Shown: in pieces, positions 1-64,000 of the stretch
How the letters are laid out: each line of letters begins with the position of its first letter
Numbering within the stretch: the stretch's first letter is position 1
Source of the DNA: Planctomycetaceae bacterium
GTDB taxonomy: Bacteria; Planctomycetota; Planctomycetia; Planctomycetales; Planctomycetaceae
Length of the DNA: 64,000 bases
Direction: 5' to 3'
Assembly: GCA_002724315.1 (NCBI GenBank)
Contig: PBOJ01000124.1
Location: 62,001 to 126,000 of the forward strand
Made by a program: the position numbers and the translations under genes
Notes under the pieces: model-generated
What the model was told of the DNA's origin: nothing
What the model saw: the letters and a program-made list of their open reading frames with translations, nothing else
The model's database searches: none

Positions 1-1398
1 ATAACGGAGGCTGTCGGCGGCGATGCTCTTGGCCATCTGCTGTTCGATTTCGGGAGTCAATTCGTTTCCGTTCATGAATTTCGGTGCGAACAGCTCCGAG
101 ATCGTTGACATGTCGATGCCGTAGAAGCATGGCGAGATGATCGGCGGACAGGCGACGCGAACGTGAACTTCCCGGGCTCCCCCGCGTTCCCGAAGCTGGG
201 AGACCAGGGCCCGCATCGTGGTCGAGCGAACGATCGTGTCCTCGACGATCACCACCCGCTTGCCACGGAGCACCTCGGGCAGCGGCGTGTATTTCAGACG
301 GGCCTTGTCGGCCCGATTGGTGCCCTCGATGAATGTCCGGCCCACGTAGCGGTTTCGCATCAGGCCTTCCAGGCAGGGGATCCCCAGTTCGAAGGCCATG
401 GAGGCGGCGGCAGCCTTGGCGGTGTCGGGGACCGGGACGACGATCGTGTCGTCGTCGATGGGGACGGTTTCGAGTCGTGCCAGTTCTTCCCCGAGGGCCT
501 TGCGAGTCATGTAGACGCTGCGGTCATCGAGCGTGCTGGCGACGTTGGCGAAGTAGATCCACTCGAAGAAGCAGTGAGACCTTTTGGGCGAGGGGGCGAA
601 CTGGCGGACGTCGATTTCCCCGTTCTGGATGATCACCGCCCCGCCGGGGGGCAGGCTGTGGATGTCCTTGTCGTGGAAACCGATCTGCGAGAGCGCCACA
701 CTTTCGCTCGCCGCCGCGAACATCGGGCCGTCGATGGCGAAGCATAGCGGGCGGATACCCAGCGGATCGCGGGCGACGAACATGTCTCCCTGGGCATTGA
801 GGAACACGATGTTGTAGGCACCGTCCAGCCAGGGAGTGACACCACTGAGGACGTCGAGCAGATCGGGAGTCTGGTCACCGGAGAGTTCCTGGCACAGCAG
901 GTGCATCAGGATTTCGGTGTCGGTTTCCCGGGCCAGGTGGAAGTCGGTGTGCGAGAGGATTTCCTTGCGCAACTGGGGGTAGTTGGCCAGTTGGCCGTTG
1001 AAGGCGAAGCTGAACCACTTCGACTTCTGGATGTGGTGGCGTTCAAAGGGCTGGGCGTAGCTGCGGTCGTCCTGTCCGCAGGTCGCGTAACGAACGTGTC
1101 CGATCGCCGCCGGTCCGGCGTATTTCTTCATCAACATCTCGGCCGGCTCGGGGTGGCTGAGATGGAACACCTCGGTGACGGTGCCGACGTCCCGGTGGGT
1201 ATCGATCAACTGCTTGCGATCCGGGCAGTAGGCGGTCATCCCGGCGGCCAACTGCCCGCGGTTCTGGATGTCCAACAACAGCCGCGGCATCAGTCTCGAG
1301 GTTTCACCGGCCCCCTGCGAGGGTGCCAGACGGCTGGTCTCGCGGTTGGGCAGGTGGTAAACCGCGGCAATGCCACACTCGTGAAATAACTCGGCCAT
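1..1398 (-). CDS. purF: Amidophosphoribosyltransferase (glutamine PRPP amidotransferase), 3' end outside window
   Basis: First committed step of purine synthesis: transfers ammonia from glutamine to PRPP to give phosphoribosylamine. I translated 466 codons from the ATG at 1398 with no stop before the window edge; family members are about 470-510 residues, so only the extreme C-terminus is missing. The N-terminal Ntn glutaminase domain has its putative nucleophile at Cys8 (HECGIAAVY), so a seven-residue propeptide would have to be removed, and HVRYATCG is at 101-108. The PRTase domain has the PRPP loop [13 protein letters not shown] at 382-394, which differs from the usual VDDSIVRGTT by Glu, Thr and Ser substitutions. 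It is divergent from proB with about 150 bases between them. Identification is firm; the loop differences may be lineage-specific. Confidence 0.93.
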
Positions 1399-1550
1399 GG
1401 CGTCGGGCGTCCGTGCACGTCCTGGAAGGAAGCGAGGCAGGCTCCATCATAACGAGGTCAGAGGGTGAGACCAACGTGGCCGGTCACACTTTCACGCGAC
1501 GAGGTGATGAACTAGAAAGAGAAGGACCGTTTCTCCAACCGCATTCCGCC

Positions 1551-2699
1551 ATGTCCGTTCCTGTGAATCTTGTCCGCCGTGAAGTGATCGAGACGGCCGA
1601 GACGCTGGTCGTGAAGGTGGGCACGAACGTGATTTCTCGGCCCGATGCCACTCTGGATGTCGAACGCATCGCCGCGCTGGTCGAGGCCGTGGTACGGATT
1701 CGTGAAACAGGACGGAAAGTGGTGATCGTTTCCAGCGGGGCGGTGGGAGCCGGAATCGATGTGCTCGATTTGGGTGCCCGTCCCGAGGACCTGCCTCATC
1801 TGCAGGCGGCCGCGGCCGCTGGACAGGCTCGGCTGATCCACCACTACGACGATTGCCTCGGGCGACATGGTTCGCACGCGGCGCAGTTGTTGCTGACGGC
1901 CGAGGATTTCACCGAGCGCGGGCGATACCTCAACGTCCGCAACACGCTCAACACGCTCTTCGAATACGGTGCCGTGCCGATCGTCAACGAGAACGACACG
2001 GTCAGCGTGGACGAGATCGGATTCGGTGACAACGACAGGCTGGCGGCCCTGGTCACCAACCTGTTGTCTGCTCCGCTGTTGGTGTTGTTGACGGTCGTCG
2101 ATGGATTGTTCGCTTCACCCGGAGACGATGAGCCGCTGAGGTTGGTGGAGAACTGGGATGACGGGCTGTTCGACCTGGTCCAGGATGAACGCAGCCACGG
2201 TGGACGGGGAGGGATGCGTGGGAAACTGGAGGCGATCAAGAGCGTGACCGCAGTGGGCGAGAGCGTGGTCGTGGCCAACGGCACGCGGATCGACGTGCTC
2301 GACGATGTGCTGGCCGGCCGGGAGGTGGGGACGCTGTTCCTGGCTCACGGTGCGACGATTCCTGCCTGGAAACGATGGATCGGCTACGCCGCCAAGCCCC
2401 AGGGGAACATGACGCTGGATGCGGGGGCTTGCAGAGCTTTGCTGGAGAGCGGGGGTTCACTGTTGCCGATTGGAGTGACCGCCGTCGAAGGCAGTTTCCT
2501 GCACGGCGATGTGGTTTCGCTGGTCGACCCCCAAGGGCGGGAATTTGCCAGGGGACTGGCCAATTACGACGCTCGGGACGCACGCCAGATTGCCGGTCGG
2601 CAAAGCGACGAAATCCCCGACCAGTTGGGAAGCCTGCCGTATGCCGAGATCGTCCACCGGGACAATCTCGTGATCATCGACGGGATGTCCCGGGACTGA
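1551..2699 (+). CDS. proB: Glutamate 5-kinase
   Basis: Phosphorylates glutamate to glutamyl 5-phosphate, the first step of proline synthesis. The 382-residue length matches the two-domain family form. The amino-acid kinase domain shows VVKVGTNVI (20-28), VSSGAVGAG (60-68), the substrate motif IVNENDTVS (144-152) and [12 protein letters not shown]; a PUA domain occupies roughly 280-370. The frame stays open back to 1323, but that extension runs antisense over the purF start and has no family similarity, so ATG 1551 is chosen. No clear Shine-Dalgarno sequence precedes it, which is common in this window. No proA follows, so the pathway genes are dispersed. The next gene downstream is convergent and only nine bases away. 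Confidence 0.95.
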
Positions 2700-2708
2700 A
2701 ACGACCGA

Positions 2709-3614
2709 TCAGGCCAGTGACTTCACTGCGGCACGAACCGATTTCAGGCAGACGGCCAGGTCCGAAAGCGGGTTCTTGGGGTTCTCCTCGTACTCCAGTG
2801 CCACAACTCGCTTGTACTTGAGCTTCCGGAGAACCTTGAGGCAGCCGGCGACGTCGAGATCCCCCTCGCCGACGATCTTGAATTGCTTCTTCTTCTTGCC
2901 GCCGACGGTAACCGTCTTGACGTCCTTGAGATGTACGCCGAAGACCCGTTTGCCCAGCCGTTGGATCGCCTCCACCGGATCCTCGTCGCTCCGCAAGAAG
3001 TGGCCGGTGTCGACACAGGCTCCGATCAAGGGGTGACGGTCCTTGACCATCGTCTCGACGTCGGAAATCTTGTCGTAAAGGGCACGAGGGCCATGGTTGT
3101 GGATGGCGATTGCGACCTTGTATTCCTCGACCATTCGGTCCAGCAGATCGAAGGTCGCCTTGTCCTTTTTGGGATTGGCGCTCAGGGAATCGATCCCCAT
3201 CTTGCGGGCAAAGTCGAAGGCCTGGCGGGTCTTGGCCTCATTGGCATCGAAGCCCAGCACACCGTAGGCGGTCAGCTTGATTCCCGACTTGGCCAGAATC
3301 GCTTTCTGTTTGGCGATGTGTGCCGGCAGAGTGCCCAGGGGGACGTGCCGCGGATAGGCTTCCCAGAATTTCAGGCCCAATTGTTGGGTGTGTTTGAGAG
3401 CAGTCGGAGTGTCAAATCCTCGAAGAGAGTAACTCTGGATGCCCATCTTGAACTCGGCGTAGGGTGAGTCCTTGTCAGCAGGGAAAGCTGTCGCGGGGGC
3501 CAAGAGTCCCTGGGATCCGATCGCTACACCCGCCGCGACGCCGCTGGCGAGAAAGGAACGACGGGAAAGGTCCGTCGAGAAGCCGGGTTTCCGCTGCATG
3601 GAAGACTCACTCAT
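2709..3614 (-). CDS. Secreted sugar phosphate isomerase/epimerase-like TIM-barrel protein
   Basis: A 301-residue protein of the xylose-isomerase-like TIM-barrel (IolE/AP endonuclease 2) superfamily. Residues 18-45 form a Tat-type signal (SRRSFLASGVAAGVAIG), so export of the folded protein is likely. The barrel shows the metal-ligand pattern expected of the family: IAIHNHGPR, ACVDTGHF, VFGVHLKDV and the terminal VALEYE. Planctomycetes carry many secreted paralogues of this kind, usually assumed to act on sugars or inositols, but the substrate cannot be read from sequence. The gene is transcribed convergently with proB, with no obvious partner; the long gap upstream (3615-4128) should hold its promoter. 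Start at ATG 3614 puts the twin Arg at an acceptable depth. Confidence 0.85.
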   Translation of the reverse strand: MSESSMQRKPGFSTDLSRRSFLASGVAAGVAIGSQGLLAPATAFPADKDSPYAEFKMGIQSYSLRGFDTPTALKHTQQLGLKFWEAYPRHVPLGTLPAHIAKQKAILAKSGIKLTAYGVLGFDANEAKTRQAFDFARKMGIDSLSANPKKDKATFDLLDRMVEEYKVAIAIHNHGPRALYDKISDVETMVKDRHPLIGACVDTGHFLRSDEDPVEAIQRLGKRVFGVHLKDVKTVTVGGKKKKQFKIVGEGDLDVAGCLKVLRKLKYKRVVALEYEENPKNPLSDLAVCLKSVRAAVKSLA

Positions 3615-3849
3615 CGTGCCTGCTCCGTGGATGTTGACACCGTGACTGCTGAAGTGGGGACTGGTTGTCCGGAATGGCCCGGTTGACCGACCGGTGACAA
3701 TTGTATCGATTCGGCACCTCCCGTGCCGGTTTGACGAGCCGTTGGCGGCGTGATGACCGTTACAACCCGACTCAGCGGGATGGTTGAATCGGAGGGAATA
3801 TCCGCACTACCGATTTTCTTGATTTTGCCCAAATTACCGTTCGCGTCGT

Positions 3850-4068
3850 GCCGATCTAGTGCGGTGCATGACTAACCAGGCTTCTCGAAAGGCTGATTAC
3901 TCGGAGGTGCCGTTGTACAGGGTGTTGGGCAAGTGCGCCGGCCGGTGACCCCCCGGTTTGTCCACGGCAATGCCCGTTTTCACTCACAGCAACCGCCGTA
4001 GCAGACGAGAGGTTTGTTCATGATAGCCGCGGTCCCGTGCCTGGCACGGGACCGCGGCGTGTTTTTTT
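3850..4068 (+). ncRNA. Candidate non-coding or leader RNA ending in a strong terminator
   Basis: The gap 3615-4128 holds no convincing gene. Its second half ends in an unusually perfect intrinsic terminator on the plus strand (see 4026-4068), which implies a transcript that begins upstream and stops before the MazG-like gene. No protein gene lies between. Segments such as GGCTTCTCG (about 3880) and CGAGAGGTT (about 4007) can pair over a distance, suggesting a closed structure. I could not match it to 6S, SRP, tmRNA, RNase P or a known riboswitch by eye. A 26-codon ORF (3868-3948) lies inside but has no ribosome binding site. The 5' end is arbitrary. Confidence 0.3.
4026..4068 (+). terminator. 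Rho-independent terminator with 15-16 bp perfect stem
   Basis: Arms 4026-4041 and 4043-4058 are perfectly complementary; in practice about 15 pairs close a three-base loop. The stem is very GC-rich and is followed by GTG and then seven T (4062-4068), the classical signal for plus-strand termination. On the minus strand no T run follows, so it is directional. It lies 60 bases upstream of the MazG-like start and insulates that gene from upstream transcription. Confidence 0.8.
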
Positions 4069-4128
4069 GGTGTCGGTAATCACCGGTGACTTGTTGCGAG
4101 CCGTTGGTGGGTGGTATTTCTGTTGCCG

Positions 4129-4452
4129 ATGAACATGGACAATTCCCCACCGCTGAGTCTGAGCGAACTTCAACGCCTGATTGAGACGATGTACTCGTCC
4201 AAGGACACCGCCCGTGGTGTGGACGGCACGTTCATGTGGTTGATGGAAGAGGTGGGCGAGTTGGCAGCGGCGTTGCGGGAAGGCGACCGGTCGGCCACCG
4301 CGGCGGAGTTTGCCGACGTGCTGGCGTGGCTGGCGACAATCGCCAACGTCTCCGGAATCGACCTGGAACGTGCGGTCGTCGAGAAGTACGGATCGGGCTG
4401 CCCGGGCTGCGGCGAAATGGTCTGCGCCTGCGACGACGCAGCAAAGCCGTAG
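4129..4452 (+). CDS. MazG-like nucleotide pyrophosphohydrolase with C-terminal Cys cluster
   Basis: A 107-residue member of the all-alpha NTP pyrophosphohydrolase superfamily. WLMEEVGELAAAL followed by AAEFADVLAWLATIA gives the Mg-binding EExxE...ExxD pattern. Such enzymes hydrolyse (d)NTPs or modified NTPs to the monophosphate. The tail GCPGCGEMVCAC is a compact four-Cys motif that could bind zinc. ATG 4129 is preferred; the frame can be read from GTG 4111 and a further ATG is at 4135. It stands alone between a strong terminator and a convergent kinase-like gene, so context gives no substrate. Confidence 0.8.
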   Translation: MNMDNSPPLSLSELQRLIETMYSSKDTARGVDGTFMWLMEEVGELAAALREGDRSATAAEFADVLAWLATIANVSGIDLERAVVEKYGSGCPGCGEMVCACDDAAKP

Positions 4453-4470
4453 CTGGAGTCGCCCGGGCCT

Positions 4471-5184
4471 CTACCCGACCAGCAGGTGGTGGGTGACGGC
4501 GACGGCGGCGGCGGCGGCGAGTCCGACCCGGATGTTGTCGTTGAGTCGTTGCCCGGGCAGGCTTTCGGCGGCGGCACCGGCCAGGCTGGCGGCGATTCCA
4601 CAGGCCGCCGCGGTGGCCAGTGGGACGGCTGGTCGAGCGTCCCCCCAGTAGACCAGCGTGGCCAGTGGCGCAGCGAAGAACACGAACGACATTGTCCCCG
4701 CCCAGCTTTTCTGCCGATTCCACGGCAACTGGCTGCTCCGGAGTGCCGTTCCGCCGATGGTGGCCATGCCGTCACCAAAGGCGAGAACGGCCAGCACTGT
4801 CATGCCCAGTTCACCGTGCTCCGGGAACATCCAGAGTGTACCGAGCACGCACAGGGCGTATCCCAGTACCGCTTCGCCACCTCGACCCTCGGACGGTCTG
4901 AGCACTCCCTGGATCCGGACGAACACGATCAGCGACACCGTGCCGGCGACACCCAGGGAGATCCATCGGAAGGCATCCGAGAGGGGGTCGGTGTGAGGAT
5001 GAATCCAGAAGAGAAAAGGGATCAGGCCCGGCAGCATGTGCCAGGTCTGGCGGACCAGTTCGCGGCCCAATCGGGCGTTGCCAGCAATTCTCCAGCGGAC
5101 CGGACGAACCCATCCCGTCGTTGACGGTGTGGACACGACCCGTGACGGGATCGGTCGGGCCAGGCTTGGGGGCGAGACGGACAT
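4471..5184 (-). CDS. CTP-dependent dolichol/phytol kinase-like membrane protein
   Basis: A 237-residue polytopic membrane protein with about six or seven hydrophobic segments. The segment FGDGMATIGG followed by WNRQKSWAGTMSF matches the active-site signature of the Sec59/VTE5/Dgk1 CTP-dependent lipid kinases (GD..A...G then N.KS..GS...F), which are related to CDP-diglyceride synthases. The likely role is phosphorylation of a polyprenol, phytol or diacylglycerol in the cytoplasmic membrane. It is the last gene of the minus-strand run that starts at 10208, and lies 115 bases after the ThDP decarboxylase beta subunit. The Arg/Pro-rich first 35 residues may be non-native if translation starts further in. 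Confidence 0.75.
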   Translation of the reverse strand: MSVSPPSLARPIPSRVVSTPSTTGWVRPVRWRIAGNARLGRELVRQTWHMLPGLIPFLFWIHPHTDPLSDAFRWISLGVAGTVSLIVFVRIQGVLRPSEGRGGEAVLGYALCVLGTLWMFPEHGELGMTVLAVLAFGDGMATIGGTALRSSQLPWNRQKSWAGTMSFVFFAAPLATLVYWGDARPAVPLATAAACGIAASLAGAAAESLPGQRLNDNIRVGLAAAAAVAVTHHLLVG

Positions 5185-5264
5185 TGTCTCTTTTCATCGG
5201 CGATCACCGCCGGTCTCCCTGACCAGCTCGCCGGGTCATTCAGGATGCACCGGTTTTGGCGGTT

Positions 5265-5301
5265 AGTCACGTCACTCCAGGGTTGGGAGTGACCGGTGAC
5301 T
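5265..5301 (-). other. Imperfect inverted repeat overlapping a stop codon
   Basis: GTCACTCC at 5271-5278 pairs with GGAGTGAC at 5286-5293, and the outer AGTCAC (5265-5270) pairs with GTGACT (5296-5301) around a two-base bulge. It overlaps the TAG stop of the decarboxylase beta-subunit gene. It lacks a following U-run on either strand, so it is better viewed as a processing or attenuating hairpin than as a terminator. Function unknown. Confidence 0.3.
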
Positions 5302-5896
5302 ACGCCTGCATCGCGTCGGCAAAGTCCTGGGCACGCGCGGGAGCGGGGCCGGGCGAGCGAGGGCCGACGGCACCCGGAACGGGCGCGATGGCCAGATGGA
5401 CAAACGTTGGTCCCGGGGCATCAATCACGTCTCGAGCCGATTCCCGCCACTCGTCGAGATCCTCGAAGACGAAAACCTGCTGGAATCCGGCGGCCCGGGC
5501 CAGGGCCGGATGGTCGACCAACGGCGCATTCCCCGAGGTGGCCGGGGTCGGCTGACCGCCGGTGATTTCGTAGACGCCGTTGTCGAAGATGATCAACGTG
5601 TAATTGGAGGCCGCCTGGTTGGTGATGGTGACCAGCGATCCGAGGTTCATCAGCATGCATCCGTCGCCGTTGCAGACGATGACCTGCTTGTCGGGCTGGG
5701 CCAGCGCCATGCCGAGTCCCAGCGACGGAGCCTGCCCCATGCTCGAGGGGACATAGATCCAGTCCAGTGGATGCGGTTCGCCCAGTGCCATCCATTCCCG
5801 GGCTGTCCCCATCACCGTCAGCACCACCTCGTCATCGCCACGGATCTCCCGGAGCACGTTCAACGATTCGACCAGCGGCATTCCAGGCTGTGGCAT
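5300..5896 (-). CDS. ThDP-dependent decarboxylase, beta (PP-domain) subunit; phosphonopyruvate/sulfopyruvate type
   Basis: A 198-residue protein corresponding to the C-terminal, pyrophosphate-binding half of ThDP decarboxylases. GDG at 77-79 with NGDGCMLMNLGSLVTI and the later IIFDNGVYEITGGQP (Asn106) form the ThDP/Mg2+ motif. Together with the alpha subunit just upstream it matches the split enzymes ComDE (sulfopyruvate decarboxylase) and the related phosphonopyruvate decarboxylases, which give sulfoacetaldehyde or phosphonoacetaldehyde. Its ATG lies two bases after the alpha stop, consistent with coupled translation. No PEP mutase or phosphosulfolactate synthase is in the window, so the substrate is undecided. 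The C-terminus is rich in Pro/Ala. Confidence 0.85.
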   Translation of the reverse strand: MPQPGMPLVESLNVLREIRGDDEVVLTVMGTAREWMALGEPHPLDWIYVPSSMGQAPSLGLGMALAQPDKQVIVCNGDGCMLMNLGSLVTITNQAASNYTLIIFDNGVYEITGGQPTPATSGNAPLVDHPALARAAGFQQVFVFEDLDEWRESARDVIDAPGPTFVHLAIAPVPGAVGPRSPGPAPARAQDFADAMQA

Positions 5897-5898
5897 GG

Positions 5899-6399
5899 CT
5901 ACGCTCTCCCCTCGGCGACCAACGCCACGCCAGGTGTGCCCGCTTCACGGCATCGCAGGCAGTGGGCGGCAATCGCTTCCAGCTGTTCGGAGGTGTTCTC
6001 GGCCTGGTCGTAAAGCACCCAGTCCATTCCCCAGGCCTCCAGGATGGGCTCGGTGAAGGTCAGGCAGGTGTCACCGGGCAGCGTCGACTGGTTGAGGAAG
6101 CTGCGGTAACCGATCACCGCGAACAGCGGCAAGCGGTAGTCGAACAGGGCGTTGCGAAGTGAGTCGCCCGACTCGAACAAGCCAGTGCACTGGATCATCA
6201 CCAGCGGGGTCGCTCCACCGACGTACAATCCCGCCGCCACCGCCCACGCTTCTCCCTCGCGGCACACCCCGACGTATTCGATCTCGTCACAGGCCTTCAG
6301 GTCATCTTCCCATTGCCCGAGGGTGCTGTCGGGGATCGTCACCACGTGGGTGAACGAGAGTTCCTGCAGAAGGCCAACGACCTGGGGGGCGGTGAACAT
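5899..6399 (-). CDS. ThDP-dependent decarboxylase, alpha (PYR-domain) subunit
   Basis: A 166-residue protein equal to the pyrimidine-binding half of a phosphonopyruvate/sulfopyruvate decarboxylase. CREGEAWAVAAGLYVGG contains the conserved Glu (about residue 48) that activates the ThDP aminopyrimidine across the subunit interface. FTHVVTIPDSTLG at the N-terminus and PLFAVIGYRS are also typical. The gene follows the STN-like secreted protein gene by 36 bases and is immediately followed by its partner subunit. The combination of two short ORFs in this order is the usual archaeal/bacterial ComD-ComE arrangement. Substrate specificity cannot be assigned from the visible residues. Confidence 0.83.
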   Translation of the reverse strand: MFTAPQVVGLLQELSFTHVVTIPDSTLGQWEDDLKACDEIEYVGVCREGEAWAVAAGLYVGGATPLVMIQCTGLFESGDSLRNALFDYRLPLFAVIGYRSFLNQSTLPGDTCLTFTEPILEAWGMDWVLYDQAENTSEQLEAIAAHCLRCREAGTPGVALVAEGRA

Positions 6400-6435
6400 C
6401 GTGGGGATGACCGGGGGGTGAGACGGACGGCGGGA

Positions 6436-7524
6436 TCACTTTCTGTTGATCGGTTTGACCTGGATCGGCGTGACCAGCACGAACGGCTTGCCCGCCTCAT
6501 CAATTCTCAGGTCGCGGGTCAGATGATGAGGATTGGTGGCGGTTTTCTGCAACTGAAACCAAGAGGTTTTCTTCGGGGGCACGGTGACGGTCAGCTTGGC
6601 GGGATTGATCTTGCGGGCTGCCAGGGCGTGGTGGTCGATCAGCATCGGGACCCCGGTTTTCTCGGTGATGGCATCGACAACATCCAGGAATGCGGCCTCC
6701 TCGAGTTCAACCGGCACGATCTGAAACAGGGGGCGGGCGGTCTTGAGACGACTGAGCCGTGGAGGCCAGCCGACCGGCCAGGTGGTTGTCTCGGTCTTGG
6801 ATCCGGCTGGCGGCTTGAGGATCTGCAGTTCGACCTTCCCGGCGGGAGTCCGTTGAGGACGGAAGGCGAGTCCGCGGACGGCCAGCAGGGCCGCCAGGGT
6901 CGATCCCCGCGAGAGGCCCTGGCCGTTGGTTCGAGGGGGGATGGTGACATCCGGTCCCAGTCGTGACAGATCAAGACCCAGCGAGGCCGGGAGGCCCAGC
7001 GCGGCGATGGCTTCGGTGAGGGGCTTGCCGGCGAGGTTGGACCGGACCGGTTGAGCCAGGGTTTCGAACAGCGAGTTGAACTGTCCTTCGCTGAGTCCGA
7101 AAGCCGGTTGGCCGTTGGGGTTGCCCTTGGCACCGAAGGTTCCCAGTTCTTTCAACCACGTCCCCAGGGCAGTCGGGTTGCCCGGGGAAAAGGACTTGCC
7201 GGGGACGAGAATTCGTCCGGAACGATCGAGCTTTCCGATGACCGTCACCTGGCGGTTCCGTCCGGTAATCTTTTCACGGACCGCGGTCCGTTCGCCACCG
7301 ATACCCCTGCGGATTCTCAGCGAGACCTTGAACTGTTCGAATGCCCTGGCCCAGCGCTGGGCGGCCAGCGGGGCTCCCCGGCGGTCGGTGAGCAACTCGA
7401 CTCGGACGGTGGTCCGGATGCCGGCGGCCTTGCGACGCGGCTGCGCTCTCGATCCTGTGGCCAGGCCGAGCAGTAACAGGGGCACCAGGCACAAGGCACG
7501 GCAGGACTTGCTGGAAGACATCAT
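6436..7524 (-). CDS. Secreted protein with STN-like domain, planctomycete-conserved type
   Basis: A 362-residue protein with a Sec signal peptide (SCRALCLVPLLLLGLATGSRAQ, about 6-27). ATG 7524 is chosen because the longer reading adds 32 non-hydrophobic residues and runs into the end of the aldehyde dehydrogenase gene. The C-terminal part (about 255-355) has the pattern VVDAITEKTGVPMLIDHHAL ... KLTVTVPPKKTSWFQLQ ... LRIDEAGKPFVLVT, which resembles the secretin/TonB short N-terminal fold that appears in many planctomycete secreted proteins. The middle has a second similar repeat (LTEAIAALGLPASLGLDL). No enzyme motif is visible. Its place between metabolic genes may be coincidental. Confidence 0.65.
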   Translation of the reverse strand: MMSSSKSCRALCLVPLLLLGLATGSRAQPRRKAAGIRTTVRVELLTDRRGAPLAAQRWARAFEQFKVSLRIRRGIGGERTAVREKITGRNRQVTVIGKLDRSGRILVPGKSFSPGNPTALGTWLKELGTFGAKGNPNGQPAFGLSEGQFNSLFETLAQPVRSNLAGKPLTEAIAALGLPASLGLDLSRLGPDVTIPPRTNGQGLSRGSTLAALLAVRGLAFRPQRTPAGKVELQILKPPAGSKTETTTWPVGWPPRLSRLKTARPLFQIVPVELEEAAFLDVVDAITEKTGVPMLIDHHALAARKINPAKLTVTVPPKKTSWFQLQKTATNPHHLTRDLRIDEAGKPFVLVTPIQVKPINRK

Positions 7525-7585
7525 GCCGTGAGCATAGTCGGGAACCGCCGAGGCGAAAAGACGGCCTCGTTCTCCGGGACCGGGA

Positions 7586-9034
7586 TCAATGCGGCGGCGG
7601 TGGAGAATCCTGGTAGGCACGGGCCCGGAAGAGGAAATCGATGATGTTGCCCTCGTGTGGCTGCAGCCAGTTGAGCTGGATCGTCTTGACCTCGCCGATG
7701 TTCAGCCGATCGATGTTGGTGGCATCGAGGAACGACCGGCCCAAGGCCTCGTCGTCGGAGAGCAGCGATCCCACCAGCGTGTAACCGGCTTTTTCCAGAA
7801 ACTGGTCCTGGGGGCATTCGACCACGCTGCAGAAGGGGAACATGAACTCGGTGTTGGCCATCTCATCGTCGGGGTCGGTGACGTGGAGCACCGTGGGCCT
7901 CAGGAAGTCACAGCGTTCGTTCTGCACCAGCCGGTCGCCATCGCGGTACTGGTCGGTTGCCTCGGTCACCGCATCCGATTTGCATCCGTCGTCGATCTGA
8001 CCGCTCATCGCTTCGGCGGCCCCGGGGATCGTGAACGCGGCCAGCCCGCTCTCGGGGTTGTCCATCGGCAGTGGGGCCATGGGGCCCAACCGCTGAGCCA
8101 GGGCGTCGGCGATTTCGGCAGTATGCCGGCTGGCCCAGATGCCCGAACAGCTGATGCAGCTGCGACCGCTGTTGATGTAGACACTGTCGGCCATCAGGTC
8201 GATGTACTTTTCCCAGTCGTCGACCTTGTCGTCTCCGAGGAAAATCTTCGAGAACCCGGGGCCGTGGGCACTCACACGAGGATTGCCCACGTAGCGTTCG
8301 ATCGTGGCCAGGCCGCCAAAGATCACGCTCCGTTCGCAGGTCTCCAGCACCGCACTGCCCAGCTCGGGGCCCTTGGCAGTTCCGCCGGGGTAGATCGAGA
8401 TCGCCTCACGGGGAATCCCCGCCTTGGCGAATGCCTCGTACATCCGGAACGGTGTCCAGGGCTCCTGGGGACCGGGCTTGAGCACCAGGCCGATCTGGAG
8501 GGGGATCACCGGCAGCCACAGGGTGTGGACGCCGGGGCTGTTGGACGGCAACACCCAGCCGGCGGCGTTGCAGTTGGCCTGGTAGCTGACCATCACGTCC
8601 CGTTCCTCTTTGCCGTAACCGTCGCTGAGGATGTTGTAGGGAAGGCCGCGGGTCAGCGCGTCGAGGATCTGGTGCATGTTCTTCATCACGAAGGCGTTCT
8701 TCGTCATGTTCATGCGGCACATGTGTTCGGGCAGGCCCGTGGTGGCCGACTGCATCTTGCAGAAGTCGTCGGGCGACTGGTCGCCGTTGCCCAGTGGCAG
8801 CGTGTCGTTGACGTAGTATTCGCCCGCCGTGGCCATCATGTCGACGAGCTGTTCAATCGTGAATTCCCGCAGGATCTCGCGGGCGCGGCGGGCCTTCCGC
8901 ATGTCCATGCGGATCAGCCCGGCATTGGCCTCATGGACCTGTGCCAGGGTTTCTCCGCTCTCGAAGTGGACAACGTCCATCTTCTCCATACTCTCGTACG
9001 GCTCGCCCCAGCGAACGATGGGAATCTCGATCAT
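7586..9034 (-). CDS. Acylating-type aldehyde dehydrogenase / acyl reductase (LuxC-like role)
   Basis: A 482-residue aldehyde dehydrogenase superfamily protein. The cofactor region has GLVLKPGPQEPWTPF (Lys186), and INSGRSCISCSG holds the putative catalytic Cys293. The segment equivalent to the general-base Glu motif (ELGG) reads SAHGPG, so that Glu is absent, as in CoA-acylating dehydrogenases and acyl reductases such as EutE and LuxC. This favours acyl-thioester or acyl-AMP reduction over irreversible aldehyde oxidation. It follows the adenylate-forming ligase by 70 bases, so the pair may activate and reduce a carboxylic acid; alternatively it may consume the aldehyde made by the nearby decarboxylase. 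Substrate unknown. Confidence 0.8.
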   Translation of the reverse strand: MIEIPIVRWGEPYESMEKMDVVHFESGETLAQVHEANAGLIRMDMRKARRAREILREFTIEQLVDMMATAGEYYVNDTLPLGNGDQSPDDFCKMQSATTGLPEHMCRMNMTKNAFVMKNMHQILDALTRGLPYNILSDGYGKEERDVMVSYQANCNAAGWVLPSNSPGVHTLWLPVIPLQIGLVLKPGPQEPWTPFRMYEAFAKAGIPREAISIYPGGTAKGPELGSAVLETCERSVIFGGLATIERYVGNPRVSAHGPGFSKIFLGDDKVDDWEKYIDLMADSVYINSGRSCISCSGIWASRHTAEIADALAQRLGPMAPLPMDNPESGLAAFTIPGAAEAMSGQIDDGCKSDAVTEATDQYRDGDRLVQNERCDFLRPTVLHVTDPDDEMANTEFMFPFCSVVECPQDQFLEKAGYTLVGSLLSDDEALGRSFLDATNIDRLNIGEVKTIQLNWLQPHEGNIIDFLFRARAYQDSPPPPH

Positions 9035-9104
9035 GATCCTGTCCTTGGTCTCTTAGTGCCGAAAGTGGCACGGGTCTGATGGGGAGGGTGCGGCTGGACG
9101 CGTC

Positions 9105-10208
9105 CTAGTACACACCGACTGTGGTCGTTTTGGCAAAGACGTGGAAGGGTCTCACGCTGCTGACACCGTCCCACGGGTACTTCTCGTGTGGCTCTTCTCG
9201 CTCGCCCTCGTCCCGTTCAAGGAATCCGGGGATGAACAACTCGTCGGTCAACGTGTACAGCTTCACTCGACCGGTCCCGCCGGGCTCGACCACCTGCGTG
9301 TGGTCGTCGAAGTCGACCACTTCGACCACGGCCCGCGGTTGCGGAGCGTAGTAGGTGATCTTGTAGTCATCGGCCGGGTCAAACGGCTTGCCGCAGGCCA
9401 GCCCCATCAGCGTGTTGCCGTATGTCGGAGTGATGTAGACATCCGGACCCAGCAGTTCCTCACGGGCAAAGCGATACCACTGCGGAGTGAACTCGGTGCC
9501 GCCGCAGAAGATTCCGGTGATCCCCGCCTCCTTGACACTCGAGCCGTTGTCGATCAATCGCAGGGCCAGGGCTTCCAGCAGTTTCGGTGTCGAAAAGGCG
9601 CACTTGATGTCGTGACCGGCCTCGAGCACGGTCATTGCCTGGTCGATCACGTGCGCGGCGTAGTCCTTGGCCTCCTCGGTCTTGCCCTTCTTGAGCAGTT
9701 TGACCACCCAGCGGGGATCGAGGTCGACACAGAAACAGATTCCTCCACGGTGCTGCGCCAGGTGCTCCACGGCCAACCGCAGTCGGCGGGGACCCGAGGG
9801 GCCCAGCATCAGCCAGTTCGAGCCCGGGGGAAACATCTCATCGGGAAGCGTTTCGCTGAACAATTCGTAGTCGATCCGGAAGTCGTCCATCACGACCCGA
9901 GACTTCGGGGTCCCGGTGGTGCCGCCGGTCTCGAAGACATAGGCCGGCTTGTCGGCCAGGCCCTTGGGGATCCACCTCTGCACCGGACCACCCCGCAGAG
10001 AGTCGTCCTCGAACAGGGGGAACTTCTTCAGATCGTCAAAGCAGGTGACATCGGTGAGGGGGTCGAATCCGAGGTCCCCGGCCTGGTCCAGCCAGAAAGG
10101 GGATCCGGTTTCGGGATTGAAATGCCACTGCACCATCTTGACGGTGTGGGCGTCCAGGGCCTCCTTGGCCTCGGTTACCTGGGTCGCTAGATCACTCACG
10201 GGTCTCAT
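9105..10208 (-). CDS. Adenylate-forming ligase, PaaK/LuxE-like
   Basis: A 367-residue member of the ANL (AMP-forming) superfamily. AYVFETGGTTGTPKS (89-103) is the ATP-binding P-loop of phenylacetate-CoA ligase and LuxE-type acyl-protein synthetases, and the later FCGGTEFTPQWYRFA, YITPTYGNTLMG and GTGRVKLYTLTDELFIPGF match adenylation motifs A4-A7. The protein is shorter than PaaK (about 430) and close to LuxE (about 370), with only a reduced C-terminal lid. It would activate a carboxylate as acyl-AMP for transfer to a thiol. It is the first gene of the minus-strand group and directly precedes the acylating-type dehydrogenase. No biosynthetic partner gives away its acid substrate. Confidence 0.8.
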   Translation of the reverse strand: MRPVSDLATQVTEAKEALDAHTVKMVQWHFNPETGSPFWLDQAGDLGFDPLTDVTCFDDLKKFPLFEDDSLRGGPVQRWIPKGLADKPAYVFETGGTTGTPKSRVVMDDFRIDYELFSETLPDEMFPPGSNWLMLGPSGPRRLRLAVEHLAQHRGGICFCVDLDPRWVVKLLKKGKTEEAKDYAAHVIDQAMTVLEAGHDIKCAFSTPKLLEALALRLIDNGSSVKEAGITGIFCGGTEFTPQWYRFAREELLGPDVYITPTYGNTLMGLACGKPFDPADDYKITYYAPQPRAVVEVVDFDDHTQVVEPGGTGRVKLYTLTDELFIPGFLERDEGEREEPHEKYPWDGVSSVRPFHVFAKTTTVGVY

Positions 10209-10357
10209 TCTCCGCTGGCAGCCTGTGCTGTCTGAAGGCGAAACCCTGGCCGAACTGGCTGCAGGGCTGTCAGATTCCTTCGCGAAACGACTATCTTAGA
10301 TACCTTCAGCCACAATGCAAACTACGCCCCAAAAGGTGGGGGTGAGGAGCCTTCAGG

Positions 10358-11704
10358 ATGTGCTTCAACGTCTTCCTCCCGCAAAACCAGTTGGCTCGCT
10401 GCGGAAGGGCCGGACTCGGGCTGATTCTCGTCGTGGCCATGGCCGCCGTACCGGTTCGGACATCAGCTGCCGAGAAGCTCGGTGAGCTCGACAAGTACGT
10501 GCGGGCCCCCGAGACCGCCTACAAGTGGACGCTCGAGGCCACCGATCTGACCGACCGTGGCCGCGTGCATCGACTGAAGCTGGTGTCCCAAACGTGGCAG
10601 GGAATCACCTGGCAGCATCGGCTGCTGATTCTCGAGCCAGCCCGGCTTGTCCACGATCACCAGGTGCTGTTGTTCATCACCGGTGGATCAACCGGTCGCG
10701 AACCGTCTTCCGATGACCTGGTCCGGTACGGGCAACTGGCCCGGTACTGCGCGGCCCGGGTCGCGGTGCTTTACCAGGTGCCCAACCAGCCTCTGCTGGG
10801 CAACAAGTCCGAGGACGACCTGATCAGTGAGACGTTCCTGAGGCATTTGAAAACCGGGGATCCGACCTGGCCGTTGCTGTTCCCGATGGTCAAGAGTGCC
10901 GTGCGGGCGATGGACGCGGTACAGGAAGTGGCCCGGCAGAAGTGGAAGACCGAGGTCAAGGGGTTCGTGGTCACCGGAGCCTCGAAGCGTGGCTGGACAA
11001 CCTGGTTGACGGCGGCCGTCGACAAGCGGGTGGTGGGCCTGGCACCGTTGGTGATCGACACGTTGAACATGCCCGTGCAGGTCAAGCACCAGAAGCGGCA
11101 GTGGGGCAAGTTCAGCCGCCAGATCGAGGACTACACCAGCAAGGGCTTGATCGCGTTGCTCGAGAAGAAACCCGATCTGCCGCTGTGGAAATCCGTTGAT
11201 CCCTACGCCTACCGTGAGCGGCTGACCCAGCCGAAGCTGATCGTCAACGGAACCAACGACCCCTACTGGTGTGTCGACGCCCTGAACAACTACTGGAAGG
11301 ATCTCGTCGGTCCCAAGTACGCCCTGTACATCCCCAATGCCGGACACGGATTGCAGGGTGGCGAACGTCAGTTGCGGGCCACGCTGGCGATGTTCTTCCG
11401 ATCGCTTGCGACCGGTCAACGCATGCCGCGGATTGCCTGGAAGCACGAGGACCAGCCGGGCGGGTTGCGGCTGGAGATCCGGTCGGACCCGGCCCCGGTC
11501 GCCGGGAAACTCTGGTCGGCTCGCAGCCCGACGTTCGACTTCCGCAAGTCGAAGTTTCGCTCGACCGAACTGCAACGCGATGGCGAGCGTCTGTACGGCG
11601 ACGTGCAGTTGGAGGCCGGCAGCCACGTGGTGATTTACGGTCACCTGGTCTACCGGATCGGCGATCTGCAGTACGGTCTCTCGACACAGGTTCGAGTGAA
11701 ATAG
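10358..11704 (+). CDS. Secreted PhoPQ-activated pathogenicity-related (PqaA-type) alpha/beta hydrolase
   Basis: A 448-residue protein with an N-terminal signal segment (GLGLILVVAMAAVPVRTSAAE, about 19-39). The middle matches the PqaA family: LLFITGGSTGREP near the oxyanion region, FVVTGASKRGWTTWLTA carrying the nucleophile Ser in GASKRG, VNGTNDPYWCVDA with the Asp, and YIPNAGHGLQG with the His. A C-terminal domain of about 100 residues is probably a beta-sandwich. Family members are secreted hydrolases of unknown substrate, named for PhoPQ control in Salmonella; there is no evidence of such control here. The gene is divergent from the ligase gene with a 149-base spacer and convergent with folK. 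Confidence 0.85.
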   Translation: MCFNVFLPQNQLARCGRAGLGLILVVAMAAVPVRTSAAEKLGELDKYVRAPETAYKWTLEATDLTDRGRVHRLKLVSQTWQGITWQHRLLILEPARLVHDHQVLLFITGGSTGREPSSDDLVRYGQLARYCAARVAVLYQVPNQPLLGNKSEDDLISETFLRHLKTGDPTWPLLFPMVKSAVRAMDAVQEVARQKWKTEVKGFVVTGASKRGWTTWLTAAVDKRVVGLAPLVIDTLNMPVQVKHQKRQWGKFSRQIEDYTSKGLIALLEKKPDLPLWKSVDPYAYRERLTQPKLIVNGTNDPYWCVDALNNYWKDLVGPKYALYIPNAGHGLQGGERQLRATLAMFFRSLATGQRMPRIAWKHEDQPGGLRLEIRSDPAPVAGKLWSARSPTFDFRKSKFRSTELQRDGERLYGDVQLEAGSHVVIYGHLVYRIGDLQYGLSTQVRVK

Positions 11705-11713
11705 CGGCCGGGG

Positions 11714-12436
11714 TCAGCAGCTGCCGGGGGACGTGTCCGTCGGTGATTTTCGCTCGGGCCAGCCGGGGATCTCCTCTGCCAGTTCCACGCTTCCGGTGGC
11801 AGCGGTGAGGACGTCGACGAGCGGGTCAGGCGGGCGCGGGTTGCCGGGCAAGGCCAGTCCGCAGTCCTCGACCGCTGCCGGATCCGCCACCCATTCGATT
11901 TCGGGAAACCGCCCGCTCCACTCGGCGATCCTGTCCCGGCGGTCGTCCATGTCGAGCCACACGGGAAGAGGACGAGCCATCAAGCGTTCTCGGAGCTGGT
12001 CAAACGTGAGTTGCCAGGCCGGGTGCCGGGTCGAGCCGGCAATGCGACAGACGGGGTCGAGTACGAAGCGTCGGTACCAGCAGCCGGGGTGGGGCACCCG
12101 AAGGCGTTCTTCTTCGAGCACCAGATCGCCGAAGGTGACCAGGTCCAGATCGACGCTGCGAGGGGCCCATGTGGCGTGATCGGCGGGCCGGCCCAGGGAG
12201 ATCTCGATTTCCTTGGTTGTTTCCAGCAACCGGGCCGGTTCCATCGCGGTGGACAGGGCAGCCGCGGCGTTGAGATAGGGGGCCCCGGCATCTTCGCCGA
12301 CCGGTTCCGTGACGAAACAGCGGCTGACGGCCGAGATGTCGATGTCGGGATGGGCGGCCAGCCGTCCCAGCGCCGCAGCAAACGTGTCGCCCACGTCACC
12401 GATGTTGCCTCCCAGGGCGATCAGGCACTCGATCAT
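11714..12436 (-). CDS. folK: 2-amino-4-hydroxy-6-hydroxymethyldihydropteridine pyrophosphokinase with C-terminal extension
   Basis: HPPK transfers pyrophosphate from ATP to the pterin precursor of folate (and of methanopterin-like cofactors). The first 160 residues show the family pattern ALGGNIGD at the start, RCFVTEPVG, PYLNAAAAL and the signature APRSVDLDLVTFGD, with the HPGCWYRRFVLDP substrate region. The remaining 80 residues (from about 160) are not part of HPPK; they begin PLPVWLDMDDRRDRIAEW and end in a Pro/Ser-rich tail, and I do not recognise them. It is divergent from infA and has no other folate genes nearby. Confidence 0.9.
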   Translation of the reverse strand: MIECLIALGGNIGDVGDTFAAALGRLAAHPDIDISAVSRCFVTEPVGEDAGAPYLNAAAALSTAMEPARLLETTKEIEISLGRPADHATWAPRSVDLDLVTFGDLVLEEERLRVPHPGCWYRRFVLDPVCRIAGSTRHPAWQLTFDQLRERLMARPLPVWLDMDDRRDRIAEWSGRFPEIEWVADPAAVEDCGLALPGNPRPPDPLVDVLTAATGSVELAEEIPGWPERKSPTDTSPGSC

Positions 12437-12561
12437 TGCCGTCCGACTCTCACTCGGGTTTGTTGCTGTCCCGGACGGTGAATCATCCTAGTCGTCTCTT
12501 CCGGACTGCTCAACGGGCCGAGATGCGACCCCGGCCGGTGATCGTTGCAGGCAGTCTGGTG

Positions 12562-12591
12562 TTGGTCGAGAGGTGCTGCCGGTGATATAAT
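12562..12591 (+). promoter_or_regulatory. Sigma-70-type promoter of infA
   Basis: A perfect TATAAT at 12586-12591 is preceded by TTGGTC at 12562-12567 with an 18-base spacer. This places the start of transcription near 12598 and gives a leader of about 45 bases before infA. GAGAGGA at 12626-12632 is the ribosome binding site. Confidence 0.65.
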
Positions 12592-12642
12592 CCGCCCCGT
12601 CACACAAACGAACATCACTCTACCCGAGAGGACGATTTGCCC

Positions 12643-12861
12643 ATGGCCAAAGAAGAGGCCATCGAAGCTGAAGGCAACGTGGTCGAGGCCCTGGCCAACA
12701 CGCAGTTTCGTGTCAAACTCGACAACGACCACGTCGTGATGTGCCACGTCGCCGGCAAGATGCGGAAGCACTTCATCCGCATCGTGCCCGGTGATCGAGT
12801 GATCGTTGAGATCTCACCCTACGATCTCAACCGGGGTCGAATCGTCTATCGCGAGAGGTAG
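12643..12861 (+). CDS. infA: Translation initiation factor IF-1
   Basis: A 72-residue S1-like OB-fold protein that binds the 30S A-site during initiation. The sequence is typical throughout: [36 protein letters not shown] and [19 protein letters not shown] 12643 is chosen over an in-frame TTG two codons upstream because the resulting N-terminus matches the family and GAGAGGA lies ten bases upstream. It is not in a ribosomal protein operon here; it has its own promoter and is followed by rnhA after 29 bases, so the two may be co-transcribed. Confidence 0.97.
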
Positions 12862-12890
12862 CCGGTCACGGTCCGGGGGCGTGTGAGTTG

Positions 12891-13352
12891 ATGTCGCGGG
12901 TCCAGTTGTTCACCGACGGAGCCTGCCGGGGCAATCCCGGTCCGGGTGGTTGGGCTTTCCTGCTGAAACATCCGGCCTCCGGGACGGAGAAGGAAGTCTC
13001 CGGCGGCGATGCGGCGACGACCAACAACCGGATGGAACTGCAGGCGGTGATCGAGGGCTTGCGGGCGTTGAAGCGGCCGTCGGAAGTCGAAGTGATCACC
13101 GACAGCGTCTACGTTGCCAAGGGGGCCTCGGAGTGGATGCCCGGCTGGAAGTCCAACGGCTGGCGTCGGCGTGAGGGGAAGAGTTTCAAACCGGTCAAGA
13201 ATGTCGAGTTGTGGCAGGACATGGACGATCTTCTTGCCCGGCACGACGTTCACTTCACCGTCGTCAAGGGTCATAGCGGTCATCCCGAGAACGAGCGGTG
13301 TGACGAGTTGGCCGTGGCCGCGTCCCACCAGTTCGACCCCGCCGACGCCTGA
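12891..13352 (+). CDS. rnhA: Ribonuclease HI
   Basis: Degrades the RNA strand of RNA-DNA hybrids. The 153-residue length is normal. All four carboxylates are present: Asp9 (FTDGACRGNPGPGG), Glu49 (NNRMEL), Asp71 (VITDSVYV) and Asp138 (ENERCDELA), together with the flexible-loop His128 (VKGHSGHPEN). The basic handle region WKSNGWRRREGKSFKPVKN is also present, as in the E. coli enzyme. ATG 12891 is preferred over the adjacent TTG at 12888. It lies between infA and recG on the same strand, so this may be a small nucleic-acid operon. Confidence 0.96.
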   Translation: MSRVQLFTDGACRGNPGPGGWAFLLKHPASGTEKEVSGGDAATTNNRMELQAVIEGLRALKRPSEVEVITDSVYVAKGASEWMPGWKSNGWRRREGKSFKPVKNVELWQDMDDLLARHDVHFTVVKGHSGHPENERCDELAVAASHQFDPADA

Positions 13353-13428
13353 GCCGGGGTCCCGGCGACCGCGCGACCGGCCAACTCGTTAGGATAGTGG
13401 CCCACGACACCCCCAGCCGTGCGAGGTC

Positions 13429-15510
13429 ATGGACGAGTCCCCTCTGCAGACCCAGGTGAGATTCCTGCCCGGCGTGGGGCCGGTCCGCGCCGAGAGCCTG
13501 CAGCGGCTGGGGATCGAAACGGTCGAGGATCTGCTGTGGCACCTGCCCCGGGACCTGGTCGATCTGACCGAGGTGCGTCGCGTGGGAGAACTGGAACCGG
13601 ACATCCTGCAGACGGTGCGGGGAGAAGTGGTTGAACTGGACGATCGCAGGATTCGGGGTGGTCGACGGATGGCGTCGGTGGTCATCGACAGCGGCGACGA
13701 GTTCCTGAAAGCCACGTGGTTCAACCAGAGCTGGGTGCTGGGCAAGGTCCGCCACGGAGATGCGGTACTGTTTTCGGGCAAGCCCAAACGCCGGGCGGGG
13801 CGGTGGGAGATGACACACCCGCGGATCCAGGTCATCGACGCCGACGATCTCGAGGCTCACGGCGGCCTGTTGCCCAAGTATCCCCTGACCGACGGGGTGA
13901 CGATGGAGGTGATGCGGCGGGTCACCCGTGATGCGGTGGATCGGTTTGTCGAGCATGTCGAAGACCCGATTCCCGAGACGTGGTGGGAACGGTTTGGCGT
14001 CGTCGGTCTCCATGAGGCGTTGGCCGGAGTGCATCGTCCCGAATCGGTCGACGATTACATCGCGGCACGTCGGCGGTTGATCTTTGACGACCTGCTGGAA
14101 TTCCTGCTCGGGCTGGCGCTGCGCCGCCGCGCGTGGCGAGAGGCGGGACGATCGCCGAGGTTGCCGGTATCGGCCAAGATCGACTCGAGAATCCGCCGAC
14201 GGTTTCCCTTCGAGTTGACAGGCGGTCAGGAGCGGGCTGTCGGGGAGATCGTCGCCGACCTCGATGACGACCACGCCATGCACCGGCTGTTGCAGGCCGA
14301 TGTCGGAGCGGGCAAGACCGCAGTCGCCCTCTACGCGATGCTGGTGGCCATCGCTGCCGAGCACCAGGCGGTTTTGATGGCTCCGACCGAACTGCTGGCC
14401 AGGCAGCACTGGCAGACGATCGAGGGTTTGCTGGAGGGCAGCCGGGTGGATCGGGTGTTGCTGACCGGACACCTGTCGGCTGCCGCCCGTCGCGAAACTC
14501 TCCAACGGATTGCCGCTGGGGACATCCAACTGATTATCGGCACCCATGCGGTGATCCAGCAGGATGTCGAATTTGCTTCCCTGGGACTGGCTGTGATCGA
14601 CGAACAACACAAGTTCGGAGTGATCCAGAGATCGCGGTTCACCGACGAGGACCGGGAGGTCTCGCCGCACGTGCTGGTGATGACCGCCACCCCGATTCCA
14701 CGCAGCCTGTGTCTGACCCAGTTCGGGGACCTGGATGTCACCACCATCGATGACCTGCCGCCCGGTCGCCAACCGGTGGTGACCAGTGTGATCTGGGACG
14801 ATGCGACTCGGCAGAAGGCCTGGGGGTTTGTTCGAGAGCAGGTCACCGCGGGACGACAGGCATTCGTGGTCTGTCCGAGGATCGATGCGGGTGAGGAGAC
14901 CGGCGAAGGGATGGGTGTCGAACAGACGTGGCAAAGACTCGGTGAGAACGAACTGGCGGGGATTTCGATCGGGCTGGTTCACGGTCGGCTGGACATCGAC
15001 GAGAAGGCCGCAGCGATGCAGGACTTTCGCGATGGGCGAACCCGCGTGCTGGTGGCAACCACGGTGGTCGAAGTCGGTGTCGACGTGCCCAACGCAACGT
15101 TGATGGTTGTTCACCAGGCCGAACGATTCGGGTTGAGCCAATTGCATCAGCTGCGTGGTCGGATCGGCCGCGGATCCTACCAGGGATACTGCTTTCTGAT
15201 GGCAGGTCGGCAGGACGAGACAGCCGCTGTACGCCTGGAGGTACTCGATCAGCACGCCGACGGATTTTCGGTGGCCGAGGCCGATTTTTTGTTGAGGGGG
15301 CCCGGTGACGTACTGGGTGTGCGGCAGCACGGCGAGTTGCCTCTGCGGGTTGCTGACCTGGTCAAAGATCGTGAATTGCTCGAGGAGACGCGGGCGATCG
15401 CATTCGACCTGGTGCGGACCGGTGAAGTGGACGGCGATGAGGCGGGCCCTCTGCGGCGTAGGGTTCAGGAGCGGTTCGGCGAACTGATGGAGTTGCCGCA
15501 GACCGGTTGA
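13429..15510 (+). CDS. recG: ATP-dependent DNA helicase RecG
   Basis: A 693-residue branch-migration helicase that processes stalled forks and Holliday junctions. The N-terminal wedge/OB region starts FLPGVGPVRAESLQRLGI. The motor has Walker A LLQADVGAGKTAVALYAM, motif Ia MAPTELLARQHW, the DEQH box in LAVIDEQHKFGV, motif III VMTATPIPRSL, and motifs V/VI VATTVVEVGVDVPNAT and QLHQLRGRIGRG. The C-terminal region FLLRGPGDVLGVRQHGELPL is also typical. Complete, with no missing motif. It lies 76 bases after rnhA on the same strand. Confidence 0.97.
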   Translation: MDESPLQTQVRFLPGVGPVRAESLQRLGIETVEDLLWHLPRDLVDLTEVRRVGELEPDILQTVRGEVVELDDRRIRGGRRMASVVIDSGDEFLKATWFNQSWVLGKVRHGDAVLFSGKPKRRAGRWEMTHPRIQVIDADDLEAHGGLLPKYPLTDGVTMEVMRRVTRDAVDRFVEHVEDPIPETWWERFGVVGLHEALAGVHRPESVDDYIAARRRLIFDDLLEFLLGLALRRRAWREAGRSPRLPVSAKIDSRIRRRFPFELTGGQERAVGEIVADLDDDHAMHRLLQADVGAGKTAVALYAMLVAIAAEHQAVLMAPTELLARQHWQTIEGLLEGSRVDRVLLTGHLSAAARRETLQRIAAGDIQLIIGTHAVIQQDVEFASLGLAVIDEQHKFGVIQRSRFTDEDREVSPHVLVMTATPIPRSLCLTQFGDLDVTTIDDLPPGRQPVVTSVIWDDATRQKAWGFVREQVTAGRQAFVVCPRIDAGEETGEGMGVEQTWQRLGENELAGISIGLVHGRLDIDEKAAAMQDFRDGRTRVLVATTVVEVGVDVPNATLMVVHQAERFGLSQLHQLRGRIGRGSYQGYCFLMAGRQDETAAVRLEVLDQHADGFSVAEADFLLRGPGDVLGVRQHGELPLRVADLVKDRELLEETRAIAFDLVRTGEVDGDEAGPLRRRVQERFGELMELPQTG

Positions 15511-15557
15511 GGTGAGACGATGGTCGATTCCTCGGTTGGAAGTGGGAGACGACGCTG

Positions 15558-17156
15558 ATGTCAGACGAAACCACCCCGTTGGACGGCCAGGCCCCCCCGC
15601 TTCCCGAGTTTGGTGACGACTCGGTCGTCCCCGACGAGACAATCCGCTGCGGATCCCTGCCACCGTTGAGATGGCGAGAACTGCCCGAACCGATTTCGTG
15701 GAAGAAGATGGTCGGGCCCAGCATCATGCTGGCCGGGCTGGCCCTGGGGTCGGGCGAGTTCGTGCTCTGGCCCTACATCACATACAAGGCGGGGTTCATT
15801 TTCTTCTGGGCCTGCATCCTGGGAGTGATCACCCAGTACTTCCTGAACATGGAGATCGAGCGGTGGACGCTGGCGACCGGTGAGAGCGCCATCACCGGGT
15901 TTTGCCGGATCAACAGAAACTGGGCCTGGGTATTTCTGGTCCTGAACATCCTGCCGTGGGCCTGGCCGGGTTGGGCCACGGGGGCGGGCCAGATGCTCAG
16001 TTGGGCACTGTTCGGTGCCGAGGAGGTGCTCGATCCCGAGACGGGGGTTGTCAGCTTCAAGTCCCGGTACGTGCCGTTGCTGGGGATTGCCGGATTGTGG
16101 CTGGTGGGGATCGCGCTGACGGCCGGGCCGGTGGTCTACAACACCGTCGAGCGGATCCAGATCGTGCTGGTCGGGATGATCGTGGTGATCGTGATCGGAC
16201 TGGGCATTGTCCTGATCCGTGGTGATGCCGTGATGGCAATGGTTTCTGGCATCGGCAGTCTCGGACAGATGCCCGACCTGGATGCCACCGGGCTGACGTT
16301 CATCAGCCTGCTGGGGGCCCTGGCGTTTGCCGGTGCCGGTGGATCGACCAACCTGGGGCAGAGCAACTTCATCAAGGACAAGGGCTATGGCATGGGCCAG
16401 TTCATCGGGCGAATTACCAGCCCGTTGACCGGGCAGGAAGAGGCCATTGCCGATACCGGATTTCTGTTCCCTGACAGCCCCGAGAACCGACGAAGGTGGC
16501 TCGGTTGGTGGAAGGCAGCCAACATCGAGCACCTGTTGTCGTTCTTCGTCACCTGCGTGATCTGTCTGTGCCTGATGTCGCTGATGACCTACTCGGTCTT
16601 CTACGACGCCGAGGGAGTCCTGAAGCCGGGGATGGACAAGTACGGCGCCGGGCTGGATTTTGTGTGGGGGCAGGCGACGGTGATCGGCGATCAGGCCACC
16701 GGTGGCGGCATGCTGAAGCTGGGGTTCCTGGTGATGGGAATCGCCGTGTTGCTGACGACCGAACTGGGTGTCCTGGACGCCACCGCCCGCATCTCGACGG
16801 ATATCGTCAAGACCAACTACCTCCGAAACAATGACAACTGGTCACTCTCGAAGCTGTACTACCTGTTTCTCTGGAGCGAGATCTTGCTGGGAACAGTGAT
16901 CTTGCTGGTCGGTTTCAACAAGCCTCTGTTCCTGCTGGTCACCTCTGCGGCGATGAACGGCTTCGTGATGTTCGTCTACTCGATACTGCTCCTGTATCTC
17001 AACAGGCGGATTTTGCCATCGCGGCTGAGGATGGGCTGGGTCCGAATGTTGGCGATCGGGTGGGCGGTGCTGTTCTTCGGTTTCTTCAGCTACAAGGCTG
17101 TCGAACTGGAAGTGTGGCCCAAGCTGCTCTCGAAGCTCTTCGGTGCAGGAGCGTGA
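15558..17156 (+). CDS. Nramp-family-like membrane transporter lacking canonical metal ligands
   Basis: A 532-residue protein with about eleven or twelve transmembrane segments and a 45-residue cytoplasmic N-tail. The order and spacing of conserved segments follow Nramp/SLC11 transporters: GPSIMLAGLALGSGEF in TM1, FLNMEIERWTLATGES in TM3, and LAFAGAGGSTNLGQS in TM6. The ligand motifs differ: the TM1 DPGN is GSGE (64-67) and the TM6 MPH is about GST (262-264), so Mn2+/Fe2+ transport should not be assumed. Internal segments are well preserved, so it is probably a functional divergent subfamily. It follows recG by 47 bases and is convergent with the next gene. Confidence 0.8.
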   Translation: MSDETTPLDGQAPPLPEFGDDSVVPDETIRCGSLPPLRWRELPEPISWKKMVGPSIMLAGLALGSGEFVLWPYITYKAGFIFFWACILGVITQYFLNMEIERWTLATGESAITGFCRINRNWAWVFLVLNILPWAWPGWATGAGQMLSWALFGAEEVLDPETGVVSFKSRYVPLLGIAGLWLVGIALTAGPVVYNTVERIQIVLVGMIVVIVIGLGIVLIRGDAVMAMVSGIGSLGQMPDLDATGLTFISLLGALAFAGAGGSTNLGQSNFIKDKGYGMGQFIGRITSPLTGQEEAIADTGFLFPDSPENRRRWLGWWKAANIEHLLSFFVTCVICLCLMSLMTYSVFYDAEGVLKPGMDKYGAGLDFVWGQATVIGDQATGGGMLKLGFLVMGIAVLLTTELGVLDATARISTDIVKTNYLRNNDNWSLSKLYYLFLWSEILLGTVILLVGFNKPLFLLVTSAAMNGFVMFVYSILLLYLNRRILPSRLRMGWVRMLAIGWAVLFFGFFSYKAVELEVWPKLLSKLFGAGA

Positions 17157-17177
17157 ACCGACGCGTCCGCGTGGAGG

Positions 17178-17456
17178 CTACTCGATCACGTCATCCAGAG
17201 CCGAGATGCTGATCACCTGGTCGCGACGGATCAGCACCTTTTTCCGGTTGGCGCGAACGCCGTGCATCCGCGTCTCCAGGACGTACAATTCGCGGGTGGT
17301 GCTCGCGTCTCGGAGGTCGTGGACATCGGCGTCTTCGAGGACGAGATGGTGGGCGTCGAGTTCCGCCAGTGTGCCGCTATAGACGTAGGGGGCCTCGACG
17401 TCGATCACGACCAACCGGCCTCTCAACTCGGACAGGATCTCATCCGGGTCACTCAT
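17178..17456 (-). CDS. Small Sm-like fold protein of unknown function
   Basis: A 92-residue acidic protein. The pattern LRGRLVVIDVEAPYVYSGTLAELDAHHLVLEDADVHD resembles the Sm1 half of LSm/Hfq-like proteins (L.G..V.v......y.G.L.e.D.h.vL.da), and VLIRRDQVISI could be the Sm2 strand. This is a fold suggestion only. It sits 31 bases upstream of the enolase-superfamily gene on the same strand orientation (downstream in transcription) and convergent with the transporter. Real coding status is supported by compact length and composition. Confidence 0.6.
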   Translation of the reverse strand: MSDPDEILSELRGRLVVIDVEAPYVYSGTLAELDAHHLVLEDADVHDLRDASTTRELYVLETRMHGVRANRKKVLIRRDQVISISALDDVIE

Positions 17457-17487
17457 GGAACCGTCCCCGCTATCGAAGGATCGATGG

Positions 17488-18609
17488 CTACTGCGACTCG
17501 CTGACCAAGTGGGCCTGCACGAAGTCCTCGTTGAGCGTCACGCCCAGCCCGGGTCCGTCAGGAACGGAGATCATTCCGTCGACGGCCTGGACTCGTTCCA
17601 GGGTCAATTCGTTCCGCAGTGGTTCATCCTCGACGCAGTCCTCAATCAGGAACGCATCGCGGCAGGTGGAGAGCCAGTGGGCGCTGGCGGCAACAGTGAT
17701 CGGGCTGGTGTAGCAGTGATTGCAGAGCCTGGCGCCGATCTCTTCGACCCGGTCGCGAACGTAGGCCGCATCGGTGAAGCCGTTTCTCGAGAGATCGACC
17801 TGGTAGACATCCAGTGCGTGCCGATCGATCAGCGGCCGAAAACTCTCGCGACCGCACTCCCCCTCGCCGGCAGCGATCGGCACCGGTGAGCGGTCGCGGA
17901 GCCAGGCGTAACCATCGACGTCGGCCTGATGGAGGGGTTCTTCGAGCCATTCGACGTCGAATTCCGCAAATGCTTCGGCCCGTCTCAGGGCGGTGCGGGC
18001 GTCCCAGACACAGCCCGCATCGATCAGCAGGGTCGCGTCATCTCCCAGTCCTTCGCGTGCACCGTGGGCCAGGTCGATGTCGACGGCTTCGCTGGTTCCC
18101 ATCGGTTCCCAGCCGAACTTCACCGCCGTGTAGCCCGCTTCGACCCACCGTCGACCGATGTCGGCGGTTTCGTTTCCATCGGCCCCGAACAGGATCGATG
18201 CGTAAGCCCGGATCTCGTCATGCTGCTTGCCGCCGAGCAACTGGTGGATCGGGGCGTCGTAGTGTTTGCCGGCCAGGTCCCACAGCGCCATGTCGACGGC
18301 GGCCATGGCGGCCACGGTGACGCTGGTACGGCCGAAGTACATCGAGCCACGGTACATCCGGTTCCAGTTCCTTCGGATTGCCAGCGGATCCTGGCCCACG
18401 AGCAATTCGCGGAGTCCGCAGGCGATGTTGTGGCTGAAGGGGGCATCGATGACCGCCTGCACCACTTCCGGCGATGCATCAGCCTCGCCGATCCCCTCCA
18501 ACCCCGTGTCACTGACAATCCGCACCAGCGCCACGTCCTGGCAACTGGCGGTCTTCTCGGTGACCGATTCGACCCGCAATACCTGGCAAATGATTTTTGT
18601 GATCTTCAT
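17488..18609 (-). CDS. Enolase-superfamily enzyme (mandelate racemase/muconate lactonizing family)
   Basis: A 373-residue enzyme; ATG 18609 gives the family N-terminus MKITKIICQVLRVES, while the longer frame adds 29 residues with no similarity and overlaps the divergent promoter region. Metal ligands are visible as Asp197 (LLIDAGCVWD), Glu223 (WLEEPL) and Glu249 (AAGEGECG), and an Asp272/His298 dyad (VYQVDLSRNG, CNHCYTSP). The KxK motif reads VKFGW, so the first Lys164 is present but the second is Gly166. Such enzymes are mostly acid-sugar dehydratases; substrate unknown. Divergent from the DUF1501 gene at 18674. Confidence 0.85.
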   Translation of the reverse strand: MKITKIICQVLRVESVTEKTASCQDVALVRIVSDTGLEGIGEADASPEVVQAVIDAPFSHNIACGLRELLVGQDPLAIRRNWNRMYRGSMYFGRTSVTVAAMAAVDMALWDLAGKHYDAPIHQLLGGKQHDEIRAYASILFGADGNETADIGRRWVEAGYTAVKFGWEPMGTSEAVDIDLAHGAREGLGDDATLLIDAGCVWDARTALRRAEAFAEFDVEWLEEPLHQADVDGYAWLRDRSPVPIAAGEGECGRESFRPLIDRHALDVYQVDLSRNGFTDAAYVRDRVEEIGARLCNHCYTSPITVAASAHWLSTCRDAFLIEDCVEDEPLRNELTLERVQAVDGMISVPDGPGLGVTLNEDFVQAHLVSESQ

Positions 18610-18673
18610 GTGAGGTATGCTAGGGCATTCGGGAGACGGACTCCACTTTCCCCGCCACTGTTGAGGCGGCATA

Positions 18674-20116
18674 ATGGGACGAGTCATGAACAACACAGAT
18701 GGAATTCCTGTTGAAAGCCGGTGGCCTCGCCGCGACGTGTTGCAGGCCGGTGCCCTGGGGGTCTCGGCGTCGGCGCTGGCCGGTCTCGGTCTGGACCCGG
18801 TTCACGCAGCCGGTGACCTGCCCGGGCGGGCCAAGTCGGTGATCTACCTGTGGGTCGGTGGCGGCATGACCCACATCGATTCGTTCGATCCGAAGCCCGA
18901 GGCTCCCGAAGAGGTCCGGGGCGAGTTGACGGCGATCAGCACCCGGCTGCCGGGAGTCCAGTTCTGTGAGACCCTGCCGCGTCTGGCCGCGGTGGCGGAT
19001 CGCCTGGCTGTCGTTCGAAGTTTTTCTCACGACAGCAACGATCACCTGCTGAGCCAGGTCTACACGCTTTCGGGTCGCAAGGTGAACCGCAACCAGTTGT
19101 TCAGCGAACCCAACATCGGGGCCATTGTCTCGCACCTTTATGGTTCGCGCAATGGCCTGCCCGGTTACATCGCTGTCCCCGGGATCACCCGTCCCGGACC
19201 GCCTCCGCACAACCTGTTCGTCGGCGGCTGGCTGGGCAACCAGTACGCGCCGTTTTGCGTGGGCGGTCGTCCCGAACAGCCCGACTTCACCGTCGGCAAG
19301 AAACTGGACAACCCGCCGTCGGAGATCAGCGAGGACCTGAGTCCTCGTGAACTGATCTATCCCGACGGTCTCAGTCGTGGCCGGCTCGGTCGTCGCCTGG
19401 GGCTCCGCGAGGGTCTCAAGCGGGCGGCTCGAGAAGCCGAAAACGATCGTCGCCTGTCAGCGATCGAGGGCCATTACGGCAATGCGTTGAACATGCTGCT
19501 CTCGCCGAAGGTTCGCCAGGCGTTTGATTTCAGCGGCGAGTCGGTGGCGTTGCGAGACGATTATGGTCGCACGAAGATCGGCGGCCGTTGCCTGCAGGCG
19601 CGGCGGTTGGTCGAGGCGGGAGCGAGATTCGTGATGGTCGACTACGGCTATGATCCCGACTACGGCAACCTTTTTGATATCCACAACGCCCCGAGTCAGA
19701 ATTTCCCGCACGTCTCGAAGATGGTCAAGCGGGGTTACAATGTGGTCGGTGTGGATCGTGCGTTCGCGGCGTTGATTCGCGATCTCGAGGGCCGTGGCCT
19801 GCTCGACGAGACACTGGTGGTGTTTCTGACGGAGTTCGGCCGGACGCCCAAGATCAACAAGAACGGGGGCCGTGACCACTGGGGCGCCTGTGGCAGCATC
19901 TTCTTTGCCGGGGCCGGGGTCGAGGCTGGCCAGGTGGTTGGACAGAGCAACAAGCACGCCGGGTACCCGATCACCCGCCCCTACGGACCGGCCGACATCG
20001 CTGCCACGATCTATCACTCGCTGGGCATCGACATCGAGTCCAGGGTCCGTGATCGGGAGAATCGTCCGATTTCGGTACTGGACCACGGCAGGCCGATCGA
20101 GGCGGTGCTGGCCTGA
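18674..20116 (+). CDS. DUF1501 (sulfatase-fold) exported protein
   Basis: A 480-residue protein (476 if ATG 18686 is used). WPRRDVLQAGALGVSASALAGLG is a Tat-type signal. The body shows the DUF1501 hallmarks SVIYLWVGGGMTHIDSFDPKP, VVRSFSHDSNDHL, RFVMVDYGYDPD and VVFLTEFGRTPKIN followed by GRDHWG, related to the alkaline phosphatase/sulfatase fold. Biochemical function is not established for the family. Unlike the copy at 52.6 kb it is not next to a DUF1553 gene; the downstream gene is a convergent outer-membrane barrel. Confidence 0.9.
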   Translation: MGRVMNNTDGIPVESRWPRRDVLQAGALGVSASALAGLGLDPVHAAGDLPGRAKSVIYLWVGGGMTHIDSFDPKPEAPEEVRGELTAISTRLPGVQFCETLPRLAAVADRLAVVRSFSHDSNDHLLSQVYTLSGRKVNRNQLFSEPNIGAIVSHLYGSRNGLPGYIAVPGITRPGPPPHNLFVGGWLGNQYAPFCVGGRPEQPDFTVGKKLDNPPSEISEDLSPRELIYPDGLSRGRLGRRLGLREGLKRAAREAENDRRLSAIEGHYGNALNMLLSPKVRQAFDFSGESVALRDDYGRTKIGGRCLQARRLVEAGARFVMVDYGYDPDYGNLFDIHNAPSQNFPHVSKMVKRGYNVVGVDRAFAALIRDLEGRGLLDETLVVFLTEFGRTPKINKNGGRDHWGACGSIFFAGAGVEAGQVVGQSNKHAGYPITRPYGPADIAATIYHSLGIDIESRVRDRENRPISVLDHGRPIEAVLA

Positions 20117-20145
20117 CCAGGGGAGCGACGCCGGACTCGCCGGTG

Positions 20146-21099
20146 CTACCTGAAGCGGACCGAGAGACCGATTCCGGCGAAGAAGTCGTCGGACGCTTGG
20201 TTCAGCCCGTGGCCGGCCCGGATGTCGAACTGCACGTCGTTGCTCAGCAGCAAGGTGAACCCGCCGTTGAAGTAGTGTTCGACCTCGGCGGTGTCGGCAC
20301 CGTTGGGCATCAGCGCGAACCATTCGGTGTACAGCCCGATGTGGTCGGAGAGACCGAGACCGACTGCGACTGACTGTGCGACTTCGACGTAGGCTTGGTT
20401 GGTTCCGTCATCGAGTCGCCGGTTGGCCTGGGTACTGCCGGCCAACGAGATCTTGTCGTTGACTTCCCATGCGTAGATCAGGTTGAAGCCCGGCAGCGTT
20501 TCGTCGCTGGTGAATTCATTGCTGCCAGTTGGGACCGTCGATTGCAGGATGATTGCCATCTCGGGGAAGTGACAGTCCTGGGGTGTCAGGCCCAGCTTGG
20601 CCCCGAGGTAGAGGTCTTCGGTGCCCCCGACGGTTCTCCAGCCTGACCCGTCGTCGGTGCTCCTGGTGGTCGGAAGGAGGGCGAATCGCAATTCGAGCCA
20701 GTCGGCACCCATTCCCCAACGGATCAGTGGTTCTCCGCCCGAGTGTTCATGAACTTTTTCGGTGCCTTCCTTGTCCATCATGAACGTGTAGCCGGCTTCC
20801 AGTTGCACCACGCCTCGGCCGACGGTCGAGGAGGCCTCGGTGAAATCCGGCCGGTCGGTGACCAGGGGGGCCTGCAGGTCGGGACCACCTCCGTTGCCGT
20901 CGCTGTTTCGCCAAATCATCAGTGTGCCCGGGCCGTTGTCGTCATCAGGAAAGCCGAGATGGGACTCCCTGACAGCCTCGTTCAGCAGGCTGGCTGGCTC
21001 GACTGTCGTGCCATCCTCTTCGATCCAGACAAACTCTCCGGCCGTGACGACCGGCGTAGCCAACAGCATCGTCAGCAGCATCTTCCGAATGGTTTTCAT
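20146..21099 (-). CDS. Outer-membrane beta-barrel, phenol-degradation meta-pathway type
   Basis: A 317-residue protein with a short signal peptide (MKTIRKMLLTMLLATPVVTA). TDRPDFTEASSTVGRGVVQLEAGYTF is the characteristic first strands of the MetA-pathway phenol-degradation porin-like family, and alternating strands continue to the terminal FFAGIGLSVRFR with a C-terminal aromatic/Arg ending. Likely an outer-membrane channel; the family name does not imply phenol metabolism. It has its own upstream region of 225 bases after the FHA gene stop, so it is probably transcribed separately. Confidence 0.8.
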   Translation of the reverse strand: MKTIRKMLLTMLLATPVVTAGEFVWIEEDGTTVEPASLLNEAVRESHLGFPDDDNGPGTLMIWRNSDGNGGGPDLQAPLVTDRPDFTEASSTVGRGVVQLEAGYTFMMDKEGTEKVHEHSGGEPLIRWGMGADWLELRFALLPTTRSTDDGSGWRTVGGTEDLYLGAKLGLTPQDCHFPEMAIILQSTVPTGSNEFTSDETLPGFNLIYAWEVNDKISLAGSTQANRRLDDGTNQAYVEVAQSVAVGLGLSDHIGLYTEWFALMPNGADTAEVEHYFNGGFTLLLSNDVQFDIRAGHGLNQASDDFFAGIGLSVRFR

Positions 21100-21265
21100 C
21101 GTTCTGGTCGCTCCGTGACCATTGCCGTGTACGGAGGTTTGGGTGACGGGCCAGGCATCGGACGTGGCGAGGGTTTTGAGTCACTGCGTGCGAGGATCAC
21201 CCGGCGCGCAACCACTCCCTAACCAGTTTAATTCGTACAATCGGCACAATCCTCTCCACCGGAAT

Positions 21266-21310
21266 CCTCAGTTTCTTGAGGAACGAGGAAAACGGGTGAG
21301 TTCGTTTTCC
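21266..21310 (-). other. Tandem small hairpins after the FHA gene
   Basis: GGAAAACG (21287-21294) pairs with CGTTTTCC (21303-21310) across an eight-base loop, and CCTCA (21266-21270) pairs with TGAGG (21277-21281). They lie just beyond the stop of the FHA gene on the minus strand, where a terminator would be expected, but there is no T-run. Possibly a weak or Rho-assisted terminator. Confidence 0.3.
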
Positions 21311-21324
21311 GGCGAAAACCGCTG

Positions 21325-22074
21325 TCAACCGTCCAGATCGGACGACTGGTTGGGTTCGGCGATCGAGCGAAGGTAAACGGCCAGTTCCATCTCCAGCGCC
21401 AACAATCTCTGCCAGGTTTCGACCGACACCACCATTTTCTCACCCACCGAATCGGTCTGTGGTTCGGCCGATTCTCCCGGCACCTCGTCGACGAGTTTCT
21501 CGAGCTGCGGCTGGGCGATTTCGTTGAGAGAATCGGCCGGCGCGACGGACACGGCGGCGTGGAGAATCGAGCCGATGCGGTCATGGATGAAGGACACCAT
21601 GTCCGAGATCTGGGCCTGCTGGAGGGGGGTGAGTTGCCCGGGCAATTCGGGTGGGCCGCCGGGGAAGAACTCGATCAGGTCGAGATCGTCGTCGGCTGGG
21701 AGAGGAAGATTGAGCGTGGCACCGGAGGCGGTGTCCAGCATGCGGAGGGGATCGGCAGTCCCGAGGAACTCTGCGATCTCGGTTCGGCTCCCGTAGATCA
21801 ACAGGCAGCGTCCGATGGCGACCTGGTCGCCCGGGCGGAGCACCCGCAACTGGATCGGCCGTCCGTTGACCCGCGTCCCGTTGGTGCTGTCGAGGTCGGT
21901 GAGGATGATGCGATCGCCGTCTTCCTGAATCTTGGAATGAAAACGGCTGACGCGTTCGTCGTTGAGCTGGATCGAATTGTCGTCCTCGCGACCGATTGTC
22001 ACGGGGGTTTCCAGTGACTCGAACACTCGTCCTCGTTCAAGTCCCTCGAGGATCTGGATCGTGATTTCGGCCAT
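21325..22074 (-). CDS. FHA-domain protein (canonical phosphothreonine-binding)
   Basis: A 249-residue protein. The N-terminal 90 residues are a well-formed forkhead-associated domain: PVTIGREDDN, RVSRFHSKI and DSTNGTRVNG preserve the Gly-Arg, Ser-x-x-His and Asn-Gly residues that bind phosphothreonine. The C-terminal 150 residues are acidic and predicted helical (LTPLQQAQISDMVSFIHDRI; KMVVSVETWQRLLALEMELAVYLRS), with no TM segment. Likely a cytoplasmic adaptor that reads Ser/Thr kinase signals. ATG 22074 is chosen because the 18 residues before it are not part of the fold. It ends the minus-strand run containing the fatty-acid cassette; 150 bases separate it from the hydrolase gene. Confidence 0.85.
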   Translation of the reverse strand: MAEITIQILEGLERGRVFESLETPVTIGREDDNSIQLNDERVSRFHSKIQEDGDRIILTDLDSTNGTRVNGRPIQLRVLRPGDQVAIGRCLLIYGSRTEIAEFLGTADPLRMLDTASGATLNLPLPADDDLDLIEFFPGGPPELPGQLTPLQQAQISDMVSFIHDRIGSILHAAVSVAPADSLNEIAQPQLEKLVDEVPGESAEPQTDSVGEKMVVSVETWQRLLALEMELAVYLRSIAEPNQSSDLDG

Positions 22075-22224
22075 CGACCGTTCCTTCGCATGGCCCGCTC
22101 CGTCGGAAGCCGGCCAACACCGACCCATCTCCTCGTGTTACCACCCGGGTGCACCGTATCACCGATTCGGAGGTATCGTCAAGAACCGATGTCGAGGAAG
22201 CCGGCCGACGAACCTGTCGGCCAA

Positions 22225-23247
22225 TCAGTCGGCGATCACCGGGGTGGCTTCTTCGATCTCGGTGATCTCGGGCACCTGGTCCGCGGCTCCTGGCATCGAC
22301 CCAAAAAACTCAACCAGCCGTCGGTCGTATTCGATCGGGTCAACCGACCGGGCCCGGTTGTGCTTGGCTCCGGGGACGATCCACGGCTGGTCGCAGTTGT
22401 CGCCGATCATCCCGTGCAATTCCCGGGTGACTTCTGGTGTCACGTAATTGTCACTGCGGCCGGAGATCAGCAGCACCTCTCGAGTGCCCAGTCGGGGAAG
22501 CCAACGTTCGACCGGGGTCAACGGGACCCCTTGACGCTTCTGGCTCCACCAGCGGACCAGTGCGAGGGTGATCAGCGAGTGCCACCAGGGGATCAGGTTG
22601 TAGACCCAGGCGGGGACCACCAGCAGGGCCCAGCGCGGGGTGTGAAACTGCATCAGGGTGTTGGTGCCGTATCCGCCGTCGCTGGCGACGGCTTCGACCG
22701 CGGCGTTCTGGGCGGTGGCCACCATCGCCGCGGCACCACCTCGGCTGACCCCGTAGAGGCCGATCGGCAATCCGACCAGTTCGGGGCGACCCGCCGCGTA
22801 CGCGATAGCCGCGTGGACATCGGTCATCTCGTGATCGCTGAGCCAGTGCAGTGGCACGTATCCGGGCTGCACGTCGCTCTCACCGTGGTTGCGGAAGTCG
22901 AATGCCAGGATGTCGAAGCCGGCCTCGTAGAGACCGCGGCAGTAGGCCATGGCGGTCCAGTGTGAGCCCGTGAATTCGTGACAGTAGACAATTACGCCAC
23001 GGGGTGGTCGGTCGAGATGATGGTGAAGGCTGCCCCGAAGCAGCAGCCCGTCGGCTGTCTCGATCTCGATGCGTTCGGCATCGGGATCTTCCTCACTGGA
23101 GGGCACATGGAAAGGCGGCCCGTTTTCGAACCACGGCACGATGAGCCGGACGAGGATGACCTGGAAGACCACCTCGAGCGCGATTAACCCGAGAACGACC
23201 GATCCGAAAATGACCCACACCACGTTTCTTCTCCAACGCACGACCAC
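22225..23247 (-). CDS. Membrane-anchored alpha/beta hydrolase
   Basis: A 340-residue protein with one N-terminal TM segment (about 9-37) and an alpha/beta-hydrolase domain. VIVYCHEFTGSHW is the oxyanion strand-turn, GLYGVSRGGAAAM holds the nucleophile Ser168, LLISGRSDNYVTP the acid and PGAKHNRAR the His. Similar to serine aminopeptidase S33/lysophospholipase-like proteins; substrate unknown. It starts 75 bases after the FabF stop on the same strand, so it may be co-transcribed with the acyl cassette and could act as a thioesterase or lipase, but this is inference from position only. Confidence 0.8.
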   Translation of the reverse strand: MVVRWRRNVVWVIFGSVVLGLIALEVVFQVILVRLIVPWFENGPPFHVPSSEEDPDAERIEIETADGLLLRGSLHHHLDRPPRGVIVYCHEFTGSHWTAMAYCRGLYEAGFDILAFDFRNHGESDVQPGYVPLHWLSDHEMTDVHAAIAYAAGRPELVGLPIGLYGVSRGGAAAMVATAQNAAVEAVASDGGYGTNTLMQFHTPRWALLVVPAWVYNLIPWWHSLITLALVRWWSQKRQGVPLTPVERWLPRLGTREVLLISGRSDNYVTPEVTRELHGMIGDNCDQPWIVPGAKHNRARSVDPIEYDRRLVEFFGSMPGAADQVPEITEIEEATPVIAD

Positions 23248-23322
23248 CGTCTTTTGGTGATCGGATCCGAATGAGGTTTGTCTTCGCGTCGACTTACGGG
23301 GCTGAGTCCCAGCCAGGCCCCG

Positions 23323-24615
23323 TTAGCCGGTGAACTCCGAAAGGACCAGGGAAATGTTCTGACCGCCAAACCCGAAACTGTTGGACAGGGCCCGTCGGAC
23401 GGGTGCCTCACGAGCCTCGTTGGGCACGTAGTCCAGATCGCAGTCCGGGTCAGCCGTCTCGTAATTTCTTGTCGGTGGCAGCACGTTGTCACGGATCGCC
23501 AGCAGGCAGGTGATCGCCTCGACGCTGCCTGCTGCTGCGATCAGGTGCCCCATCATGCTCTTGATGCTCGAGACCGGCGTCGATTCGGCGTCGGCTCCCA
23601 GCGTGTTGCGGATCGCCAGGGTCTCGACCTTGTCGTTGACCTTGGTGCTGGTTCCGTGAGCATTGATGTACTGCAAGTCATCGGTGTTGATTTCCGCGTC
23701 CCGCATCGCCATCTGGATACAGGCCGTTGCTCCACGGCCCTCAGGGTGGATGTCGGTGATGCGATAGGCATCGGCGGTCGAGCCGTAGCCGAGGACCTCG
23801 CCGTGGATGTGAGCGCCGCGCGACCGGGCGTGTTCGAGTTCCTCGAGCACCAGCATGCCGGAACCTTCGCCGAGCACGAAGCCGTCGCGGTTCAGATCGA
23901 AGGGGCGGCTGGCACGAGCGGGATCATCGTTGTGGGTCGAGAGGGCTGTCAGCAGGCTGAAGCCAGTGACACCGAAGGGGTGGATCATGCTGTGAGCCCC
24001 CCCGGAGAGCATGACGTCGACGTCTCCGCGTCGGATCAACTCGGTCGCTTCACCAATCGCCTGGCTCGAGGCCGCGCAGGCGGTCAGGCAGTTCATGTTG
24101 GGGCCCTGGGCGTTGAACAGGCTGGCCAGGTGTCCGGCCGGACGATTCGGTTCCTGTTCGAGTTCGGCCTGTGATTCGAGCGTCTCCATGCCGTAGCGGA
24201 TGAACTTCTCGACATCGACCACCTTGTCCTCGTCGCTGCTCTCGGACCTGGCGATCACCGACATGTATTTCTGGAAATCCTGGCCCCCTTCACCGGCCCC
24301 CAGGTAGACACCAAATCGAGGCGGGGCAACGTCTCCGTCGCCGAGCCCGCTGTCGGCCATCGCCTGGCTGGCGGCACCGATCGCGAAAAGGATGTTGGGG
24401 CTGGCGAACGTGAATTGATCGGGATCGTCGACGTAGTCGTCGATCGAATAGTCCTTCACCTCGGCAGCGAACTGAGTGGGGAAGTCGTCGGCGGGGAAAT
24501 GGGTGATCGGTCCGACCCCGTTGCCACAGCGGCGCAACGACGCCCACATCTGATCGACATCATTGCCGACGGGCGTCACGCAGCCAATGCCTGTCACGAC
24601 GACGCGGCGTCTCAT
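23323..24615 (-). CDS. Beta-ketoacyl-ACP synthase II-type (FabF-like)
   Basis: A 430-residue condensing enzyme. The triad is complete: Cys180 in NCLTACAASSQAIG, His320 in INAHGTSTKVND and His357 in IKSMMGHLIAAAGS with Lys352. RRVVVTGIGCVTPVGNDV and the terminal FGFGGQNISLVL are typical thiolase-fold ends. It would condense malonyl-ACP with an acyl chain. As the last member of a FabZ-FabG-ACP-FabZ-FabF set it is likely dedicated to that pathway and not the sole housekeeping enzyme; no second KS (chain-length factor) or FabD is visible. Confidence 0.92.
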   Translation of the reverse strand: MRRRVVVTGIGCVTPVGNDVDQMWASLRRCGNGVGPITHFPADDFPTQFAAEVKDYSIDDYVDDPDQFTFASPNILFAIGAASQAMADSGLGDGDVAPPRFGVYLGAGEGGQDFQKYMSVIARSESSDEDKVVDVEKFIRYGMETLESQAELEQEPNRPAGHLASLFNAQGPNMNCLTACAASSQAIGEATELIRRGDVDVMLSGGAHSMIHPFGVTGFSLLTALSTHNDDPARASRPFDLNRDGFVLGEGSGMLVLEELEHARSRGAHIHGEVLGYGSTADAYRITDIHPEGRGATACIQMAMRDAEINTDDLQYINAHGTSTKVNDKVETLAIRNTLGADAESTPVSSIKSMMGHLIAAAGSVEAITCLLAIRDNVLPPTRNYETADPDCDLDYVPNEAREAPVRRALSNSFGFGGQNISLVLSEFTG

Positions 24616-24765
24616 TCGTGGCGGTCTCGAGCACGTGGGGAGAAATGGTGGGGCGGGGTGGACCCGACAAATGTGGAGCCACGGGGACGAGTGTAACAGG
24701 GTGAGGGAGGGGAATTGAAGGGAATACGCTTGAGAAGTTGGGAGGTCCGGGCGAAACGGTAAGAT

Positions 24766-25272
24766 TCACGCATTTCCGGACTGTCCCGTTTCGGGGGCCG
24801 CCGCGCCGGCTTTGCCGACTTCCATCACTCCCATCAGGTTCATCGAGAAGACAAAGTTCTTCTGGTCGATGCCCCCCAGTTCGGGGTCTTTGTCGTCGAG
24901 GTGAACGAAGACGATCTCGGCCTCGGCCACCAGCCTCTCACCCACCGATGCGATCACTTCCACCGTGCCGCCTTCGGCACGCTCGTCGAGCAATTTCGCG
25001 TCGTAGACCAGCGTGTCACCGGGCACGGCCCAACTGTGATAGGTGACCTTGGGCACCTTGGCCAGGATCACGACGTGTTCGAAGTCGTGAAGGTCGCCCA
25101 ACAGGATACCGCCGGTCTGGGCCATGCCTTCCAACATCAGGCTGGCCGGCATTACCGGGAATCCCGGAAAATGGTCGTGGAGATGATCCTCGGCCAGGGT
25201 CACGTTCTTGATGGCGCGCGCCGAGGTCCCCTTGATGAGTTCTTTGAACCGATCGATCCAGATCCAACGCAT
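24766..25272 (-). CDS. 3-hydroxyacyl-ACP dehydratase-like hot-dog protein (first FabZ-like)
   Basis: A 168-residue single hot-dog protein. DHFPGFPVMPASLMLEGMAQTGG supplies the catalytic His34 and Glu48 of FabZ/FabA dehydratases, with Ala43 in place of the usual Gly (MPAS instead of MPGV). The C-terminal 20 residues are a variable tail. It lies 150 bases before fabF and 136 bases after the ACP gene in transcription order. With the second FabZ-like protein (26704-27216) it may form a heterodimeric dehydratase or act on a different chain state. Ordinary fabZ function cannot be excluded. Confidence 0.85.
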   Translation of the reverse strand: MRWIWIDRFKELIKGTSARAIKNVTLAEDHLHDHFPGFPVMPASLMLEGMAQTGGILLGDLHDFEHVVILAKVPKVTYHSWAVPGDTLVYDAKLLDERAEGGTVEVIASVGERLVAEAEIVFVHLDDKDPELGGIDQKNFVFSMNLMGVMEVGKAGAAAPETGQSGNA

Positions 25273-25408
25273 GGGTTACGGTACCGGTGGGAATCCGGCC
25301 GGGTGGATGTGTTGTCGGCGATGCCGCCCGGACCACGTGTCGACAACTTCGACCGGTGATCGTGTTCCGATCACCAGCGTGGCCGCACGACGGAGGCCCC
25401 GGGGGGGA

Positions 25409-25804
25409 TCACTGCGTGTCGGAGGTCTTGGCGGCGACGAACTTGACCAGCATGTCGATGGTGAACAGATCCTGGATGTTCTCGACCTTGGGATCTTCGG
25501 AGAAACCGTCGACGTCGGCGTGAGGCAGCCGTTCACGCAGCTTCGTCAGGCCATCCTCGGTCACGATACCGTCGACGGCCAGGCCGTCTCCCTCGGCCGC
25601 GAGGTTCTCGGGGAACAACTCGCCGCGCTTGATCTTGATGTCGAATTCCTTTTCGAGGTTGAAGACGATGTCGAGAAAGTCGATCGACTCGGCTCCAAGG
25701 TCACCGACAAGAGTCGCTGACGGAGTGACCTCCTCGTCGTCGACGCCCAGTGCGTTGGCCAAAATCTCCTGGATCTTGCCAAGGATTTCTTCGTTGGTTG
25801 CCAT
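25409..25804 (-). CDS. Acyl carrier protein, long form with C-terminal extension
   Basis: A 131-residue carrier protein, about 50 residues longer than standard ACP. Helix I and loop (EEILGKIQEILANALGVDDE) are typical; the phosphopantetheine site is GAESIDFLDIVF with Ser40, where the usual Asp-Ser-Leu reads Glu-Ser-Ile. After helix II (FNLEKEFDIKIKRGELFPE) there is an insert and a C-terminal segment ending FTIDMLVKFVAAK, which may supply helix III displaced by 45 residues. ATG 25804 is chosen because upstream residues of the longer frame are Ser/Thr-rich and unrelated. It follows fabG by 88 bases. Confidence 0.88.
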   Translation of the reverse strand: MATNEEILGKIQEILANALGVDDEEVTPSATLVGDLGAESIDFLDIVFNLEKEFDIKIKRGELFPENLAAEGDGLAVDGIVTEDGLTKLRERLPHADVDGFSEDPKVENIQDLFTIDMLVKFVAAKTSDTQ

Positions 25805-25892
25805 TCCGACCTCTCCCAGCCAAGTAGTTGTTGAATTGTCGTATTCGGTGGTTGATTCTGCAGTCAGTCCGGAGACTGATCCGGCCGAAGTC

Positions 25893-26645
25893 TCAGAGTC
25901 CGCCGAGCGTGAGGCCCCCATCGACGACCAGCACGTGGCCGGTGACGTAGGACGCCTCGTCGCTGGCCAAATAGGCCGTTGCATGAGCAATGTCCTCGGC
26001 ATTGCCCAAACGTCGGCACGAGATCTTCTTGACGATTTCGCCCTCGGCCATGTTGCGGATGTCTTCGGTCATGTCGGTTTCGATGAACCCGGGTGCCACG
26101 GCATTGACCGTGATTCCTCTTTTGCCCAGTTCGGCCGCCAGGCACCGGGTCATCCCTTCGATCCCACCTTTGCTGGCCGCGTAATTGGACTGCCCCGGAT
26201 TTCCGAAGTGTGAGGCGACACTCGAGATGTTGATGATGCGACCATGCCGTTGAGACATCATCGGTCGAACCACGGCGTTGCAGAAGTGGAAAACGCTGCC
26301 GAGGTTGGTGTCGATCACCGCCTGCCACTGGTCGAGATCCATCATTGCCAACAGGTTGTCACGAATGATCCCGGCGTTGTTGACCAGGATGTCGATCCGT
26401 TCCCACGTCTCGAGAACGTTCCCGACCACCGTTTCGGCCGATTCGGGGTCCGACACGTCGGCCTGGATTGCGATCACCTCTCGCTGGTCCAACTCGAGGT
26501 CCTTGACCAACTGGTTGGCCGACTCGGTGTCCGAGCGATAGACGAAGGCGACCTTGGCCCCTTCGCGAGCCAGTTGCCAGACGATCCCCCGGCCGATTCC
26601 ACGGCTGCCGCCGGTCACCAGGGCTGTCTTTCCCGCCAACTTCAT
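25893..26645 (-). CDS. 3-oxoacyl-ACP reductase-like SDR
   Basis: A 250-residue classical short-chain dehydrogenase. TGGSRGIGRG (11-20) binds NADP(H), NNAG is in ILVNNAGIIRD, the catalytic residues are Ser in INISSVASH and YAASK, and the IETDM segment after APGF is characteristic of FabG. It reduces 3-oxoacyl-ACP to 3-hydroxyacyl-ACP. ATG 26645 gives MKLAGKTALVTGG; the longer frame adds 12 residues without homology. It lies 58 bases after the second FabZ-like gene, in the order FabZ-FabG-ACP-FabZ-FabF. Confidence 0.92.
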   Translation of the reverse strand: MKLAGKTALVTGGSRGIGRGIVWQLAREGAKVAFVYRSDTESANQLVKDLELDQREVIAIQADVSDPESAETVVGNVLETWERIDILVNNAGIIRDNLLAMMDLDQWQAVIDTNLGSVFHFCNAVVRPMMSQRHGRIINISSVASHFGNPGQSNYAASKGGIEGMTRCLAAELGKRGITVNAVAPGFIETDMTEDIRNMAEGEIVKKISCRRLGNAEDIAHATAYLASDEASYVTGHVLVVDGGLTLGGL

Positions 26646-26703
26646 GGGTCGTGCTTTCTGTGGTTCGTCTCGGAAGATCAATCGTACGTCGGCGGCTTGC
26701 CGC

Positions 26704-27216
26704 TCAGACGGTCGTCTCCGTGGATTCTTCTTCGGCCACCTCGGACTCCGGGTGCCAGATCTGGCTGAAGAGTTCTCTCATGTGATTTGTTGTTCTTTGA
26801 TCGGCATCGGCCAGCGAGGGGTCCCGGTCGGCGAGGTTGAACTGTTGAAGTGTGAGGCGAGCCGAGACGGCCGAAGCGTCGTCAACGCTGCCTTGAGCCT
26901 TGAATGTCCATTCGTTGTCTTCGGTCTTGTGCACCGAGGCGGTGACACACAGGGTACGTCCGGGAGTGACAAAACTGTTGAATTTCAGGGCGCGGGCCTG
27001 TTTGAGCAGGATCGTGCTGTAACGAAAGTCCTCGGCATCTCGCATTAGCCATGCCCCGGTCTGAATCAGCGCCTCGAGCATCAACACGCCCGGCAGGACG
27101 GGGAAACCTGGAAAATGATCCGCCAGGTACTCCTCGGCCAATGTCAGGTTCTTGACTGTCGAGATCGATTCGCCTCGTTTCAGCGAGACGACCCTGTCCA
27201 CCAACGCGAAACGCAT
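26704..27216 (-). CDS. 3-hydroxyacyl-ACP dehydratase-like hot-dog protein (second FabZ-like)
   Basis: A 170-residue hot-dog protein starting at ATG 27216 (MRFALVDRVV); the frame is open for 82 more codons upstream, but those residues are low-complexity and unlike the family. DHFPGFPVLPGVLMLEALIQTG gives His34 and Glu48 with the canonical Pro-Gly-Val, unlike its partner at 24766. The C-terminus has a helical acidic extension (TTNHMRELFSQIWHPESEVAEEE). It is the first enzyme gene of the cassette. Substrate is presumably a 3-hydroxyacyl group on the long ACP. Confidence 0.85.
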   Translation of the reverse strand: MRFALVDRVVSLKRGESISTVKNLTLAEEYLADHFPGFPVLPGVLMLEALIQTGAWLMRDAEDFRYSTILLKQARALKFNSFVTPGRTLCVTASVHKTEDNEWTFKAQGSVDDASAVSARLTLQQFNLADRDPSLADADQRTTNHMRELFSQIWHPESEVAEEESTETTV

Positions 27217-27373
27217 GACGTCTCCGAGTGAACCCTGACGCGGTTCGAGAATTCCCAGCCTTGAACCCAACGTCGAAACATCGTGGAAGATTCCAACTAT
27301 AGTGCTCGCCCCCGAGCTTCTCAAGCGGGCTGAAGACGCTTGGAGCGGCTCGCGGGCTGTCTGGAGTCGCCTT

Positions 27374-28588
27374 TTATCGACTCGATCCGTCGGTGTGAGG
27401 AACCCTCGGCTCGGTCGGTAAGGGGACGACACGGTCGAGGCCAAGTGGGTGGTGACCGTCAAAGAGTCCCGCCTGGCCGGTGGTCGGGATGCTGCGATCC
27501 GAACCGACTGTCCGAGGTGATGCGTTTGCCGGTCGGCCGATCACCCGCTGGGCCTGCTGGTTGGCTCGCTGCCTGGAAATCGACCGTGCCGCAGATCGGA
27601 TCTCCGAGGCACTGAGTCGTCTGAGGTCAGCCAGTTCCGACAGTGGGCCAAGAATCCGGACCACTCTTGCCACCGTACTCTGGAGCAATACCACTTCCAT
27701 CAGTTCGCGTCGCATGCCGGACAGCGATTGGACATGCTCGTGGATGTCCCGCTGCAGGTCGGCCAATACTTCGACCGATTCGACGGCACTGGCGATGTCG
27801 TTCGAACGAGTCCTGAGCGATTCTCCCAAAGCCAGGAGTGTTGAGAGGTTCTTGTTGGCGACGGCGACATCCGACGCGTGGGTGTTGAGCGAATCTTGCA
27901 GCAATACCAGTTGATCAAGGGTCGCGCGAGCCTCGTCAGTATCCTGGCCTCCACGGAGAATCGCATTTCTGAGCTCCACGAGTTGTTCGATCTTGCCGTG
28001 GGCCTGGTCGAGATCATCGGCGACGCCCTGCAACCGCGTCACCTCGGTTACGGCACGGTCTGTCCGTTCGACGCCCGTGACCGCCACGTCACGCAACTGG
28101 ACAAGCCGGTTCAGGGCAGTCATTGCTGCTTGGTGATCGGCACTTTCGTCGACGATCCGGTCCTGCAACGCGGACAACTGCACCACCACACCACGTGTCT
28201 CGTCGAGTCCGGCTGCTGCGTTTTCGACCTGTTCTCGGAAATCCCGGATCGTCTCGATCGAGGTTCGGGTTGCGTCCAATCGATCGGACTGGTCCTGGAT
28301 TCCAGCCAGCAGGTCGCTGGTTTCCCAGATCGCATCGCGGGCACCCACCAGGTCGGCCATGTCCTTCTCGACGCGAATGAGGTTCCGACGGACGCCGGCC
28401 AATTGACGGGCCAACGGTTGGGTCACCAGCATTTGGATTCCCACCAGGGCCAACACGACCGCCCCACCGGCGATCCACCAGGTCCGGTGCGTTCTCTCGG
28501 CCGGGACTGAGGGCATGGTCGAGTCCGGGTCATTTGCCGGCACAGAAGAGGTGTTGGAGACATCGTGGTCGTGTTGTTGGCTTGGCAT
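27374..28588 (-). CDS. Membrane-anchored coiled-coil protein
   Basis: A 404-residue protein from ATG 28588. After a polar N-tail there is one TM helix (about 37-55, WWIAGGAVVLALVGIQMLV), then about 300 residues of continuous heptad-like helix with repeated units such as LxxLVxLRDxVxTGVERT and LDQLVLLQDSLNTH, and a basic Pro/Arg-rich C-tail. Probably a periplasmic or envelope coiled coil. No enzymatic motif. It is upstream of the FabZ-FabG-ACP cassette on the same strand, 157 bases before it. The frame remains open upstream to 28771, so a longer N-terminus is possible but less likely. Confidence 0.7.
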   Translation of the reverse strand: MPSQQHDHDVSNTSSVPANDPDSTMPSVPAERTHRTWWIAGGAVVLALVGIQMLVTQPLARQLAGVRRNLIRVEKDMADLVGARDAIWETSDLLAGIQDQSDRLDATRTSIETIRDFREQVENAAAGLDETRGVVVQLSALQDRIVDESADHQAAMTALNRLVQLRDVAVTGVERTDRAVTEVTRLQGVADDLDQAHGKIEQLVELRNAILRGGQDTDEARATLDQLVLLQDSLNTHASDVAVANKNLSTLLALGESLRTRSNDIASAVESVEVLADLQRDIHEHVQSLSGMRRELMEVVLLQSTVARVVRILGPLSELADLRRLSASEIRSAARSISRQRANQQAQRVIGRPANASPRTVGSDRSIPTTGQAGLFDGHHPLGLDRVVPLPTEPRVPHTDGSSR

Positions 28589-28965
28589 CGCTGTTTTCCT
28601 CGTCGGTGTTCGTCGTGTTGCTGTGCCGCTGGTCGCTTTTTCTTCTTGGTCACCGGTTGTCGCGCGATCCGTCTCCACGAAGGGCTGGCCGGAGAATTTC
28701 CCTCCCGATCCGCATATCCGGACATCTCTGGCCCATGCGGAATGTCTGTATCTTTTCTCCATACTGTGCAAGGCGTCTATCTACCGCTTTATCGCCATAT
28801 TTACATCGTGGATTGTGGGAGATTTCGGGAAGGACAGGTGGTGGAGCGAATCGGGCAGGAGTGGGTAGATCAAGCGGACTGGTGCGTGAAATCGGCACGA
28901 GTTGAATGACCGGGCGCGAGGCTCAATGATGGGGTGTGGAGTGATCTGGATCAGGGAGAGGGGTC
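28589..28965. other. Divergent intergenic region
   Basis: 377 bases between the coiled-coil gene (minus) and the GNAT gene (plus). It includes the most AT-rich stretch nearby (about 28741-28815) and presumably holds both promoters. A TTGCAC and a TACAGA element can be found on the minus strand near 28750-28775, but with a 15-base spacer, so no promoter is claimed. No gene or repeat is seen apart from the possible extension of the coiled-coil frame. Confidence 0.4.
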
Positions 28966-29454
28966 GTGGAAATCACGGTGCGGGGTGCGGTGGCCGGAGA
29001 TATCCGGGTACTGGTGGACTTCAATCTGCGGATGGCTGAGGAAACCGAAGGGAAGTCACTGGATGGTGAGACTTTGGCCGCGGGGGTTGAGGCGGTCGTC
29101 GTGGGGACCGAGTCGGAGGGCGTGCCGACCGGACGGTATCTGGTGGCGGAGGTCGACGGTCGCGTGGTGGGTGCATTGATGCACACCTGGGAGTGGAGCG
29201 ATTGGCGCAACGGGGTGGTGTGGTGGTTGCAGAGCGTGTTCGTGGAGCCGGAGTTTCGCCGCCGCGGGGTGTTCCGACTGCTCTACGAAACACTCCGCAG
29301 CCAGGCCCGAAACGACGAACGGGTGGTGGGATTGCGTCTGTACGTGGAGGGTGACAACCGTGGGGCGCAGGCAACGTATGCCCGGTTGGGGATGTCCTCG
29401 AGCGGTTACACGGTCATGGAGGAACTGTTCACCGAGTCTGCCGAAAGGGGCTGA
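28966..29454 (+). CDS. GNAT-family N-acetyltransferase
   Basis: A 162-residue acetyltransferase starting with GTG at 28966, directly preceded by the purine-rich GGGAGAGGGG (28954-28963), a strong ribosome binding site. EITVRGAVAGDIRVLVDF is the usual beta1-alpha1, VVWWLQSVFVEPEFRRRGVFRLLYETL is motif A with the acetyl-CoA pyrophosphate loop RRRGVF, and LRLYVEGDNRGAQATYARLGM is motif B (the Asn and Tyr that assist release of CoA). Acceptor unknown. It is followed 40 bases later by the creatininase-family reading frame, possibly in one transcript. Confidence 0.88.
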   Translation: MEITVRGAVAGDIRVLVDFNLRMAEETEGKSLDGETLAAGVEAVVVGTESEGVPTGRYLVAEVDGRVVGALMHTWEWSDWRNGVVWWLQSVFVEPEFRRRGVFRLLYETLRSQARNDERVVGLRLYVEGDNRGAQATYARLGMSSSGYTVMEELFTESAERG

Positions 29455-29540
29455 CAGAGGAAATGTGAACCCGTATTACTGGCGGGGCGGACCGTGTTTG
29501 ACGAGGATCGTGGAGACCGACCGCTTCGGAAACCAGCCAC

Positions 29541-29546
29541 AGGGGA
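29541..29546 (+). promoter_or_regulatory. Ribosome binding site deciding the creatininase-family start
   Basis: AGGGGA lies seven bases upstream of GTG 29554. The frame is open 20 codons further upstream, but that part has no Shine-Dalgarno sequence and does not match the family, so GTG 29554 is taken as the start. Confidence 0.55.
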
Positions 29547-29553
29547 ACCAGTT

Positions 29554-30276
29554 GTGACCGACGATGTACGAGACGAACAGGTGTTGGTGGGAAAACACAC
29601 GCGACGGGAGTTCCGTCAGCGAATGGACGGGGGTGAGTTGAAGGCGTGCATCATCCCGGTGGCTGCGACCGAGCAGCATCTCGAGCACCTGTCGATGGAG
29701 CACGACTGGCGGAGTTGCATGCACGTGTCGACGGAGGTGGCCAAACGGCTGCATCCGGGCGTGTTGGTTGCTCCGTCGATGAACATCGGGATCAGTGAAC
29801 ACCACATGCGTCATCGCGGGACGCTCTCGGCGATGCCGGGCAGTTGGCTGGCGGTGCTCTTTGACACGATTCGCAGCATGCACAGTGCCGGCTTCGAGCA
29901 CATCCTGGTGCTCAACGGTCACGGCGGCAACGTGGCTCCCTGCCAGGGCATCTGGGGGCAGTTCCTGCAGCGGCTGGAGATCAACCTGCAGTTCCACAGC
30001 TACTGGGACTTTCTCGACGACGAGGCGGTTTCGCCGTATCTCGAGACCGGTCGTTTTCCTGGTCATGCCCAGGAGTTTGAAACGGCGTTTGCCCTGGCGG
30101 TGTTTCCCGAGAACGTCCGCGCGGATGCGATGCAGGACCAGGAGGACAAGGAGCCGTTGTCGGCAACGGCCGAGAACGGGGCGGCGATGGTCGAGACGAT
30201 CATCACCCGAGTGGCTGCCCACGTGCAGGCCATGATCGACGGCGAAAGCGTTGCCGACGTGCCGGCGTTTCATTGA
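29554..30276 (+). CDS. Creatininase-family amidohydrolase
   Basis: A 240-residue member of the creatininase/MftE family, which are metal-dependent amidohydrolases or peptidases. CIIPVAATEQHLEHLSMEHDW carries the metal ligands Glu40, His42 and Asp51, followed by ISEHHM, LVLNGHGGNVAP and the late ligand in GHAQEFETAFAL. Substrates vary across the family (creatinine, formamidopyrimidines, the mycofactocin precursor), and nothing nearby selects among them. No mycofactocin genes are in the window. Confidence 0.85.
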   Translation: MTDDVRDEQVLVGKHTRREFRQRMDGGELKACIIPVAATEQHLEHLSMEHDWRSCMHVSTEVAKRLHPGVLVAPSMNIGISEHHMRHRGTLSAMPGSWLAVLFDTIRSMHSAGFEHILVLNGHGGNVAPCQGIWGQFLQRLEINLQFHSYWDFLDDEAVSPYLETGRFPGHAQEFETAFALAVFPENVRADAMQDQEDKEPLSATAENGAAMVETIITRVAAHVQAMIDGESVADVPAFH

Positions 30277-30289
30277 GCCGGACGGCCCG

Positions 30290-31192
30290 TCAGCGGCCCA
30301 GCCGGCCCCGTGCCTGCCACACCCGCTGGGCGGTGTTCGGCTTCATTTTCGATGGAATTGCCCGCCGGGAGGTTACCGGTCGGGTTTCGACCGGGTTCGG
30401 AGCGAGCCCCACCGTTGGGGGCAGCACGGGCCCCGTTGTCCCGCGAGCGGAAACCCCGGGTGTTGGTGTTGCCATCCGCTGGTAGGGCACCACGCGGTAG
30501 CCCAGTACAGAACGGTAGGTGGTTTGGGGGACTCGTTGCAGCGCGGGCTGTGAGACCCACACCATGCGATAGGAACCGCGGTCGACCCAACGCGTCTGCC
30601 AGGTCGTCACGGGCACGTGCTTTACGACCGTCTCTCTCTGGTAGATCACCGGAGGGGCGATTGGTCGGACCGGGGTCGACGGGTAGGGTACTCCCGGAGT
30701 TGGCCGCATGGCGTAACGAGCTACGGGTGTCCGAGTTGATGGAATGGTGGCGGCCACGGGGGGGACGGGAGGGGCGGGGGGGGGAGACGCCGCCGACTGA
30801 AATACGGGTGGGGGGAGGAAAGCCTGCGAAGGGACTGGGGTCGTGGTGGCCAGGGGCGCGTAGGGGGAGGTGGCCTGGGGCGTCGGCTTGGGTGAAGATT
30901 GAGGTGTCGGCTGCGGCGTGGTGCGATGGGCCGTCTGAGGGGGGGTGTGCTGGTTTTGTGACTGCTTGGGGTGGCTGCAACGCGGTCGACAGCGGCAGTT
31001 GCTGGCGTGGGTTTCGATGATCTCGACATCCTCGTGGCGATCGCGTTTGAGGAAGTCGAAGATCCCGGCGGGGGCGATGTCGGGAATGGCCACGACGGCC
31101 AGGGACAGCATCAGTGGAAGAACCAGGGTTCGGGCCGAGAGTCCCATTGGGCGGGCAGTAACCTGTTTCGGGTTCAGCGACATGTCTGCCAC
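30290..31192 (-). CDS. Secreted proline-rich protein with Cys-containing N-terminus
   Basis: A 300-residue protein (297 if ATG 31183 is used) with a signal peptide (about 17-42: MGLSARTLVLPLMLSLAVVA...). The mature start IFDFLKRDRHEDVEIIETH is followed by NCRCRPRCSH, a Pro/Gln/Thr low-complexity stretch (about 75-165) and a more ordered segment YQRETVVKHVPVTTWQTRW ... QRVPQTTYRSVLGYRVVPYQR, similar to conserved segments of planctomycete surface proteins. No enzyme motif. The gene is convergent with the creatininase-family gene. A competing reading frame at 30270-31343 is a shadow. Confidence 0.65.
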   Translation of the reverse strand: MADMSLNPKQVTARPMGLSARTLVLPLMLSLAVVAIPDIAPAGIFDFLKRDRHEDVEIIETHASNCRCRPRCSHPKQSQNQHTPPQTAHRTTPQPTPQSSPKPTPQATSPYAPLATTTPVPSQAFLPPPVFQSAASPPPAPPVPPVAATIPSTRTPVARYAMRPTPGVPYPSTPVRPIAPPVIYQRETVVKHVPVTTWQTRWVDRGSYRMVWVSQPALQRVPQTTYRSVLGYRVVPYQRMATPTPGVSARGTTGPVLPPTVGLAPNPVETRPVTSRRAIPSKMKPNTAQRVWQARGRLGR

Positions 31193-31357
31193 TCCGTTGA
31201 CGGACCGAGAGACTCGGTGAATCGACTATTCCCCTCCGTTGACTTATCGGCACAACCGGCAAAGTCGCCTTAACCGGTTTTATTGGAATTGCCGGATTGC
31301 GTCGGTTGCGAGTCCGTCCAGCAACGGTTGAGGCCCTCCACAACCGGTCGAATTGTG

Positions 31358-32578
31358 TTACGGCTGGATGGTGAATTCGCGATGGCGTGTCCCGGCCGAT
31401 GTGGGTTCGGCCGATTTCGCGTCGGTGACATCAACTTCGAAGGGGCGTTCCAGGCTGTTGCCGGCCAGGTCTTCGAGTACGCTGCCGACGGCGATTCGGT
31501 AGCGGCCGGGCTGCCAGGCCGACTGGGGGGTAAACGTCCAGGTCGACTCGTTGTTGCTCGTCTGGATGGTGCCGACGACAGGGCGACCCGCCGTGGTTTC
31601 GACTCGAACGTCACTGTGGAGCAGGGCCCAGTCGAGTGGGCTGCCGAGTCCACAGACGAGCGGTGAAGAGGAATGTGCGGCGGGAACAGTGACTTTCCAC
31701 TTGGCCACGTCGGGTTGTTGGTGATCGGCGGGTCCGGCTGTGAAATCCCGCGTGATGTCGTCTCCCAGGGGAGTCCCGCGAGCTGAGGGCCAGTTGCCGG
31801 AGATGTTCAATCGGTATCGTCGTCCCTCGACGAGGATAGCACCGAGTTCGACGTTGAGATTCACGCCCTGCTTGACCCGGCCGGGGTGAAACCACAACGT
31901 CAGCGTTTTGCGGTCCCGGGACCACAACTCCGTGTGGCGGAATGGCCGCGGCACGGGGCGGTTGTTGTCGAGATCGTCCAGCCGGAAATAGCCCCAGATT
32001 TCTCCGGGCTGCATCGGTTCGGAGAACACGATGTAGAACTTCAGGTGGTTGGCCGGCAGAACGGTGGAGGTGGGATAGAGTGCCGTGACGGTAGGAGCCG
32101 GGGCGGCTTCGGGAGCCGCGACCCGGTACCGGCATTCCAGCCGATTCGCACCCGGTTCTGCTCTTCGGTGGAACCGGACGAGGTACTCCTGGCCGGCCAG
32201 AAGCGGGAAGGAGGGTGAAAAAGAGACCTCGCGTTCCGAGAGTTTCTCGATCGTTCCCAGCACGGGGGCGTCGGCACGCACTTCGATGAGACCTTCGAGT
32301 TGTTCGTCGGCCATCTTGTCGAATGCCGACTGGGTGTCGGTGACCACGACGGAGATGGTTGTCGGATCGCTGGAGCTGGGTTTCACCTCCAGTGTGAAAC
32401 GGCCGTCGGTGGCGGTTCGGTCGCTGGTGCCAACCGAACCGCCGGTGGCCACGGTGCGTTCGGTGGCTGCCGTGGGAGTGGGGTCCGGCCGGCAGCCGGC
32501 GACTCCAGACAACGAGACAACCGCCGCAAGCAGCAGGCTTGCGGCGGTCGTTCGTCGGATTGCCGAAATGCGGATCAT
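31358..32578 (-). CDS. Lipoprotein with Ig-like domains
   Basis: A 406-residue protein with lipobox LSGVAGC (about 23-29), so it is lipid-anchored. From about 160 the sequence has SbsA/Big-type Ig-like features: VTALYPTSTVLPANHLKFYIVFSEPM, the HTELWSRDRKTLTLWFHPGRVK block, and WTFTPQSAWQPGRYRIAVGSVLEDLAGN near the C-terminus. Likely structural or adhesive on the cell surface. It is followed upstream (six bases) by the secreted protein gene at 32585, so the two are probably co-transcribed. Confidence 0.75.
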   Translation of the reverse strand: MIRISAIRRTTAASLLLAAVVSLSGVAGCRPDPTPTAATERTVATGGSVGTSDRTATDGRFTLEVKPSSSDPTTISVVVTDTQSAFDKMADEQLEGLIEVRADAPVLGTIEKLSEREVSFSPSFPLLAGQEYLVRFHRRAEPGANRLECRYRVAAPEAAPAPTVTALYPTSTVLPANHLKFYIVFSEPMQPGEIWGYFRLDDLDNNRPVPRPFRHTELWSRDRKTLTLWFHPGRVKQGVNLNVELGAILVEGRRYRLNISGNWPSARGTPLGDDITRDFTAGPADHQQPDVAKWKVTVPAAHSSSPLVCGLGSPLDWALLHSDVRVETTAGRPVVGTIQTSNNESTWTFTPQSAWQPGRYRIAVGSVLEDLAGNSLERPFEVDVTDAKSAEPTSAGTRHREFTIQP

Positions 32579-32584
32579 CGGCGA

Positions 32585-33736
32585 TTACGGCAGGACGGCC
32601 GGCTCAAGGCTGAGCTTGCCCTTGGTGTCACGAAGCACGACGACCTTGTCGTTGGCGAACTGGTCGATGTGCTTGACACCGAACAGCACGTCGATGACTT
32701 CCATTCCCTCGGGGCCCTTTTTCTTCTTGACCGTTCGCCGGGCGGCCTTTTCGTTGGTTTCTTTGGCTCCAAGGTACTTCATGTCGACTCGGCAGCCCCA
32801 GTACTGGCTGGGTCCGATTGGCCGGCGCTTGTGGTGGAACCGGTCGGTGTTGGTCACCAGCCAGTCCTTGCCACCCTTCTTGTAGATGAACATGTCGACC
32901 GGCCGGTTGCCACTTCCGAGTTCGACGACACTGGTTCCCTTGATCTTGGCGCCGTTTTCGAGCCCGTCGACGGGGAACTTGGCGATCGGAGTGCAGTTGA
33001 ACGATCCGACGATGTAGGTCTTGCCCTTTTCCTTGACCGGGATGAACGACTGGATTGGCGCCCGGGTTTCCCAGCGGCCGTGGGCCACGTGGAAGGTCTC
33101 GGTGCTGTAGACGGCGGCCGAGTTTCCGTGTTCCAGGGGGAGAGGAATCGAGTAGATCTTGCTGGCGAATTCGCGGCCGCTCTGTCCGGCGGCGAGCACG
33201 CGGCTGCCGGCCAGTTTCACGCCGGTGACGTTGCTGACTTTGGCCTTGCCGTCACCCGGCAGAGTGATTCGCACGTGGCGGGCCTTGGCGAGATTGACGG
33301 CCGCCACCTTGCCGGATCCGTCGATTGTCAGCAGGGCACTGATGCCGTCCTGCTTGCGGATTACCGAAAGGTAGATGCGTCCGTTGATCCGGTTGACGAC
33401 CATGTCGACGATCTGCACTCCGGTCGCCTTGGTGCCCAGGGCCCCAGCGATCAACGTGTCGATGTTGTCGATTCGCTTCTTCAGCGGCGTGGCCGATCCG
33501 GTGTCACCGGTGTCGATGGCCACGACCGAACCGTTTCCACGGTCAGCGACCAGCAAGACCCCGTCGGTCGCGAAGCTCATCCGTCCGATTTGCCGGAACT
33601 TCAGTCCTTTGGTCTGGACGTTTTTCAGGAGCCTGTCGGCACCCTTTTTCGCCGGGGCGGCCGAACCGGTAATCGCCAGGACACCGATGCTCAGCACCAG
33701 CGCGACAACCGACAACGTTGCGATCTTGCGTGTCAT
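32585..33736 (-). CDS. Secreted beta-propeller-like protein, unknown function
   Basis: A 383-residue protein starting at ATG 33736 (MTRKIATLSVVALVLSIGVL...), which begins directly with a signal peptide; the longer frame adds 20 polar residues before it. Repeated strand patterns such as GVLLVADRGNGSVVAIDT, GRIYLSVIRKQDGISALLTIDG and DWLVTNTDRFHHK are consistent with a beta propeller. Lys-rich segment VKKKKGPEG near the end. No catalytic motif recognised. Its stop is six bases before the lipoprotein start. Confidence 0.65.
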   Translation of the reverse strand: MTRKIATLSVVALVLSIGVLAITGSAAPAKKGADRLLKNVQTKGLKFRQIGRMSFATDGVLLVADRGNGSVVAIDTGDTGSATPLKKRIDNIDTLIAGALGTKATGVQIVDMVVNRINGRIYLSVIRKQDGISALLTIDGSGKVAAVNLAKARHVRITLPGDGKAKVSNVTGVKLAGSRVLAAGQSGREFASKIYSIPLPLEHGNSAAVYSTETFHVAHGRWETRAPIQSFIPVKEKGKTYIVGSFNCTPIAKFPVDGLENGAKIKGTSVVELGSGNRPVDMFIYKKGGKDWLVTNTDRFHHKRRPIGPSQYWGCRVDMKYLGAKETNEKAARRTVKKKKGPEGMEVIDVLFGVKHIDQFANDKVVVLRDTKGKLSLEPAVLP

Positions 33737-33842
33737 GTCTTGTCTCCCGCTCTCAGGGTGTTGGGGAACACGTGTGTATTGGAGGACTGTCAGCATAACC
33801 TTGCCCAGTGGACTCGTCCACGATCGGGCAGTCCGGGGCCGC

Positions 33843-34457
33843 CTAGTTGACTGTCGGGATTGTCTGTGGTGTCGCCAGCCAGATGGTTCGTTCGACGAAT
33901 CCGTCCGGCAAGTCCACCGGAGAGGTGATCACAACGGTCGTGTTCTCCAGTTGTTCGAGCACTTCCCGGATCATTGCGATCCCCGCGTCATCGATCTCGG
34001 CCAGAGGTTCGTCCAAAAGCAACAGCTTCGGCTCGATCGCCAGGGCCCGTGCCAGCGCGACACGGCGGCGTTCTCCACCCGAGAGATCCTCGACCTGGCG
34101 TCCGGCCAACTGCGAGATCCCCAGCCGCTCGAGCCATTCGCCGGCGATCTGACGCCGCGTGGAGCGGTTGATTCGTCGAGCGGCCAGTCCGTATTCGATG
34201 TTGCCCAGCACGCCGCCGTGAAACAGCCAGGGGTGCTGGTGCACCAGGGTGATGTCCGCGGCGGCACAGTCGAAAGTGACCATTTCGGGAGGGGCCGGTT
34301 CGAGTCCGGCCAGGACTCTCAGCAGGGTGGTCTTGCCCGTTCCGTTGCCACCACCAATGCCGATTCGTTCGCCGGCAGCGATCTCCAGGTCGGTAGCGGC
34401 CAGGATCGGGATGCTGGATCGACGGACGACCAACTGGTTTGTCGAGACGATCGTCAT
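33843..34457 (-). CDS. tupC: ABC transporter ATPase, tungstate type
   Basis: A 204-residue ATP-binding subunit. Walker [14 protein letters not shown]-loop VHQHPWLF, signature LSGGERRRVALARAL, Walker B LLLLDEPLAEID and the switch region VVITSP are present; the switch His is replaced by Ser/Pro at this position (VITSPVD), which may weaken catalysis. It overlaps the permease gene by four bases (start ATGA) and completes a tupA-tupB-tupC operon that imports tungstate. The domain is shorter than typical (about 230-240). Confidence 0.82.
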   Translation of the reverse strand: MTIVSTNQLVVRRSSIPILAATDLEIAAGERIGIGGGNGTGKTTLLRVLAGLEPAPPEMVTFDCAAADITLVHQHPWLFHGGVLGNIEYGLAARRINRSTRRQIAGEWLERLGISQLAGRQVEDLSGGERRRVALARALAIEPKLLLLDEPLAEIDDAGIAMIREVLEQLENTTVVITSPVDLPDGFVERTIWLATPQTIPTVN

Positions 34458-35155
34458 GCGTCCCTCCGGTTTTCTTTTCCCAACATGGCCGCCAGCAGTG
34501 TCATCCCGGTTGCCAACAGCAACAGCAACCCTCCCATTGCCAGCCCGACAGCGAACTCGCCCCGGCCGGTTTCCAGGGCCGTGGCGGTCGACAGCGTGCG
34601 GGTACGATCCTTGATGTTGCCACCGACCATCATTGCGATCCCCAGTTCGGTCGAGCAGCGGGCGAAAGCGGTCAGGATGGCCAGAATCAACCCCGTGCGG
34701 GCCTCACTGAGATAGGTCAGCAGGCGACGGACAGGTCCGGCACCGAGTGTCCGGGCGGTTTCCGGGATCCTGTGATCGAGTGTGACGAGAGCCCCGTGAG
34801 CCAGGGCCACGACGATTGGCAGCGCCAGCAAGGTCTCTCCGATGACAATTGCCGAGGGGGTGTAGAGCAGGTCCAGCGGTCCCAGCGGGCCACGGCGGGC
34901 CAGCAGGCCGAAGCACAGCAGGCCCAGGAAGACTGTCGGGACTCCCAGCGCGGCCCGGAACATCACCAGCAGCAGGCGGTGGCCGAAAAAGCGGCGTCGA
35001 GCCAGGCACGTGGCAATTGGCAGCCCGATCAGGATCGCCAGGGCGACGGCGGACAGCGAAATGCCCAGCGTGCGGAGCGCGGCATCGAGGATCTGCCGAT
35101 CGCCGCTGGCGATCAGCCGGACGGCTTCTTTCAGACCGTCGAACAGGAAGTCCAT
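34454..35155 (-). CDS. tupB: ABC transporter permease, tungstate type
   Basis: A 233-residue integral membrane protein with about five or six TM segments. The EAA-like loop ARTLGAGPVRRLLTYLSEARTGL with following LARC-like helix, and GPVRRLL, match permeases of the molybdate/tungstate/sulfate class. It overlaps its neighbours at both ends (one base with tupA, four with tupC), showing a tight operon. Specificity is inferred from the binding protein. Confidence 0.85.
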   Translation of the reverse strand: MDFLFDGLKEAVRLIASGDRQILDAALRTLGISLSAVALAILIGLPIATCLARRRFFGHRLLLVMFRAALGVPTVFLGLLCFGLLARRGPLGPLDLLYTPSAIVIGETLLALPIVVALAHGALVTLDHRIPETARTLGAGPVRRLLTYLSEARTGLILAILTAFARCSTELGIAMMVGGNIKDRTRTLSTATALETGRGEFAVGLAMGGLLLLLATGMTLLAAMLGKENRRDA

Positions 35156-36012
35156 CAGGGAGTGTCACGCGGGTGCGGGTAGAACAGCGGTTCGCCCTCG
35201 ATACGAAACGACGCGATCTTCTCCTGTACCTGGTCGGAGATCAGGTAGTCAGCCAGCCGGATCGCCATCGACACGTTGATCCGTTCATGTTTTTGCGGAT
35301 TCACGACCAGCACGCCGTAGGGGTTGTGCAGCGCCGGGTCATCCTCGACCAGGGGAACCAACGTGATCTTGTTCTTGAACTTCAGGTAGGTGCCGCGATC
35401 GCACAGCACGTAGGCCGCCATTTCGTTGGCGGTCATCAGCGTGTGCCCCATGCCGCGTCCGGTTTCGACATATCGGTCCCAGGTGGCCAGTCCCCCGGCG
35501 ATTTCCCAGAGTCCAAGTTCCCGTTTGTGGGTTCCGCTGTCATCGCCTCGAGAAACGAACGTTGTGGCGGTGTCCCGGATTTCCTTGAATGCTGCCACGG
35601 TCTTGCGGTCGGAGATGTCGGCGGGGTCGGATGCGGGGCCCAGTAGCACGAACGAGTTGTACATCACGTCGTCGCGACGCAACGCATGGCCGGCCTCGAG
35701 AAAGTCGAGTTCGCTTTTCCGGGCATGGATCAGCAGCACGTCGACGTCTCCCCCGGTTCCCAGGCTCAGGGCCTGGCCGGTTCCCACAGCGATCACGTCG
35801 ACTCTCACGTTGTGAGCCGCTTCAAATTCCGGAAGCAGGTAGTCCATCAATCCGGTGTCCGCCGTGCTGGTGCTTGTTGCCAGTCGGAGCACACTGGACT
35901 CACCGGAGGTCGGTTCCGGGCCGGTTGTTGACCCGGCCTGTTCTCCTGGTCCGCCACTGCACGCTGACAACCCGAGTATGGCGGCGGCGGCGATTCCGAA
36001 CACGAGTCGCAT
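35155..36012 (-). CDS. tupA: Tungstate-type ABC transporter substrate-binding lipoprotein
   Basis: A 285-residue lipoprotein (lipobox LGLSACSG). LRLATSTSTADTGLMDYLLPEFE contains the TSTS-type oxyanion-binding motif of TupA/WtpA-like proteins (TTTS), followed by VDVIAVGTGQALSLGTGGDVDVLLIHA, FVLLGPASDPADI and FVSRGDDSGTHKRELGLWE, all typical of TupA. This supports tungstate rather than molybdate, although molybdate is not excluded. First gene of the operon. Tungsten enzymes are not seen in the window. Confidence 0.85.
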   Translation of the reverse strand: MRLVFGIAAAAILGLSACSGGPGEQAGSTTGPEPTSGESSVLRLATSTSTADTGLMDYLLPEFEAAHNVRVDVIAVGTGQALSLGTGGDVDVLLIHARKSELDFLEAGHALRRDDVMYNSFVLLGPASDPADISDRKTVAAFKEIRDTATTFVSRGDDSGTHKRELGLWEIAGGLATWDRYVETGRGMGHTLMTANEMAAYVLCDRGTYLKFKNKITLVPLVEDDPALHNPYGVLVVNPQKHERINVSMAIRLADYLISDQVQEKIASFRIEGEPLFYPHPRDTP

Positions 36013-36083
36013 GATGGAACTGATGAGGGGGCGGGACTACGGGGTGACCACTTTGCTTCTTTGAGCGAGAGACGATGAGCGGA

Positions 36084-38768
36084 TCAGCGGGGGCTGAACC
36101 GAACCGGCGACTGCTTGCCGCCCAGGCGTCCTCCGTCCTGCTGCAGCGATGTGCCGAGGTGATCAAACAACTCGCTTCCGGAAACGTGGCCATCGGCGTC
36201 TTTGTCGGCCAAACCGCGGAAGCCGGTGGCGATGTGCCAGGCGAACAGGCCATGCCGCCTCTGTGGATCGACCAGCCCCTTTTGTCCATCACCGCAACTG
36301 GCGATCACCGTTGTGGTTTTGAGCCGTTTGCCGAGAGCGGCCAGCAGGGCGGCGCCGTCGGGTTGGCGTTGCAGGTCACGACCGCTGCCGGCGTGTGTCA
36401 CGTCAAGCAGCCAGATCTTTTCGGCTCCCCGACTCGATTCGATCTGATCGGCCAGCCAGTCCATCGACACACCGGTTTCAGCCATGTTTTCCCAGTCGAA
36501 CCCGCGCGGGGCCAACCACAGCTGATCGTCGTCACCGCGGTAGACGTGGCCGGTGGTGTAGACGACCAATTCGGCACGGCCTCGCAATTCTCCCAGGAAT
36601 CCCTTCACCTGCTTCTGGAGTTCGGCTCGGGGAGTGTCGCTGAGCAGCTTGGAATGGCTGCCGTCGGTGGGGACGCGATAGAACCACTCCAGGTGGTTGG
36701 CGACGAGTTTCAGGTCACCACCGGCGAACGGCAGGGGGGTCAGCGACTTGTCCTGGTAGCGGCTGGTACCGATCAGCAGGGACCAGCGATGGGGATAAGC
36801 CCCTCGCTCGGCGGCCACCATTATCGTCCGTCCGCCATCCGGCTCGGCTGAAATCCACGCGGTGTCGTCGGGTCTCAGGTCGCCCAGTTTCGCCGGGCGG
36901 CTGTTGAGGAATACGGAGGTCTCCTTTCCCACCGGCAGGTTGACGGTGCCGTTGGAGGATTTGATGGCCAGTCGGCCGGTGGAGACATCGATCGAATTGA
37001 TGGCACCGCGGATCATCGGTTGCCGGGCCTGGATAACAGTGACCGACGAGATGGTCGTGTCGTGGCTGATTTCCACCAGCATGTTCTGCTCGATCGACTT
37101 CAGCGTCCAGGAGGCTCGTTCGGCAGCCGCCGCCCCCCGACCGGCCAGGTTGGCGTCGTCGGCCAGCGTCCATGACCGGTAGCCGGGGCTGCTGGCTCCC
37201 TGTTGCAGTTGCAGGGTCAGTCGCGGCTTGGCCGCGTCAATCCGGTTGACCAGCCCCACGGTTGTCATGGTTCGCCGGATGTCGACCCGGGTGGCCAGCC
37301 GCGATCCGCTGCCACCGGAATCGAGGACGTGGACTGCTGTGATGTGATCGCCGGGGGCAACATCGGCAATGTCGCCGGTTTCCCCGTTGAGTCTCATCCG
37401 TGTCCCGTCACCGATTCTCATCTCGATGTCGTCTCGGTCGTCACCGGCCTGTGGGGACAGAACCAGCCGTGCGGCGGGGACATCGACTCCACCGACCACG
37501 CCTTCGTGAGTCGTCGAGGGGGCCACGATCAACTCGACCACCCGTGGCGGCTCCTCAGCGGTCCGTTTCAATTCGAGCCGATCGCCAGGCGAGAGGTCGT
37601 CTAGCGCCCCGTGTTCCTTGTCGTTGCTGTTTCGCGTGATCACCACGTGCACGTCGTCATCCAGGCGAATGTCGCTCGAGATGCCGGTCGTCATGTTCCT
37701 GACCCGCAACCGGTGGCCGTTGTCGGTGATCTCCTCGAGCACCACCACGTCGGAAACGGTGTCGCCGTCCCGAGGAGTCGGTGCCGGTCCGCCCCCGGGG
37801 AGGAAGACCAACAGCAACGAGAGAAAGACTGACACGCAGGCGGCGGCAATGGCCAGCGTCCGTTGCCGATTGACGGGTTCGGCAGCCGTGGAGTCACTGT
37901 CCGCTTCAGCAGCATCTCCGGATCCGTCCTTGCGGATGATCTTCACGTCGATGTTGAGGTCCGAGAGAGCGTCTTCGGCCGACTCGTACCTCCGCGACTG
38001 ATCCTTTTCGGTCAGTTTCTGGATGACCTTTGCCAGGTCCCCGGGGACTCCCTCCAGGACCTCGCTGATTCGAGGCAGTCGACGGTCCGGTGCCGCGTGC
38101 CATTCGATCCACGGGTCCTCACCGGTGACGTCACTCCGAAGTGCCCCGAGTCCCAGAGCGAGTTCTTCGAACGGCGGACCGCACATCAGCTCGTAGGCGG
38201 AAAACCCGAGCGAGTAGAGATCACTTCTGGCATCGACTTCACCGAAGTCTTCCGACACGACCTCCGGTGCGATGTACCGGGTGGCCCCCTTGAGTAGCGT
38301 TCCGTCCTGATCGCTGACCCGGCGTGAGAGACCAAAGTCTCCGATTTTGATTCGTCGGCGGGCATCGATCATCATGTTCGACGGCTTGATGTCTCCATGA
38401 ACAATCCCGCGATCGTGCAGGTAGTGCAGGGCCCTCAGGCAGTGAGCCAGGGTGGTCTTGAGGGCCCGCAGGTCCATCTGTCTGCCGGCCAATCGCTCGG
38501 CCAGAGTGGCCTGCATCAGTTCCATCACCAGCCAGCCCCGTTTTCGGTCGATGTCGTAGATCGTGACGACGTTGGGGTGCTGCAGCGATGCCAGCAACTG
38601 GGCTTCCTGCCAGTAGCGGTCCAGTTGCAGAGTTCCGCCGAGGAACTCGTCGCGGATCTGTTTGACGGCGACCTCGCGGCCAAGTTCCCGGTCACGGGCT
38701 CGGTAGACGGTCGTGTAGCGTCCGGTACCGACGGTTTCGAGCTGTTCGTATCGGGTTTCGCCGGCCAC
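36084..38768 (-). CDS. Transmembrane Ser/Thr kinase with extracytoplasmic pseudo-caspase domain
   Basis: An 894-residue protein. Residues 7-270 are a Hanks-type kinase: VAVK with Lys36, HGDIKPSN with Asp126 (HGD in place of HRD), DFG at 144-146 and APE near 167. One TM follows (about 303-324). The outer part has about three beta-rich repeats of the kind G.v..ID....rL.l..........l.pGD (335-655). Residues 661-880 look like a caspase/C14 fold: WSLLIGTSRYQD, His741 in VVYTTGHVYRG, and LLDVTHAGS where the usual DxCHxG Cys is Thr791, so peptidase activity is unlikely. DKDADGHVSGSE (855-866) is a textbook EF-hand loop. It is the last gene of the Tad-like pilus block, 102 bases after the FHA gene. 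Confidence 0.85.
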   Translation of the reverse strand: MAGETRYEQLETVGTGRYTTVYRARDRELGREVAVKQIRDEFLGGTLQLDRYWQEAQLLASLQHPNVVTIYDIDRKRGWLVMELMQATLAERLAGRQMDLRALKTTLAHCLRALHYLHDRGIVHGDIKPSNMMIDARRRIKIGDFGLSRRVSDQDGTLLKGATRYIAPEVVSEDFGEVDARSDLYSLGFSAYELMCGPPFEELALGLGALRSDVTGEDPWIEWHAAPDRRLPRISEVLEGVPGDLAKVIQKLTEKDQSRRYESAEDALSDLNIDVKIIRKDGSGDAAEADSDSTAAEPVNRQRTLAIAAACVSVFLSLLLVFLPGGGPAPTPRDGDTVSDVVVLEEITDNGHRLRVRNMTTGISSDIRLDDDVHVVITRNSNDKEHGALDDLSPGDRLELKRTAEEPPRVVELIVAPSTTHEGVVGGVDVPAARLVLSPQAGDDRDDIEMRIGDGTRMRLNGETGDIADVAPGDHITAVHVLDSGGSGSRLATRVDIRRTMTTVGLVNRIDAAKPRLTLQLQQGASSPGYRSWTLADDANLAGRGAAAAERASWTLKSIEQNMLVEISHDTTISSVTVIQARQPMIRGAINSIDVSTGRLAIKSSNGTVNLPVGKETSVFLNSRPAKLGDLRPDDTAWISAEPDGGRTIMVAAERGAYPHRWSLLIGTSRYQDKSLTPLPFAGGDLKLVANHLEWFYRVPTDGSHSKLLSDTPRAELQKQVKGFLGELRGRAELVVYTTGHVYRGDDDQLWLAPRGFDWENMAETGVSMDWLADQIESSRGAEKIWLLDVTHAGSGRDLQRQPDGAALLAALGKRLKTTTVIASCGDGQKGLVDPQRRHGLFAWHIATGFRGLADKDADGHVSGSELFDHLGTSLQQDGGRLGGKQSPVRFSPR

Positions 38769-38870
38769 CGCGTCGGTCCTCAGGGCAATCCCCCCCGAAT
38801 CGGGAGGACGATCCGATTATGTCCCCATAGAGGCTATGGCGGAAGTGAAGGCAACAGGATCGGGCCCGGT

Positions 38871-39767
38871 TCAGGGCCCCTTCAGTGTTGCGATCGACTT
38901 CCGCAATTGCTTGTCACGGCTCACGTCGCCGGTCAGGCCCGTTGTGCCGAGATCTTCGGCATTGAGCAGTTTCAGCAACCGGTCATAAGCCTGTAGTTCG
39001 CCGGATCGATCGGACCGGGCGGCCGATGTCAGGGCGTCGCGGACCAGCAATCGCCAGCCGGCCTCGGCCTGGTTCTTCTTGGGCTGGGAATCGTCGAGCA
39101 TCTGCTTGAGTTTTTGTCGTTCGGTTCGGCGGTCGTTGCCGGTCGCACGATTGCCCGGGCCCTCGACCACCAGCAGCAGAGCCGTCGACGCCACGCTGGC
39201 TGCCAGCAGCAGGGCGAGCATCAACGAGTTGGAACGGCGGGTTTTCTGTTCGGACTGCCCGCCGGTGAGTTCCTCGTCGAGGTTCAGCTCCGGAAGTTGT
39301 CCGTCTTCTCCCAGTTGTACACGGGATTCGCCCTCGGCGTTGGTGACGAACTTGGCCAGTTGCCGCTTGCGTCGGCGTCCCTTCCGGCCACGTCGTTTCT
39401 CCTTGCCCGACCGTTTGACCGGTTCATTGGTTTCCTCTCCCCCATTCCCATTCTCATCGTGGGCGGACATCGCGAAGTGGAGGCTGGTGCGATCTCCCAG
39501 CACGATGTCGGCTTCCCCGGGGAGCCAGACCCATCGCTGCGGAGGGATCGGGCTGCCGTCGATGGAGACAGCGTCCGGCAGCGGTGTGAAGATGGCGTAG
39601 CGGCCGTTTCGGAGGACGATGCTGGCGTGGTGATCGGCCAGGTTGGCGTCCTCAAGCACAACCTGGTTGCTCTCGGCACGGCCGATGTGTACCAGTTCGG
39701 TCTCGAGCTCGAACAACTGCCCGCGGGCCGGGCCGCGGGTGATGGTGATGGTTGCCGGTTCACTCAT
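38871..39767 (-). CDS. Membrane protein with N-terminal degenerate FHA domain
   Basis: A 298-residue protein. Residues 1-98 form an FHA-like beta sandwich (VHIGRAESNQVVL, ADHHASIVLRNG, SIDGSPI): the Gly-Arg is kept, but the Ser of the Ser-x-x-His pair is Ala and Asn-Gly is Asp-Gly. A very basic linker (KRSGKEKRRGRKGRRRKRQ) and an acidic stretch precede one TM (about 183-203). The short C-terminal domain (WRLLVRDALTSAARSDRSG...) is helical. Its start lies 20 bases after the tadC stop, so it belongs to the pilus operon. Confidence 0.75.
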   Translation of the reverse strand: MSEPATITITRGPARGQLFELETELVHIGRAESNQVVLEDANLADHHASIVLRNGRYAIFTPLPDAVSIDGSPIPPQRWVWLPGEADIVLGDRTSLHFAMSAHDENGNGGEETNEPVKRSGKEKRRGRKGRRRKRQLAKFVTNAEGESRVQLGEDGQLPELNLDEELTGGQSEQKTRRSNSLMLALLLAASVASTALLLVVEGPGNRATGNDRRTERQKLKQMLDDSQPKKNQAEAGWRLLVRDALTSAARSDRSGELQAYDRLLKLLNAEDLGTTGLTGDVSRDKQLRKSIATLKGP

Positions 39768-39786
39768 GGGACAATTCTACCCGCGG

Positions 39787-40722
39787 CTACTCCATCAGGT
39801 CGACATAGATGAAACTGAGGACGAAGGGGCCGAGGATGATCAGCACGGTGGCCGCCATCACCAGCACGCTGGGCAGCAGCATCTTCACGCCCGCCTCACC
39901 GGCTATGGTCTCGGCCCGTTGCGTTCGCTTGATCCGCAGCACGTCGGCCTGGGTGCGGAACAGCCTTGCCAGGGGGGTTCCCAGGGTTTCCCCCTGGATG
40001 ATCGATCCGATGATGCTGGTCACCTCGGGATCATCCAGCCGGTCGCGCATTGCCTCGAGTGCCCCGATGCGGCTCTTGCCCATGTTGATCTCCGAGAGCA
40101 CCCGTCCGAATTCCACTCCGACCGGATGATCACGAAACTCGGCGACGGATTCCTCGAGTGATTGCAGGAACGTCGCCCCCGCTTCCATCAAGAGCGTCAG
40201 CAGGTCGAGCAGGAATGGCAGCCGCTGCTTGATGCGGAACAGTCTCAGGGCGGCCTTCTGGGCCAGCCGACGGCGGAGCAGCCAGACGGTCGCCGGTCCG
40301 GCGGCCAGGCCACCCAGCAGTCCGGGGGGGCCAGCCAGGTCGAGACCGATGTAGATGTAGGCGGGTGTCAGTATCGCCGCCAGGATCTGTATCGTGCCGA
40401 GGTACTCCTGGGGAGTCCAGAATCGTGGCAGTCCGGCGGCCTGGATGTCACGCAGGATGCCGGGAAGCGAATCGCGGAAGGCACGGCGATTGACCTGGCC
40501 CAGTCCGACCACCAGGGGCTGCAGGAAACGGTAGACCAGGCTTCGACGCCGCAGTTCGGCGATCCGCAATTGGTCGTGACGCCAGGTGTCGTCACCGTCG
40601 GGGTCATCGGCGACGGCGTTCTGCACGGCACGGACCAGCACAAACAGTCCCATCGCCAGCATCACGCAGGCGATCACCTGCAACAGGGGGAAGGGCGAGG
40701 ATGTGGATTGGGCGAGCAACAC
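39787..40722 (-). CDS. tadC: TadC-like inner-membrane assembly protein
   Basis: A 311-residue type II secretion system F-domain protein. LPFLLDLLTLLMEAGATFLQSLEESVAEF and MGKSRIGALEAMRDRLDDPEV form the cytoplasmic helical GspF domain, with TM segments near 15-32, 110-145 and 285-308. TadB and TadC form the membrane platform of Flp/Tad pili. It lies seven bases after the tadB-like stop. Confidence 0.85.
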   Translation of the reverse strand: MLLAQSTSSPFPLLQVIACVMLAMGLFVLVRAVQNAVADDPDGDDTWRHDQLRIAELRRRSLVYRFLQPLVVGLGQVNRRAFRDSLPGILRDIQAAGLPRFWTPQEYLGTIQILAAILTPAYIYIGLDLAGPPGLLGGLAAGPATVWLLRRRLAQKAALRLFRIKQRLPFLLDLLTLLMEAGATFLQSLEESVAEFRDHPVGVEFGRVLSEINMGKSRIGALEAMRDRLDDPEVTSIIGSIIQGETLGTPLARLFRTQADVLRIKRTQRAETIAGEAGVKMLLPSVLVMAATVLIILGPFVLSFIYVDLME

Positions 40723-40729
40723 GGCAGGA

Positions 40730-41575
40730 TCAGATCTCGGGATTGAGGATCGCGCAGGCCCAAAAGTAGGCCATGAGGTTCAGTAAGAACGCCAGGCAGA
40801 GGATCATCTGGCCGGGAATCTCGGTGAACAGCATCCGGGTGTGCACGGGATCGATGAAGTAGTTCATCAACAGGATCACTATCGGTGCCAGGGCCATGTA
40901 CAGCGACGATGTGCGAGCCTGGGCGGTTTCGGACCGGACCTTTCGCTCCAGTCGCTGCAGTTCCCGCACGCTGGTGGCAATCCGTTCGACCGTCTCGTTG
41001 AGACGTCCACCACTCTGGCGGCTGGCTTCCAGCGCCGCCGCGAACAGCGCGAAGTTCTCGCTCCGCAACCGGTCCTTGGCTTCCTTGAGACACTGTTCCA
41101 GGTCCTTGCCGAGCTGGTACTCGCCGACGATCTGGAGGAATTCCTGGCTGATCGGCTTGGGACTCTGCCGGGCAAGAATGTCCAGCGCCTGAGCAAGCGA
41201 GAGACCGGCCTTGATGGCATTGGAGAGCGAGACCATGGCGTCAGCCAACTGGTCTTCGATCAGCAGGCGGCGTTTTTCGGCCAGCTGTCTGAGCACGTAC
41301 CACGGCAGGCTGACCAGCAGGACCGCGGCGGTCACCGAAAACACCAGGGACCCGGCGACGACCAGCAGCGAGGCCGCGACGGCCGCGACGAGGACCGACC
41401 AGGTTACCAGGTACTTTCTCAGGCGGTCGGTCCGCAGCCTCAACCGACGCAGCTTGTCCTTCAGGTCCTCCTCGACGAAATCGATCGCCTGGGAGTAGGT
41501 CGAGCGGCCGGCGATGGCTCCGACGGTGACGGCGGCGGCGACCATGCTACTGCCGATGATGGCCAGCAAGTCCAT
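40730..41575 (-). CDS. tadB: TadB-like inner-membrane assembly protein
   Basis: A 281-residue GspF-domain protein paired with tadC. TM segments flank the helical domain QLADAMVSLSNAIKAGLSLAQALD ... ARQSGGRLNETVERIATSVRE, which carries the characteristic SGG.L.e...ia..iRe motif. It interacts with the TadA ATPase to drive pilus polymerisation. Starts 12 bases after the FHA-CpaF gene. Confidence 0.88.
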   Translation of the reverse strand: MDLLAIIGSSMVAAAVTVGAIAGRSTYSQAIDFVEEDLKDKLRRLRLRTDRLRKYLVTWSVLVAAVAASLLVVAGSLVFSVTAAVLLVSLPWYVLRQLAEKRRLLIEDQLADAMVSLSNAIKAGLSLAQALDILARQSPKPISQEFLQIVGEYQLGKDLEQCLKEAKDRLRSENFALFAAALEASRQSGGRLNETVERIATSVRELQRLERKVRSETAQARTSSLYMALAPIVILLMNYFIDPVHTRMLFTEIPGQMILCLAFLLNLMAYFWACAILNPEI

Positions 41576-41587
41576 CGATGGATTCTC

Positions 41588-43486
41588 CTAGGACTGGTCA
41601 CCGTAGAGGGATTCGAGTTTCAGCAGGTCGCGTTCGACCAGCCGGTCGATGAAGCTGGGCATGTAACCGGTCGGCACCAGCCCCGTTTCGCTGCGGGTGC
41701 TGAAGATCTCGGTCGTTGCCACGCACTGTCGCTCGGTGTCGTAACCGGTGACTTCCGAGACCTGTGTCACGCCCCGGCGACCACCGGGCAACCGGCTGAT
41801 CTGGACGATGATGTCGATGGCCGAGGCGACCTGTCGCTGGATCGAGATCACTGGCAGATCGACGGCCATCAGCACCAGCACCTCGAGACGTTTCAGGACA
41901 TCGTCGGTGTTGTTGGCGTGAATGGTGGTCATAGAACCGTCGTGGCCGGTGTTCATGGCTTGCAGCATGTCGAGTGATTCGGGTCCGCGGCATTCGCCGA
42001 CGATGATCCGGTCGGGTCGCATCCTCAACGCGTTCTTGACCAGGTCGCGGATGGAGTACTCGCCGGCGCCCTCGACGTTGGGGGGGCGGGCTTCGAGTGT
42101 CACCACGTGTTCCTGGTGCAACTGAAGCTCGCTGGTGTCCTCGATCGTGATGATCCGATCCTTGTGCGGGACAAAGCTCGAAAGCACGTTCAAAAGCGTG
42201 GTCTTGCCGGTACCGGTTCCGCCGCTGACCAGGACATTCCGCCTGTCGATCACGCAGGCTCGAAGGAACTGGGCTGCAGATTTGGTGATCGAGTCGAGCT
42301 CGATCAGGTCGTCCATGGTGAAGCGGTAGGCCGGGAACTTGCGGATCGTCAGGCAGGGGCCGCGGGTGGCCAGGGGAGGGATGATGGCGTTGACCCGTGA
42401 TCCGTCCGGCAGCCGGGCGTCGACCAGTGGTTGGCTCTTGTCGATCCGGCGGCCGACCTGGGCCACGATCCGCTCAATAATCGACTCGGTGACCTTGTCC
42501 GAAATGAACCGGCGTCCCGAAAGCTCGACCACGCCGTCACGCTCGACGTATATCTGGTCGCTCTTGACCACCATGATCTCGGTGATCGTCGGAGCTCGCA
42601 GCAAATCCTGCAGGGGGCCGAAGCCGAAGACGGTGTCCTTGAGATCCTTCTTCAGCGTCCGCAGGATCAGGTACCGCTTCAGCTCCTGGTGCAGGTGCGG
42701 CCGCACGCGAGGGAACACGTCGTTCATCCGCGATTCGACACGGTTGATCCGTTCGCTGAGATCGCGGCAGCCTTCCAACTGCAGCTGCTCGCGAACAAAC
42801 CCGATCAGGTGTTCGAGTTCGGTCTCTCGTTCGGGGACCAGTGTCGCCGGCACGTCGAATTCGTTGGCACCCATTGCCGTGACCGTGTCCCCCATCGGAA
42901 CCGTGTCGTCACCGCTCTCGAGAATCAACTGGTTGATCATCAGGTCCTGCAGCAACAGCGACACGACCTCTTCGAGCAACGGGAGGTTGTCGTCGCCGAA
43001 GAGATTCAGTTCGCGGCAGACATCCTCGATGTTCTCCTCGAGCATCAGGATGCTTTCCGTGCCGCCCAGTTGGCTGCTCTCCAGTTCGAACAGGTCGAAG
43101 CGTTCCAGCAACTGCCGGTGCACCCGGAGTTCGAGGCTGGCCATGATCGAGCGGAGGTGCGATTCGAGCTGGCTGCGGCTGATCGGGCTGGCCTGCTCGG
43201 ACTCGAAAGTCAGGGTGAACGGCCAGATACGGACGGTGTCACCGGGTGAGAACTCGCATGTCTGTCCCCCCAGCACCTCGGTCTCGCCGACGACGCAGCT
43301 GTTGATGCCAAGGTTTTCGAGGGTCAACAGTCCGTTGTCACGTCGGATGACGGCCTGCTGCTTGCCGACCAAGGGGCTCTGCAGCACCACCGTGTTGCCT
43401 GTGTCACGGCCGATCCGGATCACCGGATCGTCGGTTTCGACCAGGGACCGTCGGCTATCGTGGACCTTGTTGAACCAGACTTTCAT
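41588..43486 (-). CDS. tadA: TadA/CpaF-type secretion ATPase with N-terminal FHA domain
   Basis: A 632-residue fusion. Residues 1-96 are FHA-like ([24 protein letters not shown]) but the Ser-x-x-His segment reads VGKQQAV, so Ser and His are Gly and Gln. Residues 110-230 are a helical linker. The C-terminal 400 residues are a complete CpaF ATPase: Walker [10 protein letters not shown] (422-430), Asp-box [10 protein letters not shown] (494-503), His-box [16 protein letters not shown] (511-526) and the Arg-finger region [10 protein letters not shown]. It powers Flp pilus extension. Stop is 12 bases before tadB. The FHA could link it to the operon kinase, but its binding residues are altered. Confidence 0.9.
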
Positions 43487-43531
43487 GGGATGTCGAGCGG
43501 AGAGTGGAGGGGAGAGAGACCCGGCGAAGGC

Positions 43532-44266
43532 CTAGCGTTTGGCCTTGTTCCGGCGATGGAGCAGCACCTGGACACCCTGGAAGTTGTTGACCGCCAGGAT
43601 CCCGGCCAGGGTTTCGGCCTTGGGCTCGAGTTTGCCATCGGGATTTTCGACCTTCACGGCGACGGCGATCACGTTTTCGGCGCCCGAGGCCAGGCCGGCG
43701 GCCTGGCGGACGTCGCGGCGGCCTTTGCGGTTGCCCAGGGCCAGGATCCGGAAGGGGCCGAGGATCTTTCCTCCCGCTTCGGTCGGTTGGCTGCGACTCG
43801 CGCCTTTACCGAATTCGGGGATGCGGAAACTGACCTGGTCGCCCGGATCCACATGCTGGGGGTTGAAGGTTCTCGAATCGACCGGCAGCCACATCACGCG
43901 TTCGTTGTCGGCGATCAGCTCGTTGATGTCCTTGATGGCCGGGGTGGTCAGATCGCGGTGCATCACCAGTTCGGCTTCACCGGAAACGGCCAGGTCACGG
44001 GCGGCCTTCTGGCCGATCACCAGGTCCCTCTGGTCCCAGAGAACAGCAACCTGTGCCAACTGCGATTCATGGCTCTTGGGCATCGAGATCGGCACCAGGT
44101 CGTCGGACTGGATCACGTCGCCTCGTTTGACGTCGGCCGGCTGGGAGACGCCGACGAAACTGACGAGTTCGACCCGGCTGGCTTCCCGTTCCAGATACAG
44201 CCAGTTGCAGACGAAGCCCACGACGCCCATCGCCACAGCGATCATGATGCCCTGTGCACCCTTCAT
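43532..44266 (-). CDS. cpaB: CpaB/RcpC-like pilus assembly protein
   Basis: A 244-residue periplasmic protein with an N-terminal TM (7-24). The SAF-like domain appears in VKRGDVIQSDDLVPISMPKSHESQLA followed by the IGQKAARDLAVSGEAELVMHRDL pattern, typical of CpaB (which acts with the secretin in the outer envelope). The partner secretin is missing from the window. It overlaps the upstream gene by four bases (ATGA) and precedes the FHA-TadA gene by 45 bases. Confidence 0.82.
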   Translation of the reverse strand: MKGAQGIMIAVAMGVVGFVCNWLYLEREASRVELVSFVGVSQPADVKRGDVIQSDDLVPISMPKSHESQLAQVAVLWDQRDLVIGQKAARDLAVSGEAELVMHRDLTTPAIKDINELIADNERVMWLPVDSRTFNPQHVDPGDQVSFRIPEFGKGASRSQPTEAGGKILGPFRILALGNRKGRRDVRQAAGLASGAENVIAVAVKVENPDGKLEPKAETLAGILAVNNFQGVQVLLHRRNKAKR

Positions 44267-45243
44267 GTTGACTCCCGCTTGCCCGGTGACGCCGGGCGTG
44301 TTCTAGGTGTCCCCGGCTGAACCGGGGTGAAGACGTTCAGCATACCATGCCATCTGCCCGAGTTGTCATGTCGCACTGAGATGACCACTGTACGGCCGGA
44401 GGGGTGTTGCCAACGGGCAGTCCAGCCATCGCGGTGCCGGGACGGTGGCGATGTCGTTGACCAGCCGTTGTCATGAAGTTCGCGTTCGAAGTGGTTCCAC
44501 CAGCCGTCCGGCCCCGGTGATCCGGTGAAGACCACCAGTCGCTCGGGGTCGCCGTCGCCGACCGACAGCAGTCGGCGACAGTCGGTCGGCAGTCTGATTG
44601 GTTCGGTGGCCACGTTACCGGCGGCGGCAAACGTCCAGGTGACCCACTCGTCCTGGGGAGTCCGGGTGGCCAGTCCCCAGCCAACCACCCGTCGCTGGCC
44701 CAGCAGTCGGCGGACAGCTACGACCATCGGCAGCGGACCTTCGAGTCGATGCAGCGAGGTGGTGGCCTGTGACGGTTCCGAGTCCAAATGTGGTCGGCGA
44801 TCGGCCAGGACTGTCAGCAGCTGCTGTTCAGCCTCGTCGGCGTCCCTCTCAGGCCATCCCGCCGAGTCGGCCGTATCGCGAATGGAACTCTCGAGTGCCC
44901 GGTAGGCCGCCTCGCGATCACCGATCAGCCTCCGGCGATGGATCGTTGTGGCCAACTCGCCGAGCTGAAGATCATCGGGTTCGGTCCAGGCCGTTCCGGC
45001 TCCGGTGACGCGATCGGCATCCGCGGTCGATTCGAGTCCCGGTTCGTTCCACCAGGCGGTCAACTGGCGTCCCAGCGCCAGCCCGATAACCAGCAGCAGT
45101 CCGATGGCCAGCAGATCGGTCGCACGACGGCGGTACCACCTGGCCGACTCGCCGACTCCACCGGACGCGGCGGATTCCAGGGACGCCAACGGATGGTCGG
45201 TCGCCGGGGCGTCGGGATCGAGATGGTTGACTTGGTCGGACAC
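44263..45243 (-). CDS. One-TM protein in the Tad-like operon, unknown function
   Basis: A 326-residue protein with a short cytoplasmic N-tail, a TM at about 47-64 (LLAIGLLLVIGLALGRQLTAWW) and a large polar domain. WVTWTFAAAGNVATEPIRLPTDCRRLLSVGDGDPERLVVFTGSPGPDGWWNHFERELHDNGW may form a sensor-like alpha/beta fold, but I do not recognise it. Overlaps cpaB by four bases and starts 15 bases after the TadE-like gene, so it is part of the operon and may assist pilus assembly. Confidence 0.65.
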   Translation of the reverse strand: MSDQVNHLDPDAPATDHPLASLESAASGGVGESARWYRRRATDLLAIGLLLVIGLALGRQLTAWWNEPGLESTADADRVTGAGTAWTEPDDLQLGELATTIHRRRLIGDREAAYRALESSIRDTADSAGWPERDADEAEQQLLTVLADRRPHLDSEPSQATTSLHRLEGPLPMVVAVRRLLGQRRVVGWGLATRTPQDEWVTWTFAAAGNVATEPIRLPTDCRRLLSVGDGDPERLVVFTGSPGPDGWWNHFERELHDNGWSTTSPPSRHRDGWTARWQHPSGRTVVISVRHDNSGRWHGMLNVFTPVQPGTPRTRPASPGKREST

Positions 45244-45258
45244 GGTGGTTGTGACGGG

Positions 45259-46272
45259 TTAGTTCAGCAGGGTTGACTCGAAAGATTCCAGCTGCTGGAT
45301 CAGGGGAATGTAGGCGGCGTCGGATTGTCCGTTCATCCGGGCTCGCCGGGCCAACTCGCGATACATTCTCAGGAAATCCCGCGTCAGCGCGCCGGGAATG
45401 CCGGCCTGGTTGAGGCTCTCTCTTGGTCTGGCGCGACCCTGGATCTGTTCGACCAGTCGGTCGGTGAACCTGGAGAGATCCGCGGGGTCGCTGGTTCGGG
45501 CATTCCGGGGAGGACGTGGGTAATAGTCGCGGTTGCCGTAGAAGCTGGCCAACTCACCGTCGCGGTCGAAAAGGTCCATCCCGCGACGGTTCAGGCCACT
45601 TCGCAATGCCGTGGCCAACTGACGAAAACGGGCCGTGTGCATTGCCGTCACGTTTTGCCAGCGTCCGGCCAGGTCGGGGTAAAGACGTAGAGAGCGTCGA
45701 GAATCGTTGGATGACAGGTTCATCTGCCAGAACTGCCAGCAATTGTCGAGGACGGGAAAGTCCACCTCGTGCCGGTAACCCCTGGGCGGCAATTGTCCCA
45801 GGACGGGGAAACCCCGTTCGACGGAGGCCTGCCCGGTGATCATCCCGCGGCGGACGTCCAGCAGGTCCTGATCGACTCGCAATCCTCGGCCGGATTGTGG
45901 GTCGATGAGCATCGGGCCGCGGGCGACCGCGTGTTGGTCGTAGAGGGCCAGTTGCGTTGTCGGAACCGAGATGCTTGGCACGTGGGATCGATCGACGCTC
46001 ATCCGGGCTGGTGCCGGGAATCCGGGAGGATTGGGCATGTCCTGTGCGTCTGTGCGTGGGTTGGCTCGCCAGATCGATCTCCACGCGGCCTCGCGGGCAT
46101 GGATCTGGGTGCGGACCTTGAAGGTGGCGGCCCAGCCGATGAGGATCATCAATCCCATGACGAACAACAGCACCGGCAGGCTGAGCACCAGTTCGAGTGG
46201 TGCCAGGCCGCGACGGCCGGACCGCTTGCCGGGAACGACCCGGTCTCGCGTTGTTGTCCGATAGGCCTGCAT
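45259..46272 (-). CDS. TadE-like pseudopilin
   Basis: A 337-residue protein from ATG 46272. The N-terminus RRGLAPLELVLSLPVLLFVMG is a prepilin-type signal: cleavage after Gly22 places Leu1 with Glu at +5 and a hydrophobic helix. This matches TadE/TadF minor pilins, although the body is much longer than theirs (about 130-200 residues). The long upstream open frame overlaps the previous gene and is rejected. The gap to the TadG-like stop is only eight bases. Confidence 0.75.
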   Translation of the reverse strand: MQAYRTTTRDRVVPGKRSGRRGLAPLELVLSLPVLLFVMGLMILIGWAATFKVRTQIHAREAAWRSIWRANPRTDAQDMPNPPGFPAPARMSVDRSHVPSISVPTTQLALYDQHAVARGPMLIDPQSGRGLRVDQDLLDVRRGMITGQASVERGFPVLGQLPPRGYRHEVDFPVLDNCWQFWQMNLSSNDSRRSLRLYPDLAGRWQNVTAMHTARFRQLATALRSGLNRRGMDLFDRDGELASFYGNRDYYPRPPRNARTSDPADLSRFTDRLVEQIQGRARPRESLNQAGIPGALTRDFLRMYRELARRARMNGQSDAAYIPLIQQLESFESTLLN

Positions 46273-46280
46273 GGGGGATC

Positions 46281-47819
46281 TCAGTGACTGACCAGGTTGT
46301 CGAGTGTTTCGCCGGGGATTCTCGAGAAGGGGCCGCTCCGCAGCGTTCCGGCCCGGGGATCGAGTCCCGAGGGTGAGCGGGCCAGGATCTGCTGCAACTC
46401 CGGCAGCGAGGCGGGCATGATCCGCGTGGTCCAGTTCTGGCTCATCAGGTCCCACCGCTGCGGCCAGTTTTCGCGGTATGGGATCGGACGCCATCCGGTG
46501 ATTTCGCGGGTCTCGGGATCACGGATCGGCACCCAGCGAACCCAGGATCCGTTGACACGGACATAACGTGGTTCGGGCAAGTAGACCTGCAGTTGGGCGA
46601 ACGACTGCGCGTCGGAAAATTCCGAGAGAGGATTCTCGAACAGTCCCGGACCCATCTCTTCAATATGCCGGCGATAGACGACGGCCAGCAGATGGTAGTC
46701 GCGATTGAGGTGCAGGTTCACCTGCCGCCATCCTCCCGATGACTGCATCTGCTTCATCCGGCTCGGATGCGTTCCGTCGATCATTCGCCGCATCTGGAAG
46801 GGCAGATTGTTCAGCGGGTATTCCCGGATGAGCAGTCGGTCGAGTTGGCCACGTGTGGCGATCCGCCACAACTCGCCGAAGCGGGACATGCGGGCATCGC
46901 GGTCGAAAAGTTCGAGTTTCTGGTTGTTCCAGAGTTCGAGGTAGTGATTGGCGAGATCACTGCGCTGCTTGACAGCGTCTTCGAAGTACTCCTGGCCGTG
47001 TCCGGCTGCCCCGAAGTCTGATCCGGTCGGTGAGGGATCGATGGCCGGCACGGTTCTGAGCAGAGGATGAGCTTCGGAGGCTTCACCGATGGCCTGGGTG
47101 TTGGACCGGAACAGCACGCAGGCCGGCACATCGCCGGGCTGAAGGCTGCGGCTGACCAGGTTGGGATTCGACGGATCGCGACGAGCGGGATTGGTTGGGC
47201 GGGCGTGTCGTCGGACCGTTTCTCGTGCCGCCGAGACCGCCAGGTGGGGAACGGTTTCGACCAGCGTCCGCTGGTACTCGGGGATCAACTCGTACTCGAG
47301 TACGGACTCGAAAATCGGAAGGAAATGGGCCGCTGCTGCGGCGTGTTCGTCGCCGAATGCGGTGACCGCCCGTTGTTCGAAGGGGATTCGCTGGACCACC
47401 GCCTGGCCGGCCGGCGGAAACTTGGCAAAGGCGGCCTGCAGCAGGTCGCCGCCAGCCAGGCCCCAGGCCTGCAGGATCTCCGGCACCTGGGCTTCGGCAT
47501 TCCGCTGCTGCCCCTCACGCAGATAGGCGGTGATCGCGAAGACCTCGCACAGCAGGTGATTGGTGTGGGCGAGCCCATTGAGTCCGCGGGCCAGCATCAC
47601 CCCGCCGGTGACCGCGGCCGAATCGGCGGCATTCTGCATCTTGAGCTTGTCATCAGCGTGACGGCCGACGTTGGTGATCATCACCAGCAGCATGGTGAAC
47701 ACCAGCAGCACCAGCAGGGTCACGATGCTGATCGTGCCACGTTGGTCACCGTGGAGGCGACCGAGTCGAACCCGAATCCGCGAGCGGATCCGGTGGCTGG
47801 AGGTGTTATCGGTTGGCAT
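46281..47819 (-). CDS. TadG-like pilus assembly protein
   Basis: A 512-residue protein from ATG 47819. It begins HGDQRGTISIVTLLVLLVFTMLLVMI and continues KLKMQNAADSAAVTGGVMLARGLN, the recognisable N-terminal signature of putative Flp pilus-assembly TadG-like proteins (one TM, then QNAADAAA). The remaining 400 residues are soluble and rich in Arg/Gln/Trp; no VWA motif is visible. The start overlaps the stop of the preceding gene by 14 bases. Confidence 0.75.
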   Translation of the reverse strand: MPTDNTSSHRIRSRIRVRLGRLHGDQRGTISIVTLLVLLVFTMLLVMITNVGRHADDKLKMQNAADSAAVTGGVMLARGLNGLAHTNHLLCEVFAITAYLREGQQRNAEAQVPEILQAWGLAGGDLLQAAFAKFPPAGQAVVQRIPFEQRAVTAFGDEHAAAAAHFLPIFESVLEYELIPEYQRTLVETVPHLAVSAARETVRRHARPTNPARRDPSNPNLVSRSLQPGDVPACVLFRSNTQAIGEASEAHPLLRTVPAIDPSPTGSDFGAAGHGQEYFEDAVKQRSDLANHYLELWNNQKLELFDRDARMSRFGELWRIATRGQLDRLLIREYPLNNLPFQMRRMIDGTHPSRMKQMQSSGGWRQVNLHLNRDYHLLAVVYRRHIEEMGPGLFENPLSEFSDAQSFAQLQVYLPEPRYVRVNGSWVRWVPIRDPETREITGWRPIPYRENWPQRWDLMSQNWTTRIMPASLPELQQILARSPSGLDPRAGTLRSGPFSRIPGETLDNLVSH

Positions 47820-48906
47820 TGAAGGCGTGGACGTAGGGGACCAGGGACTTGACACCGTCGTTGGTGACGGTGGCCCGGGCCCAGATGGTGGTGGTGTAAA
47901 CGCGGTTGTTGTATTTCGGGTCGTGGGGTGACGAGTCACCGTCACGGGCCTCTCCACTTTGTGGATCGATCTGGCGACGGGGACCGGCCCACTTGTTGAT
48001 CCTGTGGCTGACCAAATCGGGCGGGCCGCCTGGCCGGACAAGGAACTTGGCCAGGAATCTGCCCGGACCGGGCAACAGGGCGAGGTTGTGCCGCACGGTC
48101 ACGGTGATCGGGTCTCGCCAACCGATTTCGTTGGGCACGTAGGTGTGGGTGGGATGATTGAGCGGGTTGTGGGTGGGGCCGATGTGGGAGTTGAGGTTCT
48201 GGAACCGGATCCAGATCTCGGTGTTCCAGTAGCTGTAGCAGAACTTGTTGTAGAGCCGGGCTTCGGTGGAGGGAGTCACATCGGGGCCGGCGAATTGTTG
48301 CCAGGCTGTCTGAATGGCCAGGAAGTGACTGCGGGCATCGGACTGGATGTCGAGTCCGAGATGCCGTGAGGGTGAGATGGTGGCACAGGCGGTCACCGCC
48401 GTGCGGTGCGGATATTCGAGCTTGAGCATATTCTCGGCGGAGTTGACCTCGGCGTTTTCGGTGAGACCGTCAATCCGCGTGCCACCGATGAAGTTGTAAC
48501 CGCGGCTTTTTCCCGGCCGCAGTTCGGGGGCGCGGATCATGTTCTGGAAATGAACTTCCTCGCCGAACGGATCGGTCGAATCGTCGCCTTCGACCTCGGT
48601 GACATGCTGGGGCACCCAGGCGGCGATGCTACGGGCAGCACCGTAGGCGGCGTAGTTGATCACCACCTGAGCGATCATCAACTGGCTGACCTGGACGATG
48701 AACATCACGAGCATCACGAAGATCGGCAGTGTCAGCACGAACGAGAGACTCTGCACGCCGCCACGCTGGCAACGGTGCAACTGGACCAGACGCCGCAGGT
48801 CGAAGCGGCAACCGCTGGCACGGATCACCACGATCAACGCCAGCATCGCCGCGGCCAGGGCGAACAGCGCGGGTCGGCAATCGTCGAGGATCACTCGCAG
48901 TGCCAT
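47806..48906 (-). CDS. TadE/TadF-like membrane protein with an additional TM
   Basis: A 366-residue protein. One hydrophobic segment near the N-terminus (about 12-30) is followed by RGGVQSLSFVLTLPIFVMLVMFIVQVSQLMIAQVVINYAAYGAARSIAAW, a TadE-like helix (prepilin-type class III motif weak: Gly then Val-Gln-Ser-Leu-Ser). The C-terminal domain is a beta-rich soluble region ending VKSLVPYVHAFNANR. It is coupled to the next gene by a 14-base overlap and follows the prepilin peptidase gene by 43 bases. Confidence 0.7.
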   Translation of the reverse strand: MALRVILDDCRPALFALAAAMLALIVVIRASGCRFDLRRLVQLHRCQRGGVQSLSFVLTLPIFVMLVMFIVQVSQLMIAQVVINYAAYGAARSIAAWVPQHVTEVEGDDSTDPFGEEVHFQNMIRAPELRPGKSRGYNFIGGTRIDGLTENAEVNSAENMLKLEYPHRTAVTACATISPSRHLGLDIQSDARSHFLAIQTAWQQFAGPDVTPSTEARLYNKFCYSYWNTEIWIRFQNLNSHIGPTHNPLNHPTHTYVPNEIGWRDPITVTVRHNLALLPGPGRFLAKFLVRPGGPPDLVSHRINKWAGPRRQIDPQSGEARDGDSSPHDPKYNNRVYTTTIWARATVTNDGVKSLVPYVHAFNANR

Positions 48907-48949
48907 GTCGTGTGGTTATTCGAAAGGGAGCGGATCGGGAAAGGGAGGG

Positions 48950-49513
48950 TCAGATGTACTCTCGCAGCGACTCGGCGGCCCCGGTGAGAGTCATCAGCAC
49001 ACCGGCCAGGGCTGAGGGTGCCAGGAACAGGGATCTCTTCAACGGTTCGCGTTCGGCCGTCTCCAGCGGGACCCAGCCTCGCGAGCGAACAACCAGTGCC
49101 AGGTGGCGGGCGGTGCCGACCAGGATTCGGCCGGCTCCGATCTGCCAGATCAGCATCGCCAATCCGGTGACGCCGCCGAGCACAATCGTCCACAGCAGAG
49201 CCGTCAGCCCGTGCTGCAGGCCCAGAAACGCTCCGACGGTGGCCAGCAACTTGACGTCGCCACCACCCATGTCCGAGAGCAAAAAACAGGTCAGCATGAT
49301 GCCTCCACAGCCGACGATCCCGAGAAGGCTCTCGGTCAGTCCGGTCGTGTCGAGTTCCAGGCGGCCCGCCTCCGACAGTCGAATGGCTCCAAAGAGTACC
49401 CCGGCAATCAGGCCGGGGTAGGTGGTCCAGTTGAAGATGCGGCCCTTGAGGACATCTGTCACCGAGGCGACCAACAACAGGCTCACCAGGACGATTTGTG
49501 ATAACTCCGGCAT
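48950..49513 (-). CDS. Prepilin peptidase (TadV/CpaA, A24 type)
   Basis: A 187-residue polytopic aspartic protease that processes Flp prepilins. The two catalytic Asp are Asp20 (LLVASVTDVLKGRIFNW) and Asp86 in the GxGD motif DMGGGDVKLLA. Length and TM count (about five to six) match the short CpaA form without the N-methyltransferase domain. ATG 49513 is chosen over an ATG 15 codons upstream because it starts at the first TM helix. It follows the pilin gene by 58 bases. Confidence 0.85.
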   Translation of the reverse strand: MPELSQIVLVSLLLVASVTDVLKGRIFNWTTYPGLIAGVLFGAIRLSEAGRLELDTTGLTESLLGIVGCGGIMLTCFLLSDMGGGDVKLLATVGAFLGLQHGLTALLWTIVLGGVTGLAMLIWQIGAGRILVGTARHLALVVRSRGWVPLETAEREPLKRSLFLAPSALAGVLMTLTGAAESLREYI

Positions 49514-49571
49514 GGACGAAGCGTTCTCCACGACGGCCCGCTTGACCCGACGGGTCACCGGCCGGGCCGAT

Positions 49572-49793
49572 CTAGCGAACCGCTTCGTCGGTGCTCTGTT
49601 CCAGTGACTGCAGGCCCTTGTCGAAATAGTTGCGGATGGCCGGCCAGCCGAACTTGATGATCACGATCAACACCGGCAACGCGATGGCTGCGATGATCAG
49701 TACGGTTTCGAGCGTCAACGCTCCGCGTTCGTCACGGTGCAGTCTTCGCAGCAGACGCCCCGTCCGATGAATCAACGGCTTGATGAATCGCAT
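49572..49793 (-). CDS. flp: Flp-type prepilin
   Basis: A 73-residue pilin precursor. RRDERGALTLETVLIIAAIALPVLIVI shows a basic leader, cleavage after Gly24 and Glu29 at position +5, followed by a 20-residue hydrophobic helix and a short polar tail with FDKGLQSLEQ, just as in Flp/Fap pilins. Predicted to be the major subunit of the Tad-like pilus. It is the second gene of the block, 27 bases after the first small pilin-like gene. Confidence 0.85.
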   Translation of the reverse strand: MRFIKPLIHRTGRLLRRLHRDERGALTLETVLIIAAIALPVLIVIIKFGWPAIRNYFDKGLQSLEQSTDEAVR

Positions 49794-49820
49794 GTCGTCT
49801 TCCTCTGTCTGTGTGCCCGG

Positions 49821-50018
49821 CTACACGAAGGGCCAGGCCACCAGGGAGCAGATAATCTCGTAAACCACGGTGATCGCGTTGCGGCTCATGGGGATCAGCA
49901 ACGCCGCCATCGAGAGGATCACGGCCAGGACCAGCACGAAGTCCAGAGACGCCGCGGCACGGCGCGACGGCTTGTGGACTGTCGGATCAACCGCTGCTGT
50001 CCGTTTCGCCGGTTGCAC
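49821..50018 (-). CDS. Second small prepilin-like protein, GTG start
   Basis: A 65-residue protein starting with GTG at 50018, seven bases after AGAGG (50030-50026). RRAAASLDFVLVLAVILSMAALLIPM resembles a prepilin leader and helix, but the residue at -1 is Ala and +5 is Asp instead of Glu if cleavage is after Ala21. This may be a minor pilin or a variant. As the first gene after a 114-base upstream region, it is the presumed start of the operon. Confidence 0.7.
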   Translation of the reverse strand: MQPAKRTAAVDPTVHKPSRRAAASLDFVLVLAVILSMAALLIPMSRNAITVVYEIICSLVAWPFV

Positions 50019-50132
50019 GTCTGGACCTCTGTTGACCGGACCGTTTGTCGAATGGCCACCTTGCCGGATGGTGGGGCAAACTCACAGCCACCTGAACTTC
50101 ATCGTATCGCGCAATCCTGAAGGGTTCCAGAT

Positions 50133-51551
50133 TCACCCGTACGCAATCCAGCCCCAGTCTTCCATCAGGCGGTAAAACCACGGGGCTTGGAAGGGATTGG
50201 GAGGCGGGGGATATTTTTTCCAGGTGTGCAGCAGCGGGAAGACAGCCGAGACGATCGAGAGTGCTGCCAGAATCCAGGCCACCCGCAATGGCGTGCGGCC
50301 GGAAGCCGGGGATCGCGGAGTGTTGCCCGGCGGGGTCGTTGGTGATCCGGTTTCGCCCCACGAGTCGACCACCGGGACCAGGGACATCAACCACAGCGGC
50401 ACCAGCCACAGCGACCATCGCAACGCACAACTGACCCCTCCGTAGTTGTAGTTCTGGGTTCGGGTCAGATAGAAGCCCAGCACCACGGTGGTCAACAGAC
50501 CGGTCCACGCGGACAGCCGTAGCAGCGGAGATTCTCGCCGGCGGACCCGATTCGAGATCGTCAGCAGGCCGATCAGGAAGACGGGCGAGAGGGAAAAAAT
50601 GCCGTGGTGGCCGACCAGGCAGTGCAGCAGGTAAATCGCCGGCGAGTCATTTGCCTTGTCGATTCCCTGCGGGTTGAGCCAGTAGCTCTGTTGGCCGTCA
50701 ACCGCCCAGAGATATTTCTCGGTACCGTAATAGGCGTAGAACGGCTTCCAGCCTCCGGTGGCGATCATGTTGGTCCCGATGAACGCCGCGGCCACAAGTG
50801 CTGACGCTGGCAGGAAAAATGCCAGTGTGCGGCGGCGATCGGCTCGGAGCAGCAACCAACCGGCGACGGCCACCAGGGACGTGGCCGGCAGGTCATTGGC
50901 CGCAGCCCAGCCGGCGAACAACCCGGCGAAAATGAAGTGTCGGGGACAGAGGTCTCCGTCGACTGTGACCCGCAACACAGCCGCAACGACGAACACCACG
51001 GCCGTGGCGGCAACCGTGTGGTTGTTCAGGGACACCAGGAACGGCAGCAGCAGTGTACCGACCGACGCGGTGACCAGCACCAGCACGCGGGTCGATCGGT
51101 GTTGGGCGTACCGATCGAGCATCCGGGCCAGCACCACCAGGGCAATTGTCCACGGCAGCCAGTTGACCAGCAGGAGGATGCATCGCGAGACCGTTTCGGT
51201 GTTGTCGAGAAGGGTCCAGCTGCTTGCGCCGCGGATTCCCGCATACACGCCGGCCACCAGTGTGGGAAACAGCGGAGGTTTGCTGGAATAGAAGTGGCCA
51301 TCGTGCCGCACCTTGTCGATCGTGCGGAAACGCAGCCGCCGCTTGCCCGAGGGCTTGTGGAGTACTTCCAGTGAGTCGATCTCGTCTATCCGGTACGTGC
51401 CCCGTTCAACCAGTGACCAGACGGTGGCCCACCGGGACCGATCGTTGGCACTCAGGCAACTTTCGGCCCGGACAATTCCCAGGGCGGCAACCAGTGATCC
51501 CAGCCCGACGAGTCCCCAGCGGACCGTGGGGCTCAGTGGAGGATCAGACAC
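50133..51551 (-). CDS. Polytopic membrane protein, possible lipid-linked glycosyltransferase
   Basis: A 472-residue protein with about ten TM segments. Loop 1 (YRIDEIDSLEVLHKPSG ... DKVRHDGHFYSSKPPLFPTLVAG) and the pattern YYGTEKYLWAVDGQQSYWLNP resemble GT-C-like transferases, in which an Asp/Glu pair in loop 1 is catalytic, but the assignment is weak. It is upstream of the Tad-like block on the same strand and separated by 114 bases. Substrate unknown. Confidence 0.55.
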   Translation of the reverse strand: MSDPPLSPTVRWGLVGLGSLVAALGIVRAESCLSANDRSRWATVWSLVERGTYRIDEIDSLEVLHKPSGKRRLRFRTIDKVRHDGHFYSSKPPLFPTLVAGVYAGIRGASSWTLLDNTETVSRCILLLVNWLPWTIALVVLARMLDRYAQHRSTRVLVLVTASVGTLLLPFLVSLNNHTVAATAVVFVVAAVLRVTVDGDLCPRHFIFAGLFAGWAAANDLPATSLVAVAGWLLLRADRRRTLAFFLPASALVAAAFIGTNMIATGGWKPFYAYYGTEKYLWAVDGQQSYWLNPQGIDKANDSPAIYLLHCLVGHHGIFSLSPVFLIGLLTISNRVRRRESPLLRLSAWTGLLTTVVLGFYLTRTQNYNYGGVSCALRWSLWLVPLWLMSLVPVVDSWGETGSPTTPPGNTPRSPASGRTPLRVAWILAALSIVSAVFPLLHTWKKYPPPPNPFQAPWFYRLMEDWGWIAYG

Positions 51552-51573
51552 CGGCGGCTCCTGGGCTGCGGTT

Positions 51574-52488
51574 TCAGAGACAGTCTCGCAGCTGAATGTG
51601 ATGCTGCCCCAGTTGGCCGCCGTAGTTGCCCGCTCCGATCAACTCGACCCCTTCGCAGCCGACTGCGGTGGCCAGCCCGACCCGCATGGCTTCGGTGACC
51701 GATTCGAGCGTCAGGCCATCGATGACGATCTCGTAGACGGCCTCGACGGTTTCGGGCAGCACCGAATCGACCTGGGCCCGCAAGGTCGGACACCACGCGT
51801 CATTGGTGCTGGCTTTGAGGGCCTTGTACTGGGAGCCGACCTTGCTGCCGCTGCGGACGAGTCCTCCGGGAAACGGCAGGATGCAGTCGGACACGTCTCT
51901 CATCGCCTCGGCGGCGGCCGTTGCCGCTGCCAGCGCCTGGTCTCCGGTGCTGCCACAGATCAACAGGTTTCCGCCGGCAACGCCCTTGGTGGACCCGAGA
52001 CGCTCTTCGCAAAGGAACTCGCCGTCCATCACTGGTACCCGCCACAGTCGGCGGTCACCGAGTTTCTTCGAGCCCTGGTAACCGTCGCCGAAGAACCTCA
52101 ACTGGCCACCGACGTTGATCCATTTTTCCGGGTCGCCGTCAGTCAGACCGTTGTAACAGGCGGTGGTGGGACAGGTGAGCACGCACTGGCCGATCCGGTC
52201 GATGACCGCCTGGGCCAGCGCCTCGCGGTTGAAGGCGAATATCAACAGGGAGACGCCGGGGCGACCGTCGGGAGTCTGGTCGGGGCCAAGACGATGCTCG
52301 ATCGCGGCCTCGGCGTTGCAGGCGATCACGCTGGTGGCGAAACCGGTTGCCTGGATCCCGGCCGTTTCGGCCCACTCGGCGGATACGGCCGTCACGATCA
52401 CTCGCGTACCGACCATCGTGAAGGCCTCGGCAAACGTGTCGGCAATCGCCACTCCGTTGTGCTCGAAGGTCTCCATTGCTGTCGCCAT
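51574..52488 (-). CDS. ftr: Formylmethanofuran:tetrahydromethanopterin formyltransferase
   Basis: A 304-residue protein that transfers the formyl group between methanofuran and tetrahydromethanopterin in C1 metabolism (fhcD in methylotrophs). Motifs match along the whole length: VAIADTFAEAFTMVGTRVIVTA, TGFATSVIACNAEAAIE, QTPDGRPG, LTCPTTACYNGL, FFGDGYQ, GGLVRSGSKVGSQY, LKASTNDAWCPTL and GNYGGQLGQHHIQL. Planctomycetes are known to contain this pathway. No other pathway gene is next to it; a 125-base gap precedes the DUF1501 gene. Confidence 0.92.
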   Translation of the reverse strand: MATAMETFEHNGVAIADTFAEAFTMVGTRVIVTAVSAEWAETAGIQATGFATSVIACNAEAAIEHRLGPDQTPDGRPGVSLLIFAFNREALAQAVIDRIGQCVLTCPTTACYNGLTDGDPEKWINVGGQLRFFGDGYQGSKKLGDRRLWRVPVMDGEFLCEERLGSTKGVAGGNLLICGSTGDQALAAATAAAEAMRDVSDCILPFPGGLVRSGSKVGSQYKALKASTNDAWCPTLRAQVDSVLPETVEAVYEIVIDGLTLESVTEAMRVGLATAVGCEGVELIGAGNYGGQLGQHHIQLRDCL

Positions 52489-52613
52489 CTCCGCGGTTGT
52501 ATTGCTGTCCGGGTGTGAGGAGCCGTCGGGCTTCCGACCCTTGGCGTGACATGATGAACGATCCCCGGCGGTTTGTCACCGCCTGCGGCTGTCGCGACTG
52601 GCCGGGATCACGG

Positions 52614-54104
52614 CTAGGCGATGATCTCGCGGATTGGCTGGCCGTAGTCGATCTCGAGTCGCTTGTGACCGGGGACCTCGAGCGCCCTGGGGTCCAGGCC
52701 CAGCTGGTGCAGGACGGTGGCATGGAGGTCGGTGACGTAGTGGCGGTTCTCGACGGCGTGGAAACCGACCTCGTCGGTGGCACCGTGAACCGTGCCCCCC
52801 TTGATGCCCCCCCCGGCCAGCCAGACCGAAAAGCCGTAGGGGTGATGGTCGCGGCCGTCGGAATTCTCGGCGCCGGGAGTCCGACCAAATTCGGTGCCCC
52901 ATACGACCAGCGTTTCGTCGAACAGGCCTCGCTGTTTCAGGTCCTTGATCAGCCCGGCGATCGGCTGGTCGGTCTGGCCGATGTTCGACGAGTGATTGGC
53001 GATGAGCTTACTGTGGGCATCCCAGCCGTTGTGATAGAGCTGGACGAAGCGGACTCCGCGTTCGACGAAACGGCGAGCCAGCAGGCATTGCTGGCCAAAT
53101 GACTTGGTGGCGCTCTTGTCGAGTCCGTACAGCGCGTGAGTGGCCTGGGTCTCGCCGTCGAGTGTCATGGCTTCCGGAACGGCCATCTGCATGCGATAGG
53201 CCAACTCGTACGACTTGACCCTCGCCCGCATCGACTTGTCGCCGGGATACTCGATGGCCGCCAGCCGGTTGAGTTGCTTGAGCAGCCCCATCTGGTCCTG
53301 GCGTTCCTCGCGGAAGACCGATTCTCCGGGTGTGCCGAACGGCAGCGGGTTGCCCGGGTTGATCCGCATCCTGACACCGGCGTGTTCGGGTCCCAGGTAG
53401 TCTGCCCCGTGTGCACCGACTCCACCGCAGCAGTCACCCGGCGGGCTGCCGAGCACGATGAAACGCGGCAGGTTGCGGTTGAGAGTGCCCAGTCCGTAAT
53501 GGACCCACGATCCGACCGAGGGATAGAAGCCGTCGAAGATGTGTCGACCGGTGTGAAACTGCAGCTGTGCGGCATGGTCGTTGTCGGTGGTCCACATCGA
53601 ACGGACCACGCTGATGTCGTCGACGCAGGTCGAGAGGTGCGGCCACCAGTCACTGACCTCCATGCCGCATTCACCACGCTTTCGGTACCCGATCTGCAGC
53701 GGGTACAGCTTGTTCATCAGCTTGCGTGGCGTACCGGCGAAGTCGCGGACGTTCTTGCGGTAGAAGGGGGAATTCAGCACGCGGTCGTTGTAGGGACTCT
53801 CGTCAATGGTCAGCCCGGCATACTTGTTGAGCGCGGGCTTGGGATCGAATGACTCGAGGTGGCTGGTGCCACCGACCATGAACAGCCAGATCACGCTCTT
53901 GGCTTTCGGGGCCAGTCTCGCCAGTCCGTCAGGTGGCAACCAGGAGCCGGCCTCGGCAGCAGGGGCGGTGTGGCCGATACCGTCCTCGGCCAACATGGCG
54001 CCCAGGGCCAGGCCGGTGAAGCCCATGCCGGCGTCGGCCAGGAACGTGCGCCGCTGAAGCCGTCCGCAGGGGGTGATCGGAGTCGATGTCGGGCGGAGTG
54101 TCAT
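52614..54104 (-). CDS. DUF1501 (sulfatase-fold) exported protein
   Basis: A 496-residue protein with a Tat-type N-terminus (LQRRTFLADAGMGFTGLALGAML). SVIWLFMVGGTSHLESFDPKP, VVRSMWTTDNDHA, RFVQLYHNGWDAH, VVWGTEFGRTPGAEN and the terminal DGRDHHPYGFSVWLAGG are standard DUF1501 motifs. It is 22 bases downstream of the DUF1553 cytochrome gene, a pairing seen throughout planctomycetes and presumed to act on an external substrate. Function is not established. Confidence 0.9.
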   Translation of the reverse strand: MTLRPTSTPITPCGRLQRRTFLADAGMGFTGLALGAMLAEDGIGHTAPAAEAGSWLPPDGLARLAPKAKSVIWLFMVGGTSHLESFDPKPALNKYAGLTIDESPYNDRVLNSPFYRKNVRDFAGTPRKLMNKLYPLQIGYRKRGECGMEVSDWWPHLSTCVDDISVVRSMWTTDNDHAAQLQFHTGRHIFDGFYPSVGSWVHYGLGTLNRNLPRFIVLGSPPGDCCGGVGAHGADYLGPEHAGVRMRINPGNPLPFGTPGESVFREERQDQMGLLKQLNRLAAIEYPGDKSMRARVKSYELAYRMQMAVPEAMTLDGETQATHALYGLDKSATKSFGQQCLLARRFVERGVRFVQLYHNGWDAHSKLIANHSSNIGQTDQPIAGLIKDLKQRGLFDETLVVWGTEFGRTPGAENSDGRDHHPYGFSVWLAGGGIKGGTVHGATDEVGFHAVENRHYVTDLHATVLHQLGLDPRALEVPGHKRLEIDYGQPIREIIA

Positions 54105-54126
54105 GAGGGAGTCCGGCGATGTGGAA

Positions 54127-57100
54127 CTAACGGATCGTGACGAAATCGTTGTGGCTGACCAGCACGTGGACCAGGTTCTCGAGCGCCCGTGAGAACGGGT
54201 CGGTCGAGGCAGCCACCACCGTCCCGCCGCTGGCCGGGAAGGTGTTCAGTGTCGTGGTGTCGGAAAGCAGCCGGGCGTTGCGCGAGAGAAAGACACGGCA
54301 TGCGGTGTGTTCGTCTGGACGGGGGCCACGTCCGAGCACCGACTCGAACGCGGCCGTGACGAAGTCGGCGGCAATCGAGTCGCGGTTGGCATCGGTGGTC
54401 GGCCCAAGCCGGACGCCGATCTCCGCAGCCAGTCGGCGAGCCAGTCGGCGTGACCGGTCCAGGGCCAGCGGGCTGTTTGTCAGCACCAGTGCCTGTTGAG
54501 GCACGACGCTCTGCTGTCGGTCGTAGCACTCGTTGGGGTTGGCCAGGTCAAACAGTTCGAGCATCAGCATCTTGTTGTCGGGTGTCGTGCGGAAGTAGAG
54601 GCTGCGTCGAGGTGAACTCTGGCCCTGGGCCTCGGGAATGTCGGGACCGCTGAAGGCCGGGTCGAGCGTACCGGAGATGGCGAGCAGGCTGTCACGAACC
54701 ACCTCGGCCTCCATCCGCCGTGAGTTCATCCGCCACAGCATGTGGTTGTCGGGGTCGCTGGTCTTCTGAGCCGTCCAGGTCCTGTCGGTGTCCGGGCCGG
54801 GCGAGGAGGTCATGCGGTAGGTTGCGGAAGTGACGATCAGACGATGGATGTGCTTCATGTCCCAGCCCGACTCGATCAGTTCGGCCGCGAGCCAGTCCAT
54901 CAGCAACGGGAAGTCCCGGGGACGACTGCGAAGACCGAAGTCGGCCACGGTGTTGACGAAACGCGCCCCGGTGTGCCGTAGCCAGATCTGATTGATCGCG
55001 ACGCGGGCTGTTCTCGGGTTGTTCTTGCCGGTCATCCAGCGGGCCAGGGCGGTGCGACGACCGGTACTCTTGGTCGGGTAGGCCGGAGGAAACTTCGTGT
55101 AGGATCCGTCGGCCGCGTCGCGGTGAGACGTGGCCTGGCTGACGGATTTCCTGGCCTTGTCGATTGCCGGCTGGCTCGGTTTGGCCGCGGCCTCGGCGGC
55201 TGCCAACTTGACCTGCGCCTGGGCGACGGCGATGTGTCGCTCGGCCCGGCTGGCGGCCATCGCCAACGCCGAGCGGTTGTCGTTGTCGGGCTGATGCTTG
55301 GCCCGTTCGGCCGCGATCCTTGCGATCAGCGAGTCGCGGTTGGCCCGTGCCAGGGTGGCCTCGGCCCGTTTGACGGGCAGGTCGGTTTTGGCGCGAGCGA
55401 GTGTTTGCGTCATGCGTTTGACGGTCGGTCGGAGGGCACGAATTTCCAGCTCGTCAAACTCGGCATGGGCCTCGTGGGCCCAAAGCGCGAATCGTCCCGC
55501 GCGGCGTTCGAGCGGCAGCTGGTACTCGAGCACGGTCTTGCCGTCGAGCACGATGGTCAACCGGCGATCGACGACGGTCACCTCGATCACGACGTCCCGG
55601 CCGACTTTCAGGCCGGGAGCTTTCCGGACGCCGGCAGCCGGGTAATGCTCCTTGCCACCGGTGCGGTGGAACGCCTGGACGCTGGGGATCGGGGCCAGGG
55701 GGTTGATTGCGGTGTAGACATCCTGAGACTCGGTCGGACCGACGTAATCGAAGCTGAATCCGATGGAGCGGGGGCTTCCCGGTTTCATGTGGCGGTACTT
55801 CATCCGCACACGGAAGTTTTGCGGGTGCTGCTTGTCGAGGAGCAGGGTGCGGAAACGGCCGATGCCGGGCTGGGACAGCGTGCCGTTCTTCGCGGTCCAC
55901 GTGCCCGAGAGGACTTTCCAGTGTTTGGGGTCGAGCGTGTCGAAGGTGTCTGAGAAGAAGGGCACCGATCCGGTGTCATCCGATCGTTTCTCGGTTCGTG
56001 CCGCTGTCAGTTCTCGCGTGGTCTTGGTGATGGTCTCTTGCAGTCCCGTTACGATTTTCTCAGCCGCGACAACTTTGTCGGTTTCGACTCTCAATTGCCG
56101 GGCGGCTTCGGCCGGACGCAACACGGGGATGTAGGCCACTGGAGGCAGCTCGATGGCCGGGATGGGTTGGGCATTGAACTGTTTGCCACCCAGCGAGAGC
56201 GGAACACCTGGGGAAAGTGGCTTGGACTTGTCGGGATTGCGATCGTCGCCCCGGATGAAGAGATAGGTCTTCACGTCGGGTTTTTCGTCGAACACCCGGG
56301 GCAGGCCGTCCGAGAGCACCGTCGACATGCGATTGTCGATCTCGGTCTTCACGTCCGCGGCGACCACCTCGGTGCGGAATCCGTGCGGCTCGAAAAATGC
56401 CCGGAACCGGTAATACTCTTCCTGTGTGACCGGGTCGAACTTGTGATCGTGGCAACGGGCACAGCGGAAGGCGAGTCCGAGCAGGCCCTGGCTGGTTCGT
56501 TCGACGGTTTCAAACAGCCACGTGTTGCGGTCGAACTTGTACCAGTTGCGACCCAGGAATCCGGTGGCCCGCAGGGCCTTGTCGTCCCCGGGTGCCAGTT
56601 CGTCGGCTGCCAGCATCTCGTGTAGCATCCGGTCGTAGCCCTTGTTGTCGTTGATCGACTCGATGATCCAGTCTCGCCATCGCCAGATGTGTCGCTGGCT
56701 GTAACGAATCTCGTTGCTCCCGCGGCGGCCGTACCAGTCGCTGTACCGCCAGACGTCCATCCAGTGGCGTCCCCACCGCTGGCCATGAAGCGGGCTGTCG
56801 AGCAGTTGCTCGACCAGTCGTTCGTAGGCACCGGGACCGGTGTCGGCGAGAAATCCTCGCAGTTGACTTCGGGTGGGCGGAACGCCGGTGAGGTCGATCA
56901 CCACACGTCGCAGCAACGTGGCCGGGTCGCTTTCGGGCCGGGGCCGGATTCCGGCTGCGGCGTGTCGTGCGGCCACGAAGGCATCGATGGGGTTCCGGAC
57001 CCAGGCGGCCCGTGCTGTGTTTTCGGCCGAATTGGTGTCTCGAAAGTCCGGAGCGTCCGGCCTGCGGATTGGCGTGAAGGACCAGTGGGAGAGAGGATTG

Positions 57101-57492
57101 TCCGGCGGCTGTTCGGTTTTCGGTGAGTTGGCTCCCTGGGTGATCCAGGTCTTGAGCGTGGCGAGTTCCGCAGCCGACAGCGGTTTTCCCTCTGGCGGCA
57201 TTCGACCGGGCAATTTGGCGGTGACCTTCTGCCACAGCACGCTCCTGTCGGGACGACCGGCCACGATGACCGGGCCGTCGTCGCCCCCCTTGCGGATCAG
57301 CTGGGAGGCGTCCAGCCGCAGGCCGGCTTCCTGCTTGAGTGCTCCGTGACAGGCCCAGCAGTGCTTGCTGAGGATCGTACGGACCTGCAGTCGGTAGTCG
57401 ATGGACGGCTCGGTGGCGTGGGCTGGCCAATGCGATCCGGCCAGGACCAACAACACTGTGGTGGGCAGAATACGCGCCACGGGGAATCCCAT
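54127..57492 (-). CDS. Planctomycete cytochrome c / DUF1549-DUF1553 protein with inserted beta-sandwich and coiled coil
   Basis: A 1121-residue exported protein from ATG 57492. After a signal peptide it has the PSCyt1 motif HCWACHG with a later MPPEG Met ligand, then DUF1549 (NPIDAFVAARHAAAGIRP... VVIDLTGVPPT) with a second CxxCH RCARCHDHKFDP, a concanavalin-like insert (about 560-730, VPFFSDTFDTLDPKHWKVLSG... EFDELEIRALRP), a helical coiled-coil region, and DUF1553 at the C-terminus (NQIWLRHTGARFVNTVADFG... RRLARRLAAEIG). Such insertions are often found in proteins acting on polymers. The long upstream extension is not used. It is followed by the DUF1501 gene. Confidence 0.88.
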   Translation of the reverse strand: MGFPVARILPTTVLLVLAGSHWPAHATEPSIDYRLQVRTILSKHCWACHGALKQEAGLRLDASQLIRKGGDDGPVIVAGRPDRSVLWQKVTAKLPGRMPPEGKPLSAAELATLKTWITQGANSPKTEQPPDNPLSHWSFTPIRRPDAPDFRDTNSAENTARAAWVRNPIDAFVAARHAAAGIRPRPESDPATLLRRVVIDLTGVPPTRSQLRGFLADTGPGAYERLVEQLLDSPLHGQRWGRHWMDVWRYSDWYGRRGSNEIRYSQRHIWRWRDWIIESINDNKGYDRMLHEMLAADELAPGDDKALRATGFLGRNWYKFDRNTWLFETVERTSQGLLGLAFRCARCHDHKFDPVTQEEYYRFRAFFEPHGFRTEVVAADVKTEIDNRMSTVLSDGLPRVFDEKPDVKTYLFIRGDDRNPDKSKPLSPGVPLSLGGKQFNAQPIPAIELPPVAYIPVLRPAEAARQLRVETDKVVAAEKIVTGLQETITKTTRELTAARTEKRSDDTGSVPFFSDTFDTLDPKHWKVLSGTWTAKNGTLSQPGIGRFRTLLLDKQHPQNFRVRMKYRHMKPGSPRSIGFSFDYVGPTESQDVYTAINPLAPIPSVQAFHRTGGKEHYPAAGVRKAPGLKVGRDVVIEVTVVDRRLTIVLDGKTVLEYQLPLERRAGRFALWAHEAHAEFDELEIRALRPTVKRMTQTLARAKTDLPVKRAEATLARANRDSLIARIAAERAKHQPDNDNRSALAMAASRAERHIAVAQAQVKLAAAEAAAKPSQPAIDKARKSVSQATSHRDAADGSYTKFPPAYPTKSTGRRTALARWMTGKNNPRTARVAINQIWLRHTGARFVNTVADFGLRSRPRDFPLLMDWLAAELIESGWDMKHIHRLIVTSATYRMTSSPGPDTDRTWTAQKTSDPDNHMLWRMNSRRMEAEVVRDSLLAISGTLDPAFSGPDIPEAQGQSSPRRSLYFRTTPDNKMLMLELFDLANPNECYDRQQSVVPQQALVLTNSPLALDRSRRLARRLAAEIGVRLGPTTDANRDSIAADFVTAAFESVLGRGPRPDEHTACRVFLSRNARLLSDTTTLNTFPASGGTVVAASTDPFSRALENLVHVLVSHNDFVTIR

Positions 57493-57644
57493 TGCCTTCC
57501 GGATATCGAGTTGTGTCGCCGGGTCTGACGACGTTGGTCTTGGGAATGGTCTCTCAGAGACCCTTTTGTAGCCCCGTCGATCGTGGACGGTCAATCGGCC
57601 TCGGGGATACACTGTCACATGTAACAGCCACTGTTTGACTGGGG

Positions 57645-58565
57645 ATGATCGTGCGATTCGCGTTGTTGAGTGCGTTGTTGGTGATGCCGGGAATTGGCCG
57701 GGCCCAAGAGCCCGTCTTTCCCAGGGAACTGGTCTCGTTTGTTCCGTCCGGTCCGAAGCCGGTCTTCGTGGCCGGTGGCGAGGGCCGCTGGGACGTGAAG
57801 ATTCGCGAGAGGGGTTTCATATTGAAGGAAGGTCCTCGCTGGCACATGTGGTTCACCGGGTATGACGGGACACGGCCGGGCCTGAAGATGCTTGGCTACG
57901 CCAGCAGTCGGGACGGTGTGAGTTGGACCCGTCACAAGACCAACCCCGTCTACAAGGCCCACTGGGTTGAGGACATGATGGTGGTCAAGCAGGGGGCGGT
58001 GTATTTCATGTTCGCCGAAGGGCGAGGTGATGTGGCCCATCTGCTGGTCTCGACCGATGGAATCGGCTGGACCCGCCGCGGTCCGCTCGATGTGCGGTTG
58101 GCCAACGGAAAGAAGATCCCTGCCGGTCCGTACGGGACGCCGACAGGTTACTACGAGAACGGCACGTGGTACCTCTTTTACGAACGGCGTGATGCGGGGA
58201 TCTGGCTGGCCACCTCACGCGACATGCTGACCTGGACCAACATCAGCGACGACCCGGTGCTGAAACCCGGGCCGGGTCTCTACGACCGCGACCTGGTGGC
58301 GCTCAACCAGGTGATCAAGTACAAGGGCCGCTACTACGCCTCATTCCATGGAGCGGCCAAGGGCGAGGAGAATCCCACGCTGTGGTCATCGGGTGTGGCC
58401 GTCTCCGACGACCTGAAATCCTGGACCAAGTACCCCGGGAATCCACTGAGGCCGCGGAAGGAGAACAAGTCCAGCGGGGTCTACGTCTGGGACGGTTCGC
58501 GGTTCGTGTTCTACACGATGCACGGTGCCGTGCATCGCCACCTGCCCGGTGTCCAGAAGCGGTAG
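57645..58565 (+). CDS. Secreted five-bladed beta-propeller, GH43/GH32/GH130-like
   Basis: A 306-residue protein with a signal peptide (VRFALLSALLVMPGIGRAQ). Repeated blades of the type WHMWFTGYDG..LKMLGYASSRDGVSWT and GTWYLFYERRDAGIWLATSRDMLTWT, each with Asp-Gly-x-x-Trp turns, are typical of the glycoside hydrolase clan with a five-bladed propeller. Possible acids include Glu in HWVEDMMVV and Asp in LYDRDLVAL. Activity is not proven. It is divergent from the DUF1553 gene and followed at four bases by the small membrane protein. Confidence 0.8.
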   Translation: MIVRFALLSALLVMPGIGRAQEPVFPRELVSFVPSGPKPVFVAGGEGRWDVKIRERGFILKEGPRWHMWFTGYDGTRPGLKMLGYASSRDGVSWTRHKTNPVYKAHWVEDMMVVKQGAVYFMFAEGRGDVAHLLVSTDGIGWTRRGPLDVRLANGKKIPAGPYGTPTGYYENGTWYLFYERRDAGIWLATSRDMLTWTNISDDPVLKPGPGLYDRDLVALNQVIKYKGRYYASFHGAAKGEENPTLWSSGVAVSDDLKSWTKYPGNPLRPRKENKSSGVYVWDGSRFVFYTMHGAVHRHLPGVQKR

Positions 58566-58569
58566 CGGT

Positions 58570-58854
58570 ATGGAACACGACGAGAATCCCCAGGTCGACG
58601 ATCGCCCCGTATCCGGCGATGGCGGACGGCAGCGTCCGCAGCGGTCGATCTGGCTGGTTGTCATCGCGGCGATCACCGTGCTGATCGGCTACCCGCTCAG
58701 CTACGGACCGGTCCAGTACCAGGTCAGCATGGGCCACCTGATTCCGCTGTGGGGTGTCTTCGACGTGATTTATGCGCCGATCGAATGGTTCGCCAATTCG
58801 TCGGAGTTCGGCGAGGACCTGGTGGACTGGTACCTGGGGGTGTGGGGAGCGTAG
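58570..58854 (+). CDS. Small membrane protein
   Basis: A 94-residue protein starting at ATG 58570, immediately downstream of the propeller gene. One TM (WLVVIAAITVLIGYPLSY) follows a polar N-tail; a second amphipathic segment follows (LIPLWGVFDVIYAPIEWFAN). No match known. Ends five bases before the convergent PVC dehydrogenase gene. Confidence 0.6.
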   Translation: MEHDENPQVDDRPVSGDGGRQRPQRSIWLVVIAAITVLIGYPLSYGPVQYQVSMGHLIPLWGVFDVIYAPIEWFANSSEFGEDLVDWYLGVWGA

Positions 58855-58859
58855 CGGGC

Positions 58860-61800
58860 CTACTTTCCGGTCACGAACCGGGCGTTGGCGGTGGTGGTCT
58901 CGTCGATGGTCAGCCCAAGCGGTCGGGTTCTCGATCCGCAGTCGACGGTGATTGTTAGGCGGTGCCGCCCCTTGGTCATCTCGAGGGTGGTGACCTGTTC
59001 GAGTTTCAACGGCCTGGTGCCGATCCAGGCGTCCAGGCCCGTGCTGTCGCCGACGGCGATGGCGACGTTGCCGGCTGCTATCACTTCGATCTCGCACCGC
59101 ACGATGCTCACTCGCCGGTTCCGGATCGTCAGTTGCGGCAGGTCCTCCAGCGGCAGTGTTCCGCCGACGGTGGCATAACCCGGAGTCCACGTGAAGGCGG
59201 CATCGTCGGAGGCCGCCTGCCCGACCCGGGTTCGTCCCAGACGCACCCTTGCTGGTTGGGTGTCGGCCAACACCCGCCACCGGCGCGCGGTTGGTTTGCG
59301 ACTGGCCGCATACGGTCCCGGCTTGCCCAGGGACGAGAGGAATCGGACCAGGTCGATCAACTCGGCCCGAGTCACGTTTTCGGTCAGCCCGGCCGGCATC
59401 AACGATGTTCCGACCACCTGTTCCTCGATGGATTTTCTGGGGACGGAAATTTCTCGGTCGTTGGCGTCCCTGAGGACAAGTTCGTTGTTGGTCTGTCGCA
59501 GCTTGATTCCGGTGACCACCTTGCCCTGTTTGGTGACAACCACCAGCGAGTGGTAGTTCTCCTTGACCTTGCTGTTCGGGTCCAGCAGGGAGTTGGCGAT
59601 GTAGTCGACCGGGGCGCTGGCTCCGAGGCTGACCAGGTCGGGGCCGACTCGTCCACCGGCACCGCCGATGGCGTGGCAGGCCAGACACCCGAGTTGTTTT
59701 CGGCGATATATTGCCTCGCCCCGCTGAGCATTTCCGCGGTTGCCGACTTCGGCCACCAGCGTCTTCATCTGTTCGGCCGAGAGCCGGGTGGGACCGGTCG
59801 TCAGTTTGCCGGCGGTCCGGATGACGGTCACCAGTTTCGGCAGTTTCCGGCCCGAGGCATCGATTGTCCGCAGGATCAACTTGGCGTGGTCAGCGGCCAG
59901 AGTCTTGCCGGACAGGGACTTGTTGAGCAGTCCTGGCCCATCCTTACGGGCGAGGAAGGCCTCGACGACACCCGACGGGTCACCCCGGTTTGGCGACTTG
60001 GCCAGCACCGCCGACATCAGGCCGGCGGCGGCGCTGGGGTCGAGGGTGACCAGGGAGGCCAGGGCTTGTAGCCGGGCCCGTGGTGTCGGCAACTTTTCTG
60101 TCAGCTGGGCCAGCTGTTTGCGGCTCGCGTCGCCACCCAGGGCCGACAGCCCGTCCAGCGCGGTGCCACGGAGATCCTCGGAGGTTTCGGTTCCAGCGGC
60201 GAGCGACGCCAGCGAGGGCCGCAGAGATTCGAGCTTCCAGAGTCCGGCACAGCGGACAGCAGCTTGTTGCACCGCCAGCGAGTCGGATGCGAGCAGCGGC
60301 TTGATGCCGTCGAGGGATCCCGACGGCTTGACTCGCCGCGTGGCGGCGGTGCGGGCCAGAGCGTCGAGCAGGTTGGCCGCCTGCGCGTCGGGAGTCTTGG
60401 TGTCCAGGGCCATGTCCAGGGCGATCCGGAGCTGGCCGGGTCCCCCCAGGTCGGCCAGCAGTGACACCGCGCGGTTTCGGTCGGAGTCGGACAGTTCACC
60501 GCGGCCCAGCAGTTCGAGCACCGCGGGGACGACCGCTGCGTTCCGGATACTGGACAAGACGAACAGACGCCCCGCGTCATCGAGTCCCTCGTGAAGACGG
60601 TTGTTGCCGTTCTTGAGACCATCCAGCCAGGTCGAACGTTGTTCCCAGGCGGTCAGCCACAACGCGTAGTCCAGTGGTGTGTCGCGGTCCATCGGCAGCG
60701 CGGCCATCGCCAACGGCAGCACGTCGCGGCCACGCCGTGCGATGGCGCGAACCGCTTCGAGACGGACGCGAGGATGGGGATCTCGAACCCGGGCGGCCAG
60801 GGTGGTGCCGCCCAACTCGGTCCAGTAGGCCGCCACACGGCACGCGGCAGCCCGTACCCGGGGGTCGGTTGCCGCGAGCAGTTGCTCGAGCAGTTGGGGG
60901 GCGGGGGTGTTGAGGGCCTGGCAAGTCCAGAGAATCTCCAACGCCGTGGATTCGCCCAGGGGCGTGGTGTTGCCGGCGGGGCCAAGTTCCGCCAGGCGGT
61001 CGGCCAGGACCTGGAGAATCTGAGGCCGGTTTTTCCGCGGCCGTTCCTGCAGCACACGTCGCGATTGGCGGCGAACCCAGAGTTCCGGAGCCGAGAGGTT
61101 TTTGACCAGTTCTGCGATGGGGGCCTTTGGCAGGTTCTGCCGTTGGACCAGGGGGCGGCCCTTGGCCGTCACTCGCCAGATCCGACCGTGGACATGGTCG
61201 CGGCGAGGGTCACGGAAATCGACCTCGCCATGCTGGATGATCGGGTTGTACCAGTCGGCGATGTAGATCGCGCCGTCGGGGCCCATCTTGATATCGATCG
61301 GGCGGAAGGCGACGTGCTTGGTGCGAATCACATCGGGCATCAGCTTGGCCTGGTAGCCCGAACCGCTTTCGGTCACCTTGAACCGGCAGACGCGATTGGC
61401 CCGGAAATCGTTGGTCAGCAGGTCGCCTCGCCAGTCTTCAGGCAGGTGCGTTCCGCTGAGGATCTCCAGGCCGCAATACTTCGGGCTGCCGGGATTGAGT
61501 CCTCGCAGGATCCGTGGCACTCCGATGGCGGTGACGTAGGCAGCTCCCGGGACCAGGTGGTTGATTCCCTCGCCGCCAGCTCCGTCGGTCACGAACGACT
61601 GTCCGAAGCGATCGTGGTGGTGACCCCAGCTGTTGACCCATCCGCGGGCCAGGACCTCCAGCCGCATGGTTTCGGGATGGAATCGCCAGATGCCTCCGGC
61701 GTTCAGGCGGCGAATCCCCCAGGGGGTCTCGATGTGGCTGTGGATGTAGATCGACTGGTTGAGGTACAGCCGCCCGTCGGGGCCCCAGCGGAGCGTGTGC

Positions 61801-62330
61801 AAAATGTGGTGGGTGTCCTCGGTGCCGAAACCCGAGAGGACGACTCGCGAGGTGTCGGCCCGACCGTCGCCGTCGGAATCTCCCAGGTGCAGCAACTCGG
61901 TCGAGTTGGCCACGTAGCAGCCGCCGTCACCGGGGGCAACGCCGGTGGGGATCAGCAGTCCGTCGGCGAACACCGTAGTCTTCTCGGCTCGACCGTCCCC
62001 GTTGGTGTCTTCGACCACCAGGATCCGGTCGTTGGCCTTCTGCCCGGGCTTGATCTGCGGGTAGGTCTCGGAACTGGCGATCCAGAGGCGTCCGGCGGCA
62101 TCGAAATTCATCTGGATCGGCTTGGCGATCTTGGGGTCCGATGCGTAGAGATTTACCTCGAAACCCGGAGCCACCTGGAAGGACTTCCGCTCGATCTCCG
62201 GATCCGGTGGCGGGATGTTCTTGAGTCCCCGCTGGGCGAAGGCCGGCAGAGCGTTGGCCAGGAACAGTGCCAGGAACAGGACGGAGCGAATGGGATGGGG
62301 CATGATTGGTGATTCTTTGTGGAGTGTCAT
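58860..62330 (-). CDS. PVC-type membrane-bound dehydrogenase with HEAT repeats and C-terminal cytochrome c
   Basis: A 1156-residue exported protein with a signal peptide. An N-terminal six-bladed propeller (FEVNLYASDPKIAKPIQMNFDAAGRLWIASS... WGPDGRLYLNQSIYIHS) resembles PQQ/glucose-sorbosone-type dehydrogenases; a middle of Leu/Ala-rich HEAT repeats (600-850) follows; then a heme site LGCLACHAIGG (Cys about 880) and a carboxy-terminal PVC domain. ATG 62330 overlaps the SGNH gene stop (ATGA), which supports that start over ATG 62303. Widely conserved in planctomycetes and Verrucomicrobia; substrate unknown. Confidence 0.88.
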   Translation of the reverse strand: MTLHKESPIMPHPIRSVLFLALFLANALPAFAQRGLKNIPPPDPEIERKSFQVAPGFEVNLYASDPKIAKPIQMNFDAAGRLWIASSETYPQIKPGQKANDRILVVEDTNGDGRAEKTTVFADGLLIPTGVAPGDGGCYVANSTELLHLGDSDGDGRADTSRVVLSGFGTEDTHHILHTLRWGPDGRLYLNQSIYIHSHIETPWGIRRLNAGGIWRFHPETMRLEVLARGWVNSWGHHHDRFGQSFVTDGAGGEGINHLVPGAAYVTAIGVPRILRGLNPGSPKYCGLEILSGTHLPEDWRGDLLTNDFRANRVCRFKVTESGSGYQAKLMPDVIRTKHVAFRPIDIKMGPDGAIYIADWYNPIIQHGEVDFRDPRRDHVHGRIWRVTAKGRPLVQRQNLPKAPIAELVKNLSAPELWVRRQSRRVLQERPRKNRPQILQVLADRLAELGPAGNTTPLGESTALEILWTCQALNTPAPQLLEQLLAATDPRVRAAACRVAAYWTELGGTTLAARVRDPHPRVRLEAVRAIARRGRDVLPLAMAALPMDRDTPLDYALWLTAWEQRSTWLDGLKNGNNRLHEGLDDAGRLFVLSSIRNAAVVPAVLELLGRGELSDSDRNRAVSLLADLGGPGQLRIALDMALDTKTPDAQAANLLDALARTAATRRVKPSGSLDGIKPLLASDSLAVQQAAVRCAGLWKLESLRPSLASLAAGTETSEDLRGTALDGLSALGGDASRKQLAQLTEKLPTPRARLQALASLVTLDPSAAAGLMSAVLAKSPNRGDPSGVVEAFLARKDGPGLLNKSLSGKTLAADHAKLILRTIDASGRKLPKLVTVIRTAGKLTTGPTRLSAEQMKTLVAEVGNRGNAQRGEAIYRRKQLGCLACHAIGGAGGRVGPDLVSLGASAPVDYIANSLLDPNSKVKENYHSLVVVTKQGKVVTGIKLRQTNNELVLRDANDREISVPRKSIEEQVVGTSLMPAGLTENVTRAELIDLVRFLSSLGKPGPYAASRKPTARRWRVLADTQPARVRLGRTRVGQAASDDAAFTWTPGYATVGGTLPLEDLPQLTIRNRRVSIVRCEIEVIAAGNVAIAVGDSTGLDAWIGTRPLKLEQVTTLEMTKGRHRLTITVDCGSRTRPLGLTIDETTTANARFVTGK

Positions 62331-63598
62331 CGGCCCGGCTCGATCGTGATCCGGTGTAGGACCTTGGCTTTCAGACGGTCGATCTCGGCCTCCTGGATTG
62401 CCACCAGCTTCTCGAACTCGGCCACCTCCGTGGCGTTGTTCCCCTGTTCCCGCTTGCGGAAACCAAAGAGGTAGGTGGTGTTCTGGGGTCGCCAGCGATG
62501 GAAGTAGAGTCGGTTCTTGGCGATCACGGCTCGCCGCAGTGCGGCGTGTTTGTCTCCGGGCTCGCCGAACTGTGGGGCGATGCCGGCTGCGAATTCTTCG
62601 GCGGTGTGGTCCCCGAAGTTGTCACCGTCGATTCGCAGGGTGTAGCGGCCCCTGCGGAGGCCTTGGACCTGGAGGACAAACGGGCCGAAGCGGGACGAGA
62701 ACTCGAGCCGGCGTTTCTGGTACGTCGCACCGCCAGTGGCCAGCGGGCCGGTCACCTGTGGCGGTTGTCCCCGTTTCAGTTGCACGGCCAGGGTGGAAGT
62801 CGGGAACAACTGGGCCAGGACGCCTCGGGTGGCCACGCGGTATCCCTCCGAATTCAGCGCCCGACCGTCAACGGTGAACAACAGCCGGAACTGCCGGCGT
62901 GGCTTGTCCCAGAGTTTCTGGAAGGGGGCATTGAGATCGAGGTGGGCGTGTCCGTCCGCCAGAGCGAAGTTGGCCAGGGCCGTGTTGTAGCGGTCAATCT
63001 GTCGGTTTCGCTCGGTGGGGACGTCGAGTTCGGATCGAGTGAATTTGGACGTGCCCGAAACGGCGGAATTGAGCCGCCGGAGGCCGGGACGCTGTTGCGG
63101 CGGGATAGAGAGGATGACCACCCGGGTCCCGGGGCCGCTGCGTTTCCTGAGATCCGAGATCAGTTTCCGGTAACGCGCCAGAAATTCCGGGATCCCCTTG
63201 TCTCCGCTGAATGACTCGTTGCTGCCGTAACCCAGCACCAGCACGGTTGGTTTGAGCCGTGCCACGTGGTCGAGCATCCGCTGGTAACCCTTGGCTGGAG
63301 GATCGAAGATGCCCCGCGATTCGGCGCGGACCGTGTCACCGCTCCAGCCGAGGTTCCGGAATGTCAGTCGGATGCCGGACAGGCGAGCGACGATTGCGGT
63401 TTCCAGGTGACCGTAGGCCTGGGCCCGTTCGACCAGCGTGTTGCCGATCATCACGACCCGGTCGCCGTCACGGAACTGGAAGTCAACCGTGGCGGGCGGA
63501 GCCGGTGGTGGTGCTGCCGACAACGGCTGAGCCGTCAGCATCGCCACGAGCAGGATGGAGAAAATTTGGACCAAAGAGGGCTGAGGAAAGTGATTCAT
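62327..63598 (-). CDS. Secreted SGNH hydrolase
   Basis: A 423-residue protein with a signal peptide (LVQIFSILLVAMLTAQPLSA). Block I reads VVMIGNTLVERAQAYG with the nucleophile Ser of GDS replaced by Asn-Thr (GNTL), a form common in planctomycetes; LVLGYGSNESFSG is the Asn-containing block and DGHAHLDLNAPF is in the region expected for block V. Because the usual Ser is absent, classic esterase activity should not be assumed. It overlaps the dehydrogenase start by four bases, so the two are translationally coupled. Confidence 0.8.
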   Translation of the reverse strand: MNHFPQPSLVQIFSILLVAMLTAQPLSAAPPPAPPATVDFQFRDGDRVVMIGNTLVERAQAYGHLETAIVARLSGIRLTFRNLGWSGDTVRAESRGIFDPPAKGYQRMLDHVARLKPTVLVLGYGSNESFSGDKGIPEFLARYRKLISDLRKRSGPGTRVVILSIPPQQRPGLRRLNSAVSGTSKFTRSELDVPTERNRQIDRYNTALANFALADGHAHLDLNAPFQKLWDKPRRQFRLLFTVDGRALNSEGYRVATRGVLAQLFPTSTLAVQLKRGQPPQVTGPLATGGATYQKRRLEFSSRFGPFVLQVQGLRRGRYTLRIDGDNFGDHTAEEFAAGIAPQFGEPGDKHAALRRAVIAKNRLYFHRWRPQNTTYLFGFRKREQGNNATEVAEFEKLVAIQEAEIDRLKAKVLHRITIEPGR

Positions 63599-63627
63599 GG
63601 CAGCATCGTATCGGGGGAATCATCTGA

Positions 63628-63657
63628 TTGACAGTGCCGCGGAAACGAGGCTATAGT
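63628..63657 (+). promoter_or_regulatory. Near-consensus sigma-70 promoter
   Basis: A perfect TTGACA at 63628-63633 and TATAGT at 63652-63657 are separated by 18 bases. Transcription would start near 63664, giving a leader of roughly 130 bases before the DUF1501 gene at 63793. This is the best promoter match that I noticed in the window. Confidence 0.7.
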
Positions 63658-63780
63658 AAGCTCGAGTTGGTTCATGTGCCGATACTCTGAACTGTCAGGG
63701 GGACGGCAAAGACGGCCTGTTGGTGTGCTTTTCTCCTGGTGGAGGAATGCTGGCGGGGCGTTGAATTCAAGACCGCGTCA

Positions 63781-63788
63781 AGGAGAGG
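63781..63788 (+). promoter_or_regulatory. Ribosome binding site deciding a start
   Basis: AGGAGAGG sits four bases before ATG 63793 and fixes the start of the last gene against other ATG codons in other frames. Confidence 0.7.
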
Positions 63789-63792
63789 CCCG

Positions 63793-64000
63793 ATGCTGGG
63801 AATTACCGGACACAACGGCCGCGACCTGTGCGACGGAATTTCGCGTCGCGACATCCTCAAGGTTGGCGGAACCGCCGCGTTTGGCCTGAGCTTGCCGGAG
63901 ATGCTGAGGTTGCAGGAAGCCACTGCGGCCGAGGACGCTCGCTACGGTGGTGCCGGTTTCGGAAAAGCCAAGCACGTGATCATGCTTTACCTGCAGGGTG
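63793..64000 (+). CDS. DUF1501 exported protein, 3' end outside window
   Basis: Only the first 69 codons are present. ISRRDILKVGGTAAFGLSLPEML is a Tat-type signal, and KAKHVIMLYLQGG-like start of the mature part is typical of DUF1501 proteins. It has its own near-consensus promoter (63628-63657). It is divergent from the SGNH hydrolase and may be partnered with a cytochrome gene beyond the window. Confidence 0.85.
   Translation, partial: MLGITGHNGRDLCDGISRRDILKVGGTAAFGLSLPEMLRLQEATAAEDARYGGAGFGKAKHVIMLYLQG

Follow-up and report, generated by a model that had tools for sequence, protein, structure and literature searches.

We asked whether a Ser/Thr kinase and FHA-domain proteins that are encoded among tad genes in a planctomycete genome belong to the pilus machine. 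The window, 64,000 nucleotides of contig PBOJ01000124.1 from a Planctomycetaceae bacterium, contains a block of 13 open reading frames at positions 36084 to 50018. As the first-pass annotation had described, all 13 lie on the minus strand, and neighboring genes overlap or sit 7 to 102 bp apart. The block, with its Tad parts, its kinase, and its two FHA-type proteins, is confirmed as real, and the conservation tests across relatives described below show that it is not a chance grouping.

Gene 1 (49821..50018) encodes a small hydrophobic protein of 65 amino acids without an Flp match in Pfam; we call it pilin-like because of its small size and hydrophobic segment, and its position and sequence are kept in syntenic loci. 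Gene 2 (49572..49793) encodes a 73-amino-acid Flp-like pilin with the prepilin-type motif ERGALTLETVLII; its Flp_Fap and Flp1_like matches are weak and below the Pfam cutoff, and the gene is conserved in syntenic loci. Next come a CpaA-like prepilin peptidase (gene 3, 48950..49558; Peptidase_A24, E = 2.3e-17), a TadE-like protein (gene 4, 47806..48906; TadE, E = 6e-7), a TadG-like protein (gene 5, 46281..47819; Tad PF13400, E = 2.4e-7), and a second TadE-like protein (gene 6, 45259..46272; TadE, E = 0.016, sub-threshold, position conserved). Genes 5 and 6 start nearer 47819 and 46272 than had been assigned at first, the former start being set by coding score. Gene 7 (44263..45243) encodes a single-TM protein that is conserved in syntenic loci, with orthologs in 14 loci; it matches no Pfam family above its cutoff, its AlphaFold (AF2) model has low confidence (pLDDT 65), and Foldseek gave no structural match for it. 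Gene 8 (43532..44266) is CpaB/RcpC-like at a conserved position (sub-threshold matches to SAF, E = 0.0016, and to RcpC, E = 0.014). The remaining genes encode a TadA/CpaF motor ATPase with an N-terminal FHA domain (gene 9, 41588..43486; T2SSE, E = 2.5e-61, and FHA, E = 2.4e-8), the platform proteins TadB (gene 10, 40730..41575; T2SSF, E = 8.7e-19) and TadC (gene 11, 39787..40722; T2SSF, E = 2e-12), a single-TM protein whose N-terminal FHA/YscD-like domain is degenerate (gene 12, 38871..39767; Yop-YscD_cpl, E = 2.1e-8, and FHA, E = 2.3e-4), and a transmembrane Ser/Thr kinase with a periplasmic part (gene 13, 36084..38768; Pkinase, E = 9.1e-46). Pfam bears out the names first given to the kinase, the YscD_cpl/FHA protein, both platform proteins, the FHA-bearing motor, and the Tad, TadE, and Peptidase_A24 proteins, and is weak, sub-threshold, or silent for the CpaB-like protein, the second TadE-like protein, and the two pilins.

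In composition, the block resembles the canonical Tad/Cpa pilus of Caulobacter and Aggregatibacter. It has a CpaF/TadA motor with TadB and TadC, an Flp pilin (weak match, conserved position) with an A24 peptidase (strong match), and TadE/TadG-like proteins (TadE and Tad above the cutoff) with a CpaB-like protein (sub-threshold). It differs from the canonical system in its added kinase and FHA proteins and in that no secretin or TadZ was seen in the block, as the first pass had reported. No TadZ/CpaE-like gene was seen in loci L031, L034, and L198 either; a genome-wide TadZ_N search returned zero matches, as did its controls, and is hence uninformative. We considered a secretin on the genome's own contig C93 as the dedicated outer-membrane channel and rejected it, because its family is found in genomes that have FHA-TadA as well as in those that lack it, and because at E <= 1e-20 it has a match in neither G002 nor G011, two genomes that carry FHA-Tad genes; G011 has three secretin matches only. 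A secretin is present in the Phycisphaeraceae locus L034, and the genome's own secretins on contigs C171 and C102, also rejected as the channel, resemble it only weakly. We found no PppA-like/PP2C phosphatase among the 13 block genes and the seven flanking ORFs scanned, and the promoter and terminator signal in the block never exceeded that of shuffled sequences. Downstream transporter genes (33843 to 36012) were rejected as members of the module because they are absent in G011 between the kinase and the next conserved gene.

The kinase domain of gene 13 spans residues 7 to 266 and is followed by a TM segment (about residues 302 to 330), four periplasmic beta-barrel repeats, and a pseudo-caspase domain. 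The last of these, listed in the first-pass annotation as a pseudo-peptidase, is the C-terminal domain of the kinase rather than a separate gene. The AF2 model of the periplasmic part has a pLDDT of 89, and the model together with Foldseek predicts a caspase fold for the C-terminal domain; PF00656 (Peptidase_C14) matched in 9 of 23 kinase orthologs. The histidine of the catalytic dyad is kept (TGH), whereas threonine stands in place of the catalytic cysteine in the window's protein, and most orthologs have lost this cysteine as well. Across genomes, the kinase domain is at least 58% identical (median 67%), and K36, D126, K128, N131, D144, and E169 are intact in most of them. Judged by these catalytic residues and the TM segment, this is an active-looking membrane Ser/Thr kinase (STPK). 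The other membrane protein, gene 12, has its TM segment at about residues 179 to 205; in loci L029 and L129, the N terminus of its counterpart looks like a zinc ribbon rather than FHA.

Lack of conserved linkage between the kinase and FHA genes and the tad genes had been named beforehand as the observation that speaks against a common system. Across relatives, the linkage is kept in several syntenic loci. The order of the block, including the kinase, is shared by G001, G003, G010, G011, G059, G070, G075, G102, G045 (from another family), and L029, and is divided between two contigs in G002. The order TadA-TadB-TadC-FHA-kinase recurs in L031, L032, and L034; it was seen in Phycisphaerae as well as in a single MAG that carries the label Deltaproteobacteria. 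We then compared 120 genomes of the family, of which 50 have an FHA-TadA ortholog and 70 do not, with counts uncorrected for shared ancestry. The orthologous kinase occurs in 50/50 genomes that have FHA-TadA and in 3/70 that lack it, all three of them incomplete. Similar profiles were found for the TM-FHA protein (46/50 versus 2/70), TadB (47/50 versus 1/70), and CpaF2, a second, short CpaF-type ATPase encoded outside the window (46/50 versus 3/70). The co-occurring genes are jointly absent inside genera g26 and g35, and the association persists in genomes where the genes lie scattered; in many genomes, the kinase and FHA genes do not adjoin TadA. The identity matrices of kinase and TadA correlate (r = 0.76, 27 genomes), a result that we set aside as evidence because shared ancestry would yield the same. 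Overall, conserved linkage and near-perfect co-occurrence support the view that the kinase and FHA genes are part of the Tad system.

The presence of the kinase in all 50 genomes with FHA-TadA suggests a surface machine that is switched by protein phosphorylation, and from these sequence patterns we infer phosphorylation control of the pilus machine. We lean toward reading the locus as a type IV filament machine of the Tad family that carries its own Ser/Thr kinase module, in which the kinase would mark a threonine of the machine and the FHA domain of TadA would read it. With its periplasmic beta-barrel/pseudo-caspase part, the kinase may sense a cue from the envelope or from contact, and it would then phosphorylate threonine on some machine component; the TadA FHA domain would bind this mark, so that the motor is placed or activated, and the membrane FHA protein is probably an inner-membrane anchor alongside it. 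Such a switch would follow the same logic as the threonine-phosphorylation pathway PpkA-Fha-PppA of the T6SS, in which TagQRST or RtkS gives periplasmic input upstream of the kinase (PMC10482370, PMC3953482), but would act on a Tad machine. Both systems encode a membrane STPK and an FHA protein with an envelope machine and would share periplasmic input, whereas the block differs in the machine itself, in the FHA domain on the motor ATPase, and in that a PppA-like phosphatase was not found.

The machine could instead be a contact-dependent killing or secretion apparatus with a short Tad filament, like the Kil system of Myxococcus xanthus, rather than an adhesive pilus, which we regard as possible but rather unlikely. 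Kil is distinguished by a motor, KilF, with an N-terminal FHA domain and by further FHA proteins, its genes sit in two clusters, and a signaling cascade has been proposed for it without naming its members (PMC8460266). The block shares with Kil a Tad-like machine, FHA on the motor ATPase, and extra FHA proteins; its components are scattered in many genomes, as Kil genes are divided between clusters, and it lacks a dedicated secretin, which also fits, although Kil itself has a short secretin without N0 (KilC). Against this, the system has TadE/TadG-like genes, a dedicated STPK, and a co-occurring second CpaF, whereas the Kil description in the main text of PMC8460266 names no kinase, gives one ATPase, and states that TadG is missing. 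Nor did we recognize an effector among the genes of the block.

Alternatively, the kinase may be part of the system while the FHA domains are phosphate-independent scaffolds, like the cytoplasmic FHA-like domains of YscD/PrgH, and its target lies elsewhere, for example in a regulator or envelope protein. We consider this unlikely. Of the two FHA proteins named in the first pass, TadA stands, and gene 12 has a stronger match to the cytoplasmic domain of T3SS YscD than to FHA; the serine and the canonical N-G-T are missing in all family orthologs read. Both points favor the scaffold reading. Outside the family, however, the partner proteins in L033 (VSREHG..NNGT) and L031 (VSPLHT..VNGT) have canonical FHA residues. 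In TadA, whose Walker A and Walker B motifs are intact, R27 and N62 are each invariant in 50/50 family genomes, and the phosphothreonine-site S41 is lost in nine, including the window's own genus (S41 to Gly, His44 to Gln), but retained in 41/50. Damage to the kinase goes together with this loss: its catalytic lysines are altered solely where S41 is lost (4/9 versus 0/40 with S41), a covariation that was spotted first, with more genomes added later, and that is based on two kinase-damage lineages. If the TadA FHA domain does read a phosphothreonine, as we favor, the readout in the window's genus may be altered or phosphate-independent.

Planctomycetes are rich in STPKs, and kinases occur near a few other Tad loci, so that the kinase and membrane FHA protein might be chance neighbors, a reading that is very improbable because the co-occurrence and joint-absence profile contradicts it, unless shared ancestry drives the whole profile.

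What is unusual about this Tad block is the dedicated kinase: an STPK of any sort lies near just 5/74 other Tad loci (fetched flank up to 10 kb). The first-pass annotation had also counted the FHA proteins as unusual, and that part is not fully borne out, given that FHA-fused Tad/CpaF motors and multiple FHA proteins per Tad system are already known (PMC8460266, PMC12019362). We detected an FHA-like N terminus on 29/80 CpaF relatives from many phyla, weak matches counted. Class III CpaF proteins (FHA-IDR-CpaF), for example in Achromobacter, likewise have an N-terminal FHA domain on a Tad motor; in the passages of PMC12019362 on this class, they are mostly betaproteobacterial, no kinase is mentioned, and Tad is said to run on one bifunctional ATPase. 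We found no report in the literature of a dedicated kinase for FHA-CpaF motors.

FHA domains on Tad motors have hitherto been described without a kinase to account for them. An orthologous kinase in all 50 family genomes with the FHA motor turns the vague proposal of a Kil cascade into a named, testable kinase-reader pair. More speculatively, and doubtful as a whole, the locus may represent an old, widespread Tad class with a built-in phosphorylation switch. Its members would combine an assembly motor tagged with FHA, a second CpaF motor separate from it, and a kinase whose periplasmic sensor can be exchanged (pseudo-caspase, SUMF-type, or TPR-like); a signal would gate assembly where contact is made or an envelope event occurs, and kinases of this type would be the missing upstream kinase of the Kil-like cascade. 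Phosphorylation control, if true, would extend to type IV filaments the kinase/FHA logic by which the T6SS is controlled. We found no gene assignment in the literature for the machinery of planctomycete fibers or crateriform structures, and the block is a candidate gene set for both the surface fibers and the crateriform structures of these bacteria.

The thirteen minus-strand genes running from 50018 to 36084, described in the first-pass annotation, were confirmed with their domains. The window (contig C102:62001-126000) comes from a 5.69-Mb assembly that is 91.8% complete. Its relatives mark its organism as a planctomycete; among named loci the closest, L029 from an uncultured Pirellulaceae, is 60% identical. 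Neighboring block genes overlap or lie close together, the kinase gene following the membrane FHA gene after the widest gap (102 bp). Because the flanking genes lie on the same strand, operon limits are not fixed by sequence alone; promoter and terminator scans performed no better than shuffles. In the family genome G011, the block is followed by gene d4 and the transporter genes seen 3' of the window block are absent there, therefore we place the end of the module at the kinase. Beside the block, at 51574-52488, is a formylmethanofuran-tetrahydromethanopterin formyltransferase gene, an upstream neighbor limited to close relatives.

The proposal that phosphorylation controls this pilus depended on conserved linkage of kinase and FHA genes with tad genes, and this linkage is present in several relatives. 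Syntenic loci including the kinase occur in G001, G003, G010, G011, G059, G070, G075, G102, and G045 and at L029; G002 has the same order, but on two contigs. In many other family genomes the genes are dispersed (FHA-TadA alone, TadC alone, FHA beside TadC, or FHA beside the kinase). Co-occurrence across 120 family genomes, 50 of which have FHA-TadA orthologs, is a stronger test than linkage. The kinase was detected in 50/50 genomes with FHA-TadA, counting one (G018) from two fragments at contig ends only, versus 3/70 without (G060, G112, and G132; completeness 78, 64, and 83%). The corresponding counts were 46/50 versus 2/70 for the membrane FHA protein and 47/50 versus 1/70 for TadB. Fisher values for all these comparisons, the kinase included, are about 1e-24 or smaller and take no account of shared ancestry. 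Genera g26 and g35 include near-complete genomes that jointly lack FHA-TadA, the kinase, the membrane FHA protein, and TadB. Outside the family sample, an STPK lies in the fetched stretch at all six of the closest FHA-TadA loci from GTDB genomes (L029-L034) and at 5 of the 74 remaining Tad loci. That the kinase belongs to the Tad machine of the block is well supported, and the block is a real, conserved, kinase-bearing variant of the Tad machine in general.

The kinase has a Pkinase domain (residues 7-266), whose Lys, HGD, DFG, and APE motifs are as expected, followed by a single transmembrane segment at about 302-330. Its periplasmic part, folded with 22 orthologs (mean pLDDT 89.2, pTM 0.86), is predicted to contain about four beta-barrel repeats and then an alpha/beta domain. 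Caspases and paracaspases made up the majority of top Foldseek matches to this model, which included MALT1 (3v4o; E 1.7e-7, TM-score 0.67 by target), and Pfam Peptidase_C14 was detected in 9 of 23 kinase orthologs. The window kinase retains the catalytic His and has Thr at the Cys position; since most orthologs also lack the Cys and four lack the whole domain, the alpha/beta domain is a pseudo-caspase and a dispensable portion of the sensor. Kinases of more distant relatives differ past the transmembrane segment: that of L031 carries a SUMF/FGE-sulfatase domain, and that of L033 carries TPR-like repeats, as judged from the sequence. This pattern, an unchanging kinase domain joined to varying periplasmic parts, suggests a sensor kinase.

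L031 has a full run, CpaF2-Flp-peptidase-TadE-TadG-TadE-x-CpaB-FHA.TadA-TadB-TadC-FHA-kinase, the gene names resting on partial Pfam scans together with position and sequence. This whole locus (L031:3397-18876) stands in order in a MAG labeled, by label only, Deltaproteobacteria; it is possibly a transfer, or the MAG may be mislabeled. Beyond its kinase are an OmpA/DUF4384 protein and a separate caspase-domain protein. At L053, L077, L081, and L097 (labeled "bacterium," Bdellovibrionales, Oligoflexia, and Bacteriovoracaceae, respectively), CpaF has a long N-terminus in which FHA was not detected; upstream lies the gene of a separate protein, which has two FHA domains.

All 50 family FHA-TadA orthologs have R27 (GR motif) and N62. 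S41, the Ser usual at the phosphothreonine site, is kept in 41 of them; the window's genus and G011 have Gly instead, and G005, G082, G107, G029, and G072 have Ala. Kinase catalytic lysines are altered in 4 of the 49 FHA-TadA genomes with readable kinase motifs, each of the four belonging to the nine S41-loss genomes: the VAIK Lys is Arg in G005, G082, and G107, and the catalytic-loop Lys is Asn in G029. The remaining genomes keep S41 and both lysines (40/40, Fisher 6e-4). By lineage, this covariation, first seen in 27 genomes and then extended to 49, amounts to about two kinase-lysine events in four Ser-loss lineages versus none elsewhere. It is suggestive of a kinase-to-FHA axis, and is not proof. 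In the window's genus the kinase is intact and S41 is absent. The membrane FHA protein (gene 12) has ADHHA-type sequences without N-G-T, and its match to the YscD cytoplasmic domain is stronger than its match to FHA; in the window's family it is therefore probably a decayed reader or scaffold. Its equivalents in L031 and L033 retain canonical FHA residues. The orthologs at L029:11466-12386 and L129:12973-13929 have an N-terminus that looks like a zinc ribbon rather than FHA.

A short CpaF elsewhere in the same genome (C47:49040-50158, L164), 46% identical to FHA-TadA and with intact Walker motifs, is likely a second motor of the FHA-TadA machine. Short CpaF occurs in 46/50 family genomes with FHA-TadA versus 3/70 without, under a cut that excludes more divergent copies in G071, G089, G103, and G111. 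Short CpaF opens the locus in G059 (L198) and in L031; in G005 it immediately precedes the pilin genes. Because Tad pili are described with one bifunctional motor (PMC12019362), the two-motor arrangement merits its own study.

No secretin is encoded among the 13 genes of the block. The genome G011 carries the whole block and yields only three secretin matches, none to the secretin of contig C93, which suggests that a dedicated Tad-type secretin is not required. At L034 (Phycisphaeraceae), the genes just upstream of CpaB-FHA.TadA encode a secretin and a TPR protein. On the window genome's own 8-kb contig C93 (L166), a separate secretin is accompanied by a pilin-like ORF and further small genes, and a contig with a close copy of this secretin in G001 also bears CpaF and TadC.

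We know of no gene assignment for the fibers or crateriform structures of Planctopirus, and a link between these fibers and the block is only a lead. In Planctopirus, large crateriform structures give rise to pili-like fibers (PMC5394234). FHA-CpaF is already known, as class III CpaF (PMC12019362) and as KilF in the Kil system, which has many FHA proteins and for which a signaling cascade likened to T6SS was proposed, though not identified (PMC8460266). Literature searches, mostly of papers outside subscription, returned no account of a Tad system with a kinase encoded alongside it. Phosphorylation control of the Tad machine, which is inferred and least certain in the window's own genus, is the best explanation, and the T6SS threonine-phosphorylation pathway (PMC10482370) provides the working model.
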